This document shows, piece after piece, positions 1-41,754 of a DNA stretch of 41,754 nucleotides. The DNA is taken from positions 1 through 41,754 of IMG/VR virus record IMGVR_UViG_3300009068_000071. One strand, written 5' to 3'. The notes below the pieces were generated by a model. It was not told the DNA's origin. It saw only the letters and a list, made by a program, of their open reading frames with translations, and did not search any database. Every line of letters starts with the position of its first letter. Position 1 is the stretch's first letter. The translations under genes and the position numbers were made by a program. This stretch comes from a virus.

Positions 1-3000
1 CCAGGAGCCCTTGCCCTGATCGCTGAGATGGCTTTGTTATCCCGCTTACCGAACAATCGGCCAAGCGATTTGCTAAACTCGTCTTCCACCACCTTATCCA
101 TCTCCTGAGATATCTTGTCCAAGACCCTGGACAAGACTTTCTCATCGACCGTCACACCGCTGACCCGAAGCTCTTGGGCGAGTTCAGCGAGAACTTCTGC
201 TTTGTTGGCGGTCAGCTTGTACCGATTGCTAAAGATGAAATCCTTAAAGTTGAAAGCCGGGAGTGTCATAAATGCCCGCACATCTGACTTAGTGAAAGGC
301 TCATCCATAGCCAACTGCATGGCTTCCACAATTTGCTCGAAGCTGGAGTTATCTAACGTATCGCCCAGCGTGTCGTAAACCTCCTGCACCGCTTGTTGCA
401 AAGATTCCCAAAAGGTCATGGCATCCCGGAACCTGCGAATCGAAAGCAGCTTCCTTTGCTCAGCGCTCATCTTGCTTCTTGTGATCTTGAGCTGGTTTCC
501 AGCCTGGAGCTGGACTCGTTCACGAAGGATTCTGCGGATGACACCGACGGCAGTCTCTTTAGGCAGCTTTCCGTTCGAGTCTTTTGCGTCTAATGCTTTT
601 TCAAAGTTCTCAATAAATCCCGACAAGACATTCTCGATGATGACAGCACTCGTCTTGCTGACTTCTTGGTTTGGCTTAAGAGAGGAGGCCCCAACCGAGG
701 TATCCTCTTCGTCGACCATCTTAGTGTTCCCGTACCTTTTTGAGAGATGGTTTTGGATCTCGTCCGTAACAGCCTGCTTGGCGTCGTCAACCATGTCTTG
801 AGCGGACTCAAGGTTAGCTAGGACGTCTTCTTTGGCTACGCCCAACTCTTTTGCGGCCTCGGCAGGAGAAGGCGTACCCTTCTGGAGAAGTGCCGCTGTA
901 CCTTGAGAGATTAGAGAAGCAGCCTGGCTGCGCTTCTCCGCGGAATCCGGAACTTGCTTAAGAAGCTCCAGCATTTCCCTAGTTGTTTTGACCTGCTGAT
1001 CCAGGATATCTGAAAGTGTATTGGTGCTGACCTTCTGCCATTGCGAAGACATTTCGGCAACCCTGCGAGCCTTAAGCGCAAGTTGCGCCCAGATCGCATT
1101 GTTGGCTGATTCATTAATGAGTTGGCTGATTTTCTCGATTTCTCCAAGACCCATAACCTTTTCCAACGACTTGCTAACCGCTTCTTCGCCCGCGATTGTC
1201 CCTGCTTCAATGTCCTTGCCGAACAAACCAACCTGACGAAGACGCTCGTTCTTTTTCGCGTTGTCTGCAAACCAAAGCCAACCGGCCGCACCGATCCTTG
1301 AGTAAGCTCCAAAGGCCGCCAAGCCCTGCGCCAAGGACGTTCCCAAGTCGGCTTGCTTCTTGGCCAGCTCAAACTCCAAAGCATAAATCTCGTTCTTTCG
1401 ATCTGGGTTTTCTTTGGCGACATTCTCTAGTTGTTGCATCAGCAGTTGGTTCAAAACAACCATGTTGTCGAACTGCATTGAGCTACCGTCACGCAAAGCA
1501 TCTAACTCAGAATCGTTGACCTCTACGTCCGGGCTCAACAATAGTCTTGCCACAACCTCTGCCCCACCGTTTTGATTGATCAGCCCAAGCATCTCCTCAG
1601 CTCGTAAAGGCTGAGTCCGAACTTGATATTTCAAGGTCGAGAGGTTCGAGATGTTGTTAACCTCTTGGCTGAGTCGCTCATCGTTTGCCATCTGCCTAGA
1701 GAAACCTTGGCTCTTTGACATTCCTTCCCGCTCTCTGGCACCTTTTAACCCTCTCGCTCGGAACTCGCGCCGCTCGCCTTCAGCAGGGGTGCTTGCACCG
1801 GAAGCCTCTTCCTCGTTGAAAGATCTTACCCGCTCGACAGAAACATTGTTCTTTTTAAGAACCCAAGTGAGCAAACCAATCTGGTTTTTACGGAACACTT
1901 CTCCGTTGTAGTTAAATTGCCCACCACCAACTGTCAGGATTAGCTTAGCGGCAAGTTGCGACCTGGCTTCGTCGATTGTCCGAGCAGTTGTTGAGATCGG
2001 CATTCCGTTGATGCTGATTCTGTATTCCCCAACTCTCCGCCTACCCGAAAGCTTAACCAACCCGTTGCTTGTCATTTCGGGCTGAACTCGTGTTTCAGAA
2101 CCTTGTTGCAAGAAGGCGAACTCTCCTTGCCGAGCCGACTCCCTCCCAATTTTATACTTTGCTTCGGCTGTCCTACCCTTCACCTGCACATATACAGCCT
2201 GCTCTTCTGGAACCTTTACCGTATCCACATCGAGTGTGGTAGGCATGTAGTAGTCGAGGATCTTTGACCCAAAGCCAGGTAGACGAACAGAATTATCCAA
2301 AGCGATTTCGATTCTGGTTCCGTTGTTTTTACCAGTGAGCTCACCGTAAGTTGAGTCCATCAGGATGGAGGGTCTATTTTCAATCCGTTCTGTGAGCATT
2401 GTCTCGGGAGAAGTTCTGATCCACATAGCCGCACCGTCCCGAATGGTCATAACCTCAACTCGTGATGTGGCTAAAATATCCCCGAAAGCAGTCCTCTTGG
2501 TGTTACCTTCCTCGTAGAACTCGCCGAACACTTTGTCTTCGAGCTCTTGCTGGGTTAACCCTTCACCTTCGTCTTCAATGACGATCTTGTAGTTAGCTTG
2601 ATCGATTGTGACTCGAGTCTGTTTCTTTTTGCTCTCCTCGTTAAGCACAGAACCCTTCTTGCTTCTAGCAACAGCTTCTTCGAGAAGTTGAGTGGTGGCC
2701 TCAGCAGGGGCTAATGAACTTGCGTTCCCAGCTCGGTTAAAGACTTCGACTGCGTTAAAGACGGGAGCCGAGATACTGGCCATCCCTTCGGCCATTCCCG
2801 CATAACGATCCGGGTCAAACTCCTCTGGATCTGGTACGGAACTTCCTACGGCATTACCTTCTTTATCCACCAAACGAACACCTTGCGGCGCCCGGTCGAC
2901 ATAGACCATTTGGGGGTAGGTGACGTGAGCGCGTTCTTTAATAATCTTAAAAGCAAGGTCTTGGAGATTGTCCACCCGCATAGCCCCGGGGATTCGGAGC

Positions 3001-6000
3001 TGGTCTTCGGGTTTAGGCTCGTAGTCAGCTGGTAAACGATTGTGAGAAAGGAGTTCTGCCTTCGTGATCCCAAACTTTTTAGCAATATCGAGGGCAGTAA
3101 GTTTTTCAGGTGCTACGGCAAACCGAGGAACCTCAACGCTACGAGTTGTACCAGGGATGAGTAGTTGCGTCCCAGGTGTCAGTTTACCCATCACCAACGC
3201 GTTCGCCTGCTTGAGGGCGTCAACGGTTACTCCGTTCTGTGCGGCCAAGTCTGCCAAGACTTCATCAGACTTGCGGTATTGCACGGATGGAACTGTGAAC
3301 GTTGTCTCTGGAGCGGGCTGCTCGACCATTTGCTTCTTCCCACCAAACAAAAAGTTCTCGGATACATTTCGGCTAGGCCCGGTCGCGCTCATTTTGTTGC
3401 CCTTGCTAAACGCGCTCATGCTCTTTGGTGTGTTCCTGGCTAACGCCGTTTTCTGAATTTCTTTAAGTTTGTATGTCAAGACTTTGCCACCCCGGAAAGA
3501 GGCGAAACCAAACCTAATCGCAACGCTAACTACCTCGGGGTCGTCAATCTTTGCGCCCTTCGACAATAATTCGGTGAGGTAAGCTTCACCCTCTCGCTTC
3601 GCCATAAACTCAAAGTCTTCGTCCTTTGCGACGCCCCGCTCGATGGCTTGCTGGAGCTTATCATACCGACCTGCTCGGATCGCTTTTCGCACGTCCAGCT
3701 CATCGGTGCTAATAATCGTGTCTGCCTCTTCTTCGTTTTTCGGCTCTACCTTTACGGTTCTTGTAGCAATGTTTTTACCGTACCACTTGCCCTTGTAGAA
3801 CAAGTCGGAGGCTTCGCCCATCAACTGAATTGCTTTGGTTACTGCTTCGTCTGCGGTCCTTGCGCGGACATAGACTTTCCTTGCTCTAGAGTTTGTCGTT
3901 GTTATCGCTCCAGATTTTGTACCGCCATAGGTTTTGCCTTTCCACATCTTGGTAGGAGTTACGCCAACGCTTGAAGCAGGAATGTCTGGGGCGCCTGGGT
4001 TTAGTTGAAACTCCCAGCTTCTTTCGCCCCGCTCGTTAACTGCCGCTTCGTTCCTCATGCTACCGCTAATGATCTTCATCCCAGACATTGCTTTGGGAGC
4101 GATCTTCTTTTGGACCTCTTCTTCAGCCATCGGTTTAATTCTGCGGGCAGCCTCGAGATCCGGAGCTACTGGCAAGACAAGTCGGATTGAGGGGTACTCG
4201 CCACCTTGGTTTCTTGTGATGACTGCGCTACCTTTGTTGTTGTAATAGCTAGCTGCGGCCAGCTCCGAGTAGAAGTTAGAAACTAGTCTGCCATCCGAGA
4301 ACACAGGCGTGCGGTAATCTGTAGTTTCTCCGCTGTCTTTCTCAAACCCAATCAGCATTCCTTTGAACCCTTGACCCGCGTTTGATTGGATGATGGCTTT
4401 AGCTTTGATGCTTATCGGCTCTTGATTATTGAGGCCAATAAAACCTTTGGGGAAGACCCAAGTAATGTCTTTAGAGACCATTGGCTGTTCAATATCGACA
4501 CCCCTACGACGAAGCTCAGACCGAATAGCGTCAGGTAGGTTGGACACTTGCTTCTTAGTCAGCTTCTCACCTTTACCCGATTCTGAGGTTTGAATGGTTT
4601 TCACCAACTCAAGGCGAGCAAGGTTGTCTACGGCTCTAGTGTAATGCTCGACCAAGACCTGATCCCGGAAGTACCTGTCTTTGGCCACCTGCTCTTCGTC
4701 GCTTGCTTTCTGGAAGGCTTTTAAGTCTATTCCAAACTCGTCTCTCGAACTCATCGCTAAGACAGAGTCTTGCCATGCCTTTTTCGACTCAGCCGCGTTC
4801 TCTATTGCTTTGACCTTAAGCTCGGCAATTTGTCTGCCGCGTGTGGCCACCGATGGGGTTTTGCGGTAAGCGACTCGGGAATCCTTTTCGATTTGTTCCA
4901 GTAGTGCTGCCAAATGTAATCGATAAAATCCGTCCAGGGGCTTCAAAGGCTTTGCGCTTTTTATTTTTGCCTTGGGATTCAGCCACTCTCTCTTGGTCAC
5001 ATCCCATACTGCATCTGGATCGTCGAATAGGTTGTTCCTTACGCATGTTTTTAGGAACTTTAAGTAACCAGCCTCAGCCTTCTCCGCCATCTTTATAAAC
5101 TCTGGGTTTGTTTTGACGTTTATGGCGGACAAGAAACTCTTTAATTGGGTCGCCCGCTCTTGAGCTTCTACCAGCCTCTCTACCGCTTCGTCTTCTGCGC
5201 TTAGCACTCGCGAGGGCGATTTAGTTACCTGGGTTGCCCGAACAATCGGAAAGACCAACCTTGCAATCAACGGATCCTCAAGCTCGGCAGGAGCGTGAGT
5301 GGCCTCCATTAACCCGTAGGCCTTGGTGAAAAACTCTTTTAGCTCGTACTCGCCGTTTGCTTTTTCGATTACTTCTTTGGCCCATGCTTCGTCCATGGCC
5401 ATATTCTCGACCAACTTTCGGAGTTTAAACATTCTAGCCATCCCCGCCCGCTCAAAGGCGGACAGGAGCTGGTTATACAAAGCTCTGGATTTGTAGCCAG
5501 GCTCGTCGAGTTCGGCTGGGCGGATCGACTCTTCAAAGACTTCCTTATTCGCCGTTACTGGTTCATCTTCTTTGACAGCTTGCTCTGGGAATGGGTCTTG
5601 AACAACTTCGTCTTTTAATTTGAGAAGGCGGTTTGGGTCTTCAATTTCAAAGTCGCTTCTATCGTACCCTTCGAACATTGGGTCTTCGCCTTCAATCTCA
5701 GAAGAGGCCGAGTAGCCACCGTCTTGCCTGAGCAAGAACCTTGCACGTTCAACGCCAAGATCCAACGGTGTTTCCCCCGTAGAAAGAAGATCGTCCATCG
5801 GGCCAACGTCGACCTTCTCCCTGAAAGCATTCGCAATGCTCTCTAGGTAGGTGTCGAAAGCTTCATTTGTAGTCGCCCCAAATTGCATCCTGCCGTCCCG
5901 GTTCTTTCTCGTTGCAGCGAGCGTCTTCCACATCTGGTTAATTGCTTTTTGAATATCGGGTTGAGCTGTTATTTCGGGGTACGCTCCAACACCACCACCC

Positions 6001-9000
6001 TCCCGCAGCATATCATACTCTCCTTCGGCAAGACTTTCGATTGCGTGAAGGACGCTTCCTTTTTTGAATTTCTGAGTAAGCATTTCATTTGCCAAACGAC
6101 TTACAAAACCTTTGTACGTTTTAGCCTCTCCCTCTTTAAGAACTTCTGCTGAGGCTGAGACTTGTGCGAGTTTGAGGAAGTACCCAGATTGCTGTTCTCC
6201 GAGCTCAAGAATAGCTCTTGCCATTTCAGACTCTGGTATTGTCCCAGCAATACTTGTAAATCTTTCCATCGGCGCGAGGTAAGTTCTCAGGATTAGATAC
6301 TTTGTGTAGTCCTTGGCCGAGCTTACGTCCGAGTCGGTCACCAGCAGGTTCCGCTCCAAACGTGGCACAGCATTCGATTCGATCAGATTGTTTACAAAAG
6401 TTTTTGCCTCACCTATTTCAACAGACCCATTGAGGGCCATATCCCGAAGCAGCCGAACGTATTTCGGCGTCTTAACGATTGTGTCTACGTCTTGCTCGGC
6501 CATGGAGAGAGCACCGCTGAGCATTCCGCCTTCGGTATTAAATGCTTTAATAAGGTAGTTCAGTCGCGCTCTACCTGCCTCTGTAGACGTATCTACCGTT
6601 TCGTCCATTACTCGATAAAGCATCTTGTTGCCTTCGGCGTAATCCGCGGGAGCTGTCGAGCCAAGCTCTCTGGTTAGGTTTTTGGCGTTCTCTAATGTGT
6701 CGTTCTTGTTGGCTTCCTTTGCCCAGGCAGTTGCTCTGATCTGCTCACGACCGTTCCCACCGGCAACCATGTATTGGCCGGTAGCTTTGTCCCAAATCAA
6801 GATAGGAAGACCGCCGTTAGGTGAGCTGGAAACCTCTACAAGCTTACCTGCGTTGAACTTCGAAGCGCTAAGGTCGTTAACTTTCCGTTGTTCTGCTTTA
6901 TCCTTGGAGTAGTCCCGAGTGTTGAGTCCGGTATATTTCGGGTTCTTCGCGAAGAATTCTTTTGGCCCAAGGTGAGACGCCTGCACTTGGTTAAGGTTGA
7001 CCCACCCGTATCGGTATTTGTATTCGTTTGAAAGATGGTCACGAACTGTTCCTGCATCACCAAACACCTCCTGACCCGTGGGTAACTTCAGACTCTGGCT
7101 TCTGATGATCTCTTTCTTGAGGGGCTCAATATCCAGCTTCTCACTTGTCACCCTAGGCATCCCAGAGCTCTGGAGAGTTACCCTTGCCTCTTCTTCGCCA
7201 GACAAGAATCGAATAAGACTCTTAACAGATTCGCTCTTTTCCGGTGGTGCGTTGGCTCCATTGACTTGCAAGCTGTGAAGAACGGTATCGACGGCGTCTA
7301 ATACTCTTCCGATCGCGGGCATGTCCTTCACGGTCACGCCCATCTTCTCGAGCATGTCGAACAAAGCTTGGCGCATCATTTTGAACCAGTAGGCAATAAA
7401 CCCGTCCTTGGGGGCGCCCTTCAAAAGAGTTTTTAAGTTTGTCTCACTGTCGTCATCCGGACGCGTGAAGTCTTCAGTCGTGTACCCCATCCCGGCCTTT
7501 TGATGAATGAACCGCAGGTATTCAATGGCCATTTGTTTTGGGGTTAACTCGTTTCCGTATTTCGTTTGTATCAGTGCCTTCGATTCGGGTGACATCTCCT
7601 CCAACACTTTGGCGAGAATGTGGTTCATCGCGTGTTGGTAAGCTTCTTGGGCGGTCATATCTCCGTTTTGAATGTTCTCTTTGAACATGTTCGCTGAGAC
7701 AGCTCGGATCAAAGAGAACAGGGAGTTGTGCAACATCTCTTCCGAAACAATTGCCTGCAAGTACCCTTCACCTGCCTTTGCAACTTTATTTCTGAATGTG
7801 CTGGCTACACGGTACTGGCTGTTGGCGAACTTAGTCGGGTTCATGTAGATCGTGTTGTGATCTGTGTCCCCCCACTCCGTCCAAACCACTTTTTTGCCTC
7901 TCCGCCCAAAGATGATTTTAACATCCTTAAAGCCCATAGTCTGAAGCGTTCCGGCAACATCCCTAACAGCTTCTTGTTCGTAATCGAGAAGTGAAGAGTA
8001 GCGGGAATCAATTTTCATGCCCGACAAAGGAAGGGTTGCTTCACGATTCAGCCCCTCGTCCAAGTCAACTGCAATTGACCCTACTTCTTCCTCTTCCTCC
8101 AGCCCACTCATTGAGTTTCGGTCGACACGCCTCCCGCCATCAAACGGTAATTCTTGCTGACCTGATTGCGTATCTGGCGAAATACCCTGGCTTGCGGTCA
8201 GAATACCTTGCTTGGCTTCTTGTCGGTTAAGTCTTTCCTTGTCGGAGTTAATGTCTTCAGCAACTAGCTGGCGAATAACTGGTACGGACCGAGAAGATAC
8301 TCGGTGACCCACTCGGTAAAGCATCTGTTCGTGCTTATCGGCCGCTTCGTTCGGAGTTGCCAGGATAAGTGACCTGGGGGCGGTTCCAGTCTGATCGTCC
8401 AGATTGAGACCTGCCCCGCCTTTTGTTGGGGTGGCTAGAGCCACTTTCTTTAGGCCAGTTTGGAAATCGTTAACGTCTGTGGTCATCTGGCTTCCGCCTT
8501 CTCCGTAAAGAACGGCAGGGTTGTAGCCAGCTGCTGTGAACATTTCGTTCAGCGTTTCCAGCATTGATTTAACTTCGCCAAGTCCTAACTCAGGGAAGGC
8601 AACTGGGCGGACGAGCTCGCCGAACACAACAACCTGCTTCCCATCCTGAAGATCCTGCATCGCCAACTCAAAGACCGCTGGTGCTTTACTTATTTCAGCC
8701 CACGCCTCAGTCTTAAATTTAAGCATGGCCACGAGCTCAAGAGATTTTGCGTTATCAACTTTTGACACTGGCGCTGCAGCGTCTCCCTTGAGTTCGTCAA
8801 TCTGCCTGCGGTAGTAGTTTTCGATTTGCTGAATCTGGCCAGCAATTTGTTCGCCTGCTTCAAGTCGGACTGTGGAGACTTGGGGTTTACCGCTGTCGGA
8901 AACCCGACGAACGTACGCCCCAACCGTAGCTGCGCTTTCCAAAAGGTTCGCAATTGTCTGTTCTGGGTTCCTCGACTTCTCGATCATGGTGTCGACCGTT

Positions 9001-12000
9001 GCCTGAGATTTCCCAAGGATGTCGGGAAGGAAGTATCGAATCCCACCAATCCGGTCTGTCGGGGTCGCAGAGAGGAAGATTTTGAATGCGCTCGTCTGCT
9101 TGGACAACCTGCTCCGAGCTGTGTTGGAGTTCTTTAAATTCTGAGCCTCGTCGAATACAAGAACATCGGCCGTCTCAATGTCTGGAATTGAGCCCTTGGA
9201 GTAGGCGTCCAATGTGTAGAAATATGTCCGACGGCTGGTGATGTTGGCCGCGGCAAGCTGGCTCTTTAACCCACCCATGCTGGCTTCGATCAGTTCATTG
9301 TTTTCCGTTATGACGATGACTTTACCAATTGCTTCTGGGTCTTTGGCCTTAGCAATCTTGTCGGCAATTGTCCGAGCCGCTGCAAGGCCGGTTCTTGTTT
9401 TTCCGAGGCCGGGATCGTCAGCAATAAAAGCAGCCTTACGTCCATTTTCATACGCCATGACAACTAGGTTTGCTCCCTTACGTTGGTGTGGGAGAAGGTT
9501 GTAAATGGACGGAACCTTGTCTGGTACGTTGACTGGGTTCTGACCAGAGATGATCCTTACTGTTGGCTCGGTCAACCCACGACCAGGTTGTTTGGCCGAA
9601 AGCATTGCCTGCATGTCCCGAATTGCTTTGAGGGCTGCCCCGGATCGTGGGGACATATCGAGATCGTCTTGTATGTTGGCGACTTCAACTGGGCTCAACA
9701 TCCCAGACTCTTCGAGTTCCGATAGGAGATCTCTCGCCACAGCTTGAGTGTCTTTGTCGTAAGCAGACAGTTGCGGCTTGCTGGATTGACGGCTGAGAAC
9801 CTGGAACGATTTCTCAGGCCCTTCGACAATTACCGGAAGCTCACCGCTCATGCGGTACTTGGTCATGTCGGAGTCAACCTTGTCGGCAACGTATGCTGCG
9901 AACTCGTCGATCAGTTTTGGTAGAATCTTCTGCAACTCACCTGTGCTGGTGGCGATCCCGTTTTGAATTAAGACTCCTGCAATTTCGGAAAGCTTGGTTG
10001 TGTTTTTAGCTAAATCTTTTGGGGAGGAGTTCTTTTTAGAACCCTCCATAAGAGCTGCACCCAGAAGGTAGCGTTTTGCAAAGTCATTACCCAGGCTTGC
10101 GAAGTATGAATTCCTAGCGTTCTTGCTGATATCTCTTCTGACTTCGGGTTCTTCCAAAGGCTTTGCGGTGTTGTCCGGCACGTAGTCTTCAAGGGTTGAG
10201 CCGTCATCATCCCCAACCTTTGTCTGAAGACTCATGCTAGCTTCCAATCCGACCTTGCCCCCCATACGCCTTCCAAATTTTCTGGCGTAGTCTGCCGTTA
10301 CGCTCCCCCAGATTCTGTTCTTAGAAAGACTTGGTACAACGTTTGCCTTAAACAGTTCCTCTGCTTCCCCTTCCCCAAGTGTCTTTGTCCTGTTCTTAAG
10401 GCGATCGTGCTTAACTCGAAGTTGCCGCCAGTAACGCATTCTCGCCGCATTCGCTAGTCGACTCTCGTCCACAGAATACTCGGGATGGTTCTGCCGGTAG
10501 TTGGCTGCTTTACGCCTAAAGTCGCTCTCAGCCAGGGTAAGAAGTTGCGCCTCCCCGGGAGCTGGCGGGAGCTTATTGATGCTATCTGAATATTCCGGCG
10601 ATTCTTCGTTCAGCTTGATCTCACCTGTCACCCGCGAACCTGGCTGCTTCACCCTAGCCAACCGCTTAACTGGCGCTGGCTTATTTTGTTCTAGTCTGGC
10701 TAGACGTGCGTTGAGATCTTGCAACGCCGAAACCGTAGTTGTCGGGAGAATTGTTTCTTCTTCTTGCTCGACTTCCACTTCAGCCTTCGGAAGCGAAGGT
10801 TTGTTTGAAAGACGGATTTGCCGCTTAACTGCACGAACAAATGCAAGTTGTCCCTGTTCAGTGTCTGGTATTTTAAGTTCAGCATCTTTAAGCGCTGGGA
10901 TAACCTTGTCCATGAACTCGGCCATGGAAAGATCTGCGGGAAAAACTTCGCTATCATTAGCAAACGGACGCCCTTCACTCTTCAAGGTAGGACGAAGGCT
11001 CTGCAAATAAAACTCAGAAGCGTAATCGACAGCACGCTTTTCAGCGGGGTCTTCCGGAACTTCGGATGCTCCTACAGCAGAGCTAAAATCAAGCTCGAGT
11101 TGCTTGGCTAGTTTGTTTTCTGGGAAAACGCTTTTGTATTTTGAAGGAGCGCCCCTGCGGTTGAAGTTAAGATCAACTTGCTCGTCTTTCTTCTCTTCTG
11201 GCTCACCAGTTGTAATAACCCCAGATGGGTTCACAACCGGAAGATCCATTAAAGGCTTGTCTTCTTCCTGCTTAGCTGGCCCCTCAATTTGAGTTACAAT
11301 TTTTGCTGGCCGCCCAGGACGGCTGAAGTTTAGCTCATCTGCGACTGACGCTCCGCTTAGCTCGGGCTCGTCCTTGTCATAAGGGCTTGCCTCTTTACCT
11401 TGTTCAGGAGACCCGGCGATGCGCCCCAGGACTTGCTGGCCGTATGAGGGCTTGGTCTGCTCGCCTTCTGCTGGGGCTGGGGTTTGGACTTCTTCTTGTG
11501 GCGCTGGTGATTCTTGCTCATTGGTTTTTGGCTTCGGCAGTAGGTCGTTCAGATCGAGATCTTCATCGATTCCTGCAAAAGGCTCTTCGGGTTTAATCTC
11601 AGGCTTGATTGTTTGCTCTACCTCTTTTGTTAAGGTTGAGTCTTCTAATGCTTTTGAAGTTAGTGGCGCGTTGGGGATTGGAGACGTCCCACCAAGGCGA
11701 GGACCGCCTTCACTAAACCCTTCAAGAGTCACATCCGAAAAGGCTCGGACATTTCCTTGGTTGACCCCCAATACCCTGGCCGAAGCCAGACCTTCGCCTT
11801 TTTGAACCTTTGGAAGGAGGTCAGTTAAAATTGTATAGTCTTTCGAAGTCCCCTTACCCCTTGATACACGCTCAATCGCTGCTTGAGCTTGCTCTTCTGT
11901 TACCGGGATTTCTCCGTAAATAGTTTCTGTTGGGCCTTTAACTTTAGTTTTGAAATGCTCTGAGACCCGACTACCCCATTGAGCTCCGAGAATTGCATTT

Positions 12001-13106
12001 AAGTCGGAACGCTCGTCAGGCGTCGCTGTTCCGTCTTTCATCTTCTCGACCAGAACGTCCCACTTCTGTTTGCCGTATTCTGCAGAAGTTCCCTTCAGCC
12101 CCTTACCCGAGAACATTGTTCCAAGGAACGTGTCAAAAGCCAGACGCTTGGGGTCAAATTCTCTATTGATGGCTTGCGCTGCTCCGCTGAAAGCCGCTCC
12201 TCCGAGCGCTCCAAGACCAAGCTGTCCGGCAATAACCTTTGCACCACCCAACTTGTTTTCCATTTGGGCAGTAGTTCGCCCAGCGCTGATAACACCTTTA
12301 ATGCTTCCAACCGCTGCGGGGGCCATCGGTAGAAGCATCCCAACCTGGTAATAACCAGGGGCAGACTCTTTGGCATCCTTGATGTACTGAGCAGCCTCGA
12401 TCCCGTTATCTGCAGAATATCCAAGAAGGGCATCGAAACCTTTTAGAGTTGCTTCAAACCCAAGTGCTGCGCCTGCTCCAGCTCCAATTGTACCCAGAAC
12501 AGGAGCGGCCGGACTCTCAGGACCACCAGCCAAAAGAACACCACCGTACATCCCGACTTTTCCTGTTTGGTGCGCGACCGCCATTGCAGCACCACCTTCG
12601 ACAAGACCAGCCCCAAACGCTGTTGCCTTTTGAGCGGTGGTGACAGTTCGTTCAGGCTGATCGAACATCAAAGGCTCGCCATCTTCCCGTTCTACCACTG
12701 CTTGGTTAACCGGAAGCTTGTCGGGTTTCTTGCCTGACAACCAATCGTCAAGACTCATATCCTGCTTTAGCGTCGGTTCTTGAACAAACATCGGGTATTC
12801 AACATCGCTCGAGGCCAGCTCAACCGACGAAGGAGGATTCGAGAAAACGTTTAGCTTGTCCCCTTTTGAAACAATCGTTTTATCAACAACACCCAATGCC
12901 GTATCTTGATTCGGGTTTTCTCTAGCCGCGCCAGGTATTGGCTCGCCTTTTATGAAAGCATCCAGCTCCGCACCACCAACCGAAGAAGAAATATCTTTTG
13001 ATGTACCTTTTACAAAGTCATCCAACTCTTGTGGTAGAACCCCCTTGGGTGCTTGTGAGCTGTTTAGAAAATCGTCCAAGCCGGACGGAAGGCCAGAATC
13101 AGACAT
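1..13106 (-). CDS. Giant polyvalent ejection protein (SF2 helicase, DdrB-like ParB, LysM x2, GHKL ATPase), C-terminus beyond window
   Basis: One frame stays open from ATG 13106 (SD GGAG, 3 nt after the upstream stop) to the left edge: at least 4368 residues. Visible in order: four LDDF-type motifs (residues 10-125); Gly/Ala-rich hydrophobic segments (about 155-316); Pro/Glu-rich linkers; an SF2/SNF2-like helicase (about 1200-1620) with Walker A GLGKT (1233-1237), DEAQ (1319-1322), SAT (1346-1348), GGAGLNLDD (from 1563) and YRVGHRVSSR (from 1597); a DdrB-like ParB-fold region (about 2030-2200) with GGNGR at 2116; two LysM domains (3275-3319, 3332-3374); a GHKL-type ATPase (about 3470-3605) with DEGEG (3512-3516) and GTR near 3596; then helical sequence. 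Similar domain mixtures are known as polyvalent proteins of phages and conjugative elements. It is the last gene of an ejection-protein block, in the place of T7 gp16, so entry with the DNA is inferred. No lytic transglycosylase or methyltransferase is recognisable in the visible part. Confidence 0.9.
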   Translation of the reverse strand, partial: MSDSGLPSGLDDFLNSSQAPKGVLPQELDDFVKGTSKDISSSVGGAELDAFIKGEPIPGAARENPNQDTALGVVDKTIVSKGDKLNVFSNPPSSVELASSDVEYPMFVQEPTLKQDMSLDDWLSGKKPDKLPVNQAVVEREDGEPLMFDQPERTVTTAQKATAFGAGLVEGGAAMAVAHQTGKVGMYGGVLLAGGPESPAAPVLGTIGAGAGAALGFEATLKGFDALLGYSADNGIEAAQYIKDAKESAPGYYQVGMLLPMAPAAVGSIKGVISAGRTTAQMENKLGGAKVIAGQLGLGALGGAAFSGAAQAINREFDPKRLAFDTFLGTMFSGKGLKGTSAEYGKQKWDVLVEKMKDGTATPDERSDLNAILGAQWGSRVSEHFKTKVKGPTETIYGEIPVTEEQAQAAIERVSRGKGTSKDYTILTDLLPKVQKGEGLASARVLGVNQGNVRAFSDVTLEGFSEGGPRLGGTSPIPNAPLTSKALEDSTLTKEVEQTIKPEIKPEEPFAGIDEDLDLNDLLPKPKTNEQESPAPQEEVQTPAPAEGEQTKPSYGQQVLGRIAGSPEQGKEASPYDKDEPELSGASVADELNFSRPGRPAKIVTQIEGPAKQEEDKPLMDLPVVNPSGVITTGEPEEKKDEQVDLNFNRRGAPSKYKSVFPENKLAKQLELDFSSAVGASEVPEDPAEKRAVDYASEFYLQSLRPTLKSEGRPFANDSEVFPADLSMAEFMDKVIPALKDAELKIPDTEQGQLAFVRAVKRQIRLSNKPSLPKAEVEVEQEEETILPTTTVSALQDLNARLARLEQNKPAPVKRLARVKQPGSRVTGEIKLNEESPEYSDSINKLPPAPGEAQLLTLAESDFRRKAANYRQNHPEYSVDESRLANAARMRYWRQLRVKHDRLKNRTKTLGEGEAEELFKANVVPSLSKNRIWGSVTADYARKFGRRMGGKVGLEASMSLQTKVGDDDGSTLEDYVPDNTAKPLEEPEVRRDISKNARNSYFASLGNDFAKRYLLGAALMEGSKKNSSPKDLAKNTTKLSEIAGVLIQNGIATSTGELQKILPKLIDEFAAYVADKVDSDMTKYRMSGELPVIVEGPEKSFQVLSRQSSKPQLSAYDKDTQAVARDLLSELEESGMLSPVEVANIQDDLDMSPRSGAALKAIRDMQAMLSAKQPGRGLTEPTVRIISGQNPVNVPDKVPSIYNLLPHQRKGANLVVMAYENGRKAAFIADDPGLGKTRTGLAAARTIADKIAKAKDPEAIGKVIVITENNELIEASMGGLKSQLAAANITSRRTYFYTLDAYSKGSIPDIETADVLVFDEAQNLKNSNTARSRLSKQTSAFKIFLSATPTDRIGGIRYFLPDILGKSQATVDTMIEKSRNPEQTIANLLESAATVGAYVRRVSDSGKPQVSTVRLEAGEQIAGQIQQIENYYRRQIDELKGDAAAPVSKVDNAKSLELVAMLKFKTEAWAEISKAPAVFELAMQDLQDGKQVVVFGELVRPVAFPELGLGEVKSMLETLNEMFTAAGYNPAVLYGEGGSQMTTDVNDFQTGLKKVALATPTKGGAGLNLDDQTGTAPRSLILATPNEAADKHEQMLYRVGHRVSSRSVPVIRQLVAEDINSDKERLNRQEAKQGILTASQGISPDTQSGQQELPFDGGRRVDRNSMSGLEEEEEVGSIAVDLDEGLNREATLPLSGMKIDSRYSSLLDYEQEAVRDVAGTLQTMGFKDVKIIFGRRGKKVVWTEWGDTDHNTIYMNPTKFANSQYRVASTFRNKVAKAGEGYLQAIVSEEMLHNSLFSLIRAVSANMFKENIQNGDMTAQEAYQHAMNHILAKVLEEMSPESKALIQTKYGNELTPKQMAIEYLRFIHQKAGMGYTTEDFTRPDDDSETNLKTLLKGAPKDGFIAYWFKMMRQALFDMLEKMGVTVKDMPAIGRVLDAVDTVLHSLQVNGANAPPEKSESVKSLIRFLSGEEEARVTLQSSGMPRVTSEKLDIEPLKKEIIRSQSLKLPTGQEVFGDAGTVRDHLSNEYKYRYGWVNLNQVQASHLGPKEFFAKNPKYTGLNTRDYSKDKAEQRKVNDLSASKFNAGKLVEVSSSPNGGLPILIWDKATGQYMVAGGNGREQIRATAWAKEANKNDTLENAKNLTRELGSTAPADYAEGNKMLYRVMDETVDTSTEAGRARLNYLIKAFNTEGGMLSGALSMAEQDVDTIVKTPKYVRLLRDMALNGSVEIGEAKTFVNNLIESNAVPRLERNLLVTDSDVSSAKDYTKYLILRTYLAPMERFTSIAGTIPESEMARAILELGEQQSGYFLKLAQVSASAEVLKEGEAKTYKGFVSRLANEMLTQKFKKGSVLHAIESLAEGEYDMLREGGGVGAYPEITAQPDIQKAINQMWKTLAATRKNRDGRMQFGATTNEAFDTYLESIANAFREKVDVGPMDDLLSTGETPLDLGVERARFLLRQDGGYSASSEIEGEDPMFEGYDRSDFEIEDPNRLLKLKDEVVQDPFPEQAVKEDEPVTANKEVFEESIRPAELDEPGYKSRALYNQLLSAFERAGMARMFKLRKLVENMAMDEAWAKEVIEKANGEYELKEFFTKAYGLMEATHAPAELEDPLIARLVFPIVRATQVTKSPSRVLSAEDEAVERLVEAQERATQLKSFLSAINVKTNPEFIKMAEKAEAGYLKFLKTCVRNNLFDDPDAVWDVTKREWLNPKAKIKSAKPLKPLDGFYRLHLAALLEQIEKDSRVAYRKTPSVATRGRQIAELKVKAIENAAESKKAWQDSVLAMSSRDEFGIDLKAFQKASDEEQVAKDRYFRDQVLVEHYTRAVDNLARLELVKTIQTSESGKGEKLTKKQVSNLPDAIRSELRRRGVDIEQPMVSKDITWVFPKGFIGLNNQEPISIKAKAIIQSNAGQGFKGMLIGFEKDSGETTDYRTPVFSDGRLVSNFYSELAAASYYNNKGSAVITRNQGGEYPSIRLVLPVAPDLEAARRIKPMAEEEVQKKIAPKAMSGMKIISGSMRNEAAVNERGERSWEFQLNPGAPDIPASSVGVTPTKMWKGKTYGGTKSGAITTTNSRARKVYVRARTADEAVTKAIQLMGEASDLFYKGKWYGKNIATRTVKVEPKNEEEADTIISTDELDVRKAIRAGRYDKLQQAIERGVAKDEDFEFMAKREGEAYLTELLSKGAKIDDPEVVSVAIRFGFASFRGGKVLTYKLKEIQKTALARNTPKSMSAFSKGNKMSATGPSRNVSENFLFGGKKQMVEQPAPETTFTVPSVQYRKSDEVLADLAAQNGVTVDALKQANALVMGKLTPGTQLLIPGTTRSVEVPRFAVAPEKLTALDIAKKFGITKAELLSHNRLPADYEPKPEDQLRIPGAMRVDNLQDLAFKIIKERAHVTYPQMVYVDRAPQGVRLVDKEGNAVGSSVPDPEEFDPDRYAGMAEGMASISAPVFNAVEVFNRAGNASSLAPAEATTQLLEEAVARSKKGSVLNEESKKKQTRVTIDQANYKIVIEDEGEGLTQQELEDKVFGEFYEEGNTKRTAFGDILATSRVEVMTIRDGAAMWIRTSPETMLTERIENRPSILMDSTYGELTGKNNGTRIEIALDNSVRLPGFGSKILDYYMPTTLDVDTVKVPEEQAVYVQVKGRTAEAKYKIGRESARQGEFAFLQQGSETRVQPEMTSNGLVKLSGRRRVGEYRISINGMPISTTARTIDEARSQLAAKLILTVGGGQFNYNGEVFRKNQIGLLTWVLKKNNVSVERVRSFNEEEASGASTPAEGERREFRARGLKGAREREGMSKSQGFSRQMANDERLSQEVNNISNLSTLKYQVRTQPLRAEEMLGLINQNGGAEVVARLLLSPDVEVNDSELDALRDGSSMQFDNMVVLNQLLMQQLENVAKENPDRKNEIYALEFELAKKQADLGTSLAQGLAAFGAYSRIGAAGWLWFADNAKKNERLRQVGLFGKDIEAGTIAGEEAVSKSLEKVMGLGEIEKISQLINESANNAIWAQLALKARRVAEMSSQWQKVSTNTLSDILDQQVKTTREMLELLKQVPDSAEKRSQAASLISQGTAALLQKGTPSPAEAAKELGVAKEDVLANLESAQDMVDDAKQAVTDEIQNHLSKRYGNTKMVDEEDTSVGASSLKPNQEVSKTSAVIIENVLSGFIENFEKALDAKDSNGKLPKETAVGVIRRILRERVQLQAGNQLKITRSKMSAEQRKLLSIRRFRDAMTFWESLQQAVQEVYDTLGDTLDNSSFEQIVEAMQLAMDEPFTKSDVRAFMTLPAFNFKDFIFSNRYKLTANKAEVLAELAQELRVSGVTVDEKVLSRVLDKISQEMDKVVEDEFSKSLGRLFGKRDNKAISAIRARAP
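12730..13085 (-). repeat. Four copies of a short LDDF-type motif at the N-terminus of the giant protein
   Basis: The first 125 residues contain GLDDFLNSS (9-17), ELDDFVKGT (27-35), ELDAFIKGE (47-55) and SLDDWLSGK (118-126). Each is acid-acid/Ala-aromatic-aliphatic, most followed by a Lys or Gly, and they are separated by polar disordered-looking sequence. Spacing is irregular, so this is a repeated linear motif rather than a folded repeat. Confidence 0.7.
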
Positions 13107-13109
13107 GCC

Positions 13110-14228
13110 TTACTCCGTTGGTAGTTGTTCATCACCCATATCGATTTGCAAGTCATCGATTTCAACTCCGGTGTCTTGAAGCTTCTGTTCAAGAGCGTCC
13201 AGCATATCTAATGGGATTTGGAATGTTTGTGTTCCTCCGTCTTTATTTTTTAGTCTGATGTTTGTCATCGTGTCCACGGGAAGCCCAACGCTTGCCATAG
13301 CCTGCTGAGCAATCTTCGGCGTCAGACTTCCCGAAGCAGCAAGGTTGTTTAAGGTAACCGAAGCCTGATAGGCTTTCTCTGCTCTCTTGTATCTGATATC
13401 GATATCCGCCATGGCTTTCTTTTGATCTTCAGCCCGCAACGTTTGGTTATTCATCACGGCCGATTTTTGAGTACCCAGGTTGTTCAGCACTTTAATAGAG
13501 TTCTGAACATTCATAGCCATCGTGTTGCCAGTTGCGCGTGCTTGAACAGCCCCAATTCTCCCAGCAGCGTTAATCTGAGCCACTTTTTGAGCGCCCTCGT
13601 TCCGTAGCATAGCCGCGGCTACGGATGGGTTCGAAACAAGTGCCCTCTGTGCTTTGTATTTAACAGCATCGTTCAAGAGAGCGACTTTTTCAGGCGGAAG
13701 CTGGGAGATTGAAACACCCTGCTGAAGTTGGGTCTGAAGTTCCGCTAGAAGCTCCCGATCAACTGGTTTATCCGCAAGCTGGGTTCCGTACTCCGCCGTC
13801 GCTTCAATGTGGCCCATTCTTGTTTGGTAGACTGAAGACTTCCCAAGTGCTTCCATTCGCATGGCTCTGAAGTTGGCCTCATTCTCCGCGTTTAACCTGT
13901 CTTGAGCTAACTTGGAGTAACCCGGAATTTCAATCGGGGTATAGTTTGCTTTTATAAGACCATCGACATCACCCTTCATAGCCATTGATTGCAGACTTCC
14001 AAACTGTTGGCTTGTCTGACCGTAGCTAGAGGCTTTTGCGTGATTTAAGTCGAGCGTCTCGTTTGCGTCTTGGATCTGTAGACTCTTAAGCTGGTTCTCC
14101 AAGTTGTATGATTTTTCTCGAAGGCTTAACTCTTGTTGAGCGCGAGCCTCCCGAAAGCCCATCAATACATTACTGCTAAGGGCTTGGAGATTGGACGCTA
14201 CTGAAAGTCCGTATTGATCAGGTGTCAT
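13110..14228 (-). CDS. Putative internal virion/ejection protein (T7 gp15 position)
   Basis: This 372-residue protein is predicted mostly helical, rich in Gln and Ala, with a coiled-coil-like stretch at about residues 25-60 and a helical core; I see no signal peptide, membrane segment or catalytic motif. The start is ATG 14228, two nucleotides after the upstream stop, and its own stop lies 3 nt before the giant gene, so the two are almost certainly cotranslated. No family is recognised from sequence alone. The role is inferred from position: the third gene of a block (GNAT-like, Gly-rich, helical, giant) that matches the order of the T7 internal core genes 13-16. It could equally be another minor structural protein. 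Confidence 0.75.
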   Translation of the reverse strand: MTPDQYGLSVASNLQALSSNVLMGFREARAQQELSLREKSYNLENQLKSLQIQDANETLDLNHAKASSYGQTSQQFGSLQSMAMKGDVDGLIKANYTPIEIPGYSKLAQDRLNAENEANFRAMRMEALGKSSVYQTRMGHIEATAEYGTQLADKPVDRELLAELQTQLQQGVSISQLPPEKVALLNDAVKYKAQRALVSNPSVAAAMLRNEGAQKVAQINAAGRIGAVQARATGNTMAMNVQNSIKVLNNLGTQKSAVMNNQTLRAEDQKKAMADIDIRYKRAEKAYQASVTLNNLAASGSLTPKIAQQAMASVGLPVDTMTNIRLKNKDGGTQTFQIPLDMLDALEQKLQDTGVEIDDLQIDMGDEQLPTE

Positions 14229-14230
14229 GT

Positions 14231-15121
14231 TTAGTAAGCCCTACCCCTCCAACCACCCCATCCAGACCCACCACCGTCAAACCCACCACCCATCCCGTAA
14301 CTACCAAGCATCGAAAGATTCGAACCAAAGCCTTGAAAAATGCTTCCCATACCTTGACCTTGAGCTCCTCCAAAAGACCCACCAATTCCGCCACCCAACG
14401 ACGAACCAATCCCAGCTCCCATCATAGCACCCATAGGATTCATGCCGGAAGCAAAGAAGCCGCCAAGACCCCCTAAGAGACCTCCACCAGCTCCGCCTAG
14501 AAGACCGGTCATAGAGTTACCACCGTATTGCTGATCATACGCGTAGTTTGATTGCGCCTGCATGTTTGCCACATTGGCGTTCGCCTCCGCCTGCTTGTTG
14601 GTGATCTGATTATTGTATTGGGCAAGCGTGTTGTCTTCAGAACGAATTCCTTGCGGCGTGAACGCAAGATTCATTGCTTGAAGCGGCATAAGGTTGCGCG
14701 CCTCGTTACGGAGGCCAGACTGCATCTGCAATCCACGACCCATCAAATCAAGACTTGTCGTCCCTAGATCCCTAGCCGTGAGCAACTCCCTTTGTTGTGA
14801 GCCAAGGCCGTTTGTCAGACCTTTAAAAGCTGAGCTTTGCGAAAGCTTTAAAGCAACATCTGCCGGGATATTTCCGTCTACCAACGAGTCAGCCATTTGC
14901 TGAGCCTTGTCCAATCCAGATTTGTAGCCAGGGCGAAGACTGTCGAGCGCATCCAGGTAGCCACTAGCAGACTGGCGAATTGTTTCTTGGACATCGCCAA
15001 AATTGTCTCTTTGCGAATTAAATTTATCGTAGCTTGTGTCTAAACCAGCAAGCTCCAGCTTGGTGTAATTAGGTGCTACGTATTGCGGTTTTTTAGGCTT
15101 ACTGCCACCAAAACATCCCAT
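14231..15121 (-). CDS. Putative internal virion protein, Gly-rich C-terminus (T7 gp14 position)
   Basis: A 296-residue protein that begins MGCFGGSKPKKP. Residues 1-190 are polar and helical with many Gln/Asn (for example QYNNQITNKQAEANAN). From about 200 onward it is dominated by Gly, Met and Ala with hydrophobic stretches (GLLGGAGGGLLGGLGG, GAMMGAGIGSSLGGG), and ends in a Gly/Trp-rich tail. A glycine-rich hydrophobic half is compatible with membrane insertion during DNA ejection, as proposed for T7 gp14. The start ATG 15121 has a strong SD (AAGGAG). It sits between the GNAT-like gene and the helical gene. Function is inferred from position and composition, not from a recognised domain. Confidence 0.75.
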   Translation of the reverse strand: MGCFGGSKPKKPQYVAPNYTKLELAGLDTSYDKFNSQRDNFGDVQETIRQSASGYLDALDSLRPGYKSGLDKAQQMADSLVDGNIPADVALKLSQSSAFKGLTNGLGSQQRELLTARDLGTTSLDLMGRGLQMQSGLRNEARNLMPLQAMNLAFTPQGIRSEDNTLAQYNNQITNKQAEANANVANMQAQSNYAYDQQYGGNSMTGLLGGAGGGLLGGLGGFFASGMNPMGAMMGAGIGSSLGGGIGGSFGGAQGQGMGSIFQGFGSNLSMLGSYGMGGGFDGGGSGWGGWRGRAY

Positions 15122-15122
15122 A

Positions 15123-15536
15123 TTAAGCTAGCTCCTTTTGAAACATAACTGTTTGCCCCATTTCGGTGTATCCAAGTCTCCCCATGTGTTTAAAGTAAGG
15201 AGAATCTTCTGAGCAGATAGTTACGTATCGGTTAATTCCTTTTGTTTTGGCGAGATCTTCTACTTCTTTTAAAAGTTCAAGCGTGTCCCTTGCTTTGCCT
15301 TTTTGTGAATCTACCCACCACATAAGAACAGGTGTTGAAAAAATCCCAGCATACCCAATGAGCTCTCCGTTTTTCCTAAAGATATGCGACGGGAAAACAA
15401 CATCGTGGTGATCTTTGTTGGCCGCCAAAACAAGTTCTTGGAATTCCCCTTGGGATTGGATTTCGTGCATTTTTGAAGCTGCCATAGGGTCACTTAAGTT
15501 TAAGTCAGACACTGATTTGTCAAGAATGTCGCTCAC
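15123..15536 (-). CDS. GNAT-like virion protein (T7 gp13 position)
   Basis: A 137-residue protein with features of the GNAT N-acetyltransferase fold: an N-terminal helix, central strands (ELIGYAGIFSTPVLMWWVDS), a helix after a Lys-rich QKGKARDTLELLKEV segment, and a C-terminal strand-helix-strand (YFKHMGRLGYTEMGQTVMF) of the kind that ends GNAT domains (F/Y-kxGFxxxg). The canonical acetyl-CoA pyrophosphate loop (Q/RxxGxG/A) is only partly matched by QKGKAR, so activity is uncertain. The start is GTG 15536, whose GTGA overlaps the stop of the upstream gene, indicating coupling. T7 gp13 and relatives have a GNAT-like fold and sit next to the core proteins, which supports a virion role. Confidence 0.75.
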   Translation of the reverse strand: MSDILDKSVSDLNLSDPMAASKMHEIQSQGEFQELVLAANKDHHDVVFPSHIFRKNGELIGYAGIFSTPVLMWWVDSQKGKARDTLELLKEVEDLAKTKGINRYVTICSEDSPYFKHMGRLGYTEMGQTVMFQKELA

Positions 15537-16351
15537 AACTCAAGGGTTGCACTTGCGGAGGTAAAAACGTGATACGTATAGCCACCGTAGCTTGATACCG
15601 TTCCACTTGGGCTGGCCTGGGTTCCAGCATAGCTGACGACAATTACTCCTTGTTGCCCAGTTCCACCAGGGCCTCCGCCACCAGAACCATACCAACTACC
15701 ACTCGTAACAGCCCCATTTGTATCCCCGCCTTTTCCAGCGCCTGTCCCCCCAGCTCTCAACCTAATTAGATGGCCGTACCAGATATAATACTTTGGGTCT
15801 CTCCACCCTCCACCACCCCCTGAGCCAACAACGGTTTGCCCGCCTAGTGCATTAGCAACCCCCGCTGAAACAGTATACCCTTCGGCTCCCTGCCCAGCAT
15901 AATAGTCATTGCCAATCCCACTTGCATCACCACCTAATCCGCTGAAAGCTCCGCCACCTCCACCGCTCATAATAAAAGGATTCCCCCCGCCAAGCCAGCC
16001 CCCACCACGATAACCATTTGGGCTTCCACCAACTCCTCCTGGATAATCTCCAGAAGTTCCTCCCGCTCGCGAATTACCACCGCCAGTAGCAACGTAGGCT
16101 GTCGCAAATGAACTAGTTCCCCCAGTACGACCAACTACGATTGGGATAGAAGCTTGCCCACCTGGGAGCAATCCAGTCGAATACGAAAAATCTCGTACAC
16201 CTCCTCCGCCTCCTCCGCCTTCCCAAACGCCTGAGCCACCACCGCCGACAACTAAGACTTGAAGAGTTTCGGGTGGCCAACGCAAGTAGGTTGGGTAAAA
16301 CCTTCCTTTGATCCCAGTAATTTGGGAGAACGGAATTACCGGCCAAGGCAT
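15533..16351 (-). CDS. Glycine-rich tail/adhesin-like protein
   Basis: A 272-residue protein, very rich in Gly and Ser. After about 28 N-terminal residues it enters a domain that starts LQVLVVGGGGSG and continues with long Gly runs and YVATGGGNSRAGG-type blocks, ending in QGVIVVSYAGTQ. This opening/closing pair (hydrophobic strand, Gly-rich body, GxIVVSY strand) is the layout of the glycine-rich domain found in many phage tail and receptor-binding proteins; a related block is inserted in the nozzle-like protein at 25180-28473. The last ~30 residues (YGGYTYHVFTSASATLEL) look like a separate strand. The start ATG 16351 lies 4 nt after the upstream stop; no SD is apparent. The receptor role is inferred. 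Confidence 0.75.
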   Translation of the reverse strand: MPWPVIPFSQITGIKGRFYPTYLRWPPETLQVLVVGGGGSGVWEGGGGGGGVRDFSYSTGLLPGGQASIPIVVGRTGGTSSFATAYVATGGGNSRAGGTSGDYPGGVGGSPNGYRGGGWLGGGNPFIMSGGGGGAFSGLGGDASGIGNDYYAGQGAEGYTVSAGVANALGGQTVVGSGGGGGWRDPKYYIWYGHLIRLRAGGTGAGKGGDTNGAVTSGSWYGSGGGGPGGTGQQGVIVVSYAGTQASPSGTVSSYGGYTYHVFTSASATLEL

Positions 16352-16355
16352 GACT

Positions 16356-16742
16356 TTATACCGTGTAACCTAAAGAAGATGTCCCGTACATTTTCCCGTT
16401 GAGCGACACAAACGTAAGTATATCCATTTGATTGGGGGTCGCAGTTAAAATTGGAGCAAGTCCGTAACCCCAGCTATAATTGCTACCGTAAGTCAAAGTT
16501 CGTGAACCGATAGCGTCTTGCACAACAAACAAAACGTAAACGCCACCGTCTTTCGTATAAAACGGATTAGCCAGCGTTCGGTTGCCGCCCAACGTAACTT
16601 TTGCAACTTGGTTAGAGGATAGATCCCACGAGATTGTTGGAGCATCAGTTAATGTCGTTGCCTTGAAGTTATGAGAGGCTGTGTACTCCTGCTGCCAGCT
16701 TAGGACAGCAACCCCACTAGGTAGATCAGATAACCCGCTCAT
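16356..16742 (-). CDS. Small tail-fibre domain protein
   Basis: This 128-residue protein is a single beta-rich domain: WDLSSNQVAKVTLGGNRTLANP near the middle, then DGGVYVLFVVQDAIGSRTL, SYSWGYG and MDILTFVSLNGKMYG. The set (VTLGGNRTL, DGGxYxLxVxQDxxGSRTL, a Trp, DILTFxSxxGKxYG) is familiar from the C-terminal domains of many phage tail-fibre and receptor-binding proteins; here it is a free-standing gene. The start is ATG 16742 after a weak AGG. Neighbours are a small unknown gene upstream and the Gly-rich adhesin-like gene downstream. It may assemble with either of them at the tail tip. Confidence 0.7.
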   Translation of the reverse strand: MSGLSDLPSGVAVLSWQQEYTASHNFKATTLTDAPTISWDLSSNQVAKVTLGGNRTLANPFYTKDGGVYVLFVVQDAIGSRTLTYGSNYSWGYGLAPILTATPNQMDILTFVSLNGKMYGTSSLGYTV

Positions 16743-16757
16743 CGGCGGATACCTAAG

Positions 16758-17111
16758 TTAAACCGCAAACAATGCGTCTTTAGCAGCCTTGTGGTCAGCA
16801 AGAGTCTGTTCCACAAATGCTCGGTATTCTGGATCGTTGGTTCGCAAAGCTTGAAACTCCCGATCGACCGAATATTTTCTACGGATCTTGTGGGCTGCAG
16901 AATTCGAAAGGCCAATCGAGGTATCAAGCTCAGACATCAGTTTTGCGAGATCAGTTAACTCAGTTATATCCCTATTTTCGTTCCCATTGATTGCTTTTAC
17001 CTGCTCTAAGGTTGCGTTCGTTTTATAAACAAAGAAGGTACCCCAATTACCAATGTGGGTTGTAGGTGTCTCTTCGGAGGTATTGGCAGGAGTGGAAGAC
17101 CCGAAAAACAT
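16758..17111 (-). CDS. Hypothetical tail-region protein, 117 residues
   Basis: I do not recognise a family. The first 40 residues are polar (FFGSSTPANTSEETPTT) with a GNWGTFFVYKTN segment; the remainder is helical and charged, including EYRAFVEQTLADHKAAKDALFAV at the end. No signal peptide or membrane segment is seen. It starts at ATG 17111, 5 nt after the stop of the RCC1-repeat gene, and lies in the middle of the tail gene series. A small chaperone or adaptor for the adjacent large tail protein is possible, but only by position. Confidence 0.65.
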   Translation of the reverse strand: MFFGSSTPANTSEETPTTHIGNWGTFFVYKTNATLEQVKAINGNENRDITELTDLAKLMSELDTSIGLSNSAAHKIRRKYSVDREFQALRTNDPEYRAFVEQTLADHKAAKDALFAV

Positions 17112-17116
17112 CTACG

Positions 17117-19333
17117 TCAGGCCCCCAATTCCAGATTTTTAAAGAGGTACTGATCCACTGAAGCTGCATTGTTTCGCATGATCCCAAGGGATCCACCAGC
17201 ATTATACCCCGCACCAAAGAGCATGCCTCGGCTATTAGTTAATAGCGCATTGGAATAATCAGTACTTGCGGCTTGGGCGTAACAATTAGTAATACGACAA
17301 TCCGTAATACCGGGGATTCCATATGTTGAATTGCCGATACGGGCATGAGCAAAGTTTAGCCTTCCTTGCGAGTTGTCCCCAACCCCCATTACCCCGGACC
17401 AGTTTCCTGCGATACTGTAGTATTTACCAGTTGAGGTGATAATGCCCGTAGTAGAAGTAAATAGGCCTTGGTTAGTAGCTCCAAAGAAGTGAGCCGAACA
17501 TGTTCTTACCTTAGAGATTGCGAAGGGAGCAGTTCCTGCCGCCACGTTTGCTGGGGTCAAAGTATTTGAGCTATACTGAATGCTTGTATCGGCAAAATAA
17601 ACACCAGCCGTGTCGTGATCCCTTAAATTAAAGGCGGTTGGAGCGTTAATAGCCGTAGTAGTATTACCAATCCCAAGAAGCCCAAAATTAGTAAGTTGCC
17701 TACCCCAAGCATACCAAGCTCCATCGTTTCGCTGTGCAAAACGTTGGTCGTTGTTACCAACCAACACTTCGTCCAAATTGTCTAGATTATCGCAGAATGT
17801 CGCTGGTGTGTAGGATCCAACATATGCAGTACTTGTGTAGTTTGTTGGGTTTACCCAGGTAACTGGCAAGGCCCAAGTTGCGGCACTGCCTGATGGTAAG
17901 GTCGGAGCTGAGACAACAGTAAAGACTCCGATGTTCGCCGAATTACTTCCGATACCCAGTTCTCCGTTAATATTTTTGCCAGAAGCGAGGAGACGCCCAG
18001 TCGAGGTAAGTACATGAATAAAAGCTTTGTTCCAATTCGCTCCAACAGTATCGCCGTTTTCGGGGGATACTGTTACGCAGAAATCCACAACTGTCTCTGT
18101 CATCAAATTCGAAGCGTTAACAGCAAGATTTGCTAGAACTGTCGTGCTAATATTGATGGGCACGTTTGAAGTTGCGGTCATAGCCCCACCAGTGACATTG
18201 AGCGGTGAGCTGGCTCCAGAAATACCCCAAACGAATAAGTTAGATTGGCTGGGACCTACGTCAGCCGGGTCAACCATAGCAAATATTTCGGATGAGGAAG
18301 TTCCATACATGATTTTACGTACGCGGATCCGTTTTCCAACAAGTGTACCAGCTGGCTGCAAAATAGCTGTGTTTTGCGGCACTGTGGTTGGGAGGAAAGC
18401 AGGCACGCGAACGGGTGAAGTAGGGTTAGTCCCCGCAACAGAAATTCCACCCAGGCCAAGTTGCCCAGAGTTATTATTGCCCCAGGCCCAAAGGAAACCA
18501 AACGAATCGATCGCAAATACGCAATCGTTGAGAGCCGCGATAGCGGCGCCGTGCCCGTTGCCTGCCCACACGTCAACAATAATAGGCCTGAGCGATTGGC
18601 CGACGTCAGGATAATTTAGAGTTGGGAACACAACTTCGCTGTAGGACAGAAGAGCTGTTGTATTAGCCTGCGATGACGTAAGTGAGTTTGCCGAGATCCC
18701 TTGGCCTAGAACACCAGAAGTATTAAGCCCGGTGGCAAAGAGACGACCGTCTGTCGAAATAACATAATTGGAGGAGACGCCACGAATAGTTCGGTAGGCT
18801 GTTGCAGATCTCGGTAGTTGAACATTCTCCCACCTATGAGTAGCAACCGAAGCGGTAGCTATACCTAATCCGTGATAAGGTGCAGAGGCATTTGCTGTAA
18901 CCTTTAAAGAACCATCTGCCGTTACGCAAGTATTGGAAACAACCTGATCTTGGTTGGAGTTTTGTTTCGGGTAACTAAGCTTAGACACACTCATTGTTGG
19001 ATTTACGAGGGCCAACGCCGAAGAGTAAGAAGGGACAGTTCCTGTACCGTTGGAACTTAAGATAGTGCCAGCTGCGCCAGCTGCAACCCTGCTGAGGCCG
19101 CTACCGCTTCGAACAACGATATCACCAGTTGTGGTGGTCGTGTTGATAACGTCCCCACCTTGAGCGAGAAGATCCCACTTAGTTGTGTCGGTAGGCGCGT
19201 TACCAGTGGTGGCAACTTTGGAAACATAAGAGCTCCCTTCGAAAGATACAAAGTCGTCGACTTCATAGGCCGTAGCCGGGTTATAAGCTCCGCGCCAAAC
19301 AAATTTAATTTTTCCAAGGTCTAGTGTTGCCAT
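17117..19333 (-). CDS. RCC1-repeat beta-propeller tail protein
   Basis: A 738-residue protein. Residues 1-60 (FVWRGAYNPATAYEVDDFVS ... SSYVSK) resemble the small carbohydrate-binding (chitinase-type, CBM5/12-like) module often used at the N-terminus of phage fibres. From about residue 200 there are repeated RCC1-type blades, each with a strand then a W/AxGxNxxGxLGxG loop: LFATGLNTSGVLGQG, LWAWGNNNSGQLGLG, LLASGKNINGELGIG, AWYAWGRQLTNFGLLGIG, YYSIAGNWSGVMGVG, LFGAGYNAGGSLG. Six or seven such blades would make one propeller. RCC1 repeats usually mediate protein or ligand binding, so an adsorption or host-surface role is likely. The start ATG 19333 has an SD GGAG. Upstream is a repeat fibre, downstream small tail genes. 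Confidence 0.85.
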   Translation of the reverse strand: MATLDLGKIKFVWRGAYNPATAYEVDDFVSFEGSSYVSKVATTGNAPTDTTKWDLLAQGGDVINTTTTTGDIVVRSGSGLSRVAAGAAGTILSSNGTGTVPSYSSALALVNPTMSVSKLSYPKQNSNQDQVVSNTCVTADGSLKVTANASAPYHGLGIATASVATHRWENVQLPRSATAYRTIRGVSSNYVISTDGRLFATGLNTSGVLGQGISANSLTSSQANTTALLSYSEVVFPTLNYPDVGQSLRPIIVDVWAGNGHGAAIAALNDCVFAIDSFGFLWAWGNNNSGQLGLGGISVAGTNPTSPVRVPAFLPTTVPQNTAILQPAGTLVGKRIRVRKIMYGTSSSEIFAMVDPADVGPSQSNLFVWGISGASSPLNVTGGAMTATSNVPINISTTVLANLAVNASNLMTETVVDFCVTVSPENGDTVGANWNKAFIHVLTSTGRLLASGKNINGELGIGSNSANIGVFTVVSAPTLPSGSAATWALPVTWVNPTNYTSTAYVGSYTPATFCDNLDNLDEVLVGNNDQRFAQRNDGAWYAWGRQLTNFGLLGIGNTTTAINAPTAFNLRDHDTAGVYFADTSIQYSSNTLTPANVAAGTAPFAISKVRTCSAHFFGATNQGLFTSTTGIITSTGKYYSIAGNWSGVMGVGDNSQGRLNFAHARIGNSTYGIPGITDCRITNCYAQAASTDYSNALLTNSRGMLFGAGYNAGGSLGIMRNNAASVDQYLFKNLELGA

Positions 19334-19368
19334 TTGATATTCTCCGAGGTTAGTGTTTTACTTTTTTT

Positions 19369-19374
19369 TGTCAA
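19369..19374 (-). promoter_or_regulatory. Post-stop TTGACA element before the RCC1-repeat gene
   Basis: Read on the minus strand, the stop codon TAA (19386-19384) of the fibre gene is followed after 9 nt by TTGACA and an A-run. It matches a consensus -35 box, but no good -10 box is found 15-18 nt downstream. It belongs to the recurrent set described in the findings. Confidence 0.35.
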
Positions 19375-19383
19375 GACGTTGTT

Positions 19384-20823
19384 TTAGAATGTTGCGATGA
19401 GGCGCCCCGAGGCGTTCACCGTGAAGCCACTTATTGCGGCAATGATGCTATCGATGTAGTTGGCTTTCACAAAAGAGTCAGTGTTCAAGTTTCCGTAGTC
19501 CAATCTCAGATTTGTTTGCTGTCCGGTTATGGAATTGGTGGATCTCCTAAAGCCAAAGAACTGTGTCGCAATACCGCCAGGCGCAGCAAGCGGGAGATAG
19601 GAATTTGTCGAAGCACTGTAGGTCAGAACTTGGCCTTCTGTAGGAGAAGTAGTGGCAACAGTTGTGCCCTGAATTTTTGAGGCGTTCCATTGAGCTGTGT
19701 CTTTCCCAACCGAGGTGGCCGTAATCGCACCAGTGGCCGTGTCGACGTAGCTTTTATTCGCTGCATCAGTTGCTGCTGACGGTGCTTTGACTTTCGTGAT
19801 AACGGCTTCGCCGGTACCGCCTGGGGTAATCAAAATATTTCTGTCCGAAGAGGATAAAATTGAAAATGCCCCTACGTTCAGATTGCCACCAAGTGTTGGC
19901 GCCGTATCACCAGAAACGCTAGACAGACCCCCTGCCCCACCACCGCCAGTACCCCCGGAAATAAAGGAAAGATTTCCCTGCCCGTCTGTTGCGATAATCT
20001 GACCAGAGTTACCGTCAGCCAACGGGAAAACTAAGGTTTTGTTTCCAGAAACTGAAACTCGTAAGCCGGTAAACGAAGCCGCACCACCAGTAATATTTCC
20101 GGTCGTGTTTAAGATTGTCGACCCACCAATCGTTCCAGAGATTGTGCTCCCCGCAACGCTTCCGCCAGTAATCGATACTGCGTTAGCGTTTTGGGTGCTG
20201 AGGGTGCCAAGCCCCGTGATCGACGTATTCGGGATTGCTGAGAAAGTATTAGAAGCACCGCTAAGGGTTTTGTTGGTGAGCGTCTGCGTGTCGGTTGTAC
20301 CAACCACTGCGCCAGTGGGCATTCCAGTAATTGAACTTAGCTGAATATTTGAAAGAGTGTTGGTTGACCCACTAATTATTTTATTGGTGAGGGTCTGTGA
20401 ATCGGTTGTTCCGACAATGCTCCCGGTCGGAGCAGCCTTCCCACTTAACAATTCGGAGTTTAGATTTGCAACCAGCGTTCGAGAAGTGATAACCATTGGG
20501 GATGTCCCCTCGGCAATCGTCAAAGTCAACCGGGGGAAACTCGGAGTAACCGTAAGGTTCAAATCACCGGTTACAGTTAAACCTTGGTTGCAAACGAGAG
20601 GAGCATTGACGGTAACTGGGGCAGCAAACGTTGAGTAAGATCCAACGTAGAAACCGTTGGTTGCCGTGTTAAGGATACTGATTGCGTTGGTGCTGATCGA
20701 GAGAGGGGATAATACGCCGTTGCCGTCCTCCACAAAGCTAAGGGTCCCAGAAAGCCCAGTCCCGTTGAGTTTAAGGAGCTCTGCGTAAGACGAGGCAATT
20801 GTACGGGCTTTAAGTGAAGACAT
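19384..20823 (-). CDS. Tail-fibre protein with TLTNK repeats
   Basis: The protein is 479 residues from ATG 20823. It has the repeat pattern of phage fibres: GTTDSQTLTNKIISGSTNT and GTTDTQTLTNKTLSGASNT in tandem, followed by Gly/Ser/Thr-rich SITGGSVAGSTISGTIGGS and later VITKVKAPSAATDAANKSYVD and GAGGLSSVSGDTAPTLGGNL, a segment very common in tail fibres. Such repeats form trimeric beta-helical shafts. A TTG start farther upstream would be in frame, but ATG 20823 has a strong SD (GGGAGGAG, 8 nt) and overlaps the 34-residue gene by one base (TAATG), so I prefer it. It is the shaft fibre next to the RCC1 protein. Confidence 0.85.
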   Translation of the reverse strand: MSSLKARTIASSYAELLKLNGTGLSGTLSFVEDGNGVLSPLSISTNAISILNTATNGFYVGSYSTFAAPVTVNAPLVCNQGLTVTGDLNLTVTPSFPRLTLTIAEGTSPMVITSRTLVANLNSELLSGKAAPTGSIVGTTDSQTLTNKIISGSTNTLSNIQLSSITGMPTGAVVGTTDTQTLTNKTLSGASNTFSAIPNTSITGLGTLSTQNANAVSITGGSVAGSTISGTIGGSTILNTTGNITGGAASFTGLRVSVSGNKTLVFPLADGNSGQIIATDGQGNLSFISGGTGGGGAGGLSSVSGDTAPTLGGNLNVGAFSILSSSDRNILITPGGTGEAVITKVKAPSAATDAANKSYVDTATGAITATSVGKDTAQWNASKIQGTTVATTSPTEGQVLTYSASTNSYLPLAAPGGIATQFFGFRRSTNSITGQQTNLRLDYGNLNTDSFVKANYIDSIIAAISGFTVNASGRLIATF

Positions 20824-20927
20824 TAGATCAGCTCCTCCCAAGCGAAGTAGTTATAATCCCAAGTTTCGGCTGGGTCCAAAACCAGGGTGTCCCAGGTCTC
20901 TTCGGAGCAGGTTGAGACAATTTGCAT
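20823..20927 (-). CDS. 34-residue protein coupled to the fibre gene
   Basis: A short frame from ATG 20927 to TAA 20823, preceded by an SD-like GAGGTGG and overlapping the ATG of the fibre gene as TAATG. The product is acidic and Trp/Tyr-rich, ending in ETWDYNYFAWEELI. The SD, the frame and the stop-start overlap together support translation. Function unknown; it may serve a coupling role or be a tiny tail-associated protein. Confidence 0.6.
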   Translation of the reverse strand: MQIVSTCSEETWDTLVLDPAETWDYNYFAWEELI

Positions 20928-20960
20928 ACCACCTCATTTCTACACGGTTTCATATTTTGT

Positions 20961-22250
20961 CTAGATCAGTGCAAGAATTTCCCCGGCGGCAAAAGCTGGG
21001 GCTTGGACTTGAATGGTTGACTTAGCAGAACCACGCATTTCCTTTAGTTCTTTTTGAAGAAGATAAACGGCTTTGTTCTCGTGAGCTTGTGAAAGTTCCA
21101 CGTTCTCAGCCGAACGTAAAGAAACAACCATTTCTCGGATAGCCGGGTAGTTTCGGATATCCATCTTGTCTGAATTCTTCCGTTTCCTCCGCCACCTTTT
21201 TTTCGCAAGGATCTCAACGCAAGTACCCGTCTCCACATTCGATCGGACAAAATAGCAACGCATCCAGGAGTTACCAAGAAGTCGTTCCCCTCGGTCAATC
21301 AGCATTGCGTAACCCGTCGAGCCTTTGTCCTGATACCCCGGTCCGTTTTCATGGTAATCAAACATTTGGTCTTGGACCCTTAGCGGCCGACCGTTTGCAG
21401 CTACCCCAAGTAGTGCGCCTACTGTGTTTGGAAGATAAATCTCACCGGCATTGTCGATTGAAACCTTAAGGTGTTGGGTTGTCCCATACCAAGTGCCTAG
21501 TGTAAAGAGAGTCTCTTCAGCCTGGTTAATTAAATCTGCCAACTCCCCATCAAACATCCTGCGCCCGCCCTCAATATCCAAAGCAATTCTGCTCAGAAAT
21601 TGGCCGAAAGAGTTCTCTGTTTCGGAATTTAACTTTGTTTGGTAGTTCAATCTCCTGGCGGCTTCGATGGCCATATCGGTTTTTAAGGTTAACCGCTCAA
21701 TAGCTTTGTTTTCCAAAGCTTGAGCTGACTCCAACTGATCGTTCTCTTCTCTGAATATAGCGAGAAGAACAAGCTTCATGGCTTCTAAATCGTCGATTAA
21801 TAAAAGGTCAGTATCGTTTTTAGCGTCTATTAGGTTGAGTTTCCCAGTTACTTCTATTGCAACAACTGGTTCACCTTGGATTTTAAATGATCTTATGTTC
21901 CCATCTGTGTTCGAGGGGGTGATATCGAGTAGTTCGGAGTTAGGCGTAACGAATGCCCTAACATCGTTTACAATAGTCCCCGAGGTTAGGTCTGACTTGT
22001 GGACGAAAGAGGCGCTCTGAAGACCAAAACCAGAAACGGTTGCGATATCGCCAGTATAACTGGGGAGGGTAAAGGTGTTGTTTGAGACAGGGACATAGAA
22101 CCTTGCAAATACCCCAATCCAAGAGCGTCGCTCGTAAAGTCTCCGCTGAGCTTCGTTAATTTTTAGAACAACTCGTGAATCGGAGGAGCAGACTCCGTTG
22201 TCCACATAAGCACTAAGTTGAATCTTTGCTTCAGCTAGGGTCAGAGGCAT
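20961..22250 (-). CDS. Tail tubular A-like (adaptor/gatekeeper) candidate
   Basis: A 429-residue protein. The N-terminus (TLAEAKIQLSAYVDNG ... VVLKINEAQRRLYERRSWIG) resembles the opening of podovirus head-tail adaptor proteins, where a helix that lists residues of a sample or element is followed by a Trp-rich strand. A middle helical segment (IDDLEAMKLVLLAIFREEND ... IERLTLKTD) and a beta-rich second half (LPNTVGALLGVAANG; LINQAEETLFTLGTWYG) follow. It lies among tail genes between a small structural gene and the fibre block. In T7 the adaptor gp11 precedes the nozzle gp12, whereas here the nozzle-like gene is upstream, so the assignment is tentative. The start is ATG 22250 after an AT-rich leader without SD. 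Confidence 0.6.
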   Translation of the reverse strand: MPLTLAEAKIQLSAYVDNGVCSSDSRVVLKINEAQRRLYERRSWIGVFARFYVPVSNNTFTLPSYTGDIATVSGFGLQSASFVHKSDLTSGTIVNDVRAFVTPNSELLDITPSNTDGNIRSFKIQGEPVVAIEVTGKLNLIDAKNDTDLLLIDDLEAMKLVLLAIFREENDQLESAQALENKAIERLTLKTDMAIEAARRLNYQTKLNSETENSFGQFLSRIALDIEGGRRMFDGELADLINQAEETLFTLGTWYGTTQHLKVSIDNAGEIYLPNTVGALLGVAANGRPLRVQDQMFDYHENGPGYQDKGSTGYAMLIDRGERLLGNSWMRCYFVRSNVETGTCVEILAKKRWRRKRKNSDKMDIRNYPAIREMVVSLRSAENVELSQAHENKAVYLLQKELKEMRGSAKSTIQVQAPAFAAGEILALI

Positions 22251-22261
22251 TTAAGTTAAAC

Positions 22262-22642
22262 TCAGGAAATGCTATACTTTAGAACTTTAATAAAATAGTT
22301 TCGGGCTGGGATCGATACGACCTGAGCCTTAACCGGCATCACTCGAACTGTAACAACGTTCGAACCAGAAACGTAGCCGTCTACAACGCACTCTGGAATT
22401 GGTTGTGACGGGTTCACCACAACAACATCGTTTACGGAAGCCCCAGCCACATTAACTGCAAACTGGCAAGCTACGCCGAGAGCTGGAGCAGTTGCGTTAT
22501 TGCTTAACGTCGGGTTTGAAACAGATTCTTCTAAAATAAGATTTTGCCCAGGGAGAGAAAGATACTGAGCAAAAAGGTCAATGAGCTGTTGCGGAGTTCC
22601 GTAACAAGTATTGGGGGGTAGAGCTCCAGAGATTAAAGCCAT
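22262..22642 (-). CDS. Small structural protein, 126 residues
   Basis: Not assigned to a family. It begins MALISGALPPNTCYGTPQQL, then shows alternating short hydrophobic strands (VACQFAVNVAGASVNDVVVV, GSNVVTVRVMPVKAQVVSIP) and ends ARNYFIKVLKYSIS, so a small beta-rich virion protein is likely. It follows the third collar gene with its ATG at 22642 one base after that gene's stop codon and precedes the adaptor-like gene, which places it in the tail series. Confidence 0.7.
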   Translation of the reverse strand: MALISGALPPNTCYGTPQQLIDLFAQYLSLPGQNLILEESVSNPTLSNNATAPALGVACQFAVNVAGASVNDVVVVNPSQPIPECVVDGYVSGSNVVTVRVMPVKAQVVSIPARNYFIKVLKYSIS

Positions 22643-22643
22643 G

Positions 22644-23432
22644 TCAATATCTTATGATATAATTTAAAAAGGCAAGGGGTGGTAAGTTATTGTGGGCCGA
22701 CGCTGTACTGTCTGACGTGGCTTGGCTTGTGCTAACTCGCATTGCTCGATTTACCCTTCCTCGGTTTCCGTCGAGAGCGCTCGGGTTTGGACCATTAGAT
22801 CTACTGTCAACATATTGCGGGCCACACGCTATGGTTGTTGTTGCGGTAAACGGATGAGTGTGTGCTGGCAAAGGGGCCTCGGGTTGCGTAAGAGTGTGTG
22901 TCTGGAACCCACCAGTCGCGCCGAGCAAAGATCCATTAATGTTTCCAAAGTTAGCGTTGAGTAACCTACCTGATGGGGCAACATCACCCATTGTTTCTAA
23001 ACCTACCGGGGTTCTTCCGCGAAGGTCTGGAAGATTAAAAGTGCTAACGGCGTCCCCAACTCCATAGGTTGTGCCGATAGCGATCCATAGCGAAGAATAA
23101 GTTGCGCGAGATACTGCTGAGCCGTCACATAAAAACCAACCATCTGGAGGGGTTTGGCCGACATAGGCAAAGATCGCTCCTGGCAAAACGAAAGCCGCAA
23201 AACTAATTCCGGACGAAACATTAGTTGTTACCTCCAGTGAAGAACCTGAATATATTTCTTTCACGGTGCCCGCGGTTCGGTAAGCCGCAAGATCGCTTAA
23301 CCGTATTTTTTGGGTAACCCCCTCAAGAACGCACGGCATAAAAGCAGTTTGAGCTTGGGCGTTCCCTTGTGTGTTGTTCTGAAGCTGAGAAGAATCAACT
23401 TCAGGAAGGTCGTCAAGACGGACTGTGCTCAT
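22644..23432 (-). CDS. Tail collar domain protein (third paralogue)
   Basis: A 262-residue protein carrying a phage tail collar domain (the Pfam Collar type, PF07484): PGAIFAYVGQTPPDGWFLCD near residues 85-105, STFNLPDLRGRTPVGLE near 140, and the later LTQPEAPLPAHTHPF. The C-terminus HNNLPPLAFLNYIIRY is the standard end of this family. The N-terminus shares a DDLPEVDSSQLQNN-type short leader with no clear domain. Start ATG 23432, overlapping the stop of the upstream paralogue by 4 nt. It is one of three tandem copies, each probably part of the tail tip or a short appendage. Confidence 0.85.
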   Translation of the reverse strand: MSTVRLDDLPEVDSSQLQNNTQGNAQAQTAFMPCVLEGVTQKIRLSDLAAYRTAGTVKEIYSGSSLEVTTNVSSGISFAAFVLPGAIFAYVGQTPPDGWFLCDGSAVSRATYSSLWIAIGTTYGVGDAVSTFNLPDLRGRTPVGLETMGDVAPSGRLLNANFGNINGSLLGATGGFQTHTLTQPEAPLPAHTHPFTATTTIACGPQYVDSRSNGPNPSALDGNRGRVNRAMRVSTSQATSDSTASAHNNLPPLAFLNYIIRY

Positions 23433-24190
23433 ATTTTAATTATCCAAGTTAGGTTTAAGTAAGGCGGTATATTATTGTGAGCGGCGGCAGTTGCCACTTC
23501 TGTCTGCCCAATAGTTACTTCCTGCCCAAAGCAAAGGTTGCCGTCTGGCGAACCAAGAACATTCTCCGGATCGCTAGTACTGTGGTCACCTTGGTGGGAT
23601 ACCCCGTAGATCTGTGAGTAATTTCCATTATAAGTTGGGTGGTTATGGCCGACAAAAGGAGATTGCTCTTTTGTGAGCGCTACAGTTTCAACTCCTGCTG
23701 TTCCGTACAACACAGAATCGGCTATCCTATTAGCTGCCGTCCCACCCATAGAATCTACGCCAAAAACAGCTTTTCCAGAAAGATTTGGGACCTGAAATGT
23801 GCTTCCGGAGCTACCCAAGACACCAGCCAAAAAAGGATACTGTGTGGTTGGATGTGTAGCCCCATCACAAAGAAGCCAGCCAGTTGGGGCTGTCACCCCG
23901 CCGTAAAGAGCAACAAGACCTGGCTGATGGAAGTTAATTGTTCCAGTTGAAGTAAAATTCTCGGGGGAGACCAAGGTGGATGGCCCGCTTCTAATTTGCT
24001 TGTAAATACCAGAGTCAAACCAAGACCGCAGGTTTGAAACCGACATCTTACGAGTCACGGTGGTCGCTTGGTCAAAAGCTGCTCCAGTAGAATCGTAAAA
24101 AGACTGATTCTGCGTTATTGTCGTGGGTATGAAAGAAGCGGAGTCTAAGACTTCTGTTGTCTTTAAAGCTTGGATTTGAAAAGAGGCCAT
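23429..24190 (-). CDS. Tail collar domain protein (second paralogue)
   Basis: A 253-residue protein with the same plan as its neighbours: an N-terminal segment without a known domain (residues 1-75, FQIQALKTTEVLDSASF), then the collar domain PGLVALYGGVTAPTGWLLCD, FQVPNLSGKAVFGVD, LTKEQSPFVGHNHP, and the terminal HNNIPPYLNLTWIIKI. It begins at ATG 24190, with no visible SD, four nucleotides after the upstream stop. The collar copies differ strongly outside the conserved strands, so they are old duplicates rather than a recent tandem. Confidence 0.85.
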   Translation of the reverse strand: MASFQIQALKTTEVLDSASFIPTTITQNQSFYDSTGAAFDQATTVTRKMSVSNLRSWFDSGIYKQIRSGPSTLVSPENFTSTGTINFHQPGLVALYGGVTAPTGWLLCDGATHPTTQYPFLAGVLGSSGSTFQVPNLSGKAVFGVDSMGGTAANRIADSVLYGTAGVETVALTKEQSPFVGHNHPTYNGNYSQIYGVSHQGDHSTSDPENVLGSPDGNLCFGQEVTIGQTEVATAAAHNNIPPYLNLTWIIKI

Positions 24191-24194
24191 AGGT

Positions 24195-24929
24195 TTATAA
24201 TTTAATAATATAGTTTAAGACTAGGCCAGGTGGCATGTTGTTATGGCTAGAAGAAGCAGATTCTGCGGGATTCAGCGGAAGAGAATCCGTCACAGTCATT
24301 GTTTGTTGAGTGCGTCGATCGCCTGGCCAACGTTTTGCTCCTATGACCTTTACTGTCCAATCTCCCCCATCGCAACATTCGCCATAAGCCGCAATATTAT
24401 AACAGAAATCGGTTGACCCAACGTGAGTATGCGGCCTCATGCCAATCTGAGTTGACGCAAGAAACACATTTTCTTCGCCGCCAGAAGTTCCAGCTGCTCC
24501 ACCAGCATATCCGTTGACTCCAATTCGCCCGCGAAGATCAGGTAAGTTAAAACTTCCGCCACCACCTCCGTACCTATAACCAATGACATTCCACAAGTCA
24601 GCGTAAACCCCTGTGATGGGTTTTGAGGCACCGTTACAAAAAACCCAACCTACTGGCGCTGAAGACCCGGCGTAAGGAACGATAAGACCGGGGAGGTAAA
24701 ACGAGGCTGTCCCGAAAGAAGTAATTGGGTTTGGGGTGAGTTTTATGTTCACCCCCGCCGAAATAGAAGTAACGGTTCCACCAGTTACGGAGTTAAGCAA
24801 GGAGCCTAATGAGGTTTGCCGTACAGCGCCACCTACACTAACTGGAACCCTGCAAACCGTAGGAACTGGCGCTGGGACAGTGGCTAGCTGGCTAATCCTT
24901 AGATAATTGGCTGGTTCTACGCCTGGCAT
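24195..24929 (-). CDS. Tail collar domain protein (first paralogue)
   Basis: A 244-residue protein. Collar-domain hallmarks are PGLIVPYAGSSAPVGWVFCN, GGGGSFNLPDLRGRIGVNG, IGMRPHTHVG and the end HNNMPPGLVLNYIIKL. Unlike its paralogues, the His-rich part is followed by a Cys-containing insert (CYNIAAYGECCDGGDWTV). The start is ATG 24929, which overlaps the stop of the preceding small gene (TAATG). The family is found in tail fibres and short tail appendages. Confidence 0.85.
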   Translation of the reverse strand: MPGVEPANYLRISQLATVPAPVPTVCRVPVSVGGAVRQTSLGSLLNSVTGGTVTSISAGVNIKLTPNPITSFGTASFYLPGLIVPYAGSSAPVGWVFCNGASKPITGVYADLWNVIGYRYGGGGGSFNLPDLRGRIGVNGYAGGAAGTSGGEENVFLASTQIGMRPHTHVGSTDFCYNIAAYGECCDGGDWTVKVIGAKRWPGDRRTQQTMTVTDSLPLNPAESASSSHNNMPPGLVLNYIIKL

Positions 24930-25183
24930 TAGTTAACCCTCAAGATTGCGTTGTTCGGAAACACAATCAGCTTTGCCGTTGTGGTAGGCAAGCCGTCTTC
25001 ATCAATTTCGTACGGGCCGTCAACGGCTAGTCCGTCATCTGCTAAAGCCCCACCCGGGAGGTTTGCTAACGCACTTTTATCCGTAAGCCCAAGATAGTCG
25101 ATGGTCTCAGTAGCTTGCGCGACAATGTTGTCATACATCCCCTGCCCGCACCCACAAGCCTCAGTAGTACATTCAACGCTCAT
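24929..25183 (-). CDS. Small tail-region protein, 84 residues, Cys-rich N-terminus
   Basis: From ATG 25183 the product begins MSVECTTEACGCGQGMYDNI, with four Cys in its first 12 residues, then a helical stretch (IVAQATETIDYLGLTDKSAL) and a C-terminal acidic part ending LIVFPNNAILRVN. I do not recognise a family. The start is set by an excellent SD (AGGAGG, 9 nt upstream) and an ATGA overlap with the nozzle-like gene; a longer frame starting at 25267 would have no such signal. It is followed at once by the first collar gene. Confidence 0.75.
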   Translation of the reverse strand: MSVECTTEACGCGQGMYDNIVAQATETIDYLGLTDKSALANLPGGALADDGLAVDGPYEIDEDGLPTTTAKLIVFPNNAILRVN

Positions 25184-28100
25184 GTGCAAATGCCTCCTCC
25201 ACCTTTCTGTTCTACCACTTTTTCGCAATGCACAAGTAACCGCTGTAAACCCAAAACTCCTTGCCATTCTATCCTAAATTGGAACACGTGGGCTACCTTG
25301 GCAGATCTTCCGGTGTTCTGGGCGCAAGCCTCCGCGGGTGTCGGCAAACGCATCTGAGACCTAAACTGTGTTTTGTTATTCGTCGGAGCAGCATCCCCGC
25401 ACCCGTCAGTGCTAGTTAAAGCAGCTGGGACAATATCTGGTTTTTCAACTTTGTAGTTTACAAAGTCGATCAGGAATAAATAAGGATCTTCAAGAGACCG
25501 GGCTACAGTGCAGGAAGAAAAACCAACAGCTCGCAAAACAGACTGAAGATTTGCGGCAAGGTTAGGATCTTTAAAGCTAACAAGCGTTGTTGTCTTATCT
25601 TTAAGTGTATTCGAACCTATTACGACAGAGTTGGGTGTATACGTAAGCTTAACTAAGCCAGAACCTCCTGCTGCCCCCACTGTAAGCGTACCGCTGGAAT
25701 TTCGACCTCCGGCTCCTCCACCTCCTGGTTGCGCCCCGGCAGTCCCCGGAAGAGAGCTAGAGGAATTTCCTGACCCACCGCTTCCGCCGCCCAAAGGTGC
25801 AACCCCGCCGGCACTACCCGTTGCGTTAACCCCATTAGCTGCATACCCAGCCCCACTCCCACCACCGCCGCTTCCAAGCGCAGAACCAGCAGCACCAGAA
25901 CCACCTGCGTACCTTAGCTCTCCAAAGCTTCCGGTTGTAGTTCCGACTCCGCTCGAACCAAAGGCAGTCACGGAAGTGGAACCAATTGCGCTGCTTCCTC
26001 CGGCTCCCCCCTTAGCAAGTATTATAGTAGAGGGGCTGTTGGTTGAATTAAACCAAGTATCCCCACCAGAAACAGCAGTCCCCGTTACTGTGCTTGTGTT
26101 TTGAGCGGACGTTCCGACATTAATATAATACGTAGTCCCAGGAGTAACTGGGTAATTCAACTTTTTGGCATACGCTCCTCCTGCACCTCCGCCACCCAAT
26201 TGTATGCTGCCTGCTCCGCCAACTCTTTGAGCACTACCGCCAGCGCCACCAGCACCCCAACACTCAATAGTTACAGCTGTAACATTTTCGGGGCAAACCC
26301 ATGTCGTTGTAGTCGGCTGGTCACTATAAACTGTCTGGGGAGAAGAGTTAACTAAGCCAAAAGGTTCTTGCCCATCCCCAACGGTATCAGGCACCCGCAA
26401 ATAGAAATAATCTGACATCTCTTCCGGGAAAAGTGATAAAGCCCATTTCTGGGCTCGCGTCACTACCCTACCAGAGGTCTGTAAGAAAGAAACTAAGGGT
26501 TGAGACACACTCTCGTACGGTGCAGAAGTGTCAGGCTGAGCGATCGAATTATCGGGGAAACAGGTTTGGTTAGCAGCACAGATTTCAAGGGTGTGCCATG
26601 GTATCCAGCAAGCCGAGCCATCTGGCCTGTACAAAACATTCATTGTGGTTTCACCCTCAAAACCACTAACCCACAGGTCTCCCCTAACTAACTTTTTGAG
26701 ATTCCAAGGAGAATTAAACGAATAGCCCCGGGTTTCGATTGCACACTGAATTCTGTCACCCGAGCTAGTCAGCGTGTAGTCATACAACGCCCACGGATAA
26801 AGTTCCCAAAGTTCGTTCTCAAGCGTCTCGGGATTGAGCACAAAAGCAAAACATCTTGGGGTTCTGTTGATCTGGCCAGCAATAAGTTGAGTTGTATTAA
26901 GGCCAGTCCAAAGGCCGTCCCAGATAGGGGAAAACTCAGTGTTCGGTCGGGACATTGAACTAAAGTCAAAAACGCCGTAGCCCCGATGAGTTATGGGCTG
27001 CATTTTTACTGGGTTGTTGCCTATGTTCTTTAAGTTTTCAGTAGGCCCCACTGTGAAGATCAGACGATTGTCGAAATAAACAGCAGAGCCCGCTTCGTAC
27101 ATATATTCTGTGTCAAAGTCCATAAATGCATCCACTGGTGTTGAGAAAGGCGTTTCACCAGTACCTTCTTGATCCGCTCGAGCATTTCGATAACTCCTAA
27201 CTCCGTCCGCGCTTCGAAAATAAATATCATTGTTGATCGGAACTAGAAACCTCTCACACACAGAACCAATTTTAGAAAGGGTAATTCTTTGGAAACCAGG
27301 AGCGGTTTTCCAGAGTTCTCTCGGGGCGGCAACAGAAAAAGTAACAACGCCTGTTTCACCAAAAACCATGAGGTCACCTTGCCCCGTAGCTGTATCCGCG
27401 ATCGGTTGGAACAACATGCCGGTGATTCGACCCATTTCTGAAGGCAGCTGAAAACTCCCACCTTCGCTCAAATACGTTGTCTCGGTAAAACGGAGAAGGT
27501 CGGTATCCTTTCCGGCATTAGCTTTAATTACAAAACCACCTGACCCAGCAGAAGAACAACCTGCCGGGATTGAGAATGTTGTGTTTGTTAGCACAGTTGC
27601 TTTCCAAGTGCCGTTCAGATCTGGTGACGAACTGTGCCCGCTTATGGTAACCACATCACCTGAAGCAAGCCCGTGATTCGTGCTCGTCGTTAGAACAACC
27701 GTGGAGCCTACTGCCGAAGTCGAGATTGCAATTTGGTTGGTGGAGCCACCGTAAACAATATCACCAGCTAGGAAGGTTGTTCGGTTCTGGGAAGCGACGA
27801 ATAGACGCCCTTGCCCATAGGCCATCAAAGTGCCAATTGGGAGTGACGAAGCGACAATCCCAATAGAGCCTACCGACCCAGTTCCAGCTTTGTGTAGGAA
27901 CTCTCCGTCAAATATCAAGGGTTGGTCTAGCCCGTTTTGGATAACTAGGAATCTTTCAGCCTGGGCAAAATAACAACGACGGCAGGCGTCGATTCTAAGA
28001 TCTCTTGGCCCCACGTCTGTCTCGCATTTAAGCCGTCTAACGTAACCAGAAATAGGATCAATCTTGAACACTCGCCCGGAGCAAACAGCTATAATGTAGT

Positions 28101-28473
28101 TTTTAAAAGTATCTTGTTTGTTGATATACAGGAACGCGCCTTGGAAGAGGTTCCCAGTTTCCTTGCCCGCATAATCTTTGCCTGACGTGAAAAGCGTGCG
28201 GCTTGTTGCCGGTTTTCCGTTGTCATCCGCCTGCGCTTCCGGATCGTCTAACAAAAAGGCCTGCACATATCCGGGTCTTGTCTTTGGCCGTCCGCCTCGA
28301 AACGTTACGTTAATTGCACTAATAACTACGTCCTTTGCCGCTAACTCCGGCACAATCGAAGCATCCATCCCACCAGTCCAATCGAGCTGACCGTCTTGGA
28401 CTCTGTTGTTTTGAGAGGAAACTGGCTGTATGGGTTGTGACTGCCCATCAGACTCTTGTTTAGATTCCGCCAT
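25180..28473 (-). CDS. Nozzle-like (tail tubular B-like) protein with an inserted Gly-rich domain
   Basis: The product is about 1097 residues. The N-terminal part (LDWTGGMDASIVPELAAKD, INVTFRGGRPKTRPGY) and several strands that follow match the general opening of podovirus tail nozzle/tubular proteins (GGM..., RPGY). Residues about 722-945 are a Gly-rich domain that opens with WVCPENVTAVTIECWGAGG and closes with GSGLVKLTYTPN; flanking sequence resumes as before, so it reads as an insertion. The C-terminal ~150 residues are helical/strand mixed and end VVEQKGGGGICT. Two starts are possible: TTG 28479 and ATG 28473; a GAGAGGG lies 6 nt before the TTG and 12 nt before the ATG. I use ATG but the TTG is a real alternative. 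The stop overlaps the next ATG (ATGA). Confidence 0.8.
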   Translation of the reverse strand: MAESKQESDGQSQPIQPVSSQNNRVQDGQLDWTGGMDASIVPELAAKDVVISAINVTFRGGRPKTRPGYVQAFLLDDPEAQADDNGKPATSRTLFTSGKDYAGKETGNLFQGAFLYINKQDTFKNYIIAVCSGRVFKIDPISGYVRRLKCETDVGPRDLRIDACRRCYFAQAERFLVIQNGLDQPLIFDGEFLHKAGTGSVGSIGIVASSLPIGTLMAYGQGRLFVASQNRTTFLAGDIVYGGSTNQIAISTSAVGSTVVLTTSTNHGLASGDVVTISGHSSSPDLNGTWKATVLTNTTFSIPAGCSSAGSGGFVIKANAGKDTDLLRFTETTYLSEGGSFQLPSEMGRITGMLFQPIADTATGQGDLMVFGETGVVTFSVAAPRELWKTAPGFQRITLSKIGSVCERFLVPINNDIYFRSADGVRSYRNARADQEGTGETPFSTPVDAFMDFDTEYMYEAGSAVYFDNRLIFTVGPTENLKNIGNNPVKMQPITHRGYGVFDFSSMSRPNTEFSPIWDGLWTGLNTTQLIAGQINRTPRCFAFVLNPETLENELWELYPWALYDYTLTSSGDRIQCAIETRGYSFNSPWNLKKLVRGDLWVSGFEGETTMNVLYRPDGSACWIPWHTLEICAANQTCFPDNSIAQPDTSAPYESVSQPLVSFLQTSGRVVTRAQKWALSLFPEEMSDYFYLRVPDTVGDGQEPFGLVNSSPQTVYSDQPTTTTWVCPENVTAVTIECWGAGGAGGSAQRVGGAGSIQLGGGGAGGAYAKKLNYPVTPGTTYYINVGTSAQNTSTVTGTAVSGGDTWFNSTNSPSTIILAKGGAGGSSAIGSTSVTAFGSSGVGTTTGSFGELRYAGGSGAAGSALGSGGGGSGAGYAANGVNATGSAGGVAPLGGGSGGSGNSSSSLPGTAGAQPGGGGAGGRNSSGTLTVGAAGGSGLVKLTYTPNSVVIGSNTLKDKTTTLVSFKDPNLAANLQSVLRAVGFSSCTVARSLEDPYLFLIDFVNYKVEKPDIVPAALTSTDGCGDAAPTNNKTQFRSQMRLPTPAEACAQNTGRSAKVAHVFQFRIEWQGVLGLQRLLVHCEKVVEQKGGGGICT

Positions 28474-28482
28474 GGCCAAAGT

Positions 28483-28908
28483 TTACCCTCTCTTAGGATT
28501 TCGCAAGACGTCCCAGTTATCTCTCCAGGACGAGTTGGGTGAGAAATAAATAGACTTAGTTTTTGGTAATTTACTGCTAGGTACGGCAAATACCGCGTCT
28601 TGCGGGATATGGTAAAACACAAACGCATCACATACGTTTGGTTTGTATTTCATCTTCTCTTTATTGATCTTTAAGTAGGCTCCATATCCGTACCCCGCGC
28701 CACGGACGGCTAAAAACTTCATCTTATTGCGAGCATGTGCATCTGAGGCACCCATCGTGCTTTTAACCTGAACCCTGCACAATTTCCCCTTCCAGTCAGT
28801 AATCAGATCGTACCCATCATCAATTATAGGAGTGCTGACAAGGAAGCCTTGCTCAAGAAGTTTGGCTGCTACTTTCTGAACGCCAATCGCACCAATCCGA
28901 AGACTCAC
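28483..28908 (-). CDS. PD-(D/E)XK nuclease (PDDEXK_5-like)
   Basis: A protein of about 141 residues with the core of a PD-(D/E)XK endonuclease: GAIGVQKVAAKLLEQGFLV (helix 1), then the catalytic-looking GYDLITDWKGKLCRVQVKST, that is D...QxK on adjacent strands, and later a MKFLAV/AYLKINK core strand. This strand order and the RVQVKST motif resemble Hjc resolvases and the PDDEXK_5/I-Ssp6803I family. The start is chosen at GTG 28908, because GTGA overlaps the endolysin stop and an AGGGGG lies 5-6 nt upstream; GTG 28914 is a less favoured alternative. It follows the lysis genes directly. Substrate is unknown: candidates are Holliday junctions, packaging-related DNA, or a competing genome. Confidence 0.8.
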   Translation of the reverse strand: MSLRIGAIGVQKVAAKLLEQGFLVSTPIIDDGYDLITDWKGKLCRVQVKSTMGASDAHARNKMKFLAVRGAGYGYGAYLKINKEKMKYKPNVCDAFVFYHIPQDAVFAVPSSKLPKTKSIYFSPNSSWRDNWDVLRNPKRG

Positions 28909-29435
28909 AGCCACCCCCTGCCGAGGACATTTGAGGACAACCTTCTCCTTCTGTAAACGCCATCTCCGTCCCGGCTCCCGCCACCATTTGTATTGCCCTC
29001 AATCGTCACGAGCCAATCCCCCTCGTTTTTCTCCACAAAGCCAACGTGCGCCACGCGACCCATCGAGTTGAACCAGATTCCAAAGACATCGGCGGCCTTG
29101 AGTGGGGTTCCCTTCCTTTGTCGATCCCAGGTTGGTTTCGTAAGAAATGTCGGGCTCCAAGCGGAGCGAGGGTAGGGATTGAGTAGCGTTGAACCGAATG
29201 CCTTGTCGCCGACCCAAACGATGAATGCGGCGCACCATGGCGCTTTGGTGCCTTCAAGGTTTACGGATGCGAGGATCTCGTCCACCACGGGCCCGTCGTT
29301 GCGTCCTGATTTTTCCCGAATACCGATACTTTTGCGGGCTTGTTCAATGACGAGAACCCGCGACGCCTCAACTCCTGGGCTAGCCAAAGAGTCGGTAAGA
29401 AACGCAATAAAAAGCGCAACATATATTATTTGCAT
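28905..29435 (-). CDS. Endolysin, CHAP-type peptidase with signal peptide
   Basis: A 176-residue protein. Residues 1-20 (MQIIYVALFIAFLTDSLASP) form a hydrophobic signal peptide with a likely SLA cleavage site. The mature part is a CHAP/NlpC-like cysteine peptidase: catalytic Cys in KAPWCAAFIVWVG, His in VAHVGFVE, and the polar third residue in TIEGNTNGG. These motifs match small phage CHAP proteins that cleave peptidoglycan. The start ATG 29435 overlaps the upstream membrane gene by 10 nt, with no SD, which suggests translational coupling. The cassette of spanin, membrane protein and endolysin supports a lysis role. Confidence 0.85.
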   Translation of the reverse strand: MQIIYVALFIAFLTDSLASPGVEASRVLVIEQARKSIGIREKSGRNDGPVVDEILASVNLEGTKAPWCAAFIVWVGDKAFGSTLLNPYPRSAWSPTFLTKPTWDRQRKGTPLKAADVFGIWFNSMGRVAHVGFVEKNEGDWLVTIEGNTNGGGSRDGDGVYRRRRLSSNVLGRGWL

Positions 29436-29767
29436 GAAATAATTGCTGCGATCAGGAGGATCCCAAAAACAAACGAAAAGATTGTCAGCCTTGTCTTTGG
29501 ACAGGCTTCTTTCCAGTCGTCCTTGAGCACTCCTCTGTCGACGTAACGATCAAGGATCTTCCAATCCATTTGAAGCACCGACCAACTTAAGAACGTGCAG
29601 AAAAGGAATCGTACAGCTCCAAATGCGAGAACGTGTAAAGAGCCTAGGTCTACAACCCCAGCTGTGCTGTCAAAGCCCTGGAGAATGGGGCCGAGAAAAA
29701 AGAAAATGATGATAGCGACACTTAGAGCAACTAAGCCCTGGAAGCTGTTGCGAACCCACCTGATCAC
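29426..29767 (-). CDS. Small membrane protein, holin candidate
   Basis: A 113-residue protein with three hydrophobic segments: about residues 9-33 (VALSVAIIIFFFLGPILQGF), 46-66 (LAFGAVRFLFCTFLSWSVLQ) and 92-111 (TIFSFVFGILLIAAIISCK). Between TM2 and TM3 lies a charged loop with many Lys/Asp. Three TM segments, small size and position immediately before the endolysin fit a class I holin, but no family is recognised. The start is GTG 29767, its GTGA overlapping the stop of the spanin gene. Confidence 0.75.
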   Translation of the reverse strand: MIRWVRNSFQGLVALSVAIIIFFFLGPILQGFDSTAGVVDLGSLHVLAFGAVRFLFCTFLSWSVLQMDWKILDRYVDRGVLKDDWKEACPKTRLTIFSFVFGILLIAAIISCK

Positions 29768-30177
29768 CAGGGGATCCCCACAAATTTCCGAGCTATGGCC
29801 ATAACCCCGCTAAACAAGAACCCACGAAAGACCCAAAGCACTAAAGCAATAATTGCGCCACGATAGATCCACAATTCTTTAAGGGCTTTGCGTTGTTTCT
29901 CTTTCCAAACAACTGCGTTCTTAACCGCTTCGTTCTTTTCTTTGATTGCCTGCTCCAGGGCCTCGGTATTGGCGTAACACGCCTCTTTAGCGGACTTTAA
30001 TTGCTCTTTAGCGGCCTCTATATGCTTCTTAGCCTCTGGGTTGGCTACGGCGGAGGCGGCATCAAGCCTAGCTTCTGTGGTTGAGAAATTAGGTAACCCC
30101 TTACTTGAAACTGTCGTGCAACCTGAAAGAAAGAGACAAGCTAATATCAAAAGCGCGCTCATGGCTGATTTTGACAT
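29764..30177 (-). CDS. Unimolecular spanin candidate (OM lipoprotein with C-terminal TM segment)
   Basis: A protein of about 137 residues. The N-terminus has a lipoprotein signal, LLILACLFLSGCTTVSS, with the lipobox LSGC. The middle is a Glu/Lys-rich coiled coil (about residues 55-95), and the C-terminus has a TM segment (IIALVLWVFRGFLFSGVMAI). A lipoprotein at one end and a membrane helix at the other is the topology of unimolecular spanins (the T1 gp11 type) that bridge outer and inner membrane during lysis. It sits just before the holin candidate and endolysin. The start is taken at ATG 30177; an in-frame TTG 30195 and ATG 30162 are alternatives, and none has a good SD. A simple OM lipoprotein with an accidental TM helix is less likely. 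Confidence 0.75.
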   Translation of the reverse strand: MSKSAMSALLILACLFLSGCTTVSSKGLPNFSTTEARLDAASAVANPEAKKHIEAAKEQLKSAKEACYANTEALEQAIKEKNEAVKNAVVWKEKQRKALKELWIYRGAIIALVLWVFRGFLFSGVMAIARKFVGIPW

Positions 30178-30201
30178 ACTTTTGTCGAGACGCAACCGGT
30201 G

Positions 30202-30432
30202 TTATTTTACTCCAAGCTTATCCCAAACCCACGTAGCAACGGCCGAAGCAACAAACCCAATTGCACCAGCCCAGCCAAAAGCAACATTCATGTTCTTTTC
30301 GACATGGCGGAGTCTGCCGTCGTGACCAGAAAGATGATCGTCATGCCGCTTCAAAAGATCGGCAATACCGTCTAACTTTCCGTTAATCGCGGCTAGCTCT
30401 ACTAGAATTTCGTTTATTTCCTTGCGAGGCAT
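30202..30432 (-). CDS. Coiled-coil membrane protein, XhlA-like
   Basis: A 76-residue protein. Residues about 5-50 are a charged coiled coil (ILVELAAINGKLDGIADLLK, DGRLRHVEKN), followed by a single hydrophobic segment (AFGWAGAIGFVASAVATWVW) and a short tail. This is the layout of haemolysin XhlA-type proteins, which sit next to holin/lysin genes. The start is ATG 30432; the gene overlaps the upstream frame by 50 nt. Confidence 0.75.
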   Translation of the reverse strand: MPRKEINEILVELAAINGKLDGIADLLKRHDDHLSGHDGRLRHVEKNMNVAFGWAGAIGFVASAVATWVWDKLGVK

Positions 30433-30667
30433 GGATCTTGTCCAGTTTGTTGAGTTTTGCGTTTAGTCGATCCCTAACGGCGTCTGGGTTTAGCCGAAAG
30501 CCACAGATCCTGAATAGATCCTCCGTCATGCCAAAGAACTCACGGAAGTGCTCCGGAGTGAAAGCCCAGTCAGGCTTCCGCTTCGCCTTGCAAGGCGATA
30601 TAGCAAGATCCAGATCAGCAATTGCCTGTTCGGCAATCGCAGCAGTTAGATCAAGCCATCCCCTCAC
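30383..30667 (-). CDS. Hypothetical protein, 94 residues
   Basis: Not recognised. The protein is short, basic and partly helical (WLDLTAAIAEQAIADLDL, DWAFTPEHFREFFGMTEDLF), ending in a Lys/Ser-rich tail. The frame is kept open by TTG 30700 further upstream, but GTG 30667 is chosen because an SD-like GAAGGG lies 10 nt before it and it overlaps the preceding gene by only 17 nt. It overlaps the XhlA-like gene at its 3' end by 50 nt, which is unusual, so it may be an overlapping or small regulatory gene. Confidence 0.55.
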   Translation of the reverse strand: MRGWLDLTAAIAEQAIADLDLAISPCKAKRKPDWAFTPEHFREFFGMTEDLFRICGFRLNPDAVRDRLNAKLNKLDKIHASQGNKRNSSRASRD

Positions 30668-30968
30668 CTGGCTGTAGCCCTTCCTCCACCGCGTTTTCAA
30701 ACGTCGATGGTTTTAGTTTTGGGGTCGGGACTTGCTCCAGGTGAACTTCGTGACCTTCCACTGCCTCAAGAATTAATTTCCCCCTTCGGTATTGAACCCG
30801 ACAGACAGCCTCGAAAGACTCGCCTGGCTCAACGCCTTCAGGCGGAATAAAACCCGAGGGAATCGGGAAAACAACAAGATCCTTTGCCACGGGTTTATCC
30901 TTGGCTCCAAGATCTTTTGCAGTTTCCCTCGACTGAGGGACAATAGGACTCTGGCTTTGGTCGACCAT
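30651..30968 (-). CDS. Hypothetical protein, 105 residues
   Basis: Not recognised. The first 30 residues are polar (MVDQSQSPIVPQSRE), followed by FPIPSGFIPPEGVEPGESFE, AVCRVQYRRGKLILEAVEGH and a Pro-rich tail. The central strand-turn-strand segments suggest a small beta fold. The ATG at 30968 lies just after the terminator of the preceding gene; no SD is apparent in its 12-nt leader. Confidence 0.65.
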   Translation of the reverse strand: MVDQSQSPIVPQSRETAKDLGAKDKPVAKDLVVFPIPSGFIPPEGVEPGESFEAVCRVQYRRGKLILEAVEGHEVHLEQVPTPKLKPSTFENAVEEGLQPGEGMA

Positions 30969-30980
30969 GTTCGTTTAAGC

Positions 30981-31018
30981 AAAAGAAGGAAACCCCTGGG
31001 GGATTGAACCCCAGGGGC
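30981..31018 (-). terminator. Rho-independent terminator after the 70-residue gene
   Basis: A perfect 9-bp stem (CCCCTGGGG paired with CCCCAGGGG, at 30993-31001 and 31009-31017) with a 7-nt loop, followed on the minus strand by a T-rich stretch (TTTCCTTCTTTTG). It lies 13 nt after the stop of the 31031-31243 gene, separating the capsid genes from the lysis genes. Confidence 0.85.
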
Positions 31019-31030
31019 TCCGTCAGTTAC

Positions 31031-31243
31031 TTAGTCGTTCAGGTTCCGCAACAGCGCTAGGATAGTGTTTACCTTAGTAGCAATTGCGGCAGCGTTTGCT
31101 CCGGCCTCAAGTGCGGCCAGATCAGTAACGGTTGCCAAAGTGCTGCTAGCGGTACCCCACTCCTTGCCGTCGTTTAGGACGGCTCGGAGTTCGGCAGCCA
31201 ACACGTTATCCTTCTGTGTCGTTTGTTTTCGGTAGATCGGCAT
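31031..31243 (-). CDS. Small protein after the capsid gene, 70 residues
   Basis: Not assigned to a family. A basic N-terminus (PIYRKQTTQKDNVLAAELRA) is followed by DGKEWGTASSTLATVTDL and an Ala-rich helical second half ending ILALLRNLND. It begins at ATG 31243 (SD AAAGG, 8 nt) 21 nt after the capsid stop, and ends just before the terminator, so it is cotranscribed with the capsid gene. A capsid-associated protein is possible by position only. Confidence 0.7.
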   Translation of the reverse strand: MPIYRKQTTQKDNVLAAELRAVLNDGKEWGTASSTLATVTDLAALEAGANAAAIATKVNTILALLRNLND

Positions 31244-31258
31244 ATTAATACCTTTCTA

Positions 31259-31264
31259 CGTCAA
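31259..31264 (-). promoter_or_regulatory. Post-stop TTGACG element after the capsid gene
   Basis: On the minus strand, the capsid stop codon TAA is followed with no spacer by TTGACG, then AAAGG and the next start. It belongs to the same set as the elements near 19369, 32769, 37456, 39716 and 41686; here there is too little room for a full promoter. Confidence 0.3.
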
Positions 31265-32563
31265 TTAGACGATCGCAGGAGCGCTGCGTTTGTGGCGAAT
31301 GACGTACCCGTGGTTCGGGAAGATGGGCTTGCTTCCGTTGGCAAAAATGCCGCGGAAGAAACCAACCGTCGAATCAGGGTTGGCCTGGCGATCCGGGATG
31401 TTCCTCCATGTGAACTCGCCGCGATAATTCTGCGGCGCGAACTCCATGTCCGAACCCACGCTGAGGGGCTTCGGCACAAGGCTGGTGAACACCGTCGGGC
31501 AGAACACGATAGAATCTTCGTATTCAGCGGTCAGGTAGTTAGGGTTGAGGTCATAACGCACACCACGAGCGGAACCGTCCGCAGTGCGGGTGTACGGGCG
31601 AACCCGAACCCACGCGCTCGTACCAGTGTCGTAGTTGTAGCGGGGGAGGAACGGATCAACCAAGTGGAAGTAGTTCCGGTAGGTCCGCTGCACACCCAAG
31701 GGGGCAAGCAACTCATTAACCCGATCGCTCCAGCGGAAGTCCTGTCGGACATCAGCGTTCGCGCGGATTAGTGCATCGCTAGCTTCCATCGAGGTGATCA
31801 GCAAGAACACTGGAGCACCGTTAACCCGGCTGTATGCTTCTTCCGCAGCACCATCACGCAAAAGCGCGAAGTACAGGCGGTCGAGGATACCCTGAGTCAA
31901 CTCCAGGTTGTTCGAGGCTGACGCATCGGGGGCACCAAAACCAATAACCCCTGCATTCACTGCGTTGGTGGTGTCGGGTTTGTTGATGACACCAAATGTG
32001 TTGTTTTCGCCAGCTCCGGCTGCACGAATTGTGGCTGTCAGCTTGTTCTCAGACAGACGAATATATTCGTCCCGATAACGCTCAACCCACACTTCCCGAG
32101 TGGACTCGGTCAGAATGGACATGATGTTCGACAATTGCTCTTTCCGTTTGAGGGGGAAGCGCATGTCGTTCAAGGAGATGTCAGGGCTGTTCAAGCTCGT
32201 GTGCGAGAGGTTGTAGCTCCGCAGACGGGTGCCGAACTCAACCGTGCCACCAAGAGGGGCAACAGCGTTAGTCTGACCAGTGTTGCTGGGGTGTGTTTCA
32301 GTGCCGACGCCGTCGTTGGCGGTGCCAACAACTGCGTTGCTCTGAAGGGTCTGCCAGTTGGTTTTGAGGTTACCGCTGGAATCGTACGGCAAAGAACGCT
32401 CGTAGATCAGGGTTGAAATGGAATCGCCCATTTCGTCGGGCCAAGCATCTTGCTTAACCAATTTGAGCCAGGGGCTCGTGTCGACAGTCTTGCGATAGAT
32501 GTCAGGTCCGATACGGCCAGACTCTTTCACAAGGAGCTGCTCGACGCTGTAAGTAGTAGCCAT
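31265..32563 (-). CDS. Major capsid protein
   Basis: A 432-residue protein, directly downstream of a scaffold gene and a fibre-like gene and followed by a small gene and a terminator. The N-terminus (ATTYSVEQLLVKESGRIGPD, KTVDTSPWLKLV) and middle segments such as ILDRLYFALLRDG, PVFLLITSMEASDALIRA, and SWYRTYRNYFHLVDPFLPRYNY are consistent with the HK97-type capsid proteins of podoviruses, although this is a structural guess from composition and order rather than a recognised motif. The start ATG 32563 has an SD AAAGGAT. The 218-nt leader before it (see 32564-32781) is unusually long for this genome. Confidence 0.75.
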   Translation of the reverse strand: MATTYSVEQLLVKESGRIGPDIYRKTVDTSPWLKLVKQDAWPDEMGDSISTLIYERSLPYDSSGNLKTNWQTLQSNAVVGTANDGVGTETHPSNTGQTNAVAPLGGTVEFGTRLRSYNLSHTSLNSPDISLNDMRFPLKRKEQLSNIMSILTESTREVWVERYRDEYIRLSENKLTATIRAAGAGENNTFGVINKPDTTNAVNAGVIGFGAPDASASNNLELTQGILDRLYFALLRDGAAEEAYSRVNGAPVFLLITSMEASDALIRANADVRQDFRWSDRVNELLAPLGVQRTYRNYFHLVDPFLPRYNYDTGTSAWVRVRPYTRTADGSARGVRYDLNPNYLTAEYEDSIVFCPTVFTSLVPKPLSVGSDMEFAPQNYRGEFTWRNIPDRQANPDSTVGFFRGIFANGSKPIFPNHGYVIRHKRSAPAIV

Positions 32564-32781
32564 TGTTAAAGTATCCTTTCAAAAGTAAGTTTAGAAACTG
32601 TAAGTCCAGACTCGAAGAGTATGGCAGTTCCCGTGTTTGTTCCCCTGCCGGCATCGCAGAGCTTTTATTGCCCGGTTACCGTTTGTCCTTAGCTAACGCG
32701 GTGTCGACCCGCGGATACGACCATGCCAATTCCTAACGGATAAAGAAATCGTAACTCACTTTCAGACCTGTCAATACCTGT
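32564..32781 (-). other. 218-nt intergenic leader of the capsid gene, structure-prone
   Basis: Between the stop of the fibre gene and the ATG of the capsid gene there is no open frame of note. On the minus strand it contains a TTGACA element near its 5' end, then inverted repeats: CGCGGGTCGACACCGCG (5-bp stem, near 32702-32718), a closing CCGTT/AACGG pair around it, GGCAG/CTGCC (near 32623-32652) and ACTCTTCGAGT (a small hairpin, near 32611-32621). The capsid SD follows. Either a 5' UTR with regulatory structure or a remnant is possible. Confidence 0.5.
32769..32774 (-). promoter_or_regulatory. Post-stop TTGACA element before the capsid leader
   Basis: On the minus strand, TAAACAGGTATTGACAG starts at the stop codon of the fibre gene; the same sequence minus one G follows the portal stop (37456-37470). 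TTGACA lies 7 nt after the stop. A weak TACGAT lies 15 nt downstream as a possible -10. Confidence 0.4.
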
Positions 32782-35700
32782 TTACTTAAGTTTTCGGAAA
32801 TTGAGATAGCACGTAAAAGTTGCGGAGGGCCCAGCAGTTGCAACCACTTGTGTTCCCTGTGTGTGGGTTTGCGCTGTCGTGCCAAGTTGCCCACGCGAAA
32901 CATTAGCTCTAACTTGCCCCGCTACTGTCGAAGCATAACCAGTTAACCCCATTATTTCAGGGCCAACTTTAACATAAGTTAAACCACCAGAGTCGAAAGG
33001 AGATGAGGTTAGCGGTATCGTCGTATCCGTTGCGCTGGTTACGTTGTTTCTAAGCGTTGAGTAAAGTACATTACCTGGAAAAAACGAAACAGAAGGTACT
33101 GTTGTTGATGTAAAAAGCGGAAGCCCCGTAGAAACATTATTTGAAGCCGAATTTGAGACGTTCATTTGATAAAAAGACCCCGTTAAGGGCCTAGTGCCAA
33201 TTGGAAATTGAATTGTACTCGTACCTGAGACTGTCGACGGGGTCACAGTAAAATAACCAGCAAGTAGTGAGGAAGAATAGATGTTTCCGGTACCTTGTCT
33301 GTTTGTTACTAAAATATAAATTGATTCAAGTGCACAAGGATAACCCTCGGTAAGAGTTGCAAAATTGGACAACCCAAGTGCTACTGGATATTGATTGCTA
33401 CTATCCAAGGGTAAACCCGATCTAGACAAACTAAATGTAGATAAAACTGGTTCTGCAACGTCACTTATTAACGCAATTGTTCCGTCTTTGTTGGGGAGAT
33501 AAAGGGTTCGGGGAGTGGTTGCTGTGCCACGGATTGTGGTAGGTTCGCTGATTAAAGAATACTGTAGAGTGCTTGGGTTCCGATAGAATGTTTGCGTCCC
33601 AATTTGCAAAATACCCTTGCCTTGCGATAAAGCCGAAGCTTGAAAAGCATCGCGACCCCGCAAATATTCAACATTGCAGGTTGCGCCAGGCAGGTCATTA
33701 CTGCTTGCGTAGTCTCCCGCGTTAAGCCAATTTTCGGTACTGACCTCTTTGGAGCCGTACGTTCCTGCAGAATACGCTCCGGATAATGTTGCGTAAAGGT
33801 CACTGTAATTGAAAGCCCAATAGTTGCCTAGTTCTCCGTAGACATAACGTGAAGGAGTGCCAGCAACGTTTTCAAAGACGTCGTAGGTACTACCATTACC
33901 GAGACTACGGTAAATCTCTTGCAAGTAACAAATCCCAGTGCCATCAATAGCGATTTGCCACTCCACGTGAGGAAGAGGCGTGTACCCTGGTTCGTACACG
34001 GGCTCAACTTTAAAAGGTAGAAATGGGTTGCTGGCGGCAGCTACTGGGTCTCTGTAGAAAGTTTTTGGAGTGCTTCCACGTATCACGCTTACCGTAACAA
34101 TAAACGGGATATTTGGATACGCTCCAGAAAATCTAAATTGTTTTGTAATGTCCGTAACTAATTTTGGGATCGTAGCATCGGACACCAAAGTTCCACTTTG
34201 ATCGGGCAAATAAATTTGTAGGTTTTGATGCTCTTCGTCGGCCTTATGTCGGAGGGTTGTTCTTTTGCCATCTTGATTATCGCCAAGCTCAATAAAACCT
34301 AATTTTGTATTAATCGAGCCGCCCCCAACAGATGTGTTAATTGAACCCCCCTGGAGATCTCCATACCAACTTTCATAGCCTCCGCTAGTGTTAATCGAGC
34401 CCCCGCCGTTAGATGTGTTGATTGAACCACCATCACCAATCACCCCACCAGTAGTATTGATTGAACCACCATCATTATAAGTATTTATTGAACCTCCGCT
34501 ATTTGAGGTATTGATTGAGCCACCGGGACCGTCTCCACCCCCTGCAGTAATTATGTTGCCGCCAGCGCCACCCGATGAGCCGGAGGTATTGATTGAGCCG
34601 CCCTCAATGTAATTACCATCCCCTTCATGCACCCCCCTAGTATTAATTGAGCCGCCGCCATTCGACTGATCCCCAACCAAAAGGGTTCCGTTTGTGTTCG
34701 GGAGTGAAAGCGATATGGGGGGTGCGGGCGATACGGCGGTTGTAGTTGTAATACTTCCGCTAACAGCGCCATCTGGATAAAGAGTATATGATTGAACTTC
34801 TGGATACCCGGCATTTACTACAACCCACTCACCTAAATAATTAGCGTTTGTATTTGTAGCAAGCAGCAGATTGTCTTCACTTTCAAGATCGCGAAGCTCT
34901 CCCCCAGATATTGCAAATCTATCACCTAGTACAAGTGCATCATAGTTGTCATCATAAGTATATGTTCCATTCCCAACTGCATAATCACCCACGAGCCCAT
35001 CTATAACTAATTGACTAATATACTGACCAACCATGCCCCAATTTATTCCGTCCCCAGATACAAATCCGCGTTCATTCCCACTCCCGTCAAATAGCTGAAA
35101 CCGTTCCTCGTTTTCGTTCCAACTCAATGAAAAACCATTTGAGGGGCCCGAGAAGGTGTAGCTGTGCAAATTCTCATCACTGTCCCGATCTGGAATCCCA
35201 ATAGCAGTATATGTCCCATTAAGATTCGGGGTGCTTGTTCCAGAGATTATGATTTGCGAAACATAACTGTAGTTTGGAAGATCTGACTGCGCAGTGCCGA
35301 CAAGGGTTGTTCGTTGCCTCGCGTCTCCAAACTGAATGGAGCCTTTCCCCGTCAAGTTAATCGAACCACCTCCGTCAGAAGTATTGATTGAACCACCAGC
35401 GCCAAGCAGTCCACCTGAGGTATTGATCGACCCACCTATAATCTTGGGGTTCTCGTTCGGTAACAAAAACCCTTCGCCAAGATCTTGCCAGTATTCGTTA
35501 CCGCCCTGAACTGGTGGGATCGAGTCGTTTTGAGCAAGGCACCTATAGACTCTGCCCGCGTTATAAACTATTGAGCCGGCTAAATACGGATTGCCAAGAC
35601 CCTCCGTATGTCTGTCAGTCCATTGTACGCCTACTTTCGTACCCAGATTAGAAGTGCCAGAACTTGTGTTAGCCTCAATTTTATTAAGAAGCCTTACTGT

Positions 35701-35859
35701 CTTGCGTAGGGACGCATCAGCTCCGTCGCTTACTTGGGGTAAGTCGTCCACGCTTGCCCCAAAACTAGAACTGGTATTGGCCTCAATTTGGTTAAGAAGA
35801 CTTACCGTCTTCCGAAGGGACGCATCAGCTCCGTCATTAATGGCGGGCGTATCATCCAT
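32782..35859 (-). CDS. Large repeat-rich fibre-like protein between scaffold and capsid genes
   Basis: A 1025-residue protein from ATG 35859. Its N-terminus has a 36-residue tandem duplication (residues 2-37 and 38-73) with the common part DGADASLRKTV.LLN.IEANTSS, which looks like a short coiled coil that could dock the protein on a capsid or collar. It then has two groups of GGSINT repeats (12 copies in all), separated by a beta-rich region of about 230 residues (RTTLVGTAQSDLPNYSYV; GDNQDGKRTTLR). The C-terminal third has strands of the fibre type (YLPDQSGTLVSD; GTATTPRTLYLPNKDGT; GQVRANVSRGQLGTTAQ). Repeats and overall make-up suit a trimeric fibre. Its position, between scaffold and major capsid, is unusual for a tail fibre and suggests a capsid fibre or decoration protein instead. 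Confidence 0.75.
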   Translation of the reverse strand: MDDTPAINDGADASLRKTVSLLNQIEANTSSSFGASVDDLPQVSDGADASLRKTVRLLNKIEANTSSGTSNLGTKVGVQWTDRHTEGLGNPYLAGSIVYNAGRVYRCLAQNDSIPPVQGGNEYWQDLGEGFLLPNENPKIIGGSINTSGGLLGAGGSINTSDGGGSINLTGKGSIQFGDARQRTTLVGTAQSDLPNYSYVSQIIISGTSTPNLNGTYTAIGIPDRDSDENLHSYTFSGPSNGFSLSWNENEERFQLFDGSGNERGFVSGDGINWGMVGQYISQLVIDGLVGDYAVGNGTYTYDDNYDALVLGDRFAISGGELRDLESEDNLLLATNTNANYLGEWVVVNAGYPEVQSYTLYPDGAVSGSITTTTAVSPAPPISLSLPNTNGTLLVGDQSNGGGSINTRGVHEGDGNYIEGGSINTSGSSGGAGGNIITAGGGDGPGGSINTSNSGGSINTYNDGGSINTTGGVIGDGGSINTSNGGGSINTSGGYESWYGDLQGGSINTSVGGGSINTKLGFIELGDNQDGKRTTLRHKADEEHQNLQIYLPDQSGTLVSDATIPKLVTDITKQFRFSGAYPNIPFIVTVSVIRGSTPKTFYRDPVAAASNPFLPFKVEPVYEPGYTPLPHVEWQIAIDGTGICYLQEIYRSLGNGSTYDVFENVAGTPSRYVYGELGNYWAFNYSDLYATLSGAYSAGTYGSKEVSTENWLNAGDYASSNDLPGATCNVEYLRGRDAFQASALSQGKGILQIGTQTFYRNPSTLQYSLISEPTTIRGTATTPRTLYLPNKDGTIALISDVAEPVLSTFSLSRSGLPLDSSNQYPVALGLSNFATLTEGYPCALESIYILVTNRQGTGNIYSSSLLAGYFTVTPSTVSGTSTIQFPIGTRPLTGSFYQMNVSNSASNNVSTGLPLFTSTTVPSVSFFPGNVLYSTLRNNVTSATDTTIPLTSSPFDSGGLTYVKVGPEIMGLTGYASTVAGQVRANVSRGQLGTTAQTHTQGTQVVATAGPSATFTCYLNFRKLK
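34308..35445 (-). repeat. GGSINT hexapeptide repeats in the fibre-like protein
   Basis: The motif GGSIN(T) occurs 12 times: three copies within 35345-35445 and nine within 34308-34660. Between copies are short variable Gly/Ser/Asn linkers such as SGGLLGAG, SNG and YND. In DNA the unit reads as a repeated GGYTCAATYAATAC-type stretch on the minus strand. The repeats are separated by a non-repeat region, so they are likely stacked rungs of a beta-helical shaft. Confidence 0.85.
35645..35856 (-). repeat. 36-residue tandem duplication at the fibre N-terminus
   Basis: Two copies with a period of 108 nt encode DDTPAINDGADASLRKTVSL... and DDLPQVSDGADASLRKTVRL... They differ at few positions; both contain a heptad-like helix ending in NTSS. 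Confidence 0.85.
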
Positions 35860-35863
35860 TTAA

Positions 35864-37144
35864 TTAAAGGCCTTTTTCGAGAGCCTCCAAGAAGCCAAGA
35901 CTTGAATCAATTTTCTCGCTCTTCTCAGGAGCTAACCCGGAGCCGACACCAGGTGTGGCTTTCCGGTATTCGGACAAATTGTTCTTTAGGCTCGCAAGCT
36001 CTTGGTTCGTTTTTGAAACGTAGTCTTTGAATACCTTAACAACTAATGGAAGGGTTACGGCTTGATAGGTCAACGCTGCACGTTGCTTATGGTCTAAAGG
36101 CTCGGAATCAAGTTGTTCGGCTTGCCCCCGAATCTCATCGATGGTTTTGTTCCATTGCTCGTTACCTTCCACTTTCTTGAGAAGAGGCAATTCTTCTTGG
36201 AAAGAATTCCATACCTCCCCAAAAGCCTTTTTGGCTTCTGCGTCATACTGAGAGCGGCTCGCTTTTTCAGCTTCTTCTTCCCGTCGAGCAATTGCCTCGA
36301 GAGCTGATTTACTTTCCCTAACCATCTCATCGCGCTTGGTGTTCAGCAAAGCAAGTTCATCAACCTTAGTCCGAACGGCTAAGGCGTCTACAGCATCCAT
36401 ATCGCTAGTTAGTTCTTTCAAAAGAACTCTCCGCTTCGCCCCGTCAGTTTCCTGCGCAGCCTCAAGAATCGGGTTGGCTTTTAGGTCATAAACCTTCGCA
36501 ATATCAGTAATGGTCTGTACCGTCTGCTTAATTGGGTCTCCAACAGCTGTTTTGTACTCGCGAGTAGCCTCAATCTTAGAAAGCCTAAGTTCACCCTCAA
36601 GTTCATCCCGTTCTTTCTGGAATTGCTCAAGCTTGGCTTGGTACTCGGCAAGCTGAGGGTCGGATTTAACATCTTCACCCTCGTCTTCGACGGTTTCGGT
36701 ACGGCTAGCAACTTTAGACTCAAAGTCTTTAAGTTTGGCTTTAGCTTCGCGAAGTTCCTTGGTTAGTTTTGCAAAAGCGGTCTGTGCTGCTGGCGACTTT
36801 ACCTCTGGTAGTGCTTCTTCTGCGGGTTTTTCATCCTGCGTTTTTTCGGGGGCTTCTTGAGTCGCTTTTTCTTCTAGACCGATTTTACCGAGTTGATCAA
36901 GGATAGAGGATGGCGTTTTGCTGGTGGCCTCTGTCTTTTGTTCCGGTGCCTTTTCGGATGGTTTAGAAGCCTCGACTTCTGGAGTGGGAACTTTAGCGGG
37001 CTGCTCGGAAGCCTTTTCTGTTAAGGGAATAGTCGATTTCGAATCCCCAAGAGCTGCGTCAAGCGCGTCGGAAAAGCTAACGGTTGGGGCCGCAGATTCT
37101 GCGGGTTTGGTTTCGACGGGTGCTGTAACAGTTTCAGTGGGCAT
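35864..37144 (-). CDS. Scaffolding protein
   Basis: A 426-residue, strongly charged protein. Residues 1-120 are Pro/Glu/Lys/Ala-rich and disordered-looking (EKASEQPAKVPTPEVEASKP). Residues about 120-310 form long coiled coils (FAKLTKELREAKAKLKDFES; EYQAKLEQFQKERDELEGEL; DELALLNTKRDEMVRESKSA). A C-terminal helical part ends with EKIDSSLGFLEALEKGL, as seen in scaffold C-termini that bind the capsid protein. The gene lies after the portal and before the capsid region. The start is ATG 37144 with an SD GAGGA 9 nt upstream. Its identity rests on composition and position. Confidence 0.85.
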   Translation of the reverse strand: MPTETVTAPVETKPAESAAPTVSFSDALDAALGDSKSTIPLTEKASEQPAKVPTPEVEASKPSEKAPEQKTEATSKTPSSILDQLGKIGLEEKATQEAPEKTQDEKPAEEALPEVKSPAAQTAFAKLTKELREAKAKLKDFESKVASRTETVEDEGEDVKSDPQLAEYQAKLEQFQKERDELEGELRLSKIEATREYKTAVGDPIKQTVQTITDIAKVYDLKANPILEAAQETDGAKRRVLLKELTSDMDAVDALAVRTKVDELALLNTKRDEMVRESKSALEAIARREEEAEKASRSQYDAEAKKAFGEVWNSFQEELPLLKKVEGNEQWNKTIDEIRGQAEQLDSEPLDHKQRAALTYQAVTLPLVVKVFKDYVSKTNQELASLKNNLSEYRKATPGVGSGLAPEKSEKIDSSLGFLEALEKGL

Positions 37145-37149
37145 TTGTT

Positions 37150-37437
37150 TTAATCCTCTTTCTTAACGTTTTCCCAGGGTTCTGGGTTTTCCTGCTTTTG
37201 CCTCACTATTTCTTTTAAAGCTTCAATATTCCGAAGTGCATCATAGTAACCTTCGCGTCTGGAGTTCATAAGAGCGTTGTGCTGAATTGCGTCCATGCCC
37301 TCTGGGATTCGTACTTCAGAGGGGAGTGCAACATCTTTTAAAACCAACAAGCCGGTCTTAAGGGTTTCGTTGTTTTCCCAGAGTTGTTTCCATTCTAGTT
37401 GTAGATCTTCTCGTTTTGCCCATTCGGTTATTTTCAT
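37150..37437 (-). CDS. Hypothetical protein between portal and scaffold, 95 residues
   Basis: Not recognised. The sequence is helical and charged, with Trp near both ends (ITEWAKREDLQLEWKQLWEN ... ENPEPWENVKKED) and a short VALPSEVRIPEGMDAIQHNA segment in the middle. It starts at ATG 37437, thirty bases after the portal stop, and ends 5 nt before the scaffold ATG. Position suggests a minor head or head-assembly protein. Confidence 0.75.
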   Translation of the reverse strand: MKITEWAKREDLQLEWKQLWENNETLKTGLLVLKDVALPSEVRIPEGMDAIQHNALMNSRREGYYDALRNIEALKEIVRQKQENPEPWENVKKED

Positions 37438-37455
37438 TGTGTCTCGACGCTAGGC

Positions 37456-37461
37456 TGTCAA
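37456..37461 (-). promoter_or_regulatory. Post-stop TTGACA element after the portal gene
   Basis: On the minus strand, TAAACAGTATTGACAG starts at the portal stop codon; TTGACA lies 6 nt after TAA. The next gene starts only 18 nt after the element, so a -10 box at the usual spacing would overlap the start codon. This argues that the element is not a simple -35 box, or that it drives a leaderless or downstream transcript. Confidence 0.4.
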
Positions 37462-37467
37462 TACTGT

Positions 37468-39684
37468 TTAGGCAAGATTATTCTGCCGCATTTTTTGAGC
37501 CGCTTCAGCATCCCTAATTGCTAGTTTTTGTTGCACATCGGCCACTTTGAGTCGCTGGTCAAGCTGCGCTTGTTGCATCTTAATTTGAGAATCAACTTGT
37601 GCTTTCTGCACCGCGAGCATCGTCTTTGGGTCCATACCTCCATTTGGGTTTTGAGCCTGTGCCTGCGCTTGCGCCTCAGCCTGTCTCTTGGCCTGTGCCT
37701 GAAGTTGCTTGCCAATATTTTCAACAGCTTCGCGCATTTGGTTAAGAATTTGACGAGCCATTCCGATTTCTTCCTTGCGAGAGGGATCGCCGCCCAATTG
37801 CTCAACGTGGGCGGAACTATGTGGGAATTGAAGTTGTAAGTAAGACATTGCTGTTTTCGGATCGACTTGATTTTGTTGCAAGGCTTGTAAGAAACGATTC
37901 GCGTCTTCCAAATGAACTTTTGCGTGGACTGCGTGGTTCTCACCAGGGTTTACGCTGACTCCACGTCCACTTTGCATCGCGCCATTTTCCAGCTCAGCAA
38001 TCTTCGCATCAACAGGAACTCTCTCAATTTCGCCCTTGGGGATATACCTGTCAACCTGATCGTACCCGACCCTTGCGGCTACCCGGTCGCGAATGAGGTT
38101 ACGCTGACCAACTTCATCAAATCTCGGCATGATGGCCATAAATTCATTAAAGGCCAACATACGGGCACCGGGACTCCCTGCTCCAATTGCTCGCACGGCT
38201 TGCACACGGTAAACCTTTTCAACAGCCTTCCACGGAACTCCACGGGCTTCAATCCGTTTGCGGAAATCCAGTGCTTCCCTCCCACCTGGCTCGTCGGAGC
38301 GGTAACTAACTTTTGTAAGTCGGCGAAACTGCTCAGCCAAGAGCTTCTGGAAAGGAATGTAATAAAGGTTCATAGCCTGAGTTGAGAGGATCGACTGCTG
38401 TGCAAGTTGCGCCTGAACTTCTGTGGCAGTGCGAGCGTCGCCGTCGGGCATCACTTGCTTCTGGTTGTATGTGCCAGTGTTGTTCTGACGTACAACTTCA
38501 AGATCGCGCACAATCGGCAATACGTTGCCGGCCAAATTGGGCATAGTCTTATCGACCACATTGATCCCGGGAGGAAGTATTGAAAGAGGACCGTTGTACA
38601 TCAGCGAAAGATTGGCGACGTCCTCACCAGTTGCCGGCTGAATCATCAAGGCTGAGGAAAGCATTGCCCCATCAACAACCGCGTTACGAAGACGATTAGA
38701 AAGCTGCACAAATGGGAAAAGCTTGTAACCCAACCCGCGAACGCTGTGGAGTAGCCCGTTTGTGCCTACACCGTAAGAGAACAAAACAAACGCTTCGTTG
38801 GCGTGTTTAAATCGGCTTGGCTTCTTGAACAGAAAGTCATCTGTGTCACCTGCCCTGGGTCCGATATAATGCGAAATTGTTCCATCAAATTCCTTAACAA
38901 AATAGTGAACGCAACGGACAACTTTTGAGCGTGCGTGAGAATAAATCAGATCATTGTTCTTCAGCTCTTCCTGGAGGCGTTCCCAATCCCGGGTTGTGGC
39001 TCTCCCACTCTCGGTCGACAACAGGATGGCCTTACGAGTTTCCTCGACATTCCAACCAAGCTCGGCGGCAATCTTGGGATTCTCAATAAATTGATACAGC
39101 TCGCCAACAAGATAGTGACGCTCAATCGTGGCAATTTCGACCTTGGTGTCGCAAGCTGGGGTGCCACGTGGAACTTTAAAATCTTTAAGCCCGCACACAT
39201 TCCATTTCCAATTCCTATTATCCTCAAAATAAACAACTCCAACACCCTGCGAAACAAATTGGTGTGCCAACATCTGCTGCTTGTAGAAGAACTCATCCCA
39301 ATCTGTAACGGTTCTGTGAAACTCTTCGGCGATGATGTTTTCCCATTCAATACGTTGAGCTGGGTCGCCCTCTGAAGTCTTTACCGAGGCCAGCCGGTCC
39401 ACTGAATTTACTAGGTCGGAATAGGCTGAAAGCGCGGTCTCAAGGGCGGCTGAGGACTCTCCGAAATTAAGGTTGGCTCGATATCCTTGGCCAAGCGCCT
39501 TTAGCTGTTGCGGAGAATAAGGTGGCTCGCCATCGAGCATCGACTGGATTTTCTGGCGATCCAGAGAGGAAGCGTCGTCGGCCATACGGATGGCCGTATA
39601 AATAGCGTGTGCGCTTTTAGCATCTTTAATTCGAGTCCTGGGGGCTTTCCCAGACTCGGAAATGTTCTCGAGTTCGATAGACAC
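37468..39684 (-). CDS. Portal protein (head-tail connector)
   Basis: A 738-residue protein of the size and order expected for a podovirus portal, directly after the large terminase. The first third is helical with SPQQLKALGQGYRANLNF; the core contains YVHYFVKEFDGTISHYI-like strands (VRCVHYFVKEFDG) and RNAVVDGAMLSSALMIQP; then helical, clip-region-like sequence TEVQAQLAQQSILSTQAMNL. The last ~100 residues have an extended Gln/Ala-rich helix (QAEAQAQAQAQ, about 655-675) followed by another coil (VDSQIKMQQAQLDQRLK), as in the barrel of many portals. The start is GTG 39684 with a weak GCGGGA upstream; no better start is in frame nearby. Confidence 0.85.
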   Translation of the reverse strand: MSIELENISESGKAPRTRIKDAKSAHAIYTAIRMADDASSLDRQKIQSMLDGEPPYSPQQLKALGQGYRANLNFGESSAALETALSAYSDLVNSVDRLASVKTSEGDPAQRIEWENIIAEEFHRTVTDWDEFFYKQQMLAHQFVSQGVGVVYFEDNRNWKWNVCGLKDFKVPRGTPACDTKVEIATIERHYLVGELYQFIENPKIAAELGWNVEETRKAILLSTESGRATTRDWERLQEELKNNDLIYSHARSKVVRCVHYFVKEFDGTISHYIGPRAGDTDDFLFKKPSRFKHANEAFVLFSYGVGTNGLLHSVRGLGYKLFPFVQLSNRLRNAVVDGAMLSSALMIQPATGEDVANLSLMYNGPLSILPPGINVVDKTMPNLAGNVLPIVRDLEVVRQNNTGTYNQKQVMPDGDARTATEVQAQLAQQSILSTQAMNLYYIPFQKLLAEQFRRLTKVSYRSDEPGGREALDFRKRIEARGVPWKAVEKVYRVQAVRAIGAGSPGARMLAFNEFMAIMPRFDEVGQRNLIRDRVAARVGYDQVDRYIPKGEIERVPVDAKIAELENGAMQSGRGVSVNPGENHAVHAKVHLEDANRFLQALQQNQVDPKTAMSYLQLQFPHSSAHVEQLGGDPSRKEEIGMARQILNQMREAVENIGKQLQAQAKRQAEAQAQAQAQNPNGGMDPKTMLAVQKAQVDSQIKMQQAQLDQRLKVADVQQKLAIRDAEAAQKMRQNNLA

Positions 39685-39704
39685 GTGTCCCGCAAGTCTA
39701 ACAT

Positions 39705-39720
39705 TGACGAAAATTCGTCA
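39705..39720 (-). promoter_or_regulatory. Palindrome between terminase and portal genes, possible operator
   Basis: The arms TGACGAA and TTCGTCA (39705-39711 and 39714-39720) are perfect inverted repeats with a 2-nt centre. The right arm overlaps the post-stop TTGACG element, so the site could be a repressor/activator site or a small hairpin. Confidence 0.4.
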
Positions 39721-39721
39721 A
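39716..39721 (-). promoter_or_regulatory. Post-stop TTGACG element between terminase and portal
   Basis: On the minus strand, TTGACG lies 7 nt after the terminase stop codon TAA and 31 nt before the portal GTG. A weak TAGACT lies 15 nt downstream. Same series as the other post-stop elements. Confidence 0.35.
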
Positions 39722-39728
39722 GAGGTGA

Positions 39729-41453
39729 TTAAGCGCCAAGCAGTTGACGATCTCCGTGGGAGCTCACGTCTAGTTTCTTGGCCGACTTAAGCCACCCCTC
39801 CCCTCGATTCAGAACAAGCTTCCCACCGGCGTAGGCATTCAGTCTTTGACGGCAGATATCCAGCATTAGAAAAGCGGCGTCTGCCAAGTCAGGGCTTTTC
39901 CCCATCCTGGCCTTCATGTCCTTTTTTGGCTCCACGACAAGTTTTCCACCTGACATGGTGCTGTATTTCCTAGCAGTCAGCTCCCTGGCTAAGTCGGGAG
40001 AAATACCCTTAAGCTGGCCTGACCTCAGAAACTCAACCCCAACGTACCAAAGTTCCGTTACACGGTTTGTGAATTTCTCGTTGGCCTTCACGGGAGAGAC
40101 TCCACTCGTGGGCATCATTGTAGGCTTTTCCCCAAACTTGACCCGAAAGACCCTGGGCGACCACATTTCGCTTAAAATGTCACAAAACGGGTCTCCAGCG
40201 CCTGTGGCGTCGACGGCAAGGTGTTCCGGCCTCACACCCTCCTTTTCGCAAATCTCGCGCACCTGGCGGGCAATCTGAAAGTTTCTTGGCTCATTAGCTT
40301 TGGTAGAGTCTTCCCGCAAAAGATAGGGCTTCGCAAAAGATACCGCGGGCACACCTACATTTGTCTTACCATAAGCTCCAATATAGAGGACGCTTCGATC
40401 TCCCCCATTGGTGAAGGCTGGATCGAACCCAGCTACTTTTGTGGGAGTTCCGTCCCAAACAGGCTGTGCCTCTCCCTCATACCGGCGAATATCCGCTTCC
40501 GAATAGATGTTCTGTTCTGCCCCAATAGGCGACGGAAAAGAACGAATGAACCTCCAGTAAGAGAGCGAGTTCTCGCCTTGGTACTCCCGGGCTTCACGAA
40601 GCTGTTTGCTCGTGAGCAAGAATGGCCACTCATCGTCTGAATCAAGGTTAGGAGTTCGTTCTCCGTCCAAATGAATGCACTTGCCTCGTGTGGTGTCCCA
40701 CTCGTCCATCTCAGCGTTGACCCCATTCCAAGTAGCCGTAGGGGTAATGAACTGGCCGAAGGGGTCATAAGCCGAGGCGAAATTGCCAAGAGCAATACAT
40801 TGAAAGTAAGGATTCGAATCCAGATTGTGTATTGCCTCGAAGATAGCGGGAGAAACGTCGGTGGCCTCGTCAACTAGAAGGAACACTCTTTTGTTCTTAA
40901 GGCCGATAAGCTTCTCCGTTGCCTCCTTCTCTTTGTCTTTAGCGGACGGGATAAGAGTAATCGACGACCTGTCGCTGCCAGCCTCCTCCATAATCAACTT
41001 CCCCATAGAGTCTACAATCTTTCCGGGTAGCCCTTGAACCTGGAGATGCCTCTCGCGAATCACCCCCCACATACGTTTCCTGGCTTCTCGAACTGACGTA
41101 GTCGTGACTAGGACAAGCGTATTGAAAGGATCGGCTAACCAATTAACTAAACCCCAGATCCCAATGCAGTGAGTTTTGCTCGAGGACTTGGGACCAGAGA
41201 TGCCTAGATAATTATGTAAGCAGGCCGCCTCAAAAATTCTTTCGGCCCACGGATTCCACTGAAACCCTCCCTTATTTTTCTTCTTATCATACGGCCAAAG
41301 TAGCTCAACGACCCTTCGGAAATGCGCATATTTGCCCAAACCTCCGCGCGCTGGAGAAAAGTTTTCGCGGAAGCCAATTAGTTCAATTGTTAATTCCGTA
41401 GTTCCGGCAGGCCAAGTTCGCCCATATCGCTCAAAAGACTCACTCACATCCAT
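39729..41453 (-). CDS. terL: Terminase large subunit (packaging ATPase and nuclease)
   Basis: A 574-residue protein from ATG 41453 with the two-domain plan of large terminases. ATPase part: GPKSSSKTH (Walker A type, about residues 85-93), VLVTTTSVREARKRM, Walker B VFLLVDEATDV, and coupling motif CIALGNFAS. Nuclease part: GFDPAF (first acidic residue), AVDATGAGDPF (second), and SPDLADAAFLMLD near the end (third). It powers DNA translocation into the prohead and cuts the concatemer. TTG 41459 is an in-frame alternative but would lie in a likely -10 box. There is no small terminase subunit in the window; the partial upstream gene is a candidate. Confidence 0.9.
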   Translation of the reverse strand: MDVSESFERYGRTWPAGTTELTIELIGFRENFSPARGGLGKYAHFRRVVELLWPYDKKKNKGGFQWNPWAERIFEAACLHNYLGISGPKSSSKTHCIGIWGLVNWLADPFNTLVLVTTTSVREARKRMWGVIRERHLQVQGLPGKIVDSMGKLIMEEAGSDRSSITLIPSAKDKEKEATEKLIGLKNKRVFLLVDEATDVSPAIFEAIHNLDSNPYFQCIALGNFASAYDPFGQFITPTATWNGVNAEMDEWDTTRGKCIHLDGERTPNLDSDDEWPFLLTSKQLREAREYQGENSLSYWRFIRSFPSPIGAEQNIYSEADIRRYEGEAQPVWDGTPTKVAGFDPAFTNGGDRSVLYIGAYGKTNVGVPAVSFAKPYLLREDSTKANEPRNFQIARQVREICEKEGVRPEHLAVDATGAGDPFCDILSEMWSPRVFRVKFGEKPTMMPTSGVSPVKANEKFTNRVTELWYVGVEFLRSGQLKGISPDLARELTARKYSTMSGGKLVVEPKKDMKARMGKSPDLADAAFLMLDICRQRLNAYAGGKLVLNRGEGWLKSAKKLDVSSHGDRQLLGA

Positions 41454-41458
41454 TTGCA

Positions 41459-41486
41459 ATATTAAAAGTGGTCAAGAATACGTCAA
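41459..41486 (-). promoter_or_regulatory. Candidate promoter for the terminase gene
   Basis: On the minus strand, TTGACG (41486-41481) and TAATAT (41464-41459) are separated by 16 nt, a sigma-70-like arrangement. Transcription would start about 6 nt later, at or beside the ATG at 41453, which implies a leaderless mRNA. No SD is visible before that ATG. Confidence 0.45.
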
Positions 41487-41685
41487 GAATTTTTACCCCA
41501 ATTCTGTAATTAGCTATTCATCAGCTTTTTCTGTGTTTTTCCAATTGGGCTATGACCCCGCTTCTGTAAGTTACTTATTTCCAACAATTTCCGATAAGCT
41601 CTTCATGAAAAGGAAAATACATAGGAAACCTCGGAAACGCAATCGGCAATAATCGGAAGAGATTTCCGTTGCGCTGGTCAAGATT

Positions 41686-41691
41686 TGTCAA
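41686..41691 (-). promoter_or_regulatory. Post-stop TTGACA element at the right end
   Basis: On the minus strand, TTGACA lies 10 nt after the stop codon of the partial upstream gene and is followed 10 nt later by another TTGACC (41681-41676). It shares GTATTGACA with the elements after the portal and fibre genes. Confidence 0.4.
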
Positions 41692-41701
41692 TACTTTTGG
41701 T

Positions 41702-41754
41702 TTAGAAATGAAGCCACTCATAATTAAGAAAGGTTGGGCAGAAGCTCGCATCTA
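41702..41754 (-). CDS. C-terminal end of an upstream gene (partial)
   Basis: One frame is open from the right edge to TAA at 41702, ending DASFCPTFLNYEWLHF. Only 16 residues are visible, but the stop is followed by a post-stop TTGACA element like other genes here. It could be the small terminase subunit, which often precedes the large one; that is inference only. Confidence 0.35.
   Translation of the reverse strand, partial: DASFCPTFLNYEWLHF

Follow-up and report, generated by a model that had tools for sequence, protein, structure and literature searches.

With a probability of roughly 0.8, the giant protein encoded at one end of the viral contig analysed here is an ejection (pilot) protein from a podovirus-type phage, the largest of its block and the last in it. 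Its sequence relationships point to the gp16/internal virion protein D (IVP-D) class: the C-terminal domain of this class appears to have been kept, and about 2,300-4,000 residues of exchangeable polyvalent cargo to have been added ahead of it. The window, i.e. the whole stretch of DNA that was analysed, is the complete IMG/VR record IMGVR_UViG_3300009068_000071 (41,754 bases). The podovirus morphology presumes a short tail, for which the nozzle gene is a candidate by position only.

The gene for the giant occupies positions 3..13106 on the minus strand. Its ATG lies at 13106, 3 nt past the stop codon of the preceding gene and about 9 nt downstream of a Shine-Dalgarno-like GGAG, and the frame runs for 4,368 codons without an internal stop until it is cut, still open, by the left contig edge. 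In a second genome the protein is matched at 43% identity in two long HSPs (residues 51-2461 and 2516-4364). A further contig, L003 (IMGVR_UViG_3300027971_000120), starts within the gene, overlaps the last 100 codons of the window's giant with 98% amino acid identity and extends the gene by 850 residues to a stop codon. From this overlap, the full-length giant would comprise about 5,218 aa; complete homologues measure 5,241 aa (G001) and 5,127 aa (G004). G001 is 75,237 bp long, has a 127-bp direct terminal repeat in its assembly and was taken as complete. L003 belongs to a different, related phage: identity to the G001 terminase is 62% for the L003 enzyme, compared to 85% for that of the window. 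Of the differences between the window's giant and L003 over the 100 shared codons, 18 are synonymous and 2 nonsynonymous (omega 0.027), and omega values of 0.07-0.13 were obtained among the giants of relatives. Hence, the giant is under purifying selection and is not a chance frame. The first-pass annotation had proposed a single frame of at least 4,368 codons and a leftward extension to find its C-terminus; the uninterrupted, conserved frame and the stop codon in L003 bear out both. No part of the protein is more informative than its C-terminus, which falls outside the window and was read in relatives.

Using the window's terminase, 26 related viral loci were recovered. The terminase large subunit (39729..41459, minus strand) was recognized by tblastn to annotated TerLs (best E 7e-8), and its matches among cultured phage records are at 21-29% identity only. 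A conserved gene order emerged, consisting of the terminase, a portal-position and a capsid-position gene, small genes, a gene of about 800 aa, fibres, a homologue of a 296-aa protein, a gene of 340-390 aa and, last, the giant. In the window, the 738-aa portal-position protein (37468..39684, minus strand) is a portal by position only, and a 1,099-aa protein (25180..28479, minus strand; 788-884 aa in relatives) is a candidate tail nozzle by position; structure prediction of the latter (pLDDT 39) was too poor for use. The giants fall into two subgroups. Subgroup A (5.1-5.2 kaa) comprises those of the window, G001, G002 (partial) and G004, and subgroup B (3.5-4.3 kaa) those of G003, G006, G010, G011 and G012, the last being divided between the two overlapping ends of its contig. 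Between the subgroups, BLAST similarity is confined to the C-terminal ~450 aa (23-28% identity, E to 4e-25). When the first 500 codons of the G003 and G006 giants (L091/L092) were compared, dS was 2.6, as opposed to 0.07-0.9 in the rest, suggesting that the N-terminus was exchanged by recombination.

Among 50,697 cultured phage records, tblastn gave no match to the giant or to the portal-position, capsid-position and 1,099-aa proteins. Early genes in relatives encode an integrase, an SF2 helicase, DNA polymerase A, DUF5906, DUF2800 and GP88. An assignment to the T7-type phages was rejected, given that these four late proteins lack cultured-phage homologues and that a relative carries an early set of integrase and DNA polymerase A/DUF5906. 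The tyrosine integrase lies beside the terminase in G001 (18093-19394, 38 bits), and the lineage may therefore be temperate. A scan of genome contigs with the C-terminal domain of the giants found no relative.

The link to the IVP-D class was obtained through the C-terminal domain. When the C-terminal half of G010's giant served as a tblastn query, it led to a 1,121-aa protein of Podoviridae sp. ctQWt234, whose gene closes the late block of a circular 40,140-bp genome that comes from Manatee Spring and was submitted as Podoviridae. Residues 601-1113 of this protein correspond to 2842-3450 in the G003 giant (blastp E 3e-24). A profile of the giants' own C-terminal domains finds it at E 2e-34, and a profile of subgroup A, the window's type, alone at 2e-11. 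Against 743 proteins including reversed decoys, only ctQWt234 and the IVP-D proteins of HTVC011P (0.004) and ProddE (0.005) scored below 0.1 with the giants' profile. After addition of ctQWt234 to the profile, the IVP-D proteins of ProddE, HTVC011P and Syn5 were matched at 4.5e-7, 5.6e-6 and 1.6e-5, respectively. The hhalign probability against an IVP-D alignment was 93.7% for the giants alone and 98.3% with ctQWt234. The ctQWt234 protein itself matches phrog_6651, 'internal virion protein', at E 2e-24, and tblastn with its C-terminal 521 aa retrieves many internal virion proteins (D), from T7-like podoviruses of Pelagibacter, Roseobacter and Synechococcus and from Desulfovibrio phage ProddE. 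By these profile comparisons, the C-terminal ~450 aa of the giant family are homologous to the IVP-D class. For the window's own giant, the link is made via relatives, with L003 supplying the end, and goes through ctQWt234. T7 gp16 was not found from the C-terminal domain by BLAST or hmmsearch, the two being too divergent. At least one strongly hydrophobic stretch is present in the C-terminal domain of every complete-ended giant except that of G012. The giant had been placed in the position of T7 gp16, and its last place in the late block of relatives agrees with this; the idea that it replaces gp16 has to be corrected, as the homology in relatives indicates that it contains a gp16-class module.

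The genes ahead of the giant are consistent with an ejection block. The 296-aa Gly-rich protein (14231..15121, minus strand; 1 Cys), conserved in 8 aligned genomes, is a candidate gp14-like ejection protein. The 372-aa protein (13110..14228, minus strand; 0 Cys), which directly precedes the giant as in the giant-bearing relatives, is a candidate gp15-like one. Upstream of both lies a possible GNAT-like acetyltransferase (15123..15536, minus strand; phrog_1249 E 0.003; PF00583 15.7 bits, below the cut-off of 20.7). Thus, of the block originally described as 'GNAT-like, Gly-rich, helical, giant', the Gly-rich protein, its 372-aa neighbor and the terminal giant were recovered, but the GNAT call is weak. 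GNAT genes precede ejection-type blocks in BcepIL02 and in ctQWt234, where a phage stabilization protein and two hypotheticals are followed by GNAT, proteins of 150 and 320 aa, a 252-aa four-helix bundle and the 1,121-aa protein. The window's lineage and ctQWt234 thus share the order GNAT, ~300 aa, ~250-370 aa and last large gene, and a block order of the gp14-gp15-gp16 type has been described (PMC8954989).

The giants are nearly devoid of cysteine, with 1/4368 residues in the window, 1/5241 in G001, 2/3480 in G003 and 2/4344 in G010, and their two upstream neighbors contain 0-1. The average is 0.6-1.1% Cys in the remaining late proteins of these genomes (binomial P for the giants 1e-7 to 1e-23), and fibre-region proteins of 977-2,822 aa contain 3-11 cysteines. 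Ejection proteins of known phages served as controls: cysteine counts are 1/0/0 in T7 gp14/15/16, 0/0/0 in P22 gp7/20/16, N4 gp50/51/52 and BcepIL02 gp66/69/70, 0 in the PEp14 giant and 1 in that of Atu_ph08, and the last four genes of the ctQWt234 late block encode none. The other virion and packaging proteins of T7, P22, N4 and BcepIL02 average 0.70% Cys, and P1 DarB has 8 cysteines in 2,255 residues. Exceptions with 1-3 cysteines are T7 gp14 and the IVP-B and IVP-D of ProddE (3 in IVP-D), so that the absence of cysteine from ejection proteins is a tendency, not a rule. For N4-type virion RNA polymerases this absence was noted earlier and linked to their transit through the tail (PMC3915230). 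Near-absence of cysteine across the three-gene block could provide a simple sequence sign for ejected proteins in uncultured phages.

Ahead of the C-terminal domain, the window's giant carries a series of domains, all on the minus strand. Short repeats (LDDFL/LDDFV/LDAFI) occupy residues 10-52 (12951..13079), with a fourth copy, LDDWL, at 119; they were not found at the N-termini of the relatives compared. Distinct short tandem motifs stand at the N-termini of different giants, namely LDDFL in the window (residues 10-123), DPEILAQF in L102 and AGYS(D/L)(D/E)E in L101, and are possibly a packaging signal. L101 (6638-16183; 3,181 aa) and L102 (5990-21298; over 5,103 aa) are the giants of two more uncultured phages, with a related helicase (24% identity) and 0 and 1 Cys, respectively. 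A Gly/Ala-rich segment, as claimed in the first-pass annotation, is indeed present at residues 161-320 (12147..12626).

The SF2/SNF2-like helicase covers residues ~1193-1616 (8259..9530) and displays DPGLGKT, DEAQ, SAT, GGAG and Q..YR..HR motifs. Its original assignment is upheld by the Pfam model ResIII, which scores 25.5 bits in the window (cut-off 22.5) and 31.6 in G001; the match to the SNF2 structure 1z63 is weak (E 0.02). The motifs are kept across three members, except for GKG instead of GKT and DESQ instead of DEAQ in G004, where helicase activity may be lost. A separate, early SF2 helicase of 422 aa is encoded in G001 (20730-21998; Helicase_C 42.7 bits), with homologues elsewhere (e.g. 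G002 28811-30085). It is related to the helicase of the giant (E to 1e-7), and the cargo helicase may consequently have come from this early gene of the phage itself, or both may share a source.

Further along, a SEEMLH motif (residues 1788-1793; 7728..7745) fits EExxH and could be a degenerate zincin, and a THETVH (HExxH) motif is visible in the G003 giant; the MPTase-PolyVal model matched neither. The DdrB/ParB-like region (residues ~2030-2149; 6660..7019) contains the motif GGNGREQ. For the DdrB-like ParB-fold domain proposed here, the GN(G/A)RE motif is kept at an aligned position in 3/3 members, but PF18763 reached 18.1 bits (cut-off 27.6), and did so, at the aligned position, in G004 only, one of the three. 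A predicted structure of residues 1741-2430, which include this region, had a pLDDT of 50, too low to test the fold, and Foldseek with this model gave no match at E <= 0.001.

Two LysM domains (residues ~3279-3376; 2979..3272) were detected as two stretches by Pfam with 38.9 bits in the window, 45.5 in G001 and 35.2 in G004 (cut-off 20.9), in accordance with the earlier call, and the region also matches PDB entries such as LytE. A GHKL-like region (residues 3477-3567; 2406..2678) is poorly conserved. The suggested GHKL domain yields weak HATPase_c matches in two of three members (20.9 bits in the window, 22.2 in G001), but these lie below the cut-off of 26.4, and the G1 motif (DxGxG), DEGEG in the window, is lost in G004.

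Pfam and PHROGs scans of the giant recognized no lysozyme, transglycosylase or murein hydrolase and no RNA polymerase domain. Pfam scans of the giants found no methylase, and no methyltransferase is paired with the helicase. The Kinase-PolyVal model did not match, nor did LPD38 at the C-terminus of the giants in a search run without a positive control. Sigma-factor matches were judged to be due to chance, and PDB profile searches returned nothing but LysM and the weak SNF2 match. A role in cell-wall passage, as proposed earlier, is supported insofar as LysM binds peptidoglycan, but not by any recognized murein hydrolase; LysM without a recognized hydrolase suggests anchoring rather than digestion. 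An N-terminal transglycosylase is present in T7 gp16, absent in P22 and not universal in the gp16 class (PMC8954989). The polyvalent nature of the protein is supported: SF2 helicase and LysM domains both score above cut-off in one chain, and in subgroup B the ART-PolyVal model (cut-off 31.2) is passed by the G010 giant (31.8 bits) and nearly so by that of G003 (28.8 bits). In the window's giant, neither ART-PolyVal nor another dedicated PolyVal domain scored above cut-off.

Apart from the giant, the window encodes a CHAP-like amidase/peptidase (28905-29435; 24.2 bits versus a cut-off of 26), 81% identical to its G001 homologue. It adjoins the gene of a 143-aa protein with a PD-(D/E)xK-like motif (28483-28914; YDLITD...RVQVKST), and in 11 aligned genomes this gene, nuclease-like although placed among tail genes, is kept next to the CHAP-like one within the late block. 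At 22644-24929 lie three tail-collar/fibre paralogues in tandem, and most relatives also have three copies. A 738-aa fibre (17117-19333) has RCC1 repeats and a weak CBM5/12-like N-terminus, and gene content at its place differs among relatives. Likewise, a 1,025-aa ORF (32782-35859) stands between two conserved late genes where relatives have other genes; its sole match to G001 covers 29 residues (79%). In G011, a 2,822-aa fibre-region protein (19939-28407) contains several internal copies of a segment that is rarer in relatives.

How the giant is packaged and ejected, its topology and what each domain does are inferred as follows. Made late, the giant would be packaged in the head along with its two upstream neighbors of 296 and 372 aa. 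If T7 and N4 are a guide (PMC8954989, PMC12633501), all three would leave the virion ahead of the DNA and traverse the envelope, where the two smaller ones would form the outer-membrane and periplasmic parts of the channel, as T7 gp14 and gp15 do. Passing through the tail, the giant would behave like a string of domains that fold independently of one another and contain almost no cysteine. Its gp16-class C-terminus would seat at the inner membrane, LysM would hold the peptidoglycan, and the helicase and ParB-like domains would reach the cytoplasm and act on the incoming DNA, in protection against restriction or in helping its uptake; for the helicase, DNA remodelling may be another role.

Alternatively, the giant might resemble P1 DarB, as a polyvalent protein that is packaged in the head and injected together with the DNA to act against restriction, taking no part in a trans-envelope channel. 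SNF2/SF2 and DdrB/ParB-like domains are typical of Dar/Ddr-type proteins of P1 (PMC5512222), and the gene for the giant does sit among late genes. However, DarB contains cysteine (8/2255) where the giant has nearly none, the giant stands last in a three-gene block of ejection type, its family shares a C-terminal domain with IVP-D, and no cultured phage record, DarB-like ones included, was matched by tblastn. We therefore regard this reading as unlikely.

Two further explanations are very improbable to a similar degree. Large, late and partly helical, the giant could be a tape measure, enlarged by enzymatic domains, from a phage with a long tail, given that none was identified elsewhere in the genome and that the nozzle candidate is named from its position. 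Yet its length varies from 3,480 to 5,241 aa among syntenic phages, it comes last, after the fibre genes, and the homologue of its C-terminus, which matches IVP-D, lies at the end of a 1,121-aa gene in a genome deposited under Podoviridae. A late intracellular protein for host takeover or superinfection exclusion, never packaged, would be compatible with the data insofar as packaging of the giant is a prediction. Cysteine exclusion, synteny and the IVP-D homology speak against this, as does the finding of a comparable giant in virions of a Bcep22-like phage. An ejection protein of the gp16/IVP-D class thus remains our preferred reading. We consider it an even bet that the C-terminal domain of this class is a general delivery platform, which one lineage keeps, swapping several thousand residues of effector cargo ahead of it (helicase/ParB/LysM versus ART) and delivering chains of 3,500-5,200 residues into the cell by way of a short tail.

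Giant multidomain virion proteins are already known from Bcep22-like phages ('DarB-like') and N4 (virion RNA polymerase). As far as could be checked, the lineage, the domain set and the retention of a gp16/IVP-D-class C-terminal domain with exchangeable cargo ahead of it are new. This would join channel-forming gp16-class ejection proteins with polyvalent effector proteins, until now treated apart. The Bcep22-like phages (Lessievirus, Pavtokvirus) have proteins of 4.5-4.9 kaa (BcepIL02 gp70, JC1 gp69, PEp14) which, akin to the window's giant, are multidomain, contain a helicase, lack cysteine (0 Cys) and come last in a block after GNAT and ejection-type genes. The 4,515-aa giant of JC1 was detected in CsCl-purified virions with 51 unique peptides (PMC9144972). 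The arrangement had been called uncommon, which overstates the general idea, as BcepIL02, DC1 and JC1 all have giants of ~4.5-4.7 kaa last in a similar block. The Bcep22-like giants carry transglycosylase and methylase domains (that of DC1 is annotated transglycosylase/helicase/methylase), whereas the window's giant has LysM and no methylase. Between the latter and the Bcep22-like giants or DarB, no sequence homology was detectable, the C-terminal domain included. Homology to Bcep22-like structural or giant proteins was also dismissed, nothing past weak tail-fibre matches being found, so that the likeness is organisational.

With polyvalent proteins (Iyer et al. 2017, PMC5512222), the giant shares the combination of many unrelated enzymatic domains in one chain adjoining virion genes, and the related G010 giant carries ART-PolyVal; the words LysM and GHKL are absent from the main text of that study. 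N4 gp50 is likewise a giant, cysteine-free third ejection protein in the role of gp16 with two smaller partners, but its enzyme is an RNA polymerase, a domain not recognized in the window's giant. The IVP-D/gp16 proteins of T7-like podoviruses (Syn5 gp45, HTVC011P, ProddE; phrog_6651) have the homologous C-terminal domain, the last place in the ejection block and almost no cysteine, but are 1,230-1,415 aa long, compared to over 5,000, and have no annotated helicase, LysM or ART cargo. Syn5, HTVC011P and ProddE are Autographiviridae, whereas the window's lineage is not T7-like in its early genes. The 1,121-aa protein of ctQWt234, with its homologous C-terminal half, the same GNAT/~300/~250/last-large order and 0 Cys, has no recognized Pfam cargo domain and is about a fifth of the giant's length. 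From 1,121 to 5,241 residues, these proteins would form a graded series with one common C-terminal domain, in which the division into ejection part and cargo becomes testable.
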